The position numbers and the translations under genes were made by a program. Shown one piece after another: positions 1 to 37,856 of a stretch of DNA of 37,856 bases. The DNA is from a virus, in the IMG/VR virus record IMGVR_UViG_3300049734_000195, positions 1 through 37,856 of that record; one strand, given 5' to 3'. Numbering within the stretch: position 1 is the first letter of the stretch; the number at the start of each line of letters is the position of its first letter. A model generated the notes under the pieces. That model made no database searches and was not told where the DNA came from. It saw only the letters and a program-made list of their open reading frames with translations.

Positions 1-273
1 CAACGCCTGGTCCGTGCCGCCGCGCGCGCCGGGATTCCCGGGGTTCACCACCATGTCCTGCGCCACACCTACGAGAGCCACCTCGGGATGACTGGCGCGG
101 ACCCTGGGACGCTGCGGGACGCCCTCCGGCACGGGAGCCTGACGACGACCGACGCGTACGTGCACACGGTTCCCGCCCACGTCCGCGCCGCGGTCGGCCG
201 GCTCCCCTGGGCGAACCGGGCACCAAGTGGGCACCAGCGCCGGAAGCCGAAGCGGCAAGCCGTTGAAAAGTAA
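1..273 (+). CDS. int: Tyrosine recombinase (phage integrase), C-terminal part
   Basis: The reading frame is open from base 1 to a TAA at 271-273 and has no start, so this is the 90-residue tail of a longer protein. It carries the second half of the tyrosine-recombinase catalytic site: HVLRHT (His-x-x-Arg) near residues 19-24, then a HGSLTTTDAYVH stretch that supplies the second active-site His position and the nucleophilic Tyr near residues 49-59. The first catalytic Arg and the beta-hairpin Lys are absent here. The first catalytic Arg is in the partial integrase at the other end of the window, whose frame continues into this one. This is probably one gene opened at the contig ends. The enzyme would integrate and excise the phage at attP, likely in the non-coding stretch just downstream. 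Confidence 0.88.
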   Translation, partial: QRLVRAAARAGIPGVHHHVLRHTYESHLGMTGADPGTLRDALRHGSLTTTDAYVHTVPAHVRAAVGRLPWANRAPSGHQRRKPKRQAVEK

Positions 274-489
274 GGCTCCCACGGCGATTTCATGCACTAC
301 CTGATCGACGGCGCGCCCGAAATACGCCCCTCCTGAGAACCCCCGAACACCCTGATGTTACACGTGGAACTGTTGCAGGCGTTACGGTTCGTGACGGAGC
401 GTTACTTGTCGCTGGCTGTCGGTAGCTGTCGGTGTTTCCGTGCTGGTGGGCACCCTATAGGCCCCACCGGAGGCCCTGTACGGCACGCG
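274..489. other. Non-coding stretch after int, candidate attP
   Basis: No convincing gene lies between the end of int and the convergent last late gene. Three signals are visible. A 14-base near-palindrome centred on CACGTG lies at 357-370 (GTT...AAC arms). Two direct copies of GCGTTAC lie at 379-385 and 399-405, exactly 20 bases apart. Two direct copies of CTGTCGGT lie at 416-423 and 426-433, exactly 10 bases apart. Helically phased direct repeats next to int are what integrase arm-type or accessory-protein sites look like, so this is the best attP candidate. The core cannot be fixed without the bacterial attachment site. Confidence 0.4.
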
Positions 490-852
490 CTACGGTGCGG
501 GCTCCTGAGCCTCGGGGACGGCGAGATTCGCGCCCTCTGGCGCGCCGCCGTCGCTGCAGCAGCCATCAGCCCGGCAGGCGCGGACCTCGATCGGGTAGTA
601 GGCGACGGCGCCGGACGGGAAGTCGGGGACAGTCCAGGTCAGCGAGGTCGCCGACCCTGGGACGGTAACGGTCTCGCGCCAGGTCTCGACGTAGCCGGCG
701 AGGCAGGTCCCCGGCTCCCCGGTATCGGGGTCGGTGCAGGCGTAGAAGGTCGGCACCCAGACCCAAGCGGTGGCCGAGAGCGTGGCGATGTTCGCCTCGG
801 GCGGGAGCGGGTCCCAGGACAGGGAGAGTGTGAGCGCGAGGAGGAGGGTCAT
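490..852 (-). CDS. Small secreted Cys-containing protein, last gene of the late arm
   Basis: I do not recognise this 120-residue protein. It opens with a short hydrophobic stretch (MTLLLALTLSLS) that resembles a weak signal sequence. A Val/Thr/Trp-rich body follows, looking like a fibronectin-III or Ig-type beta domain (ETVTVPGSATSLTWTVPDFP, residues about 60-80). There are five Cys, including an adjacent CC pair in RACRADGCCSDGG, so disulfides are likely if it is exported. It is the terminal gene of the minus-strand arm and converges on int. The ATG has no clear Shine-Dalgarno and sits only seven bases beyond the foot of the inverted repeat at 859-921. A cell-envelope or virion-associated accessory role is a guess. 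Confidence 0.6.
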   Translation of the reverse strand: MTLLLALTLSLSWDPLPPEANIATLSATAWVWVPTFYACTDPDTGEPGTCLAGYVETWRETVTVPGSATSLTWTVPDFPSGAVAYYPIEVRACRADGCCSDGGAPEGANLAVPEAQEPAP

Positions 853-858
853 GGTGCG

Positions 859-921
859 GCGGCCGGCCGAGCCTCTGGGTGGGGAGATGGAGCGGGGGAC
901 GGCGCTCCCCCGGCCGGCCGC
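859..921. repeat. Long GC-rich inverted repeat between two late genes
   Basis: GCGGCCGGCCG at 859-869 is the exact reverse complement of CGGCCGGCCGC at 911-921, giving an 11-base perfect stem. Within the 41-base loop, GGGGAG (881-886) can pair with CTCCCC (905-910). It fills the gap between the genes at 931-1569 and 490-852. There is no U-tract on the minus-strand transcript, so it is not a textbook terminator. It could attenuate, stabilise the message end, or hide the start of the last gene. Confidence 0.55.
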
Positions 922-930
922 TGCAAGGGC

Positions 931-1569
931 TCAGAACTCCCACCCGAGGCGGACTAGAACGGCCGTCTCATCCGGGAGCGCGACCAGGTCCCCGCCGAGC
1001 CAGTCGGGAAGGACGGCGCGGCCGAAGCTCGAGCGCCAGGCCAGCCGACGCGAGTATCCGGCCATGACCCCGATGCCGTCCGTGGAGAACGCCGGGCCCA
1101 CGTCGATCCGGTTGCGTGGCGGGGGCGGGACGTCGATCGGGACGCTCACGGCCTCCGACGTTTCCAGATCCAGCGGCGCACGAACCAGCGTCTCCCACTC
1201 CTCGCCGAACTGGATCTCGCAGATCATCCAGCCCTGCCAGCCGCGGACCCGGACGCCGTCCTCGACCCCCTCGAGCTGCTCGCCCTCAAAACGGACGCGG
1301 GCGGGAGGTGGCGGCGCATCGACGGGGATCTCCCGGATGCGCTCGATCACGGACGGCGCGATCGGCGCGGCCTCGCTCTGCAGCACCACACGCTCGACCA
1401 CCCGCACCGGACCAGGAGTCTGGATCTCCTTGACCTCGACCACCCGGACCACCTTCGCGGGGAGTGGCACCTCGACCAGCTCCGGCATCGTCATCGCCCG
1501 GGCGAGAAAGAAACCCCCAACGCCCGCGGCGAGCAGGCAACCGACCACGCCGAGAAAGCGCCAGCTCAT
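931..1569 (-). CDS. Membrane-anchored protein of unknown function
   Basis: A 212-residue protein not assigned to a family. Residues about 5-27 form one hydrophobic segment (FLGVVGCLLAAGVGGFFLA), either an N-terminal anchor or an uncleaved signal. A long Val/Glu/Pro-rich extracytoplasmic region follows, and the last 60 residues alternate polar and hydrophobic positions and end in RLGWEF, a terminal-Phe ending that resembles outer-membrane beta-strands. Its place just after the lysis cassette and among other exported proteins suggests a lysis accessory or lysogenic-conversion role, but nothing in the sequence decides this. The ATG follows a G-rich run by six bases. Confidence 0.6.
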   Translation of the reverse strand: MSWRFLGVVGCLLAAGVGGFFLARAMTMPELVEVPLPAKVVRVVEVKEIQTPGPVRVVERVVLQSEAAPIAPSVIERIREIPVDAPPPPARVRFEGEQLEGVEDGVRVRGWQGWMICEIQFGEEWETLVRAPLDLETSEAVSVPIDVPPPPRNRIDVGPAFSTDGIGVMAGYSRRLAWRSSFGRAVLPDWLGGDLVALPDETAVLVRLGWEF

Positions 1570-1585
1570 GCGATGCCCCCCCGTG

Positions 1586-2044
1586 CTAGTACGGGTCGCT
1601 CGGATCTTCGTAAAGGTCCGGGTAGTAGCGCGGTTCGTCGACCTCCAGCGTCAGGCTTCCGGCCGGAACCACGCTGACCTCGATGACCTTCTCGTAGGTG
1701 GCGACGCTGTTGCCGTAGAGGACCTTGAACTGCGCCAGGCCCACTGCCCCCGGCTTGGGCTTCACGCTGAAGCCGTTGTGGGGCTGCTGCGCGGGGATGC
1801 GGGTTGCGATCTCCGGCGTGAGGTTGATGTAGTCGAATGGCGCCAGCACGTCGGTGTCCGGATTGAAGTCGTGGCCGTCGACGTAGAACTCCATCGGCAC
1901 GTGGAGCACCTGGTCGTTCGGCACCTCCCCGACGTAGACGGTCGGAGTCGAGATAGCCTCCGGCTTCGAGGTGAGGGCGACGCCCGCCATCCCGACCATG
2001 ACCAGCACGAATCCGACCAGCTTCAGTCTCGCGGTGGTGTTCAT
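1586..2044 (-). CDS. Exported or anchored protein, unknown function
   Basis: A 152-residue protein with a clear N-terminal hydrophobic segment (residues about 8-25, LKLVGFVLVMVGMAGVALT) after two basic residues, so it is secreted or membrane anchored. The rest is beta-rich. A stretch near residues 90-130 (GFSVKPKPGAVGLAQFKVLYGNS) resembles the Ig-like repeat in the preceding gene at 2104-2589 (TGFTVTTVDGAVGPGQVKVTYGD), so the two neighbours look related. I chose the ATG at 2044 over the in-frame GTG at 2047 because GGAGGGG lies just upstream. A terminator-like hairpin (2064-2092) separates it from its neighbour. Confidence 0.65.
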   Translation of the reverse strand: MNTTARLKLVGFVLVMVGMAGVALTSKPEAISTPTVYVGEVPNDQVLHVPMEFYVDGHDFNPDTDVLAPFDYINLTPEIATRIPAQQPHNGFSVKPKPGAVGLAQFKVLYGNSVATYEKVIEVSVVPAGSLTLEVDEPRYYPDLYEDPSDPY

Positions 2045-2063
2045 CACCTACCCCTCCGAAATT

Positions 2064-2092
2064 GGACGGCCGACCACGCTGGCCGGCCGTCC
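2064..2092 (-). terminator. Hairpin between two late genes
   Basis: GGACGGCCG (2064-2072) and CGGCCGTCC (2084-2092) form a 9-base perfect stem with an 11-base loop. On the minus-strand transcript it follows the gene at 2104-2589 and is followed by CCAATTTC, a very short U-run, so termination would be partial at best. Its position just before a gene with its own strong Shine-Dalgarno suggests message processing or attenuation. Confidence 0.5.
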
Positions 2093-2103
2093 GGATTGAA
2101 GGA

Positions 2104-2589
2104 CTACGCCTTCGGGATCAGCTCCGCCGCGCCGATGGTGAGCGACGAGACGAACTTCTCCGAGGTCACCTCGAAGTTCAGGAACGCCACGGCGGTCTGC
2201 GTGCCCGCCTCGGCAGCGGCATCCCCATAGGTGACCTTGACCTGGCCTGGTCCCACGGCGCCGTCGACCGTGGTGACGGTGAAGCCCGTCGTCGGGTCGG
2301 CGTCCGGCGTCACGGAGGCGACCTCCGGCGTCGTCGACTCGTAGGTGAGCGGCTCCGGGGTGATGGCGGCGCCGTCCTGGTCCTGGAAGGTCACCGGGAA
2401 ATGTGCGTTGAAGGTGTTCGGTATCTGCCCGCCTGAGAAGTCCATTGGTGGCTCCGTGCCCTTCGGGAACAGAGTCCCAGGGCCGATGATGAGAGTGGAG
2501 AAACGCACCTGTGGAGGTGCGGTGTACGACTCGAAGAACTTGATCCCTGAGCGGTAGAACTGCTCGCGAAGCGAGACGTGCCGCCTCAC
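2104..2589 (-). CDS. Ig-like domain protein
   Basis: A 161-residue protein starting with GTG, whose first four bases (GTGA) overlap the stop of the preceding membrane-protein gene. Residues about 70-125 read like a bacterial Ig-like (Big_2 type) repeat: EVASVTPDADPTTGFTVTTV and then GPGQVKVTYGD. Such domains often decorate phage virions or surface adhesins and bind carbohydrate weakly. No signal peptide is visible, unlike in the downstream gene at 1586-2044 that shares the motif. It could be a virion decoration protein or a cytosolic partner. Family assignment is by pattern only. Confidence 0.6.
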   Translation of the reverse strand: MRRHVSLREQFYRSGIKFFESYTAPPQVRFSTLIIGPGTLFPKGTEPPMDFSGGQIPNTFNAHFPVTFQDQDGAAITPEPLTYESTTPEVASVTPDADPTTGFTVTTVDGAVGPGQVKVTYGDAAAEAGTQTAVAFLNFEVTSEKFVSSLTIGAAELIPKA

Positions 2590-2780
2590 GGCTTCCCGAC
2601 CCGGATGCCGTCAAGCCAGGAGAACATCCCGAACAGGCTCAGCAGCCAGAGCACGACGGCGAGGACCACCACGCCGTTCAGGATCTGCTTGATCTTCGCG
2701 TCCATCGGGATGTAGTGGTTCGCGACGTACAGCAGTACTCCCACAACGACCAAGATCAGTGCGACCTGGAGAATCGGCAT
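2586..2780 (-). CDS. Two-helix small membrane protein, holin candidate
   Basis: A 64-residue protein with two hydrophobic helices (about residues 4-22 and 37-56) joined by a short polar turn (PMDAKIKQILNG). It resembles the Thivi_2564-type small membrane proteins found in phage lysis regions. It follows the lysin, a coiled-coil membrane protein and another small membrane protein, so a holin-like or pinholin-like role in the inner membrane is reasonable. The ATG at 2780 lies one base after the upstream stop. A longer in-frame start at 2810 would run into the neighbour and add an unlikely basic leader. Confidence 0.65.
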   Translation of the reverse strand: MPILQVALILVVVGVLLYVANHYIPMDAKIKQILNGVVVLAVVLWLLSLFGMFSWLDGIRVGKP

Positions 2781-2781
2781 C

Positions 2782-2985
2782 TCAGCCCTCCTTGGGCGGA
2801 TTCGGGTCACCGACCCCGATCATCCCGCCAAGGGCAACGAAGGCGGCGCCCCAGACGGAGTAGGGACGCAGAGGCTCCGGCACGTTCTGCGTCAGCAGCA
2901 GGCCGCCGATCGCCTGGAGCCCCCCGCGGATATACCTCCTCGCGGCCGTCTCGTCGTACCAGAACTTGATGAAAACCTCTTTCAT
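2782..2985 (-). CDS. Small membrane-associated protein of the lysis cassette
   Basis: 67 residues, unrecognised at family level. Two moderately hydrophobic stretches (GGLQAIGGLLLT near residues 21-32 and SVWGAAFVALGGMIGVG near 43-59) suggest a membrane hairpin. The ATG overlaps the TGA of the upstream coiled-coil gene as ATGA, a sign of coupled translation. By position it is a second holin candidate or a holin partner (antiholin). The similarly sized next gene is the stronger holin candidate. Confidence 0.55.
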   Translation of the reverse strand: MKEVFIKFWYDETAARRYIRGGLQAIGGLLLTQNVPEPLRPYSVWGAAFVALGGMIGVGDPNPPKEG

Positions 2986-3371
2986 CGCGTCCCCCTTTCG
3001 CCCCGTCTGTCAGGGCCACGCCACGGCTTGACCATCGTCTCCATCAGGCCCTCGAGCGCCGCCAGCCTCTGGAGTGCTTCGCTTGCACGCTTCATGTTTT
3101 CATCGTGCATCTGCGACCGCACCTCGTTCGACTGATTGATCCGTTCGTGGATCTTTCCCAACGAGCTGCGGATCTCCGCCGCCAGAGCCTCCGTCCGCTG
3201 ATGGTGCTCAGCTGCACAGGATGCCCGCTGCTTAGCTATGGTCTCGATCTCATCGCAGTGCCGCTTCAGGTGCTCCTGCACCGCCTTCACGGCCGCCTCC
3301 ATTCGCAGGAGCCAGGCGATGAAGCCGATGATGGCGATTGCCACAGGAACCCAGAGAAGAAGGTCATGCAC
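2982..3371 (-). CDS. Membrane-anchored coiled-coil protein, i-spanin-like
   Basis: 129 residues with an N-terminal transmembrane helix (LLLWVPVAIAIIGFIAWLL, residues about 4-22). A long charged helical region rich in Glu, Lys, Arg and Gln runs from about residue 24 to 112, and the tail is basic. This is the layout of Rz-type inner-membrane spanins: N-in anchor plus periplasmic coiled coil. The gene follows the lysin. No obvious lipoprotein o-spanin was found nested in it or downstream, so the spanin call is by architecture only. A generic coiled-coil membrane protein is the alternative. Confidence 0.55.
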   Translation of the reverse strand: MHDLLLWVPVAIAIIGFIAWLLRMEAAVKAVQEHLKRHCDEIETIAKQRASCAAEHHQRTEALAAEIRSSLGKIHERINQSNEVRSQMHDENMKRASEALQRLAALEGLMETMVKPWRGPDRRGERGTR

Positions 3372-3413
3372 CGTCGCATCCCTTTCCGGCGGCAGGCCCC
3401 ACTCCCTAGCCGC

Positions 3414-3893
3414 CTACGCCAACAACCGCCGTACTCCCAGCACCTTGTCTATTGGGAACCGGAGCACGTTTACCGCGTCCCCCTGATTGCCTCCCAACAG
3501 CAGCACGTCGCCGCCCTCCAAGGCAGCGAAGAAGGCGACATGACCTGGCGCGTCGATGACCTCCGGGCCAGGACTATCCACGCCGCGGCGCAGGATCACC
3601 ACATCGAAGCCGACCTGCGCCTGCGTCAGCGTGACTGGCACACCCACCGCTAGCCAGCTTCGCGCCCGCAGGTTATGCGAGCGCGGCAGCCGCAGCAGCC
3701 AGCAGATGTAGTTTGTGAAGGCCGAGCACCACGGCACGGAATCGTCAACCGGCCACTCCTGGTCCAACCGCAGCATGGCCAGCACCATCGGGTTGCTCGT
3801 CTTCCCGGCGACCTCCTTGACCCCGACGAACCGCTGCGCCAGGTCGTAGGCCGTCATCGGGATCGTCGTCAGCGACGCCAGCGGCCTGTTCAT
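3414..3893 (-). CDS. Endolysin, TIGR02594 / NlpC-P60-like amidase
   Basis: A 159-residue protein matching the pattern of the TIGR02594 family: a catalytic Cys in VPWCSAFTNY (Cys56), a catalytic His in PGHVAFF (His118) and a polar residue in GGNQGD (Asn136). Members are papain-like peptidoglycan amidases or peptidases that phages use to cleave the host wall at lysis. There is no signal peptide, so it would need a holin, and two small membrane proteins follow. The ATG overlaps the upstream lyase stop as ATGA. A virion-borne wall hydrolase is less likely, given the lysis-gene neighbours. Confidence 0.8.
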   Translation of the reverse strand: MNRPLASLTTIPMTAYDLAQRFVGVKEVAGKTSNPMVLAMLRLDQEWPVDDSVPWCSAFTNYICWLLRLPRSHNLRARSWLAVGVPVTLTQAQVGFDVVILRRGVDSPGPEVIDAPGHVAFFAALEGGDVLLLGGNQGDAVNVLRFPIDKVLGVRRLLA

Positions 3894-4759
3894 GACGGCA
3901 GCGCCAACCACTCGCGGAACTTCGCGCTGCGGATCCGCCCGTGATAGAGGGTGTTCGTCTGCTCCTGCGCCGTGCCGCGGTAGAAGCCGCAGGACACGTA
4001 GTTCGGGAGAAAGTTGTACATCGTTCCGACCACCATGCGCGGGTGCGCGGTGTAGACCGTCTCCACGCCCGTCCGCGTGAACACGTCCACGTAACCGTTC
4101 CCGTTGCCGACCGCCCATCCTATGTGGAGCATCACGTCGGTCCATGAGTCGCGTACGATGGGGAACGTGGTGCGCTGCTCCGTCTCGCCGCCGGCGTTGG
4201 GCTCCTCACCGACGATGTCCCCGTGTTGCTCGATAAGGCCGCAGCGCACGAAGAACTCCGAACTGACCCCATCGCTGTCATGGCGCAGCGAGATGACCGG
4301 CTGCGGCCCGCCGGTGACTCCTTCCGAGTGGAACTGCATGTAGATTTGCCACTTCGTCGTTGGCGATGCCGAGTTGTCGAAGTTGAACGACGCCGGGATG
4401 TAGATGCTGTCGTGGTACCACCAGTCGGTCCCGTGCGTGGCGTACCATTCGTTATGCCGCTCCAGCAGCGCCCGCTCCTTGTCCGTGCCGAACGGTGGGA
4501 CGCGATCGTCCTGGAGAACCTTGTCGCCGTTGTTGATCGTCAGTTCCCACGCCTTCTCCCCTGGCCGGCCCGGCGCATCGACGAGGACGACGTTCGGGGA
4601 GTTGTCGGGCGTCTCTCCCTGGTTGTTCCATTGCGCGCCCAGACGCCAGTCGTCCCACGCCTTCGAGACACCGCCGCGGAAGTCCTCGCGGAACTGCGGC
4701 GAGCGTGGGCTCATGAAGAACCTCATCTGCTCGCGGCCGGACATGCGCCGTAGGCTCAT
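3890..4759 (-). CDS. Polysaccharide lyase (heparin-lyase-like fold), depolymerase candidate
   Basis: 289 residues resembling the PF14099 polysaccharide lyase family (jelly roll, heparin/alginate lyase relatives). The signs are a DWWYHDSIYIP strand near 112-122, the conserved KWQIYMQFH core at 136-144, SLRH at 157-160, and a late DSWTDVMLHIGWAVGNGNG plus TLYHGRIRSAK (about 204-280). Such enzymes cut acidic surface polysaccharide by beta-elimination. Lying between tail-tip genes and the lysin, it could be a virion or free depolymerase that clears capsule or slime. The ATG overlaps the upstream stop (ATGA). No fibre-anchoring domain is obvious, so virion attachment is unproven. Confidence 0.7.
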   Translation of the reverse strand: MSLRRMSGREQMRFFMSPRSPQFREDFRGGVSKAWDDWRLGAQWNNQGETPDNSPNVVLVDAPGRPGEKAWELTINNGDKVLQDDRVPPFGTDKERALLERHNEWYATHGTDWWYHDSIYIPASFNFDNSASPTTKWQIYMQFHSEGVTGGPQPVISLRHDSDGVSSEFFVRCGLIEQHGDIVGEEPNAGGETEQRTTFPIVRDSWTDVMLHIGWAVGNGNGYVDVFTRTGVETVYTAHPRMVVGTMYNFLPNYVSCGFYRGTAQEQTNTLYHGRIRSAKFREWLALPS

Positions 4760-5355
4760 GGGAAAAAGATCTCCAGCAGGTCGACGTGGATCTCGGATGG
4801 GGGAGCGAAGCCGCCACCGGTGATGTTCTCGATAGCGAACTCGACCCGCACGATGGAGGCGAAATTGGCGAAGCCGCCGGTGAGGTTGAACTCGCTGCTG
4901 AGCCCCCAGGCCCCTCCTTGTGCAGGCGTGTAGATCGAGGTCTGCGAGCTGATGCCGCTCGGGATGCTCGAATAGAACGCCAGGCGCAGCTGCACCGAGT
5001 TGCCATCGCCCATGTCTACGTACTTGCGGCGGTAGCGGGCCTTGGTGAAAGGGGACAGGTCGAGCGCGGGTGCGAAGTCCCGATGCAGGATGCCCCAGGG
5101 CGTGAACGGCGGGAACCCGGAATCGGTCCCTCGATTCGCCCCGGCGCGGTCCCCCTCGAAGGGCGCGAACGAGGTCAGGGAGGACGGTGCCGTCGCGACC
5201 CAGCCGTCGATAGAATTGAGCCCGCCTCCGAGAATCGGCTGCCAGCCCTGGACCTGGCCAACGACGGGCGGGAAGACCGCGACGGACGCATTCCTGCCCG
5301 GCAAGACGGAGAGCGTCCCGACCGGCCCGGGCTGCATCGTCCCGTGTGGCGCCAC
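4756..5355 (-). CDS. Tail-tip or adsorption-associated protein, unknown
   Basis: A 199-residue protein I do not recognise. It is rich in Gly, Pro, aromatic and small residues with beta-strand periodicity, for instance GDGNSVQLRLAFYSSIPS (about 114-131) and FASIVRVEFAIENITGGG. There are no transmembrane segments, and the pattern looks like a compact beta-sandwich. The GTG start overlaps the upstream TAG by one base; an internal ATG at codon 7 is an alternative start. It sits between a BppU-like protein and the polysaccharide lyase, so a receptor-binding or baseplate role is plausible from position only. Confidence 0.6.
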   Translation of the reverse strand: MAPHGTMQPGPVGTLSVLPGRNASVAVFPPVVGQVQGWQPILGGGLNSIDGWVATAPSSLTSFAPFEGDRAGANRGTDSGFPPFTPWGILHRDFAPALDLSPFTKARYRRKYVDMGDGNSVQLRLAFYSSIPSGISSQTSIYTPAQGGAWGLSSEFNLTGGFANFASIVRVEFAIENITGGGFAPPSEIHVDLLEIFFP

Positions 5356-5738
5356 TAGAAGTTCTCCACCAGCGGCTGGAACAGCGCATACTTGCCGTCC
5401 ACCACGGTGTAGTACTTCGTCGCCGCGCTCTTGATCTTCACGCCGAGGAAGTAGGTCACGGCCGGAACCGCCGTCTCCAGCCCGAGCGCCGCGCTGTCCG
5501 CCGGCAAGATGAAGAAGTCGACGATGCCGGCGGTGGCCGGTGCGACGATGACTGCCTCGGATGCGCTCGTGGTCGTCTTACGAATCTTGGCGTTCGCGTC
5601 CGTGTCGGTCGCGAATTCCTTCACGCACAACCGCGCCTGCGCCCCGGTCAGGTCGTACGCGGACCCGTCCGGGTTCGTGATGGCGACGCGGATCGTGGCG
5701 TCCTCGTTGCGGTGGTGCCGAGCGTACTGCTGTGGCAT
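5355..5738 (-). CDS. BppU-like N-terminal domain protein (baseplate)
   Basis: 127 residues. The section NPDGSAYDLTGAQARLCVKE (about 22-41) and the later strands TAGIVDFFILPADS are the pattern of the N-terminal Ig-like domain of lactococcal-type baseplate protein BppU, which holds receptor-binding proteins on the baseplate. Here the domain stands alone. It follows the large fibre-like protein, consistent with a structural linker. GGAGG lies eight bases upstream of the ATG. The BppU comparison is by pattern and of moderate strength. Confidence 0.6.
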   Translation of the reverse strand: MPQQYARHHRNEDATIRVAITNPDGSAYDLTGAQARLCVKEFATDTDANAKIRKTTTSASEAVIVAPATAGIVDFFILPADSAALGLETAVPAVTYFLGVKIKSAATKYYTVVDGKYALFQPLVENF

Positions 5739-5750
5739 TTGCCGACCCTC

Positions 5751-7565
5751 CTACATCTCGATGATGCCCGCGCCCCCGCCAACGTCCTCGCGATCTGCCA
5801 CGCCTACGAGCGTGAGCGGCCCGCAGGCGCCCCGCACGTCGACGCGCACGACCGTCCCGGCGATGCCCGATGCGTTGTCCGGGTGCAGCATCACGCGGTA
5901 GGCGACGGAGCCCGTCGGCGAGAAGGGCATGGACAGGATCTCCAGGCCAGCGTAGGTGACTTGTAACGCGAGCGGACGGCGGTCGCTCTTGGTGAAGCCG
6001 CCGGCGCTGACGTGCGCGGACATCAGCGCGGCCGCCTGCGCGCCCGTCGTCTGCGCGGTATAGACCAAGTAGGAGACGGCGAGGCCCCCAGGAATCGTCC
6101 CGCCCCCATCCGTAATGCCGCTGGCGAGCGTGGCGCCGGCGGCCGAGATGACCGCGACCGTGGCGCCGGGCAGCGGAGCGCCCGTGGAGTCGAGCACCTC
6201 CACCTCCACGAGGGACTCCCACTCCAGCGTCGAGCCGACCACGTTGCTGCTCTGCTTCAAGAGTGGGTCTTCGTCGTCGGCCGCGTCGCCGAAGGTCGGA
6301 TCCCGGAGGATGGCGCGGCGGGCTGAGGTGACCGCCTTGTAGTCGATGTCCGCGGTGGTGCGCCCGAGCACGCGCAGGTTGATCCAGCGGTTGACCACGG
6401 CCGCGCCGGCGATCTGGAAGAACAGACCGACCTCCGAATCTTCGATGGTGAGGTTGTTGTAGGTCTGGCCCTCCTGCGTGGAGTAGCAGAAGCCCGCATA
6501 GTCCTGGCGCATGAAGAGGTCCTGCACCGTGGAGGGGAAGACGCTGCCGGTGGCATTCGTGTTCACGTTCAAGCCAGCCAGCTCGGTCCCGCGCAGCACG
6601 ATGGGAGCATTCGCTCCGTCCGAGCCGAAGAAGGATCCGGGATCGGACCCTCCGCTCAGCACGCCGTTGCCGGTGACCTGCACCATGCCGCGCTTGCCGA
6701 TGTCCTCGACGTACGAGTCGTTCAGCTCGCAGGCAGCGTCGGCGTACACCGTGATGCGATTCACTCCGGCGGTCTGCGGTCTGGTCGCCGTGCCGTACCC
6801 GCCCCCATAGACGGCGCACCCACGCGAGCGGCGGCCCGTCGCGGGGTCGTACTCGCCCCAGATGATCGTGCTGCCGCTGCCGCTCAAGATGTTGGACCGC
6901 ACCCCTCCGATCACGACCGCCAAGGTGTCCTTGGGGTTGAAGTAGACCGGCGTGAGGGTCGCATCTCCGAGCACCAGGTAGGCGGCGAACTGGAAGTAAT
7001 TGCCGATGACGTCCGGGCAGAAGGCGTTGCCGATCAGGGCCACGTTGGCAGGCGAGGCTGCGAGGATGGCGTCGTAGAACGTGCGGTACGTCCCGGGGTT
7101 TCCGGCGTCCCCCTGCGTCATAACGGCAAGGACGAGGCCCACCGGGAAGAACGGACGCGAACAGACCGGCGCAGCCACCGAATCGGTGAAGGTGAGCCCG
7201 GTCGCGGTGGCGAAGGAGAGCGACGCGAGCGTCCCGAGCGCGTTCGGCGTGATCTCTGAGTACGTGGGGTTGTCGACCCCTCCGGCGTTCAGCGTCCGCA
7301 CGTAGACCCGGTAGGCGGCCGCCCCGGACACGGCGTTCCAGGCGAGCGCCACGCGGCGATTCGTGGCATCGGCGGTGAACGGTCCGATCTCGACCGACGG
7401 CGCCGAGTGGCGACGCACGGAGCCGACCGTGTTCGTGTCCATCGCCACGACCCGGTACCAACGGCTCTGCCCGTTCGGGATAGAGCCGGTCGCCTGGAGC
7501 GTCCCGCCGGCGCCGACCCAGGTCGGGGTGGCGAGCGTAGTCACGGCGACAACAGGAGCGCTCAC
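5751..7565 (-). CDS. Tail fibre / receptor-binding-like protein
   Basis: A 604-residue virion-type protein. The N-terminal part (about 10-125) has fibronectin-III-like features (SRWYRVVAMDTN, VALAWNAVSGAAAYRVYVRT). The middle, from about 130 to 450, is Gly/Asn/Val-rich with repeated short strands (VALIGNAF, DTLAVVIGGVRSN, YNNLTIEDSEVGLFFQI) suggestive of a right-handed beta-helix as in tail spikes. A C-terminal Ig-like segment contains EVLDSTGAPLPGATV (about 470-490). The GTG at 7565 overlaps the preceding TGA (GTGA), favoured over the upstream in-frame GTG at 7577. It likely contacts host surface glycans. No catalytic residues can be asserted. Confidence 0.7.
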   Translation of the reverse strand: MSAPVVAVTTLATPTWVGAGGTLQATGSIPNGQSRWYRVVAMDTNTVGSVRRHSAPSVEIGPFTADATNRRVALAWNAVSGAAAYRVYVRTLNAGGVDNPTYSEITPNALGTLASLSFATATGLTFTDSVAAPVCSRPFFPVGLVLAVMTQGDAGNPGTYRTFYDAILAASPANVALIGNAFCPDVIGNYFQFAAYLVLGDATLTPVYFNPKDTLAVVIGGVRSNILSGSGSTIIWGEYDPATGRRSRGCAVYGGGYGTATRPQTAGVNRITVYADAACELNDSYVEDIGKRGMVQVTGNGVLSGGSDPGSFFGSDGANAPIVLRGTELAGLNVNTNATGSVFPSTVQDLFMRQDYAGFCYSTQEGQTYNNLTIEDSEVGLFFQIAGAAVVNRWINLRVLGRTTADIDYKAVTSARRAILRDPTFGDAADDEDPLLKQSSNVVGSTLEWESLVEVEVLDSTGAPLPGATVAVISAAGATLASGITDGGGTIPGGLAVSYLVYTAQTTGAQAAALMSAHVSAGGFTKSDRRPLALQVTYAGLEILSMPFSPTGSVAYRVMLHPDNASGIAGTVVRVDVRGACGPLTLVGVADREDVGGGAGIIEM

Positions 7566-8005
7566 AGGAACCACCACATGCCATAGACGGCGTTCAGCTT
7601 GATGGTGGAGCCGGCTCCAGTAATGTCCCCCAGGATTCTCATGTTGTGCTCGACGCCCTTCGTCGACAGTACCGTGCCCTCGATGGTGTGGTCCTCAGCG
7701 ATGGCCGGCGGCACCCACAGATCGCCACCGAGCCCATTGAGATCCCACAATATGAACGGGTTCGTGCCAGCGCCGTCGTAGTCGCCGTTGATCTTGACCG
7801 CCAGACGCGAGGCCCAGATCGGAACGTAGACGCGGTAGGTCACGAAGATCGTCGGCCCGCCAGGCCCACCGCTGCCAGTCGCATCCGTGAGCGGGACGTA
7901 CTGCGCCCGGCGCTGCTCGTCGCGGTCGTAGTACTTCTTCAGGAGCTCCTGCGTGATCGGAGAGTAGGCATCGCGCTCCGTCAGGGGGATGGTCTGGAAT
8001 GGCAT
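7562..8005 (-). CDS. Tail-tip protein, paralogue B of a tandem pair
   Basis: 147 residues. It is related to the gene just upstream (8005-8466): both begin with a short leader, then SP followed by an acidic helix and YYDRDE (here QELLKKYYDRDEQRRAQYVPL), then a Thr-rich strand and VPIWASRLAV against VPIWATKLVV in the other. The rest is beta-rich and ends in a hydrophobic VYGMWWFL. The pair probably arose by tandem duplication and forms part of the distal tail or adsorption apparatus. The exact job is unknown. The ATG overlaps the upstream stop as TGATG. Confidence 0.65.
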   Translation of the reverse strand: MPFQTIPLTERDAYSPITQELLKKYYDRDEQRRAQYVPLTDATGSGGPGGPTIFVTYRVYVPIWASRLAVKINGDYDGAGTNPFILWDLNGLGGDLWVPPAIAEDHTIEGTVLSTKGVEHNMRILGDITGAGSTIKLNAVYGMWWFL

Positions 8006-8466
8006 CAGGTCGGCCCCAGGAAGCGGCAGGCCGGCCCGTCCGTCTGCTTCGCGTAGGCGATATTCGCCCCGTTGCTGATCTTCGCCTGCAACGAGATGGT
8101 GACCTCGGTTCCCTGGACAGTCGACACATCGGAGAACGTGAGCCGCTCCGTGTCGACGTAGGTCAGGGACGTGGTCGTCTTGGTGTCGCTCGTCAGCGCC
8201 CCGATGATCGCCTGGTAGGAGCCGGTCACGCCGTTGACCTTGACCTGGATCGCCACCACCAGCTTCGTCGCCCAGATGGGCACGTAGCCCTTCCAGCTTG
8301 CGACGGTGACGAAGGTCGTGCTGCTCGTCGTGACCTCTGCCAACGGTGCCCAGAACGGCGCCTGGCGCAGGCCCTCGTCGCGATCGTAGTAGTCCGTGAA
8401 GAGCTGTTCCTCGAGCGGCGAGTCGACGTCCCGGCGGGTGGCGACGATGTCGTTGAAGGGCGCCAT
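8005..8466 (-). CDS. Tail-tip protein, paralogue A of a tandem pair
   Basis: 153 residues, partner of 7562-8005. Shared landmarks are SPLEEQLFTDYYDRDEGLRQ near residues 16-35 and VPIWATKLVVAI near 62-73. The second half is Thr/Ser/Val-rich, with strands typical of a jelly-roll or Ig-type virion protein. The ATG follows the upstream TAG directly (TAGATG). No family assignment is made. Oligomeric tail-tip or short-fibre subunits are the likeliest role because of the flanking tail genes. Confidence 0.65.
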   Translation of the reverse strand: MAPFNDIVATRRDVDSPLEEQLFTDYYDRDEGLRQAPFWAPLAEVTTSSTTFVTVASWKGYVPIWATKLVVAIQVKVNGVTGSYQAIIGALTSDTKTTTSLTYVDTERLTFSDVSTVQGTEVTISLQAKISNGANIAYAKQTDGPACRFLGPT

Positions 8467-8712
8467 CTACGCCTCCCGGACTATGCGGCCGTACTCGACC
8501 ACCGGCTGCTGCCGCGGGAAGCGGCACAGCTTCGTCGGCACCTTCATCGGGTGGAACGGCTTGACCTCGCGCTCGATCTCCTGCTCGAGGAAGTGCGGGC
8601 AGCGGTCGTTGCAGTCCTCGTAGGGGATCAACTGCCGGAACGCCGGGCACTGGATGAGCGTCCCGAGATCCTGCGTCTCGGTCTGCGGCCCGTACGGGCT
8701 ACTGGACGACAT
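8467..8712 (-). CDS. Small Cys-rich tail-region protein
   Basis: 81 residues with four Cys arranged as C-x11-C-x3-C (CPAFRQLIPYEDCNDRC) followed by a late Cys (KLCRF), a possible metal-binding or zinc-finger-like arrangement. Its ATG lies inside the end of the 655-residue tail gene (14-base overlap). Small zinc-site proteins occur in some phage tail operons near the tip, but I do not recognise this one. Function unknown. Confidence 0.6.
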   Translation of the reverse strand: MSSSSPYGPQTETQDLGTLIQCPAFRQLIPYEDCNDRCPHFLEQEIEREVKPFHPMKVPTKLCRFPRQQPVVEYGRIVREA

Positions 8713-10666
8713 AGCCCTTGTCCCCGTTGCTCATGAGACCGCTGGAGTTGCAGATGTAGGCGAATTGCCGCTGCGCCTCGGTGGCGCTGGTGTAGTTCGG
8801 CTGACCGTTCGGCGCGATGAAGGCGGGCCGGTTGTAGTACGATCTTAGCAGCGTGGCCTGCGACTCGGCCTCTGGATAGTTCGCATCGACCGAGACGATC
8901 TCGTACAACTCCGTCACCTTGCCTCGCGCCCCGGTCGCCAGGTTCGGGAGCTGCGCCTGGGTGATCTGGACCTCCTCGCCTACGCCCATGTCGATCTGGG
9001 AGAAGAGCGTGTCGCAGCGCAACTCCTCGGGCGCGCGAAAGGTCCGTAGCGCAAGGCGCGAGGCCCGTGCTTCCGCCAGCGTCACCCCGTCATGTTCCGT
9101 CCGCAGCCACTTGGACTCGACCACCATCTCGGCCAAGCCGTCCGCATCGATGGCCGCGGTGTCCTCGACGCGAGCGAGCTCGACGTAGTCGCCGGACTGC
9201 TTGTCCCAATCGCCGCTGATGACGATCCGGTTGAGCCTGAGATCCTGGCGCCTGGTCCAGTCGGGCACCGACGTGAGCACGTCGTTCGTCCACGAGACAG
9301 GGGTCGTAGGAGGAACCGGCGGATGCCAGCCGCGGAATGCGACCTCCGCCTTCAGGTTGCTGTACAGGTAGCCCCAGAGCCTGGTAAAATCCTCTTCCAG
9401 GATCGACATGGCAGGCGTCGGCTCGTCGAAGCGCGCCTCGACCACCTGGCCCGTATAGAACGCATCGCGGTCGGTCTGGAAGGTGTAGCCAGCCACCTGG
9501 CTCGTCGTGCCCGCAGACATCGTCACCGCCAAGCCCACGCCAGAGGGATCGCCCGCGAGCCACTCGACCGGGAAGTCCGCGTCTACAGTTGCCGGCGTGC
9601 CGATCAGGTTCAGCGCCAAGTTGACGGGGTTGCCGCGGGCGACGACCTTCTGCGAGACAGAGGCATCGTCGACATAGACCGTGGCATTCCCGAGCGCGGC
9701 ATCACTCCCCCGGATGTAGAACTCGAGGCCGGGATTGGCCGTCGCCTCGGTCTTGAAGCGGATGATCGTCCGGGCGTAGACGCCATCCCCTGGGGTCGCC
9801 GTCAGATAGGCGGGCCCGGCGCCCCATGTCGATGCCGCAGTCGGCCCGGTCCCGGACGCCGCCGTGAGCCAGTTGCCAGTGGTGAGATTCTTCACGCCGA
9901 TCTGGAACGGCAGATTGAGCGCGCTGCCCTTCGCCCAGAACTCAAAGGCGTAGTAGGTCGAGGCCGCGAATCCACCACGAGCCTGCTTCAATTCGCCAGT
10001 GTTCCCACCGATACCGTAACTGAACAATGCCGCGGCGCCTTCGCCCAGCCTCGTGAGGCTCGGCGCTGTCACCTTGGTAATGTTGGTACCGACGCCGGTT
10101 GTGACCGTCCAATCATCTGGCTCGTCGCTCGTATCCCAGGAATCCAGATCCGCGTTGAGTAGTCGTTCTTCCCCGTCCGCGGCTACCATGCAATCATTCC
10201 GCAATTCATCCAATAGGCTGTTGCACGTGACCCGCCAGACCGTCCCGTCAGATCGCAGGTCCACATCTCTGAGCTTCCCGACCCAGATCCGCACCCAATC
10301 TGTGAACGCGAGCGAGCGGAAGCCCATCCAGAGCCCCACGGTCGGGCGCAGAGCGCCAGCGCCGGATGGCTTCTCGGTCGCCACCACCTTGTTCAGGAAG
10401 TCGTCAGCTGTCGACAGGATCTCGACCGCCAGCGAGCCCGATCCGATGGTGCCCTCTTTCTGGTTCAGCGTCTGCCCGCCGGCCCGCACGCGGTCGCGCA
10501 GGTACGGCTTCCAGTTAGACGGGCTGGGCGCCCCCGATGGGACCACGCCCGAGTAGTAGGCCCAGGAGCCATCCATGCCCGATGCGGTCGCCAGCGCGAA
10601 CACGAAGCACGGAGCGTTCTGCCGGCTGTCGAGCTGCGTCTGGAAGTTGGCGTTGAAGGAGCCCAT
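8699..10666 (-). CDS. Large tail-tip protein with inserted carbohydrate-binding-like module
   Basis: 655 residues. The N-terminal part (1-165) and the part after about 340 look like one tail protein interrupted by a foreign module at roughly 169-339. This module starts NADLDSWDTS, contains NLTTGNWL, and ends in YVDDASVSQK, the layout of a CBM4/9-type jelly roll. The later section has a baseplate or hub flavour (LRLNRIVISGDWDK, GVGEEVQITQAQLPNL). It follows the gene at 10666-11769, which carries a sister module, and overlaps it as TGATG. It is likely a tail-hub or fibre component binding host glycans; no enzymatic site is recognised. Confidence 0.7.
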   Translation of the reverse strand: MGSFNANFQTQLDSRQNAPCFVFALATASGMDGSWAYYSGVVPSGAPSPSNWKPYLRDRVRAGGQTLNQKEGTIGSGSLAVEILSTADDFLNKVVATEKPSGAGALRPTVGLWMGFRSLAFTDWVRIWVGKLRDVDLRSDGTVWRVTCNSLLDELRNDCMVAADGEERLLNADLDSWDTSDEPDDWTVTTGVGTNITKVTAPSLTRLGEGAAALFSYGIGGNTGELKQARGGFAASTYYAFEFWAKGSALNLPFQIGVKNLTTGNWLTAASGTGPTAASTWGAGPAYLTATPGDGVYARTIIRFKTEATANPGLEFYIRGSDAALGNATVYVDDASVSQKVVARGNPVNLALNLIGTPATVDADFPVEWLAGDPSGVGLAVTMSAGTTSQVAGYTFQTDRDAFYTGQVVEARFDEPTPAMSILEEDFTRLWGYLYSNLKAEVAFRGWHPPVPPTTPVSWTNDVLTSVPDWTRRQDLRLNRIVISGDWDKQSGDYVELARVEDTAAIDADGLAEMVVESKWLRTEHDGVTLAEARASRLALRTFRAPEELRCDTLFSQIDMGVGEEVQITQAQLPNLATGARGKVTELYEIVSVDANYPEAESQATLLRSYYNRPAFIAPNGQPNYTSATEAQRQFAYICNSSGLMSNGDKGYVVQ

Positions 10667-11769
10667 CAGGTCACGTATTCCCTGGCCGTCACGTCGAAGT
10701 CGACGCGGAACGCCGGCCCCTCACCGAAGGGTCGCCGCCGCCGGTCTACCACCTCGAGCGCCGGGTAGTAGTCCGTCGACCGGAAGATATCTCCGGTCCC
10801 ATACGTGTAAAGCAGCGGGTCTCGCAACTCAATCGTGGTGCCGTTGACACCGTCCACCACAACGATCTCTTCCTCGAACCCGTTCGCCTCGCGCAGGATG
10901 TAGAGGTCCCCGACCGTGATCCCGTGCTCCAGCGCCACCGCGATGTTCTGCTTCTGGATCACAGACAGCCAGTCCAGGTAGAGGATTTCCCCGTTGCTGA
11001 ACTCCGCCCCGTATTGGTGAACGGCGACGTTGAAGCTCGTCCCCGAGCCTTCGGTCGTGAACTCGATCTCGAAGGTGGTCCAGCCCTGCGTCGCTGGGGT
11101 GAACGTCAGCTCATTGCCCACGCCTGTCGACGCGGTCCAGGTGCTATTGGCCTGAAGGAAGTTTCCCGTGGTCAAGTTCGCCAGCCGGAGTACGATCTGA
11201 TTACCAGCCGTGCCGTTTCGCACTCGTGCCCGCAGCCTGTACTTGGTCGTAGTTGCCAGCGTGATGGTCTGCGACATTGTCTGGAGGCCGGAGGCCCCTT
11301 TGGTCATCGCGGCAGCGTATGGACCAGAGTAGGCAAGCGCCCGGTCTTCAACCCGCGTGATCGAACCTCCTGTGCCGTCCAGCCCCTCGGTCCAACTCCC
11401 GGCGTTGGTGTCACTGGACCAGGTGTCGAAGTTGTGATTCCCGACCAGTTCTGTGGCGGTAAGCGTTCCGAGGGTATTGGTGGTATCGATCGTCTTGGCC
11501 GCATCGTAGGCGAAGCTCCACGGGTTGCCGCGAGCAGCCCACGACCACCAGGCGAGCAGCGACTCGTAGAACGCCTCGTGCTCCGTCTGCGTCCTGGACA
11601 TGACCTCGCAGGCGACGCGGACCATGTCCGTCCGGCGCAGCGTCGTCGTCTCCGTCTTGCCGGTCAGCGACTGGTTGACGGCGCCGATCCATTGTGCGTC
11701 TGGATCGTAGCGCGTGAGGAGCTCCGGGAAGTCGAGCAGGTTCCCGTTCCAGATGATCCGTGGGTTCAT
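10666..11769 (-). CDS. Distal-tail-type protein with inserted carbohydrate-binding-like module
   Basis: 367 residues, first gene after the tape measure, the usual place of the distal tail protein. Residues 1-100 and 275-367 appear to be the tail body (N-terminal PRIIWNGNLLDFPE, C-terminal YYPALEVVDRRRRPFGEG and DFDVTAREYV). Between them, about 107-273, sits a jelly-roll-like module opening NHNFDTWSSD, with NLTTGNFL in the middle and LYLDWLSVIQK at the end, closely parallel to the module in the next gene. Such inserts in Dit-like proteins bind host sugars. The ATG overlaps the tape-measure stop (ATGA). Confidence 0.7.
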   Translation of the reverse strand: MNPRIIWNGNLLDFPELLTRYDPDAQWIGAVNQSLTGKTETTTLRRTDMVRVACEVMSRTQTEHEAFYESLLAWWSWAARGNPWSFAYDAAKTIDTTNTLGTLTATELVGNHNFDTWSSDTNAGSWTEGLDGTGGSITRVEDRALAYSGPYAAAMTKGASGLQTMSQTITLATTTKYRLRARVRNGTAGNQIVLRLANLTTGNFLQANSTWTASTGVGNELTFTPATQGWTTFEIEFTTEGSGTSFNVAVHQYGAEFSNGEILYLDWLSVIQKQNIAVALEHGITVGDLYILREANGFEEEIVVVDGVNGTTIELRDPLLYTYGTGDIFRSTDYYPALEVVDRRRRPFGEGPAFRVDFDVTAREYVT

Positions 11770-13472
11770 AGTCTCGCCGCCGCAACCGGCACGCCGTTCC
11801 GCATGATGTGGGTTGCGGTCAGCGCCATGCCACTGCGCTCGACGAGATCCTTGAAGTCCTTCAGCAGCCGCGTCGCCCCTGCCGGCATGCCATGCGCATC
11901 GACGCCGCCCTGGAAGTGCATGTTGACCACCACGCCAGCCCCACCGCCCCCGGCCTGCTGTTGCCGCTGGACCTCATGCGCCGGGATCACGTACTCGCCG
12001 GGCATGAGCATCGCCGGCACCGAGTCCTGGCCTGGGAAACCGCCGGTCACGAAGCCTCCCATCGCGTACTTCGTAGTCCGGATCTTGTAAACCTGGACGG
12101 CGCCGAGCGCCGCGACGAGGGCGGCCAGCGGGATGTTCGGCAACGCCTCCGCGACAGCCGCCGCGGTATCGATGATCGCCTCCGCGATGCGGATCGCCTT
12201 CGTATGCTCGAACGCCTCGCCCGCGAATTGCACGCCGGCCGCCGCCACCGCCAGCGAGTTGCGGACCTTCGTCTTCTTCTCTTCCTCGCTGAAATTGATC
12301 TCCTTCGCCGAGTTGATCGCCGCTTGGGCGATCTCCTGGCCCTGCGCCTTCGTCAGCGCCAGGTGGGCTCGATTGAGCAGGTCCAGCCACCTGACGCCGC
12401 GCTCGTGCTCGAGCTCCTGCATCTCGCGGTTGTGCTCGACCTCGCGCATCATGTTCTCTTCCTGCTGTGCGCGAGCCCTATCAGCCCTCTCCTGCCGATC
12501 TTCCTCCCGCTGCCGCTCCGCCTCCGCTAGCGCCTCGTCGTATGCGCGCTTGGCCTCCAGCATCGACGCCAGGTGCTCACCGAAGATCCGGTTGCTGGTC
12601 GCGGCCTCCGCCTCCGCGACCTCGGGCGGTGTCACCGGCCGTCCGAGCCCGGCGCCCAGACCCTTCGGATCCTCCTGTGGACCGGTACGCCCTGAGACCA
12701 GCAGGTTGACGCCTGGGATGTTCGACAGCGCTTCGATGAGGCCCTTCACACGCTCGGTCTGGATCGCGGCCAGGATGGTCAGCGTCTGCATCGACGCCTG
12801 CACGAATCCCGACTGCGTGAACAGCGACCCGTATGCCTCCTTCAGGTTGTCGACCGCGTTCGTGAGGTTCGCCATCTGGCCGGTGTAGGTTCCGACCGCG
12901 GCCTGTGCAGCGCCGCCGAAGCGGGCCTCGATCTTCCTTAGGAGCTCCTCGTACTTCTCGGCGGGATCCAGACCCTCGCTGAGCACGATCCCATAGCGGG
13001 AGAGCGCGGTAGTGTTTCCCTGCGCCGCCTTCGCCATGAGCGTCGCGGCCGTCGACAGGTCGACCGACAAGACCGTCGCCAGATCCATCGCCGCCCGCGT
13101 GGCCCGGTCGAGGCCCTCTCCCGACAACCGGCCGAGAACGGCGAGCAGCGCCTGCGCCTCCTGGATGGCGTCATCCGAGAAGGTGGACTGTGCCTCGAGC
13201 GCAGCCGACAACGCGATGGTCTGCTTGAGGGTGGCCGCGGATGCGTCCCCGACCGAGCGGAGAGCGAACGCCAGCTTCTGCTCCGCGACCTCCGCCTGCG
13301 CCGCGGCCGAGATGGTGGACGTGATCGCCTCGGTCAGCTTGCCGATGGAGACGTACGCCAAAGCCGCGGACGTGGCTAGCCCCGCCAGACTCTTCGCGGA
13401 GAACTGCTCTAGCGTCCGGGACGCCTCGTCCCGAGCCTTCAGCAAAATTTCGATGGTCCGTTGGTCTGCCAT
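11766..13472 (-). CDS. Tail tape measure protein
   Basis: 568 residues, helical and Ala-rich. The N-terminal half (DEASRTLEQFSAKSLAGLAT and then AALEAQSTFSDDAIQEAQAL) is typical of phage tape measures. A charged coiled coil lies near 300-370 (EAERQREEDRQERADRARAQ), and hydrophobic segments near 405-465. The C-terminal AMGGFVTGGFPGQDSVPAMLMPGEYVIPA is a hallmark of this family. It sets tail length, and by the usual proportionality the tail is short for a siphovirus. It starts one base after the stop of the frameshifted chaperone extension, the standard G-GT-TMP order. Confidence 0.88.
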   Translation of the reverse strand: MADQRTIEILLKARDEASRTLEQFSAKSLAGLATSAALAYVSIGKLTEAITSTISAAAQAEVAEQKLAFALRSVGDASAATLKQTIALSAALEAQSTFSDDAIQEAQALLAVLGRLSGEGLDRATRAAMDLATVLSVDLSTAATLMAKAAQGNTTALSRYGIVLSEGLDPAEKYEELLRKIEARFGGAAQAAVGTYTGQMANLTNAVDNLKEAYGSLFTQSGFVQASMQTLTILAAIQTERVKGLIEALSNIPGVNLLVSGRTGPQEDPKGLGAGLGRPVTPPEVAEAEAATSNRIFGEHLASMLEAKRAYDEALAEAERQREEDRQERADRARAQQEENMMREVEHNREMQELEHERGVRWLDLLNRAHLALTKAQGQEIAQAAINSAKEINFSEEEKKTKVRNSLAVAAAGVQFAGEAFEHTKAIRIAEAIIDTAAAVAEALPNIPLAALVAALGAVQVYKIRTTKYAMGGFVTGGFPGQDSVPAMLMPGEYVIPAHEVQRQQQAGGGGAGVVVNMHFQGGVDAHGMPAGATRLLKDFKDLVERSGMALTATHIMRNGVPVAAARL

Positions 13473-13473
13473 G

Positions 13474-13634
13474 CTACTTCCGCCGCTCGCGCTCTATGCC
13501 GGCGAGCGCCGAGTACTTGTCAATCGTGAACTGCGCGTATGGCCCTAGCTCCGGGAACCACGCACTCGGTCGCACGCTGTACCGCTGCGCCAGAATGTCG
13601 AAGAACTCCCCGACGTCCTGGCGCGTTAGGAAGG
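13474..13634 (-). CDS. Tail assembly chaperone, GT-type extension by -1 frameshift
   Basis: After the TAA ending the upstream chaperone (13626-13628), the -1 frame stays open to a TAG at 13474-13476 and encodes PFLTRQDVGEFFDILAQRYS and onward to GIERERRK. It has no start codon of its own, fills exactly the gap before the tape measure, and matches the gene-G/GT arrangement of long-tailed phages. The likely slip is at CCU (13632-13634), where Pro-tRNA can move back one base onto CCC, just before the stop. No canonical slippery heptamer is visible. The start coordinate marks the proposed slip, not a start codon. The fusion would be about 187 residues. Confidence 0.7.
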
Positions 13635-14033
13635 GCGGACGCGGGTCGCCTCCCTGAGCGAGTGCTCCGAGTGCGCCATGATCGCGGCGAAGAGACGCCC
13701 GACCATGTCCGCCGGCAGCTCCTCGACGTGGATCGCATCCTCCGCTGCCGGCTGCCCTGGCTCCGCGATCTGGACCGACACGACCCCGCGGGCAACCACT
13801 CGGCAGAGGAACGTGTATTCCTGCTCCGCGGAATCCTCATCGACCTGCCGCTCCCGCCGGCGCTTGCTGCGCGGCAGGTAGACACCGAGGTCGAGCGGCC
13901 CGCCGAGCTCGAGCATCTCGGCGGGATCGATCCGGCGGATTCGCCAGCGGAAGCCGTCGACCTCGATGTCCTTCTCGCGCAGCGCCTCGCGCAGGCGGTC
14001 CGCGCTCACGTACCCGTTCGTCTGCTCGTCCAT
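13626..14033 (-). CDS. Tail assembly chaperone (G-type)
   Basis: 135 residues between the tail tube and tape-measure genes, the standard place for the tail assembly chaperone that coats the tape measure during tail building. It is acidic and basic mixed, with a mostly alpha/beta body (VDGFRWRIRRIDPAEMLELG near 26-45, VEELPADMVGRLFAAIMAHS near 103-122) and no membrane segment. Its 3' end overlaps a -1 frame ORF with chaperone-extension features, so a longer GT form is expected. GGAG four bases before the ATG supports the start. Confidence 0.75.
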   Translation of the reverse strand: MDEQTNGYVSADRLREALREKDIEVDGFRWRIRRIDPAEMLELGGPLDLGVYLPRSKRRRERQVDEDSAEQEYTFLCRVVARGVVSVQIAEPGQPAAEDAIHVEELPADMVGRLFAAIMAHSEHSLREATRVRPS

Positions 14034-14040
14034 GTGGCTC

Positions 14041-15048
14041 CTATACCGCGGTGAGTGCGTTCTGGATGTCCAGGTAGCAGGCGTCCGACGTGCCCGTGCC
14101 GAGACCGAGTGCCCGGAACGGAAGCGGCTGCTTCAGGATGCCGGCGTTCTGCACGGTGGGCGTCTCGCCCTCCAGCTTGCAGTTCGGCAGGGTGAGATTG
14201 AACTTGTAGGCCGCGGTCGGGCTGGAGCCCGGGATCGTGGCACCCGTCGCGAGCAGCTCCAGCTTGAAAAGCGTCCCGGCCGCCGCGCCGGCGGAGGTCA
14301 GCAGGTCGTTGTAGCGCGTCTTGTCCGACCAGTCCGCGATGATCTTCCCGCTGATCTTTCGCCGGACGTTCCGCACCGGCTGCGCGATGTACTGCGAGCC
14401 CAGGACGCGCTTCGTCAGGTTCAGCCCGTTGTCGATCGTCAGTTCCGCCTCGTCGATCGTGTAGGCCACGTCCGCCCGCTCGCAGAGCACATGGTGCCCC
14501 TTGATGAGCAGCGCCCCCGACAGGTCCGGGAAGGTGACCGTGGTCTTGGCGACCAGCGTCTCCTTCTGCGCGGTGATGTTCCAGGTCAGGCGCAGCGGAT
14601 CGTTCGGCTTGAAGGCGATGGTCACCGACGCGATCTTGCAGCCGCCGTAGAGATGGGCGGTGTCCGCGCCGGCGGCCTCCAGGTTCGCGTCGTCTCCCTT
14701 GTAGACCTCGACGGAGAGCCCCGGCGGCAGCGCGTTCGTGAGCGTGAACTGGTGGTTGTAGGTATTCGTCCCTGGGTTCGTCGTGGCGACCGCGCCGAAG
14801 AGATGCTTCCACAACTTCTCCAGGCCCTCGAAGATGCCCTCCATCTCGATGGCCCCGGTCGCGGAGATCAGGAAGTCCTGCAGCCGGCGCTCCGAGAGCG
14901 AGCGGACGGACGGGGCGTCCTGCAGCTCCACCGCGCCCTTCATGCTCTCGGTGATGAACTCCATGAACTTCGTGCGGGCGACCGTGGTTCCCCAGGTCGA
15001 CTCCTCCCCGAAACCTACGCTCGAATCGTATCCAAATGCGTCGGGCAT
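14041..15048 (-). CDS. Major tail tube protein
   Basis: 335 residues. The start (PDAFGYDSSVGFGEESTWGT) and the middle (GAIEMEGIFEGLEKLWKHLFG) follow the pattern of the larger siphoviral tail tube proteins, in which G-E-x-T-x-G-T near the N-terminus is typical. Beta-rich strands continue to the C-terminus. Many copies stack as hexameric rings around the tape measure. The gene sits two genes after the tail-terminator-like protein and directly before the chaperone, as expected. The length fits tube proteins carrying an extra surface domain. Confidence 0.78.
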   Translation of the reverse strand: MPDAFGYDSSVGFGEESTWGTTVARTKFMEFITESMKGAVELQDAPSVRSLSERRLQDFLISATGAIEMEGIFEGLEKLWKHLFGAVATTNPGTNTYNHQFTLTNALPPGLSVEVYKGDDANLEAAGADTAHLYGGCKIASVTIAFKPNDPLRLTWNITAQKETLVAKTTVTFPDLSGALLIKGHHVLCERADVAYTIDEAELTIDNGLNLTKRVLGSQYIAQPVRNVRRKISGKIIADWSDKTRYNDLLTSAGAAAGTLFKLELLATGATIPGSSPTAAYKFNLTLPNCKLEGETPTVQNAGILKQPLPFRALGLGTGTSDACYLDIQNALTAV

Positions 15049-15063
15049 GGTCGCCTTTCCCCC

Positions 15064-15246
15064 TTACTCCTCGATGGTCGGTGCGGGCGTGCTGGTCACA
15101 GCCTCGAACCGGGTCGGATGGTCGCGCAGGAGCGCGGCCGCCAGCTTGTCAGGCACCTCCGCGGGCACCCCCGCGGTCAACTGCTGCGTGGTCTCGAGCT
15201 CGACCAGTGCCGAGTCGTCGGGCGCAGGCTTGTAGACGAGCTTCAT
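15064..15246 (-). CDS. Small protein between tail terminator and tail tube genes
   Basis: 60 residues, unrecognised. It begins KLVYKPAPDDSALVELETT and has a central helix (EVPDKLAAALLRDHP). Small acidic proteins of this kind with a KLAAALL-type helix recur beside tail tube genes and may be accessory assembly factors. A strong G/A-rich Shine-Dalgarno (GGGGGAGGG) sits three bases before the ATG, and the next gene follows after a short gap, so expression as a real protein is likely. Function unknown. Confidence 0.6.
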   Translation of the reverse strand: MKLVYKPAPDDSALVELETTQQLTAGVPAEVPDKLAAALLRDHPTRFEAVTSTPAPTIEE

Positions 15247-15280
15247 GCTGCCCTCCCCCTTATTCGCAGATGCTTTCGCA

Positions 15281-15727
15281 TCACGGGCTCCCGATGACGT
15301 AGCGGTAGCGGATGCTCGCCACCAGGTCGATCATTCCGTGGAAACCGAACTGCGGATCCTGGTCCACCACGTTCGCGATGGTCCGCTCCACGATCCGGCA
15401 CTGCTCGACGTTCCCGAGCCCGAGCGTCGGATCCGTCTCCAACTTCACCTCGACGTCGCGGGCGAGCTCCCGCGCCCGCTTCGCCGCCTCGTCCCCGCGC
15501 ACGTAGCCCACGATCCCCACGGTCATGTCCCACTGCTTCCGCCTGGTGCTCGACACACCCAGGTTCTCGGGCGTGCGCTCGTTCGTGGCGTAGATGCAGA
15601 GAGCCGGCGTGCCCTCGACCTGGGAGATGTCCAGGTAACCGTCGTAGACGCGCTTCCCGATGCCGGTGATCATCAGCAGTTTGGCCAGCACGGCCTCGAT
15701 GATCTCCTGGTTGACGGGGTCGCTCAC
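15281..15727 (-). CDS. Tail terminator / head-tail joining protein (gpU-like)
   Basis: 148 residues. The N-terminal helix NQEIIEAVLAKLLM, the central strand TPALCIYATNERTPEN and the later MTVGIVGYVRGDEAAKRARELA are the layout of tail terminator (tail tube terminator, U-like) proteins, which cap the tail tube and join it to the head. The gene lies between an HK97 gp10-like protein and the tail tube, the usual position. The GTG start overlaps the preceding TGA (GTGA). Function is by order and pattern and is not enzymatic. Confidence 0.72.
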   Translation of the reverse strand: MSDPVNQEIIEAVLAKLLMITGIGKRVYDGYLDISQVEGTPALCIYATNERTPENLGVSSTRRKQWDMTVGIVGYVRGDEAAKRARELARDVEVKLETDPTLGLGNVEQCRIVERTIANVVDQDPQFGFHGMIDLVASIRYRYVIGSP

Positions 15728-16287
15728 GGCTGCACCGCTGCAACGTAGGCGTCACCCATGATCGCAACGATCGTCTCACGTCTGGCCGCCAGCACCGGCG
15801 ACAGGTACGGGCTCGCCGGCACGCGGACCTGCTTCTTCAGCACGAAGAGCGGCGTGATCCCCGTGCCGTTCTTCATCGCCAGGATCAGGTTGCCCGCGCG
15901 GCTGCGGAGGAAAAACGTGTCCTGGAAGTCGAGCGCCCGCCCGCGGCCGACCCCTGCCCGCGTCTTGGCGGCCTCGAGCGGGATGGTGAGCCACTGCCTC
16001 GTCACCGGCCGCACCTCCCCGCCGAGCTCCTGGATGCGGCCATAGGGCGGCCCCTTCGGCCCGACCCTGCCCTCGGTCCCGCGTAGGTTCATGGTCCAGC
16101 CGATAGAGCGCCTGAGCGTCCCCGTACGCACCCGCGGGCGCCCGGTCGACAGGCGCGTGGTGACATCCGCGGTCAGGATCATCAGGATTCGCCGCATCGC
16201 CTCGATGCGCTTCACCTGAGCCTTGAGCCCGGCGCCCCGAAAGGCGCCCGCGACCGCGTCCCATCCGATGACCTGCATGGTGAACAT
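15724..16287 (-). CDS. HK97 gp10-like head-tail joining protein
   Basis: 187 residues. It is basic, with a helix rich in Arg/Lys (KAQVKRIEAMRRILMIL near 23-39), then TGRPRVRTGTLRRSIGW (about 48-64), the conserved R-T-G-x-L-R-x-S-I stretch of the HK97 gp10-like family that builds the neck. GPKGPPYGRIQELGGEV (about 76-92) is also typical. It binds at the head-tail interface beside the connector. The ATG overlaps the connector stop as TGATG; a second Met four codons in is a possible start. Confidence 0.8.
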   Translation of the reverse strand: MFTMQVIGWDAVAGAFRGAGLKAQVKRIEAMRRILMILTADVTTRLSTGRPRVRTGTLRRSIGWTMNLRGTEGRVGPKGPPYGRIQELGGEVRPVTRQWLTIPLEAAKTRAGVGRGRALDFQDTFFLRSRAGNLILAMKNGTGITPLFVLKKQVRVPASPYLSPVLAARRETIVAIMGDAYVAAVQP

Positions 16288-16859
16288 CAGCAGGCCCGGT
16301 GGTTCATGAGCGGCGCGAGCCGCCGCATGATGTGCTCGTCCCACGACTCGAAGTCGAACTTCGAGATGTTGCCGTCCCGGTTGCCGACGCTAATCACCTC
16401 CGGCGCCGGTGCCCGGTTGAGCGCCTCGACCGCCATGTCGATGGAGAGCCGACGCAGCGCCCGCGGCAGCGTCGCGTAGCCCCCGGAATAGACGACCTTG
16501 ACGCTGCTGACTCCCGGCAGGAATGTCCCCACCTTCATGCGGATGATCCCGCGATTGGCGTCCACCACGAAGTACTCCGTGGCAGCCACTAGAGCACCCG
16601 ACGCAAACTCGTGCGCCGAGTCGTCGTGGATCGTGGCGACGCTGATGATCGGTCGGTAAGTGACCATCACGTTGTCGAGCCCGCCATCCAGGTACTCGGT
16701 GAAGTTCGCCTGCAACCAGGTGAAGCCCCCGCGGGAGACTAGGTCGATGTGAGACGCGACCTCGTCGACTATCAGGTCGATGAGCGCGTCGTGCTTCGTC
16801 TCCTGGGGGTCGGTCCAGCCCTTCGAGAGCTTGACCTCGTTCCTGGTGCAGTAGGCCAC
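16287..16859 (-). CDS. Head-tail connector (gp6-like adaptor)
   Basis: 190 residues, resembling phage head-tail connector/adaptor proteins. The N-terminus MAYCTRNEVKLSKGW is followed by an acidic helix (DALIDLIVDEVASHIDLVSR, residues about 24-43), a beta section with EYFVVDANRGIIRMK (about 92-106), and SVKVVYSGGYATLPRALRRLSIDMAVEAL near the end, all usual for gp6-like adaptors. It forms a ring below the portal. GTG start with GGAG six bases upstream, the GGAG overlapping the upstream stop region. Confidence 0.8.
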   Translation of the reverse strand: MAYCTRNEVKLSKGWTDPQETKHDALIDLIVDEVASHIDLVSRGGFTWLQANFTEYLDGGLDNVMVTYRPIISVATIHDDSAHEFASGALVAATEYFVVDANRGIIRMKVGTFLPGVSSVKVVYSGGYATLPRALRRLSIDMAVEALNRAPAPEVISVGNRDGNISKFDFESWDEHIMRRLAPLMNHRAC

Positions 16860-16862
16860 GCG

Positions 16863-17159
16863 CTACTCCTTCGCCGCCTTCGGCCGCTTCGGCGGGCTGC
16901 TCATGGCCCGGTTGTTCGGCGCATTCTCGACCACCTCCGCGCCCTGCGCGGCCGCCGGCTCGACCCGCTCCGCGATCCCGAGCGCGTCGCAGTAGTGCGC
17001 CGCGAGCGCCGCGTCGGTCGTGAACTGGTCGCCCTCGTTGTAGTCCGCCAGCTTGCCGCTCTCCTTCATGCGAATGCGGACGAGATTGTCCGGGCTCGTG
17101 ATCCCCGGCATCCCGACCGCCTTCGCCTTCTCGATTGACTTCGTGTTCATCGATGCCAT
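16863..17159 (-). CDS. Small acidic head-region protein
   Basis: 98 residues, unrecognised. The first 50 residues contain KEGSK-like basic/acidic text and NLVRIRMKESGKLADYNEGD (about 26-45), reading like a short beta-rich fold. The second half is Ala/Pro/Glu/Lys-rich and probably disordered. Small proteins of this sort follow capsid genes and may stabilise capsid or bind the connector. Two in-frame ATGs (17159, 17150) are candidates; the first lies one base after the upstream stop. Function unknown. Confidence 0.55.
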   Translation of the reverse strand: MASMNTKSIEKAKAVGMPGITSPDNLVRIRMKESGKLADYNEGDQFTTDAALAAHYCDALGIAERVEPAAAQGAEVVENAPNNRAMSSPPKRPKAAKE

Positions 17160-17160
17160 C

Positions 17161-17634
17161 TCAGACCTCGAAACTCGGGGCACTGAAGTTGGTCGGCACC
17201 ACTCCCGCAGCCCCGCTTGGCGGGTTGGCACTGTTGCTCTCCAGCAGCACGGCGATGACGCAGACCTTGCCGGCCGCGGTCTGCTCCAGATAGGACGGCC
17301 GCAGGTAGCGCGCCGGCGTCTCCCGGATCGTGAACGACCGCCAGTACATGGCCTCGTCGTTCGATGGCGTCCATTGGTTCGGCGCGAAGCCGGGCGAGAA
17401 GTCATCCGATGCCACCGCGTCATCGTCCGGGTCGGAGTCCGACGCGACCGTGGCCACCGGGTCGAAGCGGAACGACCCTGTTGCTACGATCGTCCCGATG
17501 TTCACGAAGATGACCGCCTCCTTGAAGCCGAGCATGTCCATCGCCGCGGCAGACGCACCAGACTCGGCGCTCGCCGCGAGCGACTGCGGCTCGACCAGCG
17601 CCGCCACTGTGACCCACCGCTTCAGACTCGTCAT
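17161..17634 (-). CDS. Capsid-associated protein, paralogue 3 of a tandem set
   Basis: 157 residues. It shows the same skeleton as the two genes upstream: a SGAS(A)AA(M)DMLGFKEAVIFVNIGTI block (about 24-48), comparable to NGAAIDTAGFDEAVIVAVAG in the first copy. An acidic Asp/Ser insert follows (about 59-80), and a C-terminal strand section ends in VCVIAVLLES (about 132-141). The family is common just downstream of capsid genes and is thought to coat or decorate the head. The acidic insert sets this copy apart. Function is inferred from position and likeness, not from a known motif. Confidence 0.6.
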   Translation of the reverse strand: MTSLKRWVTVAALVEPQSLAASAESGASAAAMDMLGFKEAVIFVNIGTIVATGSFRFDPVATVASDSDPDDDAVASDDFSPGFAPNQWTPSNDEAMYWRSFTIRETPARYLRPSYLEQTAAGKVCVIAVLLESNSANPPSGAAGVVPTNFSAPSFEV

Positions 17635-17639
17635 CGCAG

Positions 17640-18071
17640 CTACTCCGCGGGCAGCGTGATCCTCACGCCTTCCGATCCGGCTTCGCCCACCGGCGGGTTC
17701 TCTGCCGAGCGCGGCCCGGCGAAGAGATGGGCCGCGAACCACACGTCATCTGCCACCGCGACGGTCGCGACCAGCTTCACCCACCGCTTGCTCGTGTGCT
17801 TCAGCGTGTAGGTCCCGAAGTAGGTCGCATGGTCGTTGGCGTCCGTCACCTGCTGGAACGCCGCCCCAGGGACGTCGGTATAGGTTCCAGCCGACTCGTC
17901 CGACTCCTGGATCTTCACGTCGAGCGTCGCGGTAGCAGGACAGGCCCCCACCGCCAGGTACGCCACCATGCCGCTCTGGTCGGTGGTGTCGAGTGCGGCG
18001 CCCGAGTGCTCGCCGATGGCGTACGCGTCCGGCTTCAGGACACTGCCGATGAGACCGCTCACGTTGCCCAT
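17640..18071 (-). CDS. Capsid-associated protein, paralogue 2 of a tandem set
   Basis: 143 residues. EHSGAALDTTDQSGMVAYLAVG (about 21-42) and TLDVKIQESDESAGTYTDV (about 49-67) align by eye with the neighbours at 18081-18485 (NGAAIDTAGFDEAVIVAVAG, TWDVKVQEDTASGFASPTD), and the later RWVKLVATVAVADDVW matches a GREQYIRINS strand. It is a compact beta sandwich typical of head decoration candidates. It starts after TAGGGGGATTCG, a usable Shine-Dalgarno. The function is not established. It could be a trimeric decoration or a stoichiometric head vertex protein. Confidence 0.6.
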   Translation of the reverse strand: MGNVSGLIGSVLKPDAYAIGEHSGAALDTTDQSGMVAYLAVGACPATATLDVKIQESDESAGTYTDVPGAAFQQVTDANDHATYFGTYTLKHTSKRWVKLVATVAVADDVWFAAHLFAGPRSAENPPVGEAGSEGVRITLPAE

Positions 18072-18080
18072 CGAATCCCC

Positions 18081-18485
18081 CTAGACGTCGAACGCCGGCG
18101 TGTCGTAGAGCGCGGAGGAGTACGCCTTCCGCAGCAGGACCATGACGCCTCCCGCGACCGGCTGCGTCGCCTGCACCGAGTTGATGCGGATGTACTGCTC
18201 GCGCCCGGCCTCGAGTTTGATCCGTCCGACCTTCAGCGTGTTCTGGATGGCGTTCGTGAACTGCGCGAAGACCGCACTGGCGATGTCCGTGGGCGAAGCG
18301 AACCCGGAGGCCGTGTCCTCCTGGACCTTGACGTCCCAGGTGCCGCCCGCCGTGATGGCCCCGGCCACCGCGACGATGACCGCCTCGTCGAAGCCGGCCG
18401 TATCGATGGCCGCCCCGTTCTGCGTCCCGGACAGCGCCCCGGCGTTGAGACCGATGACCCACTTCCCGTTCGTCTGCTGCTCCAT
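18081..18485 (-). CDS. Capsid-associated protein, paralogue 1 of a tandem set
   Basis: 134 residues, the first gene after the major capsid gene. The sequence has the pattern of small head-decoration candidates: GGTWDVKVQEDTASGF (about 47-62), VFAQFTNAIQNTLKVGRIKL, and a terminal LLRKAYSSALYD. GGAGG lies six bases upstream of the ATG, and the hairpin at 18504-18526 precedes it, which could tune the ratio of this gene to the capsid gene. It is likely to bind mature capsids, but that is inferred from place and family likeness. Confidence 0.62.
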   Translation of the reverse strand: MEQQTNGKWVIGLNAGALSGTQNGAAIDTAGFDEAVIVAVAGAITAGGTWDVKVQEDTASGFASPTDIASAVFAQFTNAIQNTLKVGRIKLEAGREQYIRINSVQATQPVAGGVMVLLRKAYSSALYDTPAFDV

Positions 18486-18503
18486 CTCTGCCTCCGAAGA
18501 TGA

Positions 18504-18526
18504 GGGCGGCGCTGAGGACGCCGCCC
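18504..18526 (-). terminator. Hairpin after the major capsid gene
   Basis: GGGCGGCG (18504-18511) and CGCCGCCC (18519-18526) form an 8-base perfect stem with a 7-base loop between the capsid stop and the next gene. No U-run follows on the minus-strand transcript, so it is an attenuator or RNA-stabilising hairpin rather than a full terminator. High capsid expression relative to downstream genes would fit. Confidence 0.5.
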
Positions 18527-18544
18527 CCCAGAGTTACCGCAGGA

Positions 18545-19951
18545 CTACGCCGTCACCTGGATCGCCGTCGCCTTCGTGAACGTCGCCGGCACCCAGACCA
18601 GGATCCCCGTCCGCGACATGACCCGCAGGCGGATCTGCGCGTTCGCCATGTTCGTGTACGGATCCAGCATGAAGCTCATGCCGCTCCGGTACCCGAACAC
18701 GATCCCACGCGGATCGCCGTGGTAGGCCGTGGTCTCGTTCGTGCCGCCGCCACGGTTCCGCAGGATGGCGGTGGTCAGGAACACCGGCTGGCCCCAGATG
18801 TTCGTCGGCCGCCCGTTCCCCTGCTGCGCCACGCCGAACACCACCGGGAACCACGGGTTGCCGGACGTCACGGCGAGGCCGAGCGCGTCGCGCATCACCC
18901 ACGGATGCGCGAAGATGACCCCGTTGTTCAGCGTCGAGGCCTGCTCCCCGCCGTAGAGCAGCTTGCGGAGCGCCGCCTCGGTGAGTGCACCCGAGACCGC
19001 CGTCGAGTTGACCCCCGCCGCCGCGAACAGCCCGGTGAAGTTCGAGCCCGTCCCGTCACCTTCGAGCGACTGCGCGTCGTAGGTCCGGCCGATCATCTCG
19101 GCCAGGTGCGTGAACAGGAAGTCCATCAGGTTGATGGCCGCGTCCCCGACGAGCTCCTCGGACATGGTCACGATGCCGATGAACTTCTTCGCCGTCAGCG
19201 TCCCCTGGCCGAACGGAGTCGCCGGCGCCGCGTCACCAGCGGCCGTCTCCTCCGCGACGATGGCCACGGTGAAGTCGTTCGCCTGCGTCGGCAGCTGGTG
19301 CGTCTTCGTCGTCATCTGGATGATGGATGGCCCGGCCTGCTGCACGACCGAGTTGTCCTTGATGACCCGCCCCAGGTCCGCCTCGGTCACCGTCGGGATC
19401 AGGAACCCGCCCTCCGCGTTCGTGTCCTCCTGCAGCGCCGCACGCTGGTACCCGCCGAGCGCCTCGGCCAGCTTGTCCGCCTTCTCCGCGAACTTGTGCG
19501 CCTCCTGGTACTTCGACTCCTGGTGTAGCCGGAACTGCTTGATCCGGCACATGAACCACGCGGCCGATCCCACCAGCCGGACGGGATCCTTCTCGGCCAG
19601 CTTGGCCAGATGATCGTTGGCCCACTGGTGCGTCTCGACGAGCGCGATCTGCCCGCGCAGGTGATCCGGCAGCAGGTTGCGGAGCGCGTCCGTCTCGCCG
19701 AGGCCCGACGCCCCACCGAAGCGGGTCGCGGACGCCTTGCGCTCGACTTTCCCGATCCACTCCTCCTGCAGCTGCAGCGCGGTCTCCGCCTTCTGGATCT
19801 TCTCCTCGGCCGCGGTCAGCTTCTCGTCCAGCACTTCGACCTTGCCCATCAGCAGCTTGTTGCGCGCCTCGAACGCCGACTCGCTCGCCTCCTGCTGCGC
19901 CAGCATCTTCTCGACGTTGTCCGCGATCTTCTGTGCCATTGCCTGGTCCAT
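18545..19951 (-). CDS. Major capsid protein, HK97 type
   Basis: 468 residues. Residues 1-110 are helical and charged (LDEKLTAAEEKIQKAETALQ near 40-60), the delta-type scaffold segment usually removed by the prohead protease. The rest is the HK97 fold pattern: EDTNAEGGFLIPTVTEADLG (about 175-194), TTKTHQLPT, FTVAIVAEETAAG, TMSEELVGDAAINL, LEGDGTGSNFTGLF and a C-terminal SGMSFMLDPYTNM section. Many copies form the head. The protease gene lies just upstream and a strong GAGG precedes the ATG. The hairpin after the stop and the related decoration-like genes downstream are described separately. Confidence 0.92.
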   Translation of the reverse strand: MDQAMAQKIADNVEKMLAQQEASESAFEARNKLLMGKVEVLDEKLTAAEEKIQKAETALQLQEEWIGKVERKASATRFGGASGLGETDALRNLLPDHLRGQIALVETHQWANDHLAKLAEKDPVRLVGSAAWFMCRIKQFRLHQESKYQEAHKFAEKADKLAEALGGYQRAALQEDTNAEGGFLIPTVTEADLGRVIKDNSVVQQAGPSIIQMTTKTHQLPTQANDFTVAIVAEETAAGDAAPATPFGQGTLTAKKFIGIVTMSEELVGDAAINLMDFLFTHLAEMIGRTYDAQSLEGDGTGSNFTGLFAAAGVNSTAVSGALTEAALRKLLYGGEQASTLNNGVIFAHPWVMRDALGLAVTSGNPWFPVVFGVAQQGNGRPTNIWGQPVFLTTAILRNRGGGTNETTAYHGDPRGIVFGYRSGMSFMLDPYTNMANAQIRLRVMSRTGILVWVPATFTKATAIQVTA

Positions 19952-19956
19952 CAGAC

Positions 19957-20586
19957 TTACCTCGTGGCCGCGAGTAGCCGTGCGGCCGTGGTCAGGTAGA
20001 GCAGGTGTTCCATTCCAGCAAGCGCCTCGTCCCGGACGGGTTCCGGCGCCGATGTGAGTGCGACTGCGTTCGGGTTCGCCGGCACGGCCACCCAGGAGAC
20101 CTCGAGCAGCTCCTGCCGGATGAAGTCGATCCCCGTGAACTTCTCGTCCTCGTACCGGAACTTATGCTCGAGCGATCGGAAGCCGACCGACACCGTGCGG
20201 ATGGCGCCGGCCTCGACCATGCCGAGCACCATGTCCGCCAGGGGATTCAGCCCGGCCGGCAGGAAGCGCGAGCGCACGATGAGCAGCCCGTTCTCGACCC
20301 GCTCGCCCGTCGACTGCCCGGTGACGTGGTCGACGCGGTAGCTGTGGTCCGCCAGGAAGATCGGGTTCTTCCGGTAATTCCCGAGCTCCCACCCGTCCGG
20401 GTTGATGGTGTCGCCGTAGCGGTCCTTCGTCCCGTCGCTCGCCACTACCTCGACCTCGCGAGCGTCGACGTCGAGCGCCCGGATCTCGGCGCGGAAGGTC
20501 TTCTCGACCTGCTCGACCTCACGCCCGTCTGCCAGCGCTCGCCGCACGATCCGCCCCGCCTTCCGCAGCTGCTCCAGTTGATACAT
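19957..20586 (-). CDS. Prohead protease, HK97 / S78 type
   Basis: 209 residues. The catalytic layout of the HK97 prohead protease family is visible: His in FLADHSYRV (His81) and Ser in TVSVGFRSLE (Ser133), with a core ASDGTKDRYGDTINPDGWEL (about 50-69) that is typical. The enzyme removes the capsid delta domain during maturation. It lies between portal and capsid genes, as in HK97-like phages. The ATG comes three bases after the portal stop. No fusion to a scaffold is present; that part is in the capsid gene. Confidence 0.88.
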   Translation of the reverse strand: MYQLEQLRKAGRIVRRALADGREVEQVEKTFRAEIRALDVDAREVEVVASDGTKDRYGDTINPDGWELGNYRKNPIFLADHSYRVDHVTGQSTGERVENGLLIVRSRFLPAGLNPLADMVLGMVEAGAIRTVSVGFRSLEHKFRYEDEKFTGIDFIRQELLEVSWVAVPANPNAVALTSAPEPVRDEALAGMEHLLYLTTAARLLAATR

Positions 20587-20589
20587 GGG

Positions 20590-22728
20590 CTACTCCAGCA
20601 CCGCCACCGCGGCACACCGGCAGTTGACCACCTCGCCCGCATCGTTGCTGTTCGCCTGCAGGGGATAGAGCAGGCCGTTCGAGAACTCTTCGCCGATCAC
20701 CTGGATTTCCCCGTCCATGTCCTCGTGGCTCTCGCGCACCGCGTCGTCGCCAGCGGTCAGCCACTGGTGCCGCTTCACGCCCTCGCCCTGCATCTCGATG
20801 AAGCGCCCGCCCGCGAAGCTTTGCCCGACCTCGGTGCGGGCAATGGCGAGCGACCGCGCCCGCTCGACGTTGAACGCCTCACGCACGCGATCCTTGATGG
20901 CCTGGATGTCCTCGCGCTCCGCGATGCCCGCCGCGATGGCTCGCCGCACCCGCTCATGGACCACGCCGACGATCTGATGCTCGACCTTGATCTTGAAAGT
21001 CTTGACCTTCAGGAACGCCTGCGCCTCGGCCGCGTCCATGTCGAACGTCCCGTCGATCGAGAGCTCGTCGATGACGCTTTTTCCCCCGATCTTCAGCCCC
21101 TGCTTCCACGACGGCATGCTGGTCTGCACCAGGTCGCCGGCGGCCGCGTCCAGGTCGAACATCACCGTTTCTGGATCTTCGAGCGCTCGAACGGAGACGC
21201 TGCGGATCCCCCCCGCGGCAGCGGCCGCAGAGGCCGCCGTGCCTGAGACTGCGTCGAGCGCCGCAAGCGTCTCCGTCCGAAGCCCGTATAGCCACGACTG
21301 GTAGCGCAGCCGATACGCGCGCGCCGTCCCCTCCCAGAGCGCCTCAAGCGAGCGAATGAAGGCGAGCCGCCGCTTCGAGCCACGTAGGTGGAACGGGACC
21401 ACGCCCTTCGCCGCATCGGCAGTCTCGTCCTCTGCAGGGACGGGCAGCAACGCAGGTTCCGGCACCGTCTGGCTCGCGACCTCGCCCGCCGGCATCAGGT
21501 TGAACGGCAGGAAGCCCTCATCGAGCCACGGCTTGCCGGCTGTGTCGACCTCGAGGCCGAGCATCTTCGCGGCCTCCGAGAAGGGCACGCCCATGCTGAA
21601 TAGTTCCTTCACCGACTTGATGGCGTCATGCACGTCCTCTGGAATCGCCTCCGCGACCTTCTGCTTCTTCTCCCACCCGAACGTAAGCCCGCCCCAGAAG
21701 CGGTCGACGATGTCCTGCTGGATCGCCGTGCCAAGGAATTGAAGCTTCGGGAACACCGTCTCGTAGAGCATGATCCGCTTCTGGTCCCTGACCGCGAAGT
21801 TCGCCTGAAACACGCCCCGGTAGATCGGCGGCACCCCGTACACCGCGCCGACCTGGTCGCCCTCGTACTTCATCGTCTCGAGCCAGTCCATCTCCTTCTG
21901 CGTCGGGCTCACCGTCTCGAGCTTTCCACCCCGGAACAGGAACGGCACCTTGCCTGCATTCTTGTAGCCCAGGTACTCGTTCCTGAACTGCTGCTTCAGT
22001 GTCTCGATCTGGTCCGGCGTCAGCTGCACCTCGTTCGGGAAGTTGACGTAGAACGGCGGCAGCCCGCCGCTGGCGAAGAAGTTCGCCTGCCAGCGACGCG
22101 CCTTGTAGAGCGTGTTCACCGAGAGCATCGCAGCGGACAGCGGCGCCAGCCCGCGGATCGGATTGTTCGGGTTCGGGTAGCCCAGGTGAAACACCTGCTC
22201 AATCGAGAGTGTCTTCGGCGGGCGGTTCGCCGGCTGCCACTTCCAAGCCACCAGGCGCTCGTCCTTGACCTCCTCCTTCACGTCGCCAGGGTGCAGGAAG
22301 TAGATCGTCCGCGGCGCCTCGCTCCCGTCGCGCTTTGTCTGCGCGAACTGGTCCAGGTACCAGAACACCTCGCCGCAGAGCTCCAGGTAGACCAGTGTCG
22401 TCTCGATGAACTCCGACCCGACCACGTGCTCGTTCGGCTTGCCGAAGAGGTCGTAGAGCTCGTGCTCCTCGACGCGGTTTTCGCCGTCGTAGAGCCCGTA
22501 GTTCACCGAAGCGCCTTGGCTGGCGATGGCGTGGACGCAGGCGTAGACATCTGCGACCTGGGAGTACGGGTCTAGCACCTGATCGCGAACCGCGAGATGC
22601 TCGAGGCCGCGCTCGAAGAGGCGCGACCATTCGGTTGTCTTGACGAACTCGCCCAGGCGCTCGCGCACCTTCCGGCGGGCGTAGAGTTCTGCGCCGATGG
22701 TGTTACGGAGTGCCGCGAGCATGCCCAT
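20590..22728 (-). CDS. Portal protein fused to a Mu F-like (head morphogenesis) domain
   Basis: 712 residues. The N-terminal ~400 residues are a HK97-type portal: YACVHAIASQGASVNYGLYD (about 62-81), AWKWQPANRPP, HLGYPNPNNPIRGLAPLSAA, and GVPPIYRGVFQANF. From about 480 on, a second domain ends in the MuF signature, SLAIARTEVGQSFAGG (about 626-641), EDMDGEIQVIGEEFSNG and a final VVNCRCAAVAVLE. In most phages portal and MuF are two adjacent genes. A single reading frame here implies about 12 MuF domains per portal ring. GGAG CCTG precedes the ATG. The join is continuous, with no frameshift. Confidence 0.88.
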   Translation of the reverse strand: MGMLAALRNTIGAELYARRKVRERLGEFVKTTEWSRLFERGLEHLAVRDQVLDPYSQVADVYACVHAIASQGASVNYGLYDGENRVEEHELYDLFGKPNEHVVGSEFIETTLVYLELCGEVFWYLDQFAQTKRDGSEAPRTIYFLHPGDVKEEVKDERLVAWKWQPANRPPKTLSIEQVFHLGYPNPNNPIRGLAPLSAAMLSVNTLYKARRWQANFFASGGLPPFYVNFPNEVQLTPDQIETLKQQFRNEYLGYKNAGKVPFLFRGGKLETVSPTQKEMDWLETMKYEGDQVGAVYGVPPIYRGVFQANFAVRDQKRIMLYETVFPKLQFLGTAIQQDIVDRFWGGLTFGWEKKQKVAEAIPEDVHDAIKSVKELFSMGVPFSEAAKMLGLEVDTAGKPWLDEGFLPFNLMPAGEVASQTVPEPALLPVPAEDETADAAKGVVPFHLRGSKRRLAFIRSLEALWEGTARAYRLRYQSWLYGLRTETLAALDAVSGTAASAAAAAGGIRSVSVRALEDPETVMFDLDAAAGDLVQTSMPSWKQGLKIGGKSVIDELSIDGTFDMDAAEAQAFLKVKTFKIKVEHQIVGVVHERVRRAIAAGIAEREDIQAIKDRVREAFNVERARSLAIARTEVGQSFAGGRFIEMQGEGVKRHQWLTAGDDAVRESHEDMDGEIQVIGEEFSNGLLYPLQANSNDAGEVVNCRCAAVAVLE

Positions 22729-22752
22729 CAGGCTCCAGTCCTACAGTTCTTG

Positions 22753-24060
22753 TCAGGCGAACGCCATGAGCGGCATCGAGGCCGCGATGATTCCCTGGTG
22801 CCCCACAATGGCCGCCATCACGCAGTCGTCGTGCAAGCCGGACGGCGCCGAATACCGAAATCCCGTCGCCGTGCGCTCGAACCGAAACGCGCGCAGCTCG
22901 TCCTGCAGCGGCGGCAACGGGGCCAGGCTCAGAGCGCTGCCCGGGTCGTGGAGGTCTCGCGCAAAGGCGAGGATGGCGGGGCCCTTCGACTGGGCGGTTG
23001 TCACCCACTCGCGGACCGGGACGCCGCGGTTTGCCAGCCCGTCGAACAGCGGCGGGCCTGGCCCGTTGGTTTCGATCACCAGCGTCGCGTCCTGCCAACG
23101 CCGGGACGTGTCTTGTAGTCGTGCCTCGCTCTCCGGGAACGGCACGCCACGCCAGCGCTCCATGGCGCAGAGGCGCATGGCGCTCGTGTCCCAGACCGCG
23201 GCGACCAGGTAGTCGATCTCCTGGCCGACGTCGACGCCTACGACGTAGCGGTGCTCGGCCACCGGTCGCTCTGCCGGCTCTCCCGTGGTCTTCCGCTGGA
23301 TCGAATCCGGACGGAAGACCGCGGCCTCGTCGGCCGTCCATTCGGCCTCGTAGAGCCGGCGGTACTCCACGTCCGGCAAAGTCTCACGCTCGTTGTCTAT
23401 GAACTCGAGGTACGGCCTGCGCTGGCATCCTGGCTCGTGCAAGCGCGGGTTGGCTAGCTCCCTGATCTCCATCGCCGGCGCCGAGCATCCGCACTCGATC
23501 GACGCGGCCCTGTCTCTCCAGGTCCAACGATAGGTCGCGATGAGCGCCGGATCGCGCGTCGGGTCCTCACCCGCGCGGCAGAGCGTGCGGAACACACCGG
23601 TCGACATCCCCGGGTTCCCGATCCAGCGGATCGGTCCAAGACTCGCCGAACGCCTTGAGCTAATCACGCCGTACGCCGACGGCGTCAGGAGGCCCGCTTC
23701 GTCGACGACCGCGCCAGCAATGTGCGGGCCGCGGAGTGTCTCCGGGTCATGCCATGAGGCGAATGCGATGAGGGAACCGTGCGACGTCCGCACCTTACGG
23801 TCGCCAGCGCTCTCGACCTTGCCACCGAAAAGTCCGCACGCAGCGAGGATCGCGACGACTGTATGGAAGCCGGTCACGAGCTGCTTCTCCGTAGGCGCGT
23901 ACCACGCCCAGAGCGTGCCCGGCCGCGCGAGCGCCTGCTGTACGATCCATGCAGCGCAGGCCCGCGTCTTCCCGACCCCGGTGCAGGAGTAGCAGACGGC
24001 ATCACGCGCTCGCTCGTGTAGAAACGCCAGCTGGTACGGTCGCAATCCCCGAAACCGCAC
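22753..24060 (-). CDS. terL: Terminase large subunit
   Basis: 435 residues from a proposed GTG start. The ATPase part has a Walker A-like SCTGVGKT (about 25-32), Walker B VVDEAG (about 118-123) and a coupling region WIGNPGMSTG (about 146-155). The nuclease part has the three acids of an RNase H-like fold: VGVDVGQ (Asp277), LVIETNG (Glu330) and HDDCVMAA (Asp411/412). A small Cys/His insert (CGC ... HEPGC, about 190-212) lies between them and may bind zinc. The enzyme pumps and cuts phage DNA at the portal. The start overlaps the small subunit; the upstream frame has no better start. Confidence 0.9.
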   Translation of the reverse strand: MRFRGLRPYQLAFLHERARDAVCYSCTGVGKTRACAAWIVQQALARPGTLWAWYAPTEKQLVTGFHTVVAILAACGLFGGKVESAGDRKVRTSHGSLIAFASWHDPETLRGPHIAGAVVDEAGLLTPSAYGVISSRRSASLGPIRWIGNPGMSTGVFRTLCRAGEDPTRDPALIATYRWTWRDRAASIECGCSAPAMEIRELANPRLHEPGCQRRPYLEFIDNERETLPDVEYRRLYEAEWTADEAAVFRPDSIQRKTTGEPAERPVAEHRYVVGVDVGQEIDYLVAAVWDTSAMRLCAMERWRGVPFPESEARLQDTSRRWQDATLVIETNGPGPPLFDGLANRGVPVREWVTTAQSKGPAILAFARDLHDPGSALSLAPLPPLQDELRAFRFERTATGFRYSAPSGLHDDCVMAAIVGHQGIIAASMPLMAFA

Positions 24061-24340
24061 CGTGGGCGTCGAGGTCCCCGAAGTCGACGACGATCGGGCC
24101 GCCGGTCGGTCCTGTGAGTTGGATCGGCTGCGGGGCGTTGCCGTATGCCTGCGCGAACATCGCCGCGAAGAACCGCGGATCGTCTCGGCAGACTCGCAGG
24201 ATGCGTCGCTTCCACTCGGGGCGCTCGAACTGCTCGCGGAGCCACGCGCGCATCTCGCGGACCTTCGGGTTGTCGACCTTCCCAGGCTTGCGCCCGGAGC
24301 CTGGTCGGTACCCGCCTCGGCGACTGCCGTCACGCGCCAC
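24002..24340 (-). CDS. terS: Terminase small subunit
   Basis: 112 residues. The N-terminus RRGGYRPGSGRKPG (about 7-20) is the recurrent start of terminase small subunits that bind the pac/cos site, followed by a helical segment (REMRAWLREQFERPEWKRRI) and an acidic C-terminus. It recruits DNA to the large subunit, whose gene overlaps its end by about 59 bases. The start is GTG after GGGTGAGG. An eight-base A-run (U-run on the transcript, 24354-24361) lies just upstream. Confidence 0.78.
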   Translation of the reverse strand: MARDGSRRGGYRPGSGRKPGKVDNPKVREMRAWLREQFERPEWKRRILRVCRDDPRFFAAMFAQAYGNAPQPIQLTGPTGGPIVVDFGDLDAHGAVSGIATVPAGVSTRASA

Positions 24341-24398
24341 GCCTCACCCGTTGAAAAAAAACCAGCGTCCCACCACCGCGAGAGTTTCGTCAGGTCGC
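24341..24398 (-). other. Early-late junction with poly-U tract
   Basis: This 58-base gap separates the early HTH gene (24399-24785) from the small terminase. It contains eight A residues at 24354-24361 (U on the minus-strand transcript), but no strong stem before them, so a terminator is not convincing. It may hold a late promoter or a weak, antiterminated stop. No gene is visible. Confidence 0.3.
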
Positions 24399-24785
24399 CT
24401 ATGGAGTCAAGTTCTTGCGTACACCCCCGAATCGGAAGCGCTCGCGGTTCTCGGCCGTGTCGGGAACACCGCGGCGCTCCCAGCCGGTGACCGCTCCCGC
24501 GCTGACGCCCAGGCGCTTCGCGCACTGCCGCACGCTCAGGCCCATCTCCAGGCGGGAGACGCGGAATACGCCCGCCGCGATGAGAAGCGCCGACCGAGTT
24601 GGCTCCGCTTCCGGCAGGTCACAACGGGCGAAGTCGTAGTGGTCACGTAGCCAAGACGCGACGTGCTCGTGCATCGGCCGTCGCTTCCCGAGTTGCTTGC
24701 ACCAGTCCCTGAGCGCCGCCTCGATGCCGCTCTCGAGGCAGCACGCGTACCACGCGCCGTTGTGTGGGTGCCTGACGTCGCTCAC
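24399..24785 (-). CDS. HTH (XRE/Cro-like) protein before the terminase genes
   Basis: 128 residues. The C-terminal half has a recognisable helix-turn-helix: LSVRQCAKRLGVSAGAVTGW (about 89-108), the XRE-type pattern with a GVSAGAVTGWE recognition helix. The N-terminal half is Cys/Trp-containing (AWYACCLESGIEAALRDW) and unfamiliar. A regulator of late genes is plausible because it is the last early gene before terS. The GTG start overlaps the upstream stop as GTGA. It could also be a small packaging-linked DNA-binding protein. Confidence 0.65.
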   Translation of the reverse strand: MSDVRHPHNGAWYACCLESGIEAALRDWCKQLGKRRPMHEHVASWLRDHYDFARCDLPEAEPTRSALLIAAGVFRVSRLEMGLSVRQCAKRLGVSAGAVTGWERRGVPDTAENRERFRFGGVRKNLTP

Positions 24786-25030
24786 GCCGAGGCCTCCCGT
24801 GCCATCGCCTCGCGCTCGAGGTCGTAGGCCGACAGCCACTCCAGCCTGGCCTGCACGTCTCCGACCCTCGGTCGCACAGGGCCGGGTAGCGGCCGCTGGT
24901 AGGGACAGACGGACTCCGGCAACCCTGCCCGTGCTGCGTCGCGTGCAGCTCGCCACACTAGCTCCCAGGTGGCCTCGTAGGCACGGCGTGCCGCGCGATG
25001 CATCTCGCGCTCCCGATCGGCGCGCCTCAC
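24782..25030 (-). CDS. Small basic helical protein next to the initiator
   Basis: 82 residues, not recognised. Arg/Glu/Ala-rich, with a likely long helix (AREREMHRAARRAYEATWEL-type text in its first 25 residues) and a proline-rich middle. It directly follows the replication initiator with a GTGA overlap, so it could be a helicase-loader-like or initiator partner, by position only. No motif supports a specific enzyme. Confidence 0.5.
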   Translation of the reverse strand: MRRADREREMHRAARRAYEATWELVWRAARDAARAGLPESVCPYQRPLPGPVRPRVGDVQARLEWLSAYDLEREAMAREASA

Positions 25031-25863
25031 GGCTCAGCCTCGTCGGCGAGCCGGTCGATGACCTTCGCGCTGACGCCACTGTCGCGTAGAGCCTTGACGC
25101 CGGCACGGAAGGCTTCCCGCTTCCGCGCGATGGCTGGGTCGAGCGTGGGGTTGCCGTTCGTGCCGTCATGAGATTGGGTTACAGGCGCGGTCGAGTTACG
25201 CTCGTGGTCGGTCGGAGGCGAGGCGGTGACCGTCTCCGCGCCGCTGATCGGAGTAGCACGGCTGTTATATTTAGCTGTACGTACAACCCCTACCCTACCC
25301 TCTTCTACCCTATGGCGCGCGATCGGATCGCGATCGGATCGCGAATCATTCGCGAGCGGCTCGCGAATTGCCTTGGATGCGGCTCCAGGTGCAGACTCTC
25401 GCTCCTGGCCTTCTTTCGGTATGTTGTCATCGCAATGACTTTCTGTAAGTGAAGAACATTCTCCACTTACGGGTTTTCGCGATTGATTCGCGAATGACTC
25501 GCGAATGACTCGCGAGGATAAATAGTTTTCTTTCTTAGGAATTGGGATAGAGCTTTGAGAAGGATGGTCTACTTTCTGGTAAGTGCGCCACGTCGGAAGC
25601 TCGTAATAGACCCTTCCGTCGATCTGGAAGAGCCGGACCATGCCAGCGGCCGCAAGGGCGTCCCGATCGTCCTGAATATCGGACGCTCGGTATTCGTCGG
25701 CGGGAAACACCTGTGCGCGGAGGGTGGATGGCTCGGCGCGCCCGCGGCCGTAGTCATCGGACAGGGAAATCAGGCCGATGAAGAGCATGCGCTGGCGTAG
25801 GGAGCGCTCGGTGAAATCGTGGGAAGTCCAGATTCCGGGGTCGATCTGTCTCTTGCGGGGCAT
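25027..25863 (-). CDS. Replication initiator (phage O-like, wHTH N-terminus)
   Basis: 278 residues. The N-terminal ~105 residues (RQIDPGIWTSHDFTERSLRQ, then LFIGLISLSDDYGRGRAEPS, and GRVYYELPTWRTYQKVDHPS) are the pattern of phage replication-organiser/initiator winged-helix domains. After that, up to about residue 250, the sequence is low-complexity and hydrophilic, and its coding DNA holds the iterons, dyad and G4-type motif of the proposed origin. A helical C-terminal region (AFRAGVKALRDSGVSAKVID) may recruit helicase loading. The ATG at 25863 has AGAGAG four bases upstream; the in-frame ATG at 25956 lies inside the upstream gene. It probably binds its own gene, as lambda O does. Confidence 0.7.
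   Translation of the reverse strand: MPRKRQIDPGIWTSHDFTERSLRQRMLFIGLISLSDDYGRGRAEPSTLRAQVFPADEYRASDIQDDRDALAAAGMVRLFQIDGRVYYELPTWRTYQKVDHPSQSSIPIPKKENYLSSRVIRESFANQSRKPVSGECSSLTESHCDDNIPKEGQERESAPGAASKAIREPLANDSRSDRDPIARHRVEEGRVGVVRTAKYNSRATPISGAETVTASPPTDHERNSTAPVTQSHDGTNGNPTLDPAIARKREAFRAGVKALRDSGVSAKVIDRLADEAEP
25287..25310 (-). other. G-quadruplex-type motif next to iteron block A
   Basis: On the minus strand four G-runs of at least three follow each other with loops of 7, 2 and 2 bases (loops TAGAAGA, TA, TA; the final run is GGGG), which fits the common G3+N1-7 definition. The plus strand reads as CCCC-TA-CCC-TA-CCC-TCTTCTA-CCC. It lies within the initiator coding strand, so it would also be in its mRNA. 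Confidence 0.6.
25328..25366. repeat. Iteron block A: four TCGCGA at 11-base spacing
   Basis: TCGCGA occurs at 25328-25333, 25339-25344, 25350-25355 and 25361-25366. Each start is exactly 11 bases after the last. The five bases between copies vary, so the hexamer is what is kept. Since 11 is not divisible by three, each copy falls in a different codon phase, and the encoded residues do not repeat. Confidence 0.85.
25445..25470. repeat. 26-base dyad between the iteron blocks
   Basis: GTAAGTG (25445-25451) is the reverse complement of CACTTAC (25464-25470). The inner AGAA/TTCT arms (25453-25456 and 25459-25462) extend the symmetry, with one mismatched pair at 25452/25463 and two central bases. 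It is a near-perfect palindrome centred between 25457 and 25458. Confidence 0.7.
25477..25515. repeat. Iteron block B: four TCGCGA at 11-base spacing
   Basis: TCGCGA occurs at 25477-25482, 25488-25493, 25499-25504 and 25510-25515, again with starts exactly 11 bases apart. The second and third copies share the full 11-mer TCGCGAATGAC. The block lies directly beside the AT-rich run, as initiator-binding sites beside an unwinding element do. Confidence 0.85.
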
Positions 25864-25937
25864 CGGGCTCTCTCGTGAGCGATAGGGGTCGTTGTCCTGT
25901 GCCGGGGCAGCGGTCCAGAGAGTGGACGCCTGTGTGG

Positions 25938-26150
25938 TCAGGGGGCGTGTGGCCACTCGGCGCGCAGCTCGACGGAGACGACGCCGAGGCAGCGCTCATA
26001 GGGTCGTCCGAACGCCTTCTCGGTCCTGCGGTAGCAGTCGAACAAAGCCAGCGCCTCCTCACGGTGTTCGCGGATCGTCTCGGTGGCGAGGTGGACGGAG
26101 CGGTCCCTGGTGTCTTCGACGACAAGGCACCAGGCGCGGGAGGTGAGCAT
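25938..26150 (-). CDS. Small protein between metallopeptidase and initiator
   Basis: 70 residues, not recognised. It is helical and charged in the middle (TETIREHREEALALFDCYRR) and ends in LGVVSVELRAEWPHAP, a strand-like tail. It starts three bases after the metallopeptidase stop. The downstream initiator gene begins 75 bases on, with its own Shine-Dalgarno in that gap. Function unknown; position suggests an early regulatory or replication accessory protein. Confidence 0.5.
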   Translation of the reverse strand: MLTSRAWCLVVEDTRDRSVHLATETIREHREEALALFDCYRRTEKAFGRPYERCLGVVSVELRAEWPHAP

Positions 26151-26153
26151 CGT

Positions 26154-26633
26154 TCAGGCGGCGCCCTTCTGGTCGGCGTCCTTCGGGAAGAGCTTCAGCT
26201 GCCGCGTCACCTTGACGAACTCCTTGAGGTCCGGATGCCAGAGTCCGCGGCGCTCGACTACGTCTCGGAACTCCTCGATGTCATGACCGCGCAACACGGG
26301 GCGCTCGTCTCCGGTCTTGGCGTCCTTCCTGACCGTGCAGTGTGCGAGCTCGTGGTCAAGGAGCGCCTCCTGCTGCTCGACCGTCAGCTTTTGGTAGCTC
26401 TCCTCCTCGATCTCGATGACGAAGTCCGGGTCCGAATCGAACGCTGTCCGACACAGGAACTTCGTCAGCGCGTTCGCCTTCTTGGCGGTGCCGAGCCGAG
26501 TCTTGCCATGCCGCTTCGTGGGCTCATCCCGGAACAGGAACAGGACCTCGCAGTCCTTGATGTCGCTGTGGCAGGCGGCCCGGACCCGCTCGCCCAGATC
26601 GGTCAGGGCGTCATCTGTGCGAAAGATCATCAC
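26154..26633 (-). CDS. Putative phage metallopeptidase
   Basis: 159 residues with a zinc-peptidase HELAH motif (His94, Glu95, His98), preceded by TVEQQEALLD, and a later HDIEEFRDVVERRGLW with a possible third ligand. FVIEIEEESYQKL at about 71-83 is a usual strand. It matches the pattern of the putative phage metallopeptidase family (PF18894), small cytosolic zinc proteins of unknown substrate found in early phage operons. GGAGG lies five bases before the ATG at 26633, and a second in-frame ATG follows immediately. Confidence 0.72.
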   Translation of the reverse strand: MMIFRTDDALTDLGERVRAACHSDIKDCEVLFLFRDEPTKRHGKTRLGTAKKANALTKFLCRTAFDSDPDFVIEIEEESYQKLTVEQQEALLDHELAHCTVRKDAKTGDERPVLRGHDIEEFRDVVERRGLWHPDLKEFVKVTRQLKLFPKDADQKGAA

Positions 26634-26657
26634 TACCTCCCTTGGAGATTTGCGCCC

Positions 26658-27017
26658 TCAGCTGAGGAGCCGGAAATCAAAGAGCGTTCTCTGTGCCTCC
26701 TGGACCGTGCAGCCCTTGAGCTTTGCCATGGCGTGCAGCTCAGAGAGCGCCCGCCTACGGTGTTCCTCGACGCAGTCCTTGATCGCCTCCGCGCTGGTGG
26801 CGATGCGGTAGCCCTTGTCCTTGCCACAGCCCGAGACGACGGGGACGCCCCGGAGGCGGAGCGTGCGGACGGCTTCCTGGATGCGGCGGACGTGAACCCG
26901 CCGGCCGAGCAGGGCTGAGGCTCGAATGGCGAGACGGCCGCCGGGGATCGCCGCAGCCGGCTCGCGCGGCAGGGCCTCGTGGGTCACGGCGAGGACGGCG
27001 GGGTCGGCTCTCACCAT
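26658..27017 (-). CDS. Winged-helix-like early protein
   Basis: 119 residues. RVHVRRIQEAVRTLRLRGVP (about 40-59), then VVSGCGKDKGYRIATSAEAI (about 60-79), is a two-part pattern seen in winged-helix regulators: a helix, a basic turn, a Gly-rich wing (GCGKDKGYRIA). A helical C-terminus follows (EEHRRRALSELHAMAKLKGC). It is likely a DNA-binding regulator in the early arm. The start overlaps the preceding tiny membrane gene; ATG (27017) and GTG (27014) both fit. The target is unknown. Confidence 0.55.
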   Translation of the reverse strand: MVRADPAVLAVTHEALPREPAAAIPGGRLAIRASALLGRRVHVRRIQEAVRTLRLRGVPVVSGCGKDKGYRIATSAEAIKDCVEEHRRRALSELHAMAKLKGCTVQEAQRTLFDFRLLS

Positions 27018-27112
27018 TGCCTCCGGCGTTCAGCCTTGCAAATCGCTCCACCGAGGAAGACCCCGCAGAAGATTCCAGCGAAATAGCAGGAGAGGCAAAG
27101 CCAGATCGTCAT
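27011..27112 (-). CDS. 33-residue one-helix membrane protein
   Basis: Starts ATG overlapping the RuvC-like stop as ATGA and ends TGA at 27011-27013. The protein MTIWLCLSCYFAGIFCGVFL and a short basic tail (KAERRRQW) is a single hydrophobic helix with a cytoplasmic positive end. The exact stop-start coupling on both sides makes it more than chance, but it is too short to assign. It could be an early membrane effector or just a coupling ORF. Confidence 0.5.
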   Translation of the reverse strand: MTIWLCLSCYFAGIFCGVFLGGAICKAERRRQW

Positions 27113-27612
27113 GAGACCTCCACCACGTCCCCGGCGATCTCCGGCCAGCCCATCACCTCGCGCCGGTAGTAGTCGAGCAACCACAGCGCCTCGATCTCAT
27201 CCTCGCTCGCGCGCCGACAGACCTCTGGCCAGCGCGTCGCAGCGGCCGCGATCATCTGCGGCTTCTTCGCATTCCCCTTGCCGGTCGCATGCATCTTCAG
27301 GCGCGTCGAATGGACGGTCGTGTGTTCGATCCCGTGCGATGCGCACCAGCTCTCGACGTGCGCTTGGTACCCGTGCGCGTAGTGGGTCGCGGCGCCGCCG
27401 CGGTTGTGGGCCTGTTCGATGACGATGAGCGCGAGCCCGGGATGGTCGGCACGGATCCGGTTCAGGCGGTCGACGAGCTGCAGGTAGCGGACGCCCGGGG
27501 ATTCCCCGCGTCCAGGCTTCAGCGTCCAGGTAGCCGAGTGGATCAGTGGACGGTCAGCGCTCCCGAGGGCGATGCCGCAGGACGTGCCGGGGTCAATGGC
27601 GAGGATGATCAC
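27109..27612 (-). CDS. RuvC-like Holliday junction resolvase
   Basis: 167 residues with the RuvC/RNase H-fold pattern: first acid in MIILAIDPGTSCGIAL (Asp7), second in LIVIEQAHNRGG (Glu66), and a C-terminal DEIEALWLLDYY (Asp138 and nearby acids). A basic stretch KMHATGKGNAKKPQM (about 106-120) is typical of DNA contacts. Phage RuvC-type enzymes resolve four-way junctions and branched DNA before packaging. Its neighbour is an HNH nuclease and the ATG overlaps that gene's stop (ATGA). Wider RNase H-like resolvase assignment is safe; the exact subfamily is not. Confidence 0.82.
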   Translation of the reverse strand: MIILAIDPGTSCGIALGSADRPLIHSATWTLKPGRGESPGVRYLQLVDRLNRIRADHPGLALIVIEQAHNRGGAATHYAHGYQAHVESWCASHGIEHTTVHSTRLKMHATGKGNAKKPQMIAAAATRWPEVCRRASEDEIEALWLLDYYRREVMGWPEIAGDVVEVS

Positions 27613-28166
27613 TTCGGAGCCCCCAGCGCCAGCAACTCGCCCAGGCGCGCCGAGACCTCCTCACGCGTGAGATCAGCCCCGAGGAACGTCTTCGCGTAGT
27701 AGCCCGCGACGTACGGCTGGAACCAGCCGGAGTGGTCGAAGATGTAGGGGATGCTCATCTCGACCTTCCCCTGGATCACCAGGTGGCAGACCTGGCAGAG
27801 CGCGGCGAGGTTCCACCAGTCACAGTCGGCTTTGACCTCGTTGAGGTGGTGGACGGTGAGAACCCGCTGGGGGACGCGTTCGATGATCGTTACTGACATA
27901 TCCAGTGCAGTGGCAGCGTCGAGAAGATTGCTTCTATCCACCGGTTCAAAGCGACGGTGGCGGTCGGGGTCGCACGCATCGTCACAGGCCGCCATCAGAC
28001 TGGGCAGCGGATTGTCGATCTGAGCGGCGGACGAGCTGTGCCGCGCGGTGAGTATCAGCGCCTTCCACTGTCGATCCGACCGGTGGCGGCAGCGCACGCA
28101 GCGGTTGCCGGCCTCCTCGCGGACACGCGCGGCGATCTCCGGCCATTCGTCTGGGTAGCCGTTCAC
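27609..28166 (-). CDS. HNH endonuclease
   Basis: 185 residues. Zinc Cys pairs C-x2-C (CVRC, 23-26; CQVC, 124-127) flank a catalytic core of TVHHLNEVKADCDWWNLAAL (about 104-123): the His-His, the Asn of WNL and the last His (CHLV, His128) are the HNH/beta-beta-alpha-metal pattern. The insert between the Cys pairs is long (about 97 residues). Phage HNH enzymes nick or cut DNA; many act with terminase or in recombination. Here it lies in the early arm beside the resolvase. GTG start overlapping the upstream TGA (GTGA). Confidence 0.8.
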   Translation of the reverse strand: MNGYPDEWPEIAARVREEAGNRCVRCRHRSDRQWKALILTARHSSSAAQIDNPLPSLMAACDDACDPDRHRRFEPVDRSNLLDAATALDMSVTIIERVPQRVLTVHHLNEVKADCDWWNLAALCQVCHLVIQGKVEMSIPYIFDHSGWFQPYVAGYYAKTFLGADLTREEVSARLGELLALGAPK

Positions 28167-28699
28167 GACGCCACCCTCCCGTGCGCGCCGAGCTTCTTGT
28201 CAGCCAGGCGCTTCCGCAGCAGCTCGACGAGACCCGCCGGAACCTTCATGCGGCCCGCCTCCATCTGCCCGACACAGGAAGCCCCGCTCGCGCGGTTCTT
28301 GTAGCCCGCGAGATCGCCGACTGCGGCCTGCGACCATCCTCCGGCCTGGCGCAGCTCGCGCAGGGTGTCGCCGTCATGCCGGGTGCGCTCGGGCGTAGGC
28401 GTCGCCCTGGGTGCGCGCTTCCGGACGGCCTCGGTGTCCTTGACGACCGGCTTCCGTTCTACGGCCGCCGGAGCTGGCGCCGGCGCGGGTGGAGGAGCCG
28501 CCGCGGGCTTGGAGACGCGCTGCGGAGCAGGGGGGGGGGGATCCTGCTGCCGTGGTGCTTCCTCGACGGCCGCCTGGCGCACCAATATCCCGGGGCGGAT
28601 GAACTCCCGCTCGATGCACTCGATGGCGACCGTCAGCTCACGGATGCGGTTGCGGAAAGCGGCGACGACGACCTCGAACGTCTCGGGGTTGAGGCTCAT
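28163..28699 (-). CDS. HTH regulator with long Pro/Ala linker
   Basis: 178 residues. The N-terminus (SLNPETFEVVVAAFRNRIRE) looks like a helical oligomerisation segment. Residues about 58-105 are Pro/Ala-rich and coded partly by an 11-base G run (C run in mRNA; 28530-28540). The C-terminus holds an XRE-type helix-turn-helix: LRELRQAGGWSQAAVGDLAG, then GQMEAGRMKVPAGLVELLRK. It starts eight bases after the preceding stop. It is likely an early-gene transcription regulator. The C-tract may make it phase-variable; the length of this run is also error-prone in sequencing. Confidence 0.68.
   Translation of the reverse strand: MSLNPETFEVVVAAFRNRIRELTVAIECIEREFIRPGILVRQAAVEEAPRQQDPPPPAPQRVSKPAAAPPPAPAPAPAAVERKPVVKDTEAVRKRAPRATPTPERTRHDGDTLRELRQAGGWSQAAVGDLAGYKNRASGASCVGQMEAGRMKVPAGLVELLRKRLADKKLGAHGRVAS
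28530..28540. repeat. Run of 11 G inside an HTH gene
   Basis: A pure 11-base G run (C run on the coding strand) lies in the Pro-rich linker between the N-terminal helix and the HTH domain of the gene at 28163-28699. A change of one base would shift the frame and remove the HTH. Confidence 0.8.
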
Positions 28700-28707
28700 C
28701 GGCGCGC

Positions 28708-29055
28708 CTACCAGCTCGACACGATGGTTAAGCCAGGGGCGAACGTCCGCAGCCTGCGCAGCACGGTGGTCGTCCGGTGCAACTCGCAGAGGACCACCGC
28801 CGCCCCGTGACGCGTCTCGAGGCCTCCCGATGCCCACTGCTTGCAGTCCTCGCACCGCAGCTGCTGATCGGCCATCGTGAACACGCGGGCGGTCGAGAGG
28901 TTGTGCTCGTACGCGTGCAGCTCGGCCTCTTCCTTCGTTGCATGCCCGTCCTGGTGGCTACGGCACGGTCCGCTCGGGAAGATCGCGCCGTCGTTCATGC
29001 GCGTCCAATCCCATCGACCATCCGTCTTGCGCTGGCGGGCCTCGTAGTAATTCAC
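28708..29055 (-). CDS. Small Cys/His protein of the early arm
   Basis: 115 residues. The N-terminal half (YYEARQRKTDGRWDWTRMND, a likely beta-rich domain, then GPCRSHQDGHATKEEAELHA) and the C-terminal half (LRCEDCKQWASGGLETRHGA, then LCELH) contain a CxxC and a later CxxxH, a zinc-ribbon-like arrangement. Proteins with this split zinc-site layout occur in phage early regions, with unknown roles. The GTG start overlaps the 13-codon ORF upstream (GTGA). Function unknown. Confidence 0.58.
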   Translation of the reverse strand: MNYYEARQRKTDGRWDWTRMNDGAIFPSGPCRSHQDGHATKEEAELHAYEHNLSTARVFTMADQQLRCEDCKQWASGGLETRHGAAVVLCELHRTTTVLRRLRTFAPGLTIVSSW

Positions 29056-29093
29056 GCGCGCGCTCCCTTCTTGGCCGTCGAGTACTCGCTCAT
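29052..29093 (-). CDS. 13-residue coupling ORF
   Basis: ATG at 29093 overlaps the ATPase stop as ATGA, and its TGA at 29052-29054 overlaps the next gene's GTG as GTGA. The predicted peptide is MSEYSTAKKGARA. Exact overlaps at both ends suggest that the ribosome passes through it to reach the next gene. It may be a real microprotein or only a relay. Not supported by any homology. Confidence 0.35.
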   Translation of the reverse strand: MSEYSTAKKGARA

Positions 29094-30997
29094 GCCGCCT
29101 CCCTCCCCGCGCCGGCGATGCCAGGCGCCTCCACGCGCGACGCTCCCCCCTCGCGCGAGACGTAGAAGTAGCGCGGACCTGGGACGGCGTTGCGCTCCCG
29201 GGCCATCGCCTGAAACTCCTCGACGGTCTTGCCGAGGATGGTGGACAGCACCAGCACCTGGTGCCCGCAGTCGGAAAGCACGCTGAGCGCCGCGGCGCGG
29301 CTCCCCGGATCCAGCCGGTCGAAGTCGTCGACGACGATGAGCCCGAAGCCCGAGGCGGACGCCACCGCGACCTGGAAGGCCAGGCCGAAGCGGATCTGCT
29401 CGCTGGAGCTCAGCAGCCTGGTCGGTAGGCCGTTGACGATCGCGTCGTCCTCGAGGGCGAGCAGCGGCGCGAAGTCCGCCTGGTAGCCCATCGGCCGGAG
29501 CTGCTCGTTCACGACGGACTGGAAGAGCTGCACGCCCCCGCCGCCGGCGAGGTCCTTGCGGATGCCGTCGGGGCCGAGCAGCTCGCACAGGCGGTCCAGG
29601 TCGTCGCGCTCGGCGTCGAGCCGGTCCCGGGCGTGCTCGTATTTCGCGTGCTGCTCGGCGGCCGCCAGGTACGACGAGAGCAGCTCGAGCCGGCGGCGCC
29701 CCTCGGCGATCCGCTCCGCGAGGGCCGCGGGGTCGGCGACGGCCGCGGGCTGCGGCTCGGCGGGGCGCATCTCGCGCTCACGCTCCAGCTCGGTGATCGC
29801 CGCCTCGATCGTGGCGGCCGCCGCCTCCCCCTCCTCGAGCGCCACGAGCTGGCGCTTCAGGGCCTCGACGTCGGGGGTCGCCTGCAGGATCGACTTCGCT
29901 TCCGCAAGCTGGTTGCGCGCCGCCGCGGCCTCGGCCTCCGCCGCCTTCAGCCGGTCCCGGGCGGACTCGATCGCCTTCTTGCGGCTGGCCGCGGTCGCCT
30001 TGGCGCCACAGGTGGGACACGTCTCGGGCGCCGCCTCGGCCGCGGTTACGTCCTCCCCCGCCCGCGCGAGCAGCGCTTCCGCCTTCGCCTGGCGCTGGAC
30101 GGCGTCCCGGTGGGCGGTCGCGGCGGACGTCTTTCCTTCTTCCGCCGCGGTGATCTGGTGCGAGAGCGACAGCGCCCGCATCTTCACGTCACCCTGCGGG
30201 GGTAGCTGCTTGCGCTTCTCGCGCCACTTCGCCAGGTCCCGGTCGATCCGCTTGAGTCGCTCACGCTCCCGGCGCGGGGCGGCCTCCGCCTCAGCCTGGG
30301 CGCGGATGGCCTGCTCGCGCTCCCCCTCGAGCGCCTCGAGCTTCCGGGTGATCGTCCGGCGGTGGCTTTCGAGGGTCGGACCGTCCATGCCCGCCATGCC
30401 ATCCGGGGCGACGGGCGGCTCGGGCTCGCCGAGCGCCTTGAGCGCGCGCCCGTTCGCCGTCCGGGCCTCGTAGACCCGGCGGTAGAGCGCGTCGATCTCG
30501 CTCAGCGTCGCGATGACGTTGGTGTGCTCCTGGGGGATCGCGCCAGCGATCAACTCCACCACCTCGGAGGGGAGTTCGATTGCCGCCGGCTTCGTCAGGT
30601 CCAGCACCAGCCGCTGCGCCGCCTTGCGATCGAGCCGCAGCAGCTCGCCCGAGTAGAGGCAGGCGCGGATGACGGAGCCGGGAACGTGCAGGTGCGCCTC
30701 GATCCGGTCCTGGACCGCGGCGCGCGGGCCCTCCCCCTCCTGGCGGGTGAACAGCTCATCACCCGCGTGGATCTGGACCTCCCACTTCTTGCGGTCGCCG
30801 TAGCGGCGGAGGTCCTCGAGGGAGCGGCCGGACTCGGCCCCCCTCGCGGTCCCCGTGAGGCCCACGGAGATCGCGTCGAGGAGCGTGGACTTCCCCGCGG
30901 CGTTGAGCCCTCCGACGATGTTGAGCCCAGGCGCGAGGTCGAGGTCGGCGGCCTGGTAGCTGCGAAAATTCCGGAGAGCGAGCCGGGTGATCTGCAT
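29090..30997 (-). CDS. Rad50/SbcC-like recombination ATPase with zinc hook
   Basis: 635 residues. Head: Walker A GGLNAAGKST (29-38); late ABC signature LLSSSEQIRFG (from about 528) and Walker B LIVVDD (about 553-558). Between them, long charged coiled coils (about 200-480) carry a single CPTC at 327-330, the zinc hook that dimerises Rad50/SbcC. It is shorter than cellular SbcC, a common phage feature. SbcC works with the SbcD nuclease, and no SbcD-like gene is visible here; the PD-(D/E)XK gene two genes upstream could be a partner. I chose ATG at 30997 (GGAGAGG about ten bases upstream) over 31015. Confidence 0.8.
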   Translation of the reverse strand: MQITRLALRNFRSYQAADLDLAPGLNIVGGLNAAGKSTLLDAISVGLTGTARGAESGRSLEDLRRYGDRKKWEVQIHAGDELFTRQEGEGPRAAVQDRIEAHLHVPGSVIRACLYSGELLRLDRKAAQRLVLDLTKPAAIELPSEVVELIAGAIPQEHTNVIATLSEIDALYRRVYEARTANGRALKALGEPEPPVAPDGMAGMDGPTLESHRRTITRKLEALEGEREQAIRAQAEAEAAPRRERERLKRIDRDLAKWREKRKQLPPQGDVKMRALSLSHQITAAEEGKTSAATAHRDAVQRQAKAEALLARAGEDVTAAEAAPETCPTCGAKATAASRKKAIESARDRLKAAEAEAAAARNQLAEAKSILQATPDVEALKRQLVALEEGEAAAATIEAAITELEREREMRPAEPQPAAVADPAALAERIAEGRRRLELLSSYLAAAEQHAKYEHARDRLDAERDDLDRLCELLGPDGIRKDLAGGGGVQLFQSVVNEQLRPMGYQADFAPLLALEDDAIVNGLPTRLLSSSEQIRFGLAFQVAVASASGFGLIVVDDFDRLDPGSRAAALSVLSDCGHQVLVLSTILGKTVEEFQAMARERNAVPGPRYFYVSREGGASRVEAPGIAGAGREAA

Positions 30998-30999
30998 CG

Positions 31000-31341
31000 T
31001 CACGGCCCTCTCCATTCGAGGCGGGAGACCGACAACGCGGCCGCCGCTCGCTCGAGCAGCTCGACTGCATCGCGGATGTTGCCGCGCACGACGACATACG
31101 CGCTGGCCCCTGAGACGTTCGGCTCACCGAGGGAGACGCGGAGGCAGTCGGGATCGTCTGGCAGCTTCCTCACGAGGAAGGTGCCGACGATCTCCTCCTC
31201 CGCGTTCTCGCCCGGCTTCCCGGTGGTGATCGTGTTGGTCCCAGCCGCTGACATCGCGGCCGCCTGCTCCGTCAGGCGCCGGATGACACCGTCGTCCGTT
31301 GCCTCGGTTTCGTGATCTCGGTTCCTGTGGGTGTCAGCCAT
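31000..31341 (-). CDS. Small protein of the recombination block
   Basis: 113 residues, unrecognised. The N-terminal half is charged and probably disordered. Residues about 50-112 look folded (GTFLVRKLPDDPDCLRVSLG, then SAYVVVRGNIRDAVELLERA). It lies between the annealing-protein candidate and the Rad50-like ATPase and ends at the TGA just before the ATPase ATG, so it is co-translated with them. GGAG precedes the ATG. A small recombination accessory or single-strand DNA cofactor is possible by place only. Confidence 0.5.
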   Translation of the reverse strand: MADTHRNRDHETEATDDGVIRRLTEQAAAMSAAGTNTITTGKPGENAEEEIVGTFLVRKLPDDPDCLRVSLGEPNVSGASAYVVVRGNIRDAVELLERAAAALSVSRLEWRGP

Positions 31342-31350
31342 GATGGGCTC

Positions 31351-32367
31351 CTAGAAGTCCACGAGCTGGCCCTGACCGGGCGCACTGGTGGGGGTGGCCG
31401 GACGGGGCTCCGGCTTGTCGTCATCGAGCCCGTCGACGAACTGGTCGGGGGTCAGCGTCCCCGCCGCCTGGGCGGGCTCCTGACGCGGAGGCGCGGCGCT
31501 GGCAGGAGCCGCCGCGCGCAGGTTCTCGTCCCCATGCCCGCGGTTCTTCTCGGCGGCAGGCTTCAGATCCTCGGGCGAGACGGTCCCCTTCTCCGGCCCG
31601 GCCGCCACCGGGAACCACTCGGCCGGCGTGCTCATGCCGTCCTTGAGCGAGTTGTAGACCTTGCCCAGCTGGATCAGCATCCCGGGGGTGATCGACTCCA
31701 GATGCCGCTGCGTCCGGCGCTCGATCATCTCCTTCGTGACCCCGAACTCCGCGAACTTCTCGAGCAGCGCTTTCAACCGCTCCGGCGTGACCTTCGCCTT
31801 CTCGGTCAGCGTCGCCTCGCACTGGCGGATCGCTTCTTCCTGCACGTCGCCGGGGATCACCCCCAGGATGCAGGCCCGCAGCCGCCGCGCCCCCTGATTC
31901 GCCACCATCTCGTAGATGTCACGCGGATCCGAGAGCGCGACGTTCCCCTTGTTCTTCGTGTAGCGGATGTGCGGCACCTGGAACACCTTCCGCTGGCGCA
32001 CGTTCGTCTCGAGGTCCCAGGCGTAGGCTTCGACCGTGGACTCCCCGTCCCGCTGGTCCAGCTCGCGGATGCCGAAGTCGAAGTTGCCCCAGTTCTGCGC
32101 CAGCACCTCCGCGAGCCGGATGGACGGCCCGGTGACCTCCGCGCCGCCGCGGGTGTAGGCGTACATCGCTTTCTCCGCGAGTCCAGGCCGGGTGCAGGCC
32201 ATGAGGATCCGGTCCTGCGCCGCCTTCTCGTCGCGCGGGTTCGACCGCGCCAGGATCATCGCGGCCTGCACTTCCGCGATCTCGCGCTGCTGGGCGATGG
32301 CGACGAGAGCCCCGCCGCCGGCGCTCTCGCTTGCGCGCGTCATCTGCACCACGTTTGCCTCCGGCAT
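31351..32367 (-). CDS. Phage recombination-associated protein, annealing candidate
   Basis: 338 residues. The conserved stretch AEVTGPSIRLAEVLAQNWGN (about 76-95), then GIRELDQRDGESTVEAYAWD and YEMVANQGARRLRACILGVI (about 150-169), belongs to a family that recurs in phages directly beside a RecB-like nuclease, where RecT/Rad52-type annealing proteins also sit. Its C-terminal half is Pro/Ala/Gln-rich and likely flexible. A single-strand annealing or ssDNA-binding role would pair with the nuclease. That is inference from place; I cannot show a RecT fold from sequence alone. The start overlaps the nuclease stop (TGATG). Confidence 0.6.
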   Translation of the reverse strand: MPEANVVQMTRASESAGGGALVAIAQQREIAEVQAAMILARSNPRDEKAAQDRILMACTRPGLAEKAMYAYTRGGAEVTGPSIRLAEVLAQNWGNFDFGIRELDQRDGESTVEAYAWDLETNVRQRKVFQVPHIRYTKNKGNVALSDPRDIYEMVANQGARRLRACILGVIPGDVQEEAIRQCEATLTEKAKVTPERLKALLEKFAEFGVTKEMIERRTQRHLESITPGMLIQLGKVYNSLKDGMSTPAEWFPVAAGPEKGTVSPEDLKPAAEKNRGHGDENLRAAAPASAAPPRQEPAQAAGTLTPDQFVDGLDDDKPEPRPATPTSAPGQGQLVDF

Positions 32368-33203
32368 CACAGTTCTCCTTGCGGCGCGGCCACGGCGAGC
32401 TGCGCCGGCCGGCGGATGAAGTAGCGGCACGTCCGGGCGTAGCCGCAGAAGCGCTCCGAGCAGGCCCAGTGGTCAGGGCTCACCGGCATGAACACGCCTC
32501 GCTCGATGGCGAGGGTCAGCGTCTCGATCCGGGCGAGGAGCGCGTTGTAGTCGTCGGCGCCCTTCGTGGCCTCCAGCGTGACGGCCAAGGGCTTCTTGTT
32601 GTCCACCAGGTAATCGAGTTTGACCTTCTCGGGCGCGCGGCCGTCCAGCACCTTGACCGCGAGCGAGTAGGCAGCGAGCTGCAGCGACTTCGCCGCCGCA
32701 TCCGCCGGCGGGCTCTTCGCGGTCGTCTTGGTGTCGCGCACCGCGGCCGCGCCTTCCTGGATGTCGATGGTTCCGACGAGGTCGAAGGGATAGCCCGGGA
32801 TCGCCACCGCCCACTGGCGCTGGATGTGCGTCGGCTCGATCTCCCCCGCCGTCGAGACGGCGTGCAGGACCGAGAGCCTCACCGTCTTGTCCGTCGCCTG
32901 CCCCTTCACCTTCGGGATGCCGGCCTCGGCTTCCTCGGGATCGAGCCGGACGCCGCCGCCGCGCTCCCAGGTTTCCTCGAGGCCGTCGCGCGCGATCTCG
33001 GCCAGCTCGTCGAGCGGCAGCAGCTCCTTCGTCTCGCGCTTGTGCTCCAGGTTGCGGCTGACCGCCTTGTCGGTGGCGATGCCGACGACCGCCGCCACTC
33101 CGGGCGGGATGATCTCGCCTTCGATGTAGCGCCGCCGGAAGGCCTCGCCGCAGGCCATGTTGAGGCCGGTGGCGTGGAGCTGCGGCCGCTTCAGAGTGTC
33201 CAT
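32367..33203 (-). CDS. PD-(D/E)XK nuclease with four-Cys (Fe-S type) layout
   Basis: 278 residues. Catalytic residues read as Asp147 (GTIDIQEG), Asp157-x-Lys159 (VRDTKT) and the following SLQLAAYS (Gln175, Tyr179), the RecB/Cas4 family pattern. One Cys at 18 (NMACGEAF) and three at 248, 253 and 259 (WACSERFCGYARTC) match the split Fe-S cluster of AddB/Cas4-type nucleases. It would resect double-strand DNA ends in phage recombination. GGAGG lies nine bases before ATG 33203; a longer start at 33353 would run through the hairpin at 33269-33299 and is rejected. Confidence 0.85.
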   Translation of the reverse strand: MDTLKRPQLHATGLNMACGEAFRRRYIEGEIIPPGVAAVVGIATDKAVSRNLEHKRETKELLPLDELAEIARDGLEETWERGGGVRLDPEEAEAGIPKVKGQATDKTVRLSVLHAVSTAGEIEPTHIQRQWAVAIPGYPFDLVGTIDIQEGAAAVRDTKTTAKSPPADAAAKSLQLAAYSLAVKVLDGRAPEKVKLDYLVDNKKPLAVTLEATKGADDYNALLARIETLTLAIERGVFMPVSPDHWACSERFCGYARTCRYFIRRPAQLAVAAPQGEL

Positions 33204-33268
33204 GTCCGATTGACCTCCGGACCCGCCCGTGGTAGCGTCGGGCCCGTTCGTAGCGTTCTTCATGTATT

Positions 33269-33299
33269 GGGGCCGCGTCTCTGCCCGGGGCGCGGCCCC
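33269..33299. terminator. GC-rich hairpin upstream of the recombination block
   Basis: GGGGCCGCG (33269-33277) pairs with CGCGGCCCC (33291-33299), a 9-base perfect stem with a 13-base loop. On the plus strand it is followed by TTTCGTT, a short U-run; on the minus strand by CCAATACAT. It lies between the small gene ending at 33305 and the nuclease start at 33203, so it could attenuate early messages into the recombination genes. Confidence 0.5.
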
Positions 33300-33304
33300 T
33301 TTCG

Positions 33305-33520
33305 TTACTTCCCCTCGCCGTCCATCTTCTCCGCGAGCGCCGCGAGCCAGCACTCCAGTCGTGGGTGGTCACGCTTCGGCCACCAGCACCAGTCGTGCGT
33401 ATGCTCCGCGTGCATCTCCACGACCCCCCGCAGCACGCGGGCGGCTTGCAGGCAACCGGGCCACGGCTCGTCGGTCTCCATCGTGTCCGCCAGCGCCAGC
33501 AGCTTCGCTTGGGGGTCCAT
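33305..33520 (-). CDS. Small early protein, unknown
   Basis: 71 residues. MDPQAKLLALADTMETDEPW then helical text (QAARVLRGVVEMHAEHTHDW) and an aromatic WCWWPKRDHPRLECWLAALA. The Trp/His/Cys content is unusual for so short a protein. The ATG overlaps the stop of the previous gene as TGATG. It lies just before a hairpin and the recombination genes. I do not recognise it, and no function is supported. Confidence 0.5.
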   Translation of the reverse strand: MDPQAKLLALADTMETDEPWPGCLQAARVLRGVVEMHAEHTHDWCWWPKRDHPRLECWLAALAEKMDGEGK

Positions 33521-33921
33521 CACTTCCCCTTCAGCTCCGCGAGCATCAGCCCGCACCGCTCGATGCCGTCGTGCGCTGCCTGCTGCGCCGCAAGGATCGC
33601 GTGCGTGTACGGTCCCTCGTCGTTCGCCTCATCGAGGAACGCCGCCCGCAGCAGCTCCAGGGCGTCGGCGAACTTGCAGGTCGCGCCGTGGATCTGGGCG
33701 TAGCGGGTGGAAGGTGGCGGGGGCGCGGCGGGACGCGCGGGCAGGCCGATCGGCGCCTCGGGACCGAACGCCACGCGCCCGACGACGACGCCACTACCCC
33801 CACGAGGCGGATTGTCGGAATCTAACCGACCGTGAGTCGGCTGATATCCGCCTATCCGCCTTCCTGCCCGGTCCCACTTGCCGCTCGTCTGCGGGATCAC
33901 CTTGTCGTTACCGATCCTCAT
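33520..33921 (-). CDS. Small early protein, unknown
   Basis: 133 residues, unrecognised. The first half is basic and Gly/Pro-rich (MRIGNDKVIPQTSGKWDRAG), a loop-like region that could bind nucleic acid. The second half is helical with an acidic section (FADALELLRAAFLDEANDEG, then AAQQAAHDGIERCGLMLAEL). GGGGAA lies about four bases before the ATG. The ATG at 33921 is preferred over an upstream start at 34029 that lacks a Shine-Dalgarno. Confidence 0.5.
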   Translation of the reverse strand: MRIGNDKVIPQTSGKWDRAGRRIGGYQPTHGRLDSDNPPRGGSGVVVGRVAFGPEAPIGLPARPAAPPPPSTRYAQIHGATCKFADALELLRAAFLDEANDEGPYTHAILAAQQAAHDGIERCGLMLAELKGK

Positions 33922-34029
33922 CGCTTCCCCCTGAAATCGTTGCGGAGCGGCCCCGGCCAACCAGGTTCCGAAAGCCACCCCGCCCCGAAGTCCCCGCCAG
34001 CAACTGGAACAGCGGCGAGGCCCCACCAA

Positions 34030-34048
34030 GCCGGGGAGCGTCCCCGGC
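34030..34048 (-). terminator. Hairpin after a small early gene
   Basis: GCCGGGGA (34030-34037) pairs with TCCCCGGC (34041-34048), an 8-base perfect stem with a 3-base loop, directly after the gene at 34057-34383 on the minus strand. It is followed by CTTGGTG, with no U-run, so it looks like a partial attenuator or RNA-processing site. No promoter is evident after it. Confidence 0.45.
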
Positions 34049-34056
34049 GGCCGTCC

Positions 34057-34383
34057 TCAGTCCCGATCCTCTGGACCGTGCTCTCCGATCCGAAGCTGTC
34101 GCCGCACCTCTCGAATCGTGTCCATGTTCGGCACCTGGATATGGCCCGGCAGGTCGCAGCGTGACCACGCCAGCGCGCCGCTCCACCGCTCCCAGTACTT
34201 GACCATCCCCCCGCACCCAGGGACCTCGCACTTCAGGAAGACAGGCGGGGCCGGGGCAACGGCCGTCGAGGTCCGGCCGCCTGTCGCTGCCCCGGGGTCC
34301 GGTTCTTCTGCGATTGGGGTACTGGGGTTGGCTTCGGAGGTCGGCTCGACACTCTCCTCTGGAGTGGTGGGGACGCGATTCAT
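34057..34383 (-). CDS. Small protein with zinc-site-like Cys, unknown
   Basis: 108 residues. The first 45 are Pro/Thr/Glu-rich and probably disordered (NRVPTTPEESVEPTSEANPS). Residues about 50-80 carry KCEVPGCGGMVKYWERWSGA and SRCDLPGH, three Cys and a His that could hold a zinc ion in the manner of small zinc ribbons. It overlaps the upstream stop as ATGA. Function unknown; it is one of several Cys-containing small early genes here. Confidence 0.52.
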   Translation of the reverse strand: MNRVPTTPEESVEPTSEANPSTPIAEEPDPGAATGGRTSTAVAPAPPVFLKCEVPGCGGMVKYWERWSGALAWSRCDLPGHIQVPNMDTIREVRRQLRIGEHGPEDRD

Positions 34384-34784
34384 TGGATGATCCTCACGTC
34401 CGCTGGCGGCTCGCCACAGGCAATCGGCTCAGGCTCAGGGTCGCCGCACACCTTGCAGGACGTGCACGACTGCCCGATCTTCCCGGCGACGCAGCGCGGC
34501 TCGGGCCGCATCACCATCGCCCCGTCCTGGCACTCGCCGCACTTGAGCGCCTCGGTCGTCCGGCCGGACCTGAGACGCAAGGGTCGGAGCGCCGCAACGA
34601 TCTGGTCGAGCCCGTAGCCCCGCGACTCGAGCTCCCGCGCCAGGCGCAGCGCATCGGCCGGAGGCAGGAAGATGATCCGCTCCCCCGCCTCCGTCGTCGC
34701 TCGGATCGGCGGGGACGTGAGCGTCAGCGGGGGTAGTTCCACACCATCGAGCGACAAGCACACGGTCAGCGCGAGCGCGAGCAT
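34380..34784 (-). CDS. Exported Cys-rich early protein
   Basis: 134 residues. A short hydrophobic N-terminus (MLALALTVCLSLDG) resembles a signal sequence, with the Cys near position 9 possibly a weak lipobox. The middle is helical (FLPPADALRLARELESRGYG, about 45-64). The C-terminal 45 residues are Cys-rich: KCGECQDG, then CVAGKIGQSCTSCKVCGD and IACGE (about 83-125), three CxxC-type pairs. It lies overlapped by a tiny membrane gene. It could be a surface protein of lysogens, but its early-arm place is unusual for that. Function unknown. Confidence 0.55.
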   Translation of the reverse strand: MLALALTVCLSLDGVELPPLTLTSPPIRATTEAGERIIFLPPADALRLARELESRGYGLDQIVAALRPLRLRSGRTTEALKCGECQDGAMVMRPEPRCVAGKIGQSCTSCKVCGDPEPEPIACGEPPADVRIIQ

Positions 34785-34882
34785 GTGTCCTCCTTCCGGT
34801 CCCGTAGGAAGCTGTAGATGACGGCCGCCACGAGCAGGCCGCGCGTGACGTCGAGCGCCAGGAGGAGGAGCGCCTCGCCCAT
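34766..34882 (-). CDS. 38-residue membrane protein overlapping its neighbour
   Basis: MGEALLLLALDVTRGLLVAA and a short charged end give a single hydrophobic helix (residues about 4-24). The ATG overlaps the upstream stop (TGATG), and its 3' end overlaps the next gene by 19 bases in another frame. The tight fit suggests it is expressed. It may be a membrane effector or a coupling peptide for the exported Cys-rich protein. No family assigned. Confidence 0.45.
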   Translation of the reverse strand: MGEALLLLALDVTRGLLVAAVIYSFLRDRKEDTCSRSR

Positions 34883-35160
34883 CACAGCCCTGACGCGTTG
34901 ACGATGTCGAAGAGGGCAACCGTGTCATCCCCGTCCTCGGGCGTTGGCGGCCGGAGCGACGCGGCATCCGGCCTCCCCTGCTCCCCGCCGCTCCGGGGTT
35001 CGTACGTCAGATCGAAATCCGTCCGGCAGGCGTGGCAGTGCGCGGAGGTCGGCCGCTCCCCCGGCGGCGCGAGCGTCGTCCCGCACCCGGGGCACGTCGC
35101 GATCCAGAAGCCGTCGCGGAGGTAGCCCTGCTGCCACAGGGCCGGGACGGTCGGGATCAC
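34882..35160 (-). CDS. Small zinc-ribbon protein of the early arm
   Basis: 92 residues. Two Cys pairs, CPGCG near 22-26 and HCHACRTDF near 40-48, form a treble-clef or ribbon zinc site (C-x2-C-x17-C-x2-C). The rest is an acidic C-terminus (PTPEDGDDTVALFDIVNASG). Phage early zinc ribbons often bind nucleic acid or host RNA polymerase. The GTG overlaps the upstream stop (GTGA). No direct function can be assigned. Confidence 0.6.
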   Translation of the reverse strand: MIPTVPALWQQGYLRDGFWIATCPGCGTTLAPPGERPTSAHCHACRTDFDLTYEPRSGGEQGRPDAASLRPPTPEDGDDTVALFDIVNASGL

Positions 35161-35393
35161 CGCGTCGCCCTCCGCAGCGTCCGCACCTGGCCGCCGACCG
35201 CCTGGCGCGCGATGTAGGACTCCAGCGCCGCGCGCTCGAACACCACCGCGCCCCGCGCGAGCCGGGAGAACGGCACCGGCGAGACGGGCCGGCCGTCGGC
35301 CCGGCGACGGTGGATCCAGCGGATCACGAGGCTCCTGGGGATGCCGTAGATCGCGGTCACGTCCGCAGCCGAGACGAACAGCGCGGCGGTCAC
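35157..35393 (-). CDS. AlpA/MerR-like winged-helix protein, possible excisionase
   Basis: 78 residues. FVSAADVTAIYGIPRSLVIR (about 6-25) then WIHRRRADGRPVSPVPFSRL (about 26-45) and GAVVFERAALESYIARQ is the excisionase/AlpA-type winged-helix layout: a helix-turn-helix followed by an Arg-rich wing. The protein is small, basic and in the early minus-strand arm, so it is a good candidate for a recombination directionality factor acting at attP with Int. A different regulator is equally possible. GTG start overlapping the upstream TGA (GTGA). Confidence 0.65.
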   Translation of the reverse strand: MTAALFVSAADVTAIYGIPRSLVIRWIHRRRADGRPVSPVPFSRLARGAVVFERAALESYIARQAVGGQVRTLRRATR

Positions 35394-35578
35394 GACGCAG
35401 CTCCGGCGGCTTCGGCAACCGCGGCCGGCGGCTCTAGCAGCCGCCCCGCCTGTTCGAGCGCGTCCGGGAGCGTGCGGAAGGCCCACGAACCGCCGCCGAC
35501 CGGGTGGGACACCTGGATGAGGTAGCCGTTCTGGAGCCGCCAGATGTTGAGGGCGATGACGGGCTCAGGGGCGCTCAC
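35390..35578 (-). CDS. Small early protein, unknown
   Basis: 62 residues. VIALNIWRLQNGYLIQVSHP, then GGGSWAFRTLPDALEQAGRL, reads as three beta-strands and a helix, a compact fold. The GTG overlaps the upstream CII-like stop as GTGA. A longer start at 35590 overlaps more than needed. No family recognised; it is in the earliest part of the minus-strand arm. Confidence 0.5.
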   Translation of the reverse strand: MSAPEPVIALNIWRLQNGYLIQVSHPVGGGSWAFRTLPDALEQAGRLLEPPAAVAEAAGAAS

Positions 35579-36027
35579 GGCTCCCCCCACAGTCGCGGCT
35601 GCCGGGAATCCCGGCGCATGCCGCGCAGGATCGAGGCGACGGCATTCCGCTTCTTCTCGGTGATCGCCCCCGCCTCGACCAGGAGGCCGGCGACGTGCTC
35701 CGGCGACGGCTCCAGCGGGATCAACCGGAACCCGAGCGCGAACGCGAGCCGCGCCAGGAACGGCTCGTCAGGGTCCGCGAGCGTCATCAACTCGGGCAGG
35801 ATCACCAGCGGCAGGTGCTCGGGGTGCGACACGTAGTCCCGGACCGTCGAGCGCGCCTTGTCGACCACGGCCGCGACCCGTTCCGTGCCATGGGCGAGGC
35901 ACAGTCGGTCGACGAAGTCGGCGATCTCCGGGCCGATCGCCAGTCGTTGGCGGATCTCCAACGGCTCGCCGGACCCGTTGGCAATTCTCCCCTGGACTCC
36001 AACGGGGGTCGGTCGTATACCGGCCAT
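35575..36027 (-). CDS. CII-like (CP76 family) regulator
   Basis: 150 residues. GTERVAAVVDKARSTVRDYV (about 46-65), then HPEHLPLVILPELMTLADPD (about 67-86), resembles both lambda CII (a GTEK..AEAVGVDKSQISRW-type turn) and the phage CP76/CII family, with a following FLARLAFALGFRLIP. It lies directly after the Cro-like gene, as cII does. It would bind DNA to favour lysogeny. The ATG overlaps the Cro-like stop as TGATG, so I reject the longer frame at 36246. The match is by pattern. Confidence 0.68.
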   Translation of the reverse strand: MAGIRPTPVGVQGRIANGSGEPLEIRQRLAIGPEIADFVDRLCLAHGTERVAAVVDKARSTVRDYVSHPEHLPLVILPELMTLADPDEPFLARLAFALGFRLIPLEPSPEHVAGLLVEAGAITEKKRNAVASILRGMRRDSRQPRLWGEP

Positions 36028-36233
36028 CAGGCAGCCTCCGTCCACAGCCGTTCGACGGTCGAGTTCAGCAACTTGGCGATCCGGATCGCGGTCCGGACGT
36101 TTGGGCGGGAGCGCCCCTTGAGGATGTTCCGGGCCTGCGTCTCCGAAATGCCGACGCGGCGGGCGATTTGCGCGGCGCTGATGCGCCGAGCGCTGGCGAC
36201 CGTCTCTAGGGTGGTTGGCGTATGAGCGTTCAT
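36027..36233 (-). CDS. Cro-like repressor
   Basis: 68 residues, essentially one XRE helix-turn-helix: ISAAQIARRVGISETQARNI (about 18-37), followed by a recognition helix end and SRPNVRTAIRIAKLL. It is the first gene of the minus-strand lytic arm, divergent from the CI-like repressor, and shares the operator zone with it. The promoter (36243-36271) places transcription start about 2 bases before the ATG, so the message looks leaderless. It is the expected Cro partner in the lysis-lysogeny switch. Confidence 0.8.
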   Translation of the reverse strand: MNAHTPTTLETVASARRISAAQIARRVGISETQARNILKGRSRPNVRTAIRIAKLLNSTVERLWTEAA

Positions 36234-36261
36234 TGCGCTGCAACAATACGCTTATAGGCGT
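36233..36261. promoter_or_regulatory. Operator palindromes of the lysis-lysogeny switch
   Basis: Two palindromes lie between the divergent repressor genes. ACGCTTATAGGCGT (36248-36261) has perfect ACGC/GCGT arms around a TATA-type centre with one mismatched pair. TTGCGCTGCAA (36233-36243) has TTGC/GCAA arms. The first covers the promoter spacer, and the second overlaps the last base of the -10 and the start of the Cro-like gene. They are likely CI/Cro operators. Confidence 0.5.
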
Positions 36262-36271
36262 TCGATGTCAA
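36243..36271 (-). promoter_or_regulatory. Strong sigma-70 promoter for the lytic arm
   Basis: On the minus strand TTGACA (36266-36271) is followed after exactly 17 bases by TATTGT (36243-36248), a near-consensus pair. Nine bases separate the end of the -10 from the Cro-like ATG, so transcription would begin within a few bases of the start codon, with no room for a Shine-Dalgarno. Confidence 0.75.
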
Positions 36272-36801
36272 CAACATTTTTTGCGGCTTGTCAAAAAACT
36301 GCGGAGGCGATAGAACGCCATGCCATGAAACGAGTTGTGGCCGCGAGGATTCGGGAGCTACGCGAAGGGCGAGGCTGGACCCAGGCCCAGCTCGCGCAGG
36401 AGGCGCACACGACGGTCTCGACGGTGAGCCGGTGGGAGACCGGGAAGTCGGTACCGAGGGGAAAGAAGCTCGCCACCTTGAGCGCGGCGTTTCACGTCGC
36501 CGAGGATGCCCTGGCCTACGGGGCGTCGCCGGACGCGATTCACGTCATTGAGCACTCTCCGCGGGTCTGTTTCGAGGCGATGGGTGCGGACCACCGCTAC
36601 AAGGCCGTCATCAGCCTCCACAACTGGTTGAGGGCCAACAGGAAGTACCGGCACCTGGATCGCGTCGTGATGGATATTCTCGAGATCGCGAACGCGCCGC
36701 CTCCCGTGCGTAGGCTCTGGCGGCAGATGCTCAACATCGATGAGAATCAGGCGAGTGACGACCGCGCGCAGAGGCGGGGTCGCAAACGGAGGTCGGGATG
36801 A
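36265..36801 (+). CDS. CI-like repressor (XRE family)
   Basis: 178 residues if begun at ATG 36265; a second in-frame ATG at 36325 (MKRVVAARIRELRE) is the alternative. The HTH is KRVVAARIRELREGRGWTQA through HTTVSTVSRWETGKSVPRGK (about 22-67), the usual XRE pattern. The C-terminal half is an unfamiliar helical segment (RVVMDILEIANAPPPVRRLW), not a LexA/CI peptidase. It is divergent from the Cro-like gene. GGAGG at 36303-36307 is too far from 36325 to decide; starting at 36265 would give a near-leaderless message from a weak -10 TTATAG (36252-36257). It keeps the lysogenic state. Confidence 0.7.
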   Translation: MSTTFFAACQKTAEAIERHAMKRVVAARIRELREGRGWTQAQLAQEAHTTVSTVSRWETGKSVPRGKKLATLSAAFHVAEDALAYGASPDAIHVIEHSPRVCFEAMGADHRYKAVISLHNWLRANRKYRHLDRVVMDILEIANAPPPVRRLWRQMLNIDENQASDDRAQRRGRKRRSG

Positions 36802-37115
36802 AACGATGGAAGTGGGGATTCGTGCTCGCCGGGGCGCTCGCGCTCGGGGCGGCGGGCAGCATCACGATGGAAATGGGCACCTTCAGTAGCAGGGACGGCA
36901 TGGTTCGCCTGGCTGTTCACCGTTGGGGCGGCGAGTGGCTCGGAAGCATCTACATGGCGGACAAACACAACATCCAGAAGCTCGTGATTCCACTTCAGCC
37001 TTCCGACCTCCGCGAGCTGTCGCGGATGTGCTTGGAGACGGCCGATGAAATCGAGAGACAGAGAGCGGCGGAAGCCGGAGCCATCCTCGAGCCCGCCCCC
37101 GCCGCGACCCCCTGA
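36798..37115 (+). CDS. Small membrane or exported protein of the lysogeny arm
   Basis: 105 residues. KRWKWGFVLAGALALGAAGS (residues 2-21) is a signal-like or anchor segment. A beta-rich part (LAVHRWGGEWLGSIYMADKH) and a helical acidic end (RELSRMCLETADEIERQRAA) follow. The ATG overlaps the repressor stop (ATGA), so it is co-expressed with CI in lysogens. That makes a lysogenic conversion or superinfection-exclusion role an attractive guess, but no motif proves it. Confidence 0.55.
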   Translation: MKRWKWGFVLAGALALGAAGSITMEMGTFSSRDGMVRLAVHRWGGEWLGSIYMADKHNIQKLVIPLQPSDLRELSRMCLETADEIERQRAAEAGAILEPAPAATP

Positions 37116-37206
37116 GCCGCGCGTCGCCGGCGGCATCGTCCCCCTGAAGAACGGCCTCCAGGTCGTGTGGCGCTGGACCAAGACGCCTAAGAAGGACAGC
37201 CGGTAG
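37045..37206 (+). CDS. Small basic ORF upstream of int
   Basis: 53 residues from ATG 37045 to TAG 37204-37206, overlapping the end of the previous gene in another frame. The middle is Pro/Arg-rich (PPPPRPPEPRV), and the end reads GGIVPLKNGLQVVWRWTKTP, a small ordered-looking segment. GGAG lies about nine bases before the ATG and the integrase ATG follows after five bases. It could be a small protein or only a translated leader coupling to int. Confidence 0.45.
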   Translation: MKSRDRERRKPEPSSSPPPPRPPEPRVAGGIVPLKNGLQVVWRWTKTPKKDSR

Positions 37207-37211
37207 GTCCG

Positions 37212-37856
37212 ATGCCCGGCACCCTCCGTTGGCGCGCCGACCGCGGCGAGTGGATGGTGGACATCTACGTCGGGGGGCGCCGCTACCGCCGCTTCGTCGG
37301 GGCGAACAAGGCGCTCGCGGACGCGGCCCTGCGCGCCTGGCAGGACGATCGGGTGCGGGTGGCGAACCGGCTCCCCGCATGGATCGCCTCCATCGCCCCC
37401 CCACTGGGGGAATATTCCGTGGAATATTTGGAGGGGCTCCGGACCGCCGGCCGCGCCGCCCGGACAATCGCGCTCCGGGAGCGTCACGTCGCCGCGATCG
37501 TCGCGGAGCTCGGCGACACCCCGCTCAACCTGATCCGACGGCCGCAGTTCCAGGGGTTCGTCCGCGCGCAGCTCGCCAGCGGGCTCTCCCCGAGCACGGT
37601 GCACGTCTCGGCCGGCATCCTCCGGCACATGCTGCGGACCGCCGCGGCCGCGGAGTTGATCCCGCCACCCGAGAACCTGGGGCCCCTACCGCCGATGCGG
37701 CGCCGCGAGCGGTTCCTCGATGCCCGGGAAGTCGAGCGTCTGCTCCGGGCGGTCGCCGGCCAGCGGGATCTGGAGCTGCTCGTGCGCCTGACCCTCTGGT
37801 CCGGGCTGCGGATCTCCGAGGCGCTCGGGTTGCGCTGGCGAGACATCGACCGCAAG
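37212..37856 (+). CDS. int: Tyrosine recombinase (phage integrase), N-terminal part
   Basis: 215 codons, cut by the window end. Residues 1-40 (PGTLRWRADRGEWMVDIYVG) are a small beta N-terminal arm-binding-like segment. Residues about 75-160 are the SAM-like core-binding domain (EYLEGLRTAGRAARTIALRE and SPSTVHVSAGILRHMLRTAA). The catalytic domain begins and includes the first Arg in LWSGLRISEALGLRW (about 196-210). The frame at base 37856 continues exactly into the frame at base 1, where the rest of the catalytic domain ends int. The part with the beta-hairpin Lys is missing between them. AGGTCCG precedes the ATG. Confidence 0.85.
   Translation, partial: MPGTLRWRADRGEWMVDIYVGGRRYRRFVGANKALADAALRAWQDDRVRVANRLPAWIASIAPPLGEYSVEYLEGLRTAGRAARTIALRERHVAAIVAELGDTPLNLIRRPQFQGFVRAQLASGLSPSTVHVSAGILRHMLRTAAAAELIPPPENLGPLPPMRRRERFLDAREVERLLRAVAGQRDLELLVRLTLWSGLRISEALGLRWRDIDRK

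Follow-up and report, generated by a model that had tools for sequence, protein, structure and literature searches.

Homologous modules resembling a carbohydrate-binding domain in two adjacent tail-tip genes of a siphovirus-like phage

Phage tail-tip proteins of the Dit and hub or receptor-binding (RBP) types are already known to carry carbohydrate-binding modules (CBMs). Passages of the study on Bacillus phage Deep-Purple describe CBMs in both Dit and hub/RBP, with fluorescent fusions that bind host cells (PMC9128512), and parts of a report on Streptococcus thermophilus phages describe the same combination together with host binding (PMC9437275). CBM-bearing Dit and hub/RBP proteins are covered in sections of a review (PMC7291167), the Dit of OE33PA, an Oenococcus phage, is predicted to contain a CBM4 according to a passage of PMC8540738, and an excerpt of PMC9230537 lists CBM_4_9 among the binding domains of phage receptor-binding proteins. 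The pattern has its best documentation among dairy phages and other phages of Gram-positive bacteria; the phage considered here adds a further case and extends it towards an environmental group, the known relatives of which (phage records with a matching hub) infect marine Proteobacteria and cyanobacteria. Like the evolved Dit and Tal proteins of Lactobacillus phage J-1, the Lactococcus 936 group, S. thermophilus phages and Deep-Purple, it has a CBM-like domain in the protein encoded after the tape-measure gene and another in the next, hub- or fibre-type protein. Unlike those of the evolved Dit and Tal proteins, its modules are known from sequence alone, with predicted fold and binding, and they are recognisable paralogues of each other. 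This paralogy is the sole unusual feature with respect to the known systems compared here.

The window, that is, the whole stretch of DNA analysed, is an entire virus record of 37,856 bases (G000). Its minus strand encodes, in order, the terminase, portal, protease, capsid, connectors, a tail protein and the tape measure, the last of which matches tail length tape measure profiles (phrog_934, E 1e-8; phrog_27166, E 4e-8). The two genes of interest, P0001 and P0002, have the coordinates and strand given in the preliminary description (table 1) and follow the tape-measure gene in tail-tip positions, in agreement with their earlier designation as tail genes. P0001 overlaps its neighbours by 1-4 bases, the overlap with P0002 being a single base.

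Table 1. Positions of the features discussed; coordinates refer to the window unless another record is named.
Feature	Coordinates	Strand	Remarks
Tape-measure gene (TMP)	11766-13472	minus	directly upstream of P0001
P0001	10666-11769	minus	367 aa; adjoins 3' side of tape-measure gene (Dit position)
Module 1 (P0001 residues 107-273)	10951-11451	minus	CBM_4_9-like
P0002	8699-10666	minus	655 aa; tail hub/tail-fibre-like
Module 2 (P0002 residues 167-340)	9647-10168	minus	homologous to module 1
81-aa ORF after P0002	8467-8712	minus	parallel, by position only, to 77-aa ORF after Mae-JY22 hub
Small paralogous genes downstream of P0002	7562-8014; 8005-8466	minus	adjacent
Paralogous genes beside capsid gene	17640-18071; 18081-18485	minus	neighbours
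Polysaccharide lyase domain (PF14099)	3932-4630	minus	E 2e-15; in ORF downstream of tail genes
Lyase ORF as listed	3890-5389		499 aa
Hub block of about 70 residues, L038	8441-8662	plus	near hub start
Hub block of about 70 residues, L059	4086-4295	minus	near hub start
Hub block of about 70 residues, Mae-JY22 (L007)			hub residues 223-294
Downstream tail gene, L036	1354-2496	minus	CBM_4_9-like domain
Downstream tail gene, Mae-JY22 (L007)	9371-10849	plus	CBM_4_9-like domain

The tail identity of P0002 comes from its C-terminal half, which by sequence comparison is homologous to a family of tail fibres and hubs. A relaxed tblastn search with its last 313 residues retrieved the hub gene of Microcystis phage Mae-JY22 (E 0.1), a phage with the gene order of the window: tape measure, 253-aa gene (gene 1), 655-aa gene and 77-aa gene. 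BLASTP of P0002 residues 455-654 against the 655-aa protein (XAI95665.1; phrog_11439, 'tail fiber protein') gave E 4e-8, and profile comparison of residues 341-655 gave E 3e-11 when the hub profile comprised eight proteins and 1e-15 when it comprised nine (the latter profile, hubB, omits Mel-JY03, PB15, Pq0, H105/1, Vibrio 1.144.O, L045 and L065, and the XX1924 hub is not included). The Mae-JY22 hub was matched in 27 phage records, from which we fetched Mae-JY22 and 11 others; gene 1 directly precedes the hub in all of them. P0002 thus shares with the phrog_11439 hubs (Mae-JY22, Idiomarinaceae phage 1N2-2, Marinomonas phage P12026 and Pseudoalteromonas phage H105/1) both a homologous C-terminal half and the order TMP - gene 1 - hub, but differs in its N-terminal half, the first 168 residues giving no significant alignment to the hub profiles (E 0.39) and module 2 having no counterpart in them. 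A further profile (A4) had no relevant match in PDB. P0002 accordingly resembles evolved Tal/hub proteins in lying after the Dit-position gene and in its homology to a tail hub/fibre family, and P0001 resembles evolved Dit proteins in lying directly downstream of the tape-measure gene. Profile comparison of the N-terminal flank of P0001 with the Dit-position family was not significant (E 0.05), and hhalign detected no sequence link between the window proteins and the Dit or Tal of J-1 or TP901-1, nothing being found for P0001 in a comparison in which the positive control, J-1 against TP901-1 Dit, also failed. The gene 1 of one relative is annotated as a discoidin-domain protein and has a weak match to F5_F8_type_C_2 (19.9 bits; cut-off 27.8). 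Further downstream, a tail gene of L036 has a CBM_4_9-like domain above the curated cut-off (28.3 bits) and one of Mae-JY22 a similar domain below it (13.8 bits).

The two modules are homologous, a conclusion well supported by sequence comparison, composition bias notwithstanding. BLASTP aligns them with 50 identities over 179 positions (28%; E 9e-6), and their Smith-Waterman score of 109 was reached by none of 1000 shuffles that kept composition (mean 38.6, sd 6.4). The earlier suggestion that the same module occurs in both adjacent tail genes therefore holds, as does the reported presence of three common motifs, which are found in the same order in both. N-x-(N/D)-(F/L)-D-(T/S)-W occurs as NHNFDTW at P0001 residues 111-117 (11419-11439) and as NADLDSW at P0002 residues 171-177 (10136-10156); NLTTGNxL lies at residues 198-205 and 260-267, respectively; and YLDW/YVDD followed by VSQ/VIQ-K is seen in YLDWLSVIQK (P0001 264-273) and YVDDASVSQK (P0002 331-340). 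Scanning all six frames of the window located neither the first motif nor NLTTGN outside the two modules. When phmmer was run over 2866 open frames, each module was the only match of the other below 0.1 once copies of this window DNA are disregarded; the best-domain E ranged from about 7e-5 to 2e-4, and the composition bias was 8-10 bits. The z score between the modules is 11.7, as against 2.2 or less between either of them and four similar-looking modules of related phages.

How the two genes came to share this module can be argued in two ways. The preliminary description had it moved or duplicated between them, which our data do not show: the modules have no similarity at the DNA level, their protein identity is low and no relative with an empty site was found. 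Since DNA similarity is absent, any copying must have been long ago. A search for the module in other contexts covered 50,697 phage records with E allowed up to 10 and yielded nothing credible; module 2 had no hit and module 1 a single one, in Mycobacterium phage JustASigh (E 1), that we take as chance. This result, together with the mutual best match across the open frames, favours one source for the two sequences. Given their divergence in both DNA and protein and the small comparison set, both copying and two acquisitions stand. Separate acquisition from one large module family, to which we give rather less than even weight, would account for this divergence and for the presence of unrelated modules at these gene positions in other members of the phage group; against it stand the reciprocal best match and the lack of any close relative of either module in the phage records. 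The more specific proposal that one lineage copied a single sugar-binding-like cassette, from a family that had no close relative in the searched phage collections, between adjacent tail-tip ring proteins is tentative and in our opinion rather doubtful; if true, Dit ring and hub would present one ligand specificity in two symmetries, to the benefit of avidity, and the gene pair would be a standing swap site. The G+C content of four-fold sites is 75/100 in module 1 against 96/111 in its flanks (p 0.036) and 89/109 in module 2 against 238/275 (p 0.26), with p 0.014 for both together. A recent transfer read from this codon usage was set aside, as another gene of the phage has windows just as low.

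With tblastn, neither P0001 nor P0002 had a close relative in phages at 1e-3 or in viral contigs, and P0002 had none in genome contigs; the minor tail protein of the window had none in viral contigs and phages, and megablast of positions 5000-24500 found none in phages. The portal retrieved three viral contigs, none with a module match; two of the three show 100% identity over the portion that they contain. It had no match in genomes. Pattern matches in viral contigs to the module profile (A1; 47), and those to the hub pair (A3; 135), were not confirmed in any case. A match of the C-terminal flank of P0001 in Sinorhizobium phage PBC5 runs antisense to annotated genes and was dropped as chance.

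The carbohydrate-binding character attributed to the modules in the preliminary description agrees with a sub-threshold match of module 1 to Pfam CBM_4_9 (PF02018), its best and sole Pfam match. It scores 20.8 bits in the whole protein and 23.0 alone (also 22.3) against a cut-off of 25.9, and covers profile positions 2-130 of 136. Module 1 is thus like CBM_4_9 over nearly the whole profile but below the curated cut-off, and module 2 has no match in Pfam or PHROG, so that neither is assigned to the family by sequence; module 2 is called CBM-like because of its homology to module 1, itself considered CBM-like from this weak match. PF02018 is present in only 3 of the 58 related or fetched records. 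Structure prediction of both modules, which had been proposed as a check, did not yield a fold: the AlphaFold models, built from single sequences without alignment, are both poor (mean pLDDT 39.4 for P0001 and 37.3 for P0002). The best-rated part of the P0001 model is module 1, with strands between residues 163 and 270. Foldseek and VIA matches to residues 130-272 of this poor model include CBM families 4, 6, 16 and 35, along with many unrelated beta-sandwich proteins of equal or higher Z; the top rows are not CBMs, and the best Z of about 9 is close to the stated noise level of 7-8. These matches fit a beta-sandwich and prove nothing beyond; the modules would probably have such a fold.

On balance we favour the view that the two modules derive from a single carbohydrate-binding-like module with a role in adhesion, as copies that diverged long ago, and are borne by the Dit-position protein and the hub/fibre protein of a siphovirus-like phage. 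As the best explanation we infer that they may have arisen by copying inside this lineage, and not through separate uptake from a common source family, and that they most likely protrude from the tail tip and, by analogy, provide weak multivalent binding to a glycan or polysaccharide of the host surface before a dedicated receptor-binding step. The widening of adsorption put forward in the preliminary description is a hypothesis. Tail tips usually contain six Dit and three hub copies; were this stoichiometry to apply, a virion would display up to nine modules. A binding role is proposed because, in other phages, fluorescent fusions of CBM-bearing Dit and Tal/RBP proteins bind host cells. That the modules are homologous beta-sandwich domains of a purely structural kind, spacers or decorations of the tail tip that bind no sugar, would suit the sub-threshold score of module 1 and the mixture of beta-sandwich proteins among the structural matches. 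We nevertheless consider it unlikely, since the best and sole Pfam match of module 1 is a carbohydrate-binding family and host binding by CBMs encoded at these two positions is described for other phages in passages of PMC9128512. The downstream polysaccharide lyase domain is circumstantial, fitting a life among polysaccharides; the ORF that contains it probably has its listed start too early, its 5' part overlapping another minus-strand ORF.

The preliminary description also regarded the modules as interrupting otherwise continuous proteins. We could not confirm this for the window, in which module 1 lies between P0001 flanks of 106 and 94 aa with no empty-site relative found, and in which deleting module 2 improved the alignment of P0002 to the hubs no more than deleting other stretches. 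Among 46 IMG/VR loci from a motif scan, however, five hold hub relatives of the window, and two of these carry inserts. In L059, Mae-JY22 gene 1 residues 5-54 and 59-253 are matched with about 500 bases between them, an insert of about 166 residues that is absent in the other 10 of the 11 aligned gene-1 proteins (alignment A5, which omits Mel-JY03, XX1924, H105/1, Vibrio 1.144.O and L065). The L038 hub has about 144 extra residues within a domain uninterrupted in L036, L059 and Mae-JY22 (one of four aligned). Neither insert matches a CBM in Pfam or shows detectable sequence relationship with module 1 or 2 (z 2.2 or less); we take them to be CBM-like solely on visual inspection and motif resemblance. 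At the sequence level, modules are clearly gained or lost at defined sites, with sharp borders, in the same gene pair of these relatives, and from the two inserts it follows that each of the two gene positions can take up modules irrespective of the other. The window phage is a case in which both hold members of one module family. The notion of an exchangeable cassette thus stands insofar as other modules come and go at these positions, but not for movement of the window's own module.

Both stretches might instead be native, fixed parts of their protein families that were never inserted, which would fit the absence, from our searches, of a close relative of either protein lacking the module; this we judge quite improbable, as one stretch is common to two different scaffolds and sharp-bordered gain and loss is seen at the homologous positions of relatives. 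The relatives provide natural pairs with and without an insert, L059 versus L038 and Mae-JY22 for gene 1 and L038 versus L036, L059 and Mae-JY22 for the hub, which serve the question of how a tail protein can gain such a module and still work. In addition, a stretch of the Mae-JY22 hub, about 70 residues long, lies near the hub start (around residue 45) in L038 and L059, and is a second, smaller mobile piece of these hubs.

Chance, or a composition rich in threonine, alanine and glycine, is scarcely credible as the source of the similarity between modules 1 and 2 despite the bias reported by HMMER and the 39 ORFs compared in total, being largely refuted by the shuffling test and further opposed by the identical order of the three motifs and by an E of 1.5e-4, composition-corrected, in the all-against-all comparison of 39 chosen window ORFs. 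The module pair was one of three pairs below 1e-3 in that comparison, the remaining two being adjacent duplicated small genes. One of these lies downstream of P0002 (36% identity over 81 aa, E 9e-11). The other lies beside the capsid gene (32% over 82 aa, E 8e-8) and possibly represents duplicated head decoration proteins; its member at 17640-18071 has a very weak match to CBM_4_9 (14.3 bits).

Follow-up and report, generated by a model that had tools for sequence, protein, structure and literature searches.

We consider it very likely that the virus DNA analysed here carries a phage replication origin embedded in the gene of its own initiator, in which the winged-helix domain of the protein would bind palindromes of the form TC-N2/3-GA, the blocks of these iterons would loop and an adjoining tandem element would open. 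The window, by which we mean the whole stretch of DNA analysed, is an IMG/VR virus record of 37,856 nt. The location of the iterons, their phasing, selection at DNA level, conservation across a family whose median identity is about 33%, and covariation between a residue of the initiator and a base of the iteron were all observed. The initial annotation had proposed a lambda-type origin within the initiator gene, its palindromic iterons all facing the same side of the helix, and this is supported as the best reading. The refuting conditions that it had set for the sequence pattern did not apply, the phasing being confined to the gene and retained by relatives.

The initiator gene lies on the minus strand (25027-25863, ATG at 25863) and encodes a protein of 278 aa with an N-terminal DNA-binding domain, a linker and a short C-terminal part. 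The protein matched phrog_2149 (E 7.9e-27) and phrog_1408 (E 1.4e-21) through its N-terminal domain, and both families were matched by 41 of 41 aligned family members. The N-terminal domain is predicted to be a winged helix: the AlphaFold model of residues 1-127 (mean pLDDT 93) has the helix and strand order of this fold and contains one such domain. The window initiator had no match above cut-off in Pfam and nothing useful in NCBIfam; a PDB sequence search found no relative, and a PDB fold search returned general winged-helix proteins and regulators alone, all at E > 0.01 and none at E <= 0.001. No lambda O-type family was among the Pfam, PHROG and NCBIfam matches, and profile searches gave no link to lambda O. 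The C-terminal part of the window initiator matched no helicase-loading domain, nor anything else, and neither a helicase nor a loader was recognised among ten neighbouring proteins scanned in the window. Some of these neighbours matched nothing; the others are a phage metallopeptidase, an AAA/SMC-like protein, HTH proteins and one protein that matched HNH weakly. The putative metallopeptidase is encoded at 26157-26633 (PF18894, E 4.7e-25), and the AAA/SMC-like ATPase (29093-31015, 641 aa; Pfam AAA_23 and SMC_N) belongs to the same gene cluster. The window had no match in Rfam, no clean switch in GC skew and no DnaA box on either strand.

As the initial annotation had described, and as we confirmed, the gene contains eight copies of TCGCGA in two blocks of four with exact 11-bp steps. 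In gene order, block 1 (25477-25515, minus strand; block B of that annotation) comprises the copies starting at 25477, 25488, 25499 and 25510 and lies just past the part coding for the DNA-binding domain, while block 2 (25328-25366, minus strand; its block A) comprises those starting at 25328, 25339, 25350 and 25361. Measured from last copy to first copy, the blocks are 116 bp apart in the window and usually 150-215 bp apart in relatives. One step further out, a degenerate ninth site, TCGCGC (25317-25322, minus strand; GCGCGA on the plus strand), stands in phase; a degenerate TCGCGB one or two turns past the last perfect copy was present in 53 of 173 relatives, and for each of five sets of control offsets the count was 0-2. 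In number, the hexamer is no denser than chance. About a dozen copies had been expected in the window, which was an underestimate: dinucleotide shuffles gave 34 ± 6, and 25 were found, so that the phasing alone is unusual. No phased TCGCGA triple occurs elsewhere in the window, and a near-identical contig carries the same array.

A blind scan of IMG/VR for three TCGCGA copies at 11-bp steps, in which no protein was used, returned at least 119 contigs, and homologous ORFs around the arrays were called with a profile grown from the DNA-binding domain of the window initiator. Among the matches listed, the array lay inside a homologous initiator ORF in 106 of 119 contigs. At 10-bp steps (at least 120 contigs) it lay inside the initiator family in 106 of 120 contigs, again among the matches listed; neither sample is necessarily random. 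Steps of 12 bp gave 32 contigs in total, and of the 31 that were new, 2 had the array inside the initiator family. Since 10 bp is as good as 11 bp and 12 bp is not, the rule is one helical turn, and the helical-turn spacing proposed initially holds, whereas 11 bp as the essential step was rejected. The DNA-binding domains of the family are diverse, with 33% as the median of their pairwise identities and 39 clusters at 60% identity.

For a sample selected by protein similarity only, we used an eight-member alignment and obtained 80 loci in bacterial genomes; a genome scan with the single window protein as query had returned nothing. The hosts are mostly Actinomycetota, together with Pseudomonadota, Planctomycetota, Verrucomicrobiota and Gemmatimonadota. 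TCGCGA pairs in the genes of these loci were separated by 10 bp in 64 cases, by 11 bp in 81 and by 12 bp in one, amounting to 145 pairs at 10 or 11 bp, where other short distances had about 1; harmonics appeared at 20-22 and 30-33 bp. Outside the genes, 547 kb of DNA contained two 11-bp pairs, and in the complete genomes of five phages (Butters, Fishburne, Bernal13, MooMoo and Sproutie) phased pairs were found solely inside the initiator gene. When the 80 loci were combined with eight named phages, phased TCGCGA was present in 44 of 88 genes. Under the rule applied here, fewer than three phased sites were found in 18 of 68 unique protein-selected genes, about a quarter. This counts against the origin reading, as do the lack of a clean GC-skew switch in the window, the absence of a recognised loading domain in its initiator or of a helicase or loader among the ten scanned neighbours, and its comparatively weak tandem element. 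In most relatives that have two blocks, the stretch encoding the folded domain contains block 1 (nt 165-213), and block 2 (nt 345-430) follows closely; the window differs from them in having both blocks in the linker part.

Genes without TCGCGA showed an 11-bp autocorrelation at the same two places, and their iterons were TCACTGA, TCGACGA, TCCGGA, TCAAGA and similar sequences, from which we derived the general form TC-N2/3-GA. At least four such sites at 10- or 11-bp spacing were found in 188 of 238 genes, most of which had been collected by the TCGCGA pattern, as compared with 0 to 7 genes at five control spacings. The third base of the iteron half-site covaries with one residue of the initiator, D99 in the window (codon 25567-25569, minus strand), which lies in the motif QKVDHP after the wing. 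No other alignment column came close to this one in the significance of what it tells about iteron type (z 16). Of 195 TCG-type arrays, 190 go with Asp at this position and 3 with Glu; all 11 TCA-type arrays go with Asn, and TCC-type arrays with Thr, Ser or Asn. Under a relaxed rule requiring at least two phased sites, residue class and half-site base agreed in 219 of 221 genes (198 with G and an acidic residue, 21 with neither), the two exceptions being a very divergent and probably misaligned row (L067) and a gene whose two sites are weak (L345). On a tree from which the D99 column had been omitted, we counted 9 changes of base class and 9 of residue class, of which 8 fell on shared branches out of 440. 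This covariation leads us to infer that the iterons are very probably read by the initiator's own DNA-binding domain; the evidence is strong, albeit indirect, and comes from sequence comparison without binding data. That the Asp contacts the C of CGA is likewise an inference. Five members from Pseudomonadota (L331, L336, L339, L349 and L354) have TCGACGA-like iterons and 5-bp tandem units, GGAAT or GGAAG, after block 2.

The phased repeats within the genes of this family are maintained at DNA level. When synonymous codons were shuffled with each protein kept, 5.15 phased pairs were expected in 238 non-redundant genes and 632 were observed; the corresponding values for the protein-selected genes were 0.86 and 82. 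For the window, 6 pairs were observed, with a shuffle mean of 0.08 and a maximum of 4 in 20,000, which excludes a peptide repeat as the cause. A constraint on the DNA had originally been argued from the fact that 11 is not a multiple of three. The shuffles uphold the constraint but the argument fails, because 33 bp equal 11 aa and both window blocks encode similar peptides, IRE(S/P)(F/L)AN(Q/D)SR, so that the 11-bp step alone cannot exclude a peptide repeat. These similar peptides, in the linker part of the protein, are what would favour the view that the array merely results from codon usage or from a linker peptide that is repetitive or low in complexity. The loss of the pattern in synonymous shuffles refutes this explanation, and the iterons use the three codon phases about equally (308/337/322), most relatives have block 1 within the coding part of the conserved folded domain, and a sister clade, described below, has its array in non-coding DNA; we regard it as practically ruled out. 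The folded protein domain and the one-turn DNA array are written in the same bases, which makes this a clear example of overlapping constraint.

The initiator could also use the array as an operator to repress or roadblock transcription of its own gene, with the true origin elsewhere. A predicted winged-helix DNA binder with sites in its own gene would suit such a role, and autoregulation would yield the same covariation between residue and base. However, sites in the middle of the gene, their arrangement in two blocks and the adjoining tandem element fit an origin better, and the confinement of phased pairs to the initiator gene in the five complete phage genomes checked leaves no other such array for the initiator. 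Moreover, lambda O and SPP1 gp38 are known to bind origins within genes (PMC7466680, PMC6316719). We consider an operator with the origin elsewhere unlikely, although operator and origin roles may both be present. Even less probable, in our view, is that the array is bound by some other protein, for instance a partition protein, a factor of the host or part of the packaging machinery. Short palindromic arrays can serve as centromere or packaging sites, but this is general knowledge that none of our results supports, and the array tracks the initiator gene family across host phyla, its iteron base covaries with a residue in the initiator's own DNA-binding domain, and the window lacks a DnaA box on both strands.

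For the replication origin, which we prefer, the neighbourhood of the iterons needed revision. The initial annotation had singled out an AT-rich run beside block 1. This run is present (25518-25543, 80% AT, the highest in the gene) but is not a feature of the family, whose average profile has only weak AT rises, and it was rejected as a general opening element. What is conserved is a purine-rich tandem array directly after block 2, which most relatives possess, with units of 5-8 bp that vary by clade (GGGGAACA, GATCAAG, GACCTAG, GATCTG, GGAAG and others). At +8 to +16 past the last iteron, 42-47% of genes gave a strong tandem signal, and at most other offsets 0-1% did, the exceptions being the iterons themselves and scored segments overlapping the element; purine content at the element reaches 0.74 as compared with about 0.52 elsewhere. 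In the window, the element (25287-25311, minus strand) follows the ninth site, has a period of 5 (AGGGT AGAAG AGGGT AGGGT AGGGG) and adjoins an AT-rich stretch (25262-25287, 68% AT). It is weaker than that of most relatives and, since 37 of 5000 synonymous shuffles reached its period-5 score, suggestive only. By analogy with RK2, in which the opening element contains tandem 13-mers beside the iterons (PMC4980987), the tandem element is likely to be an opening or helicase-loading site, the opening itself being inferred.

We propose that the N-terminal winged-helix domain binds the short TC-N2/3-GA palindromes (TCGCGA in the window), probably as one dimer per palindrome, and that, because the sites are one helical turn apart (10 or 11 bp), the bound proteins would be aligned on one face of the DNA and bind cooperatively. 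The two blocks would then wrap or loop the DNA, straining the adjoining purine-rich tandem element and its AT-rich flank until they open, and the opened DNA would receive the host helicase, either directly via the C-terminal part of the initiator or via a loader. It is inference that the protein binds as a dimer, that the DNA loops, that strands open at the tandem element, that the helicase is loaded and that replication starts at this site, and we found no binding, footprint or replication-mapping data for this initiator family in the open-licence literature. For some family members a link with helicase loading can be made: the one in Enterobacter phage Tyrion (L362, 2995-3762) has a DnaT domain as its C-terminal part (PF17948, E 9e-17), and in Pseudomonas phage PAShipCat1 a gene for a DnaC-like loader lies next to the initiator gene. 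A phased TC-N2/3-GA array was not found in the Tyrion gene, which has a GGATCAG tandem element only. With somewhat less confidence than we place in the origin itself, we think it probable that the members of one very widespread phage initiator family, whose hosts range from Actinomycetota to Pseudomonadota, Planctomycetota, Verrucomicrobiota and Gemmatimonadota, recognise TC-N2/3-GA palindromes set one turn apart within their own coding sequences, that a one-residue code (Asp or Glu for TCG; Asn, Ser or Thr for TCA or TCC) sets origin specificity, and that a rapidly changing purine-rich microsatellite, often with a non-triplet unit, is the opening or helicase-loading element.

Iteron origins within genes are already known from lambda O and SPP1 oriL. 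In lambda, the iterons lie in the middle of gene O beside a strand-opening region and are bound by the O product (PMC7466680), and oriL inside SPP1 gene 38 has direct repeats in the initiator gene, an AT-rich opening element and a dedicated initiator (PMC6316719). The family described here resembles lambda in having iterons in the middle of the initiator gene, and oriL in having direct repeats there. Lambda-type origins have a single block of 4-6 longer iterons, of 18 bp, and an AT-rich tract, whereas this family has palindromes of 6-7 bp at one-turn spacing, usually in two blocks, and a purine-rich short tandem element; SPP1 differs in its second origin, oriR, its own loader and helicase (gp39 and gp40) and in its repeats and initiator. 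In the plasmid origins RK2 oriV and P1 oriR, cooperativity between iterons depends on the helical turn; for plasmid iterons, half-turn separation is known to abolish it (PMC4980987). These origins also place repeated initiator sites beside tandem repeats in the opening element, but they differ in their iterons of 17-22 bp, in Rep proteins with two winged-helix domains and in the common presence of DnaA boxes; with one domain in the model of residues 1-127 and no DnaA box, the window does not fit this description. RK2/P1-type iterons are not known to lie inside the rep gene. In the origins of SaPIs in Staphylococcus, an opening region is surrounded by two groups of short iterons, but their initiator is a helicase and their location is different. 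The RepA origins of mycobacteriophages were considered and set aside; they involve a different repA, of cluster A phages, and repeats were not found by the authors (PMC7157519). Repeats within an O-like gene have been noted without details for Pseudomonas phage MD8 (PMC8508860).

We did not find this origin, whose layout recurs in hundreds of distantly related phages, described in the open-licence literature, subscription papers being outside our search, and the combination of very short palindromes, one-turn spacing, usually two blocks, a tandem element and a one-residue specificity code in hosts of at least five phyla appears to be new. The origins of most temperate phages are unmapped, including many in actinobacteriophage collections. 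If our reading is true, the origin of hundreds of phages could be read from sequence, one residue and three bases could serve to predict whether the origins of different phages are compatible, and studies of how an opening complex is built through helical phasing would have a compact initiator-origin pair to work with.

Several relatives depart from the common layout. In the sister clade (L126, L130, L138, L141 and L150), the ORF is little more than the DNA-binding domain. Upstream of the gene, in non-coding DNA, 3-4 copies of TTCGCGAA at 12-bp steps form a TCGCGA array, after which come GC-alternating repeats and repeats resembling GATCTAAGATT; this clade may represent a minimal initiator and origin. 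A distant relative in Moorella phage MCACPph1 (L363, 3001-4026) lacks such iterons and has in its gene a pyrimidine-rich 6-bp tandem (CCTTCT), with a strand bias opposite to that of the others. Finally, the same initiator with iteron blocks and a GGGGAACA element is present at 1498-2121 of Rhodococcus sp. DMF-1 plasmid plas-2 (L368), a 68-kb record listed as a plasmid, which is either a phage-plasmid or a plasmid using this origin.
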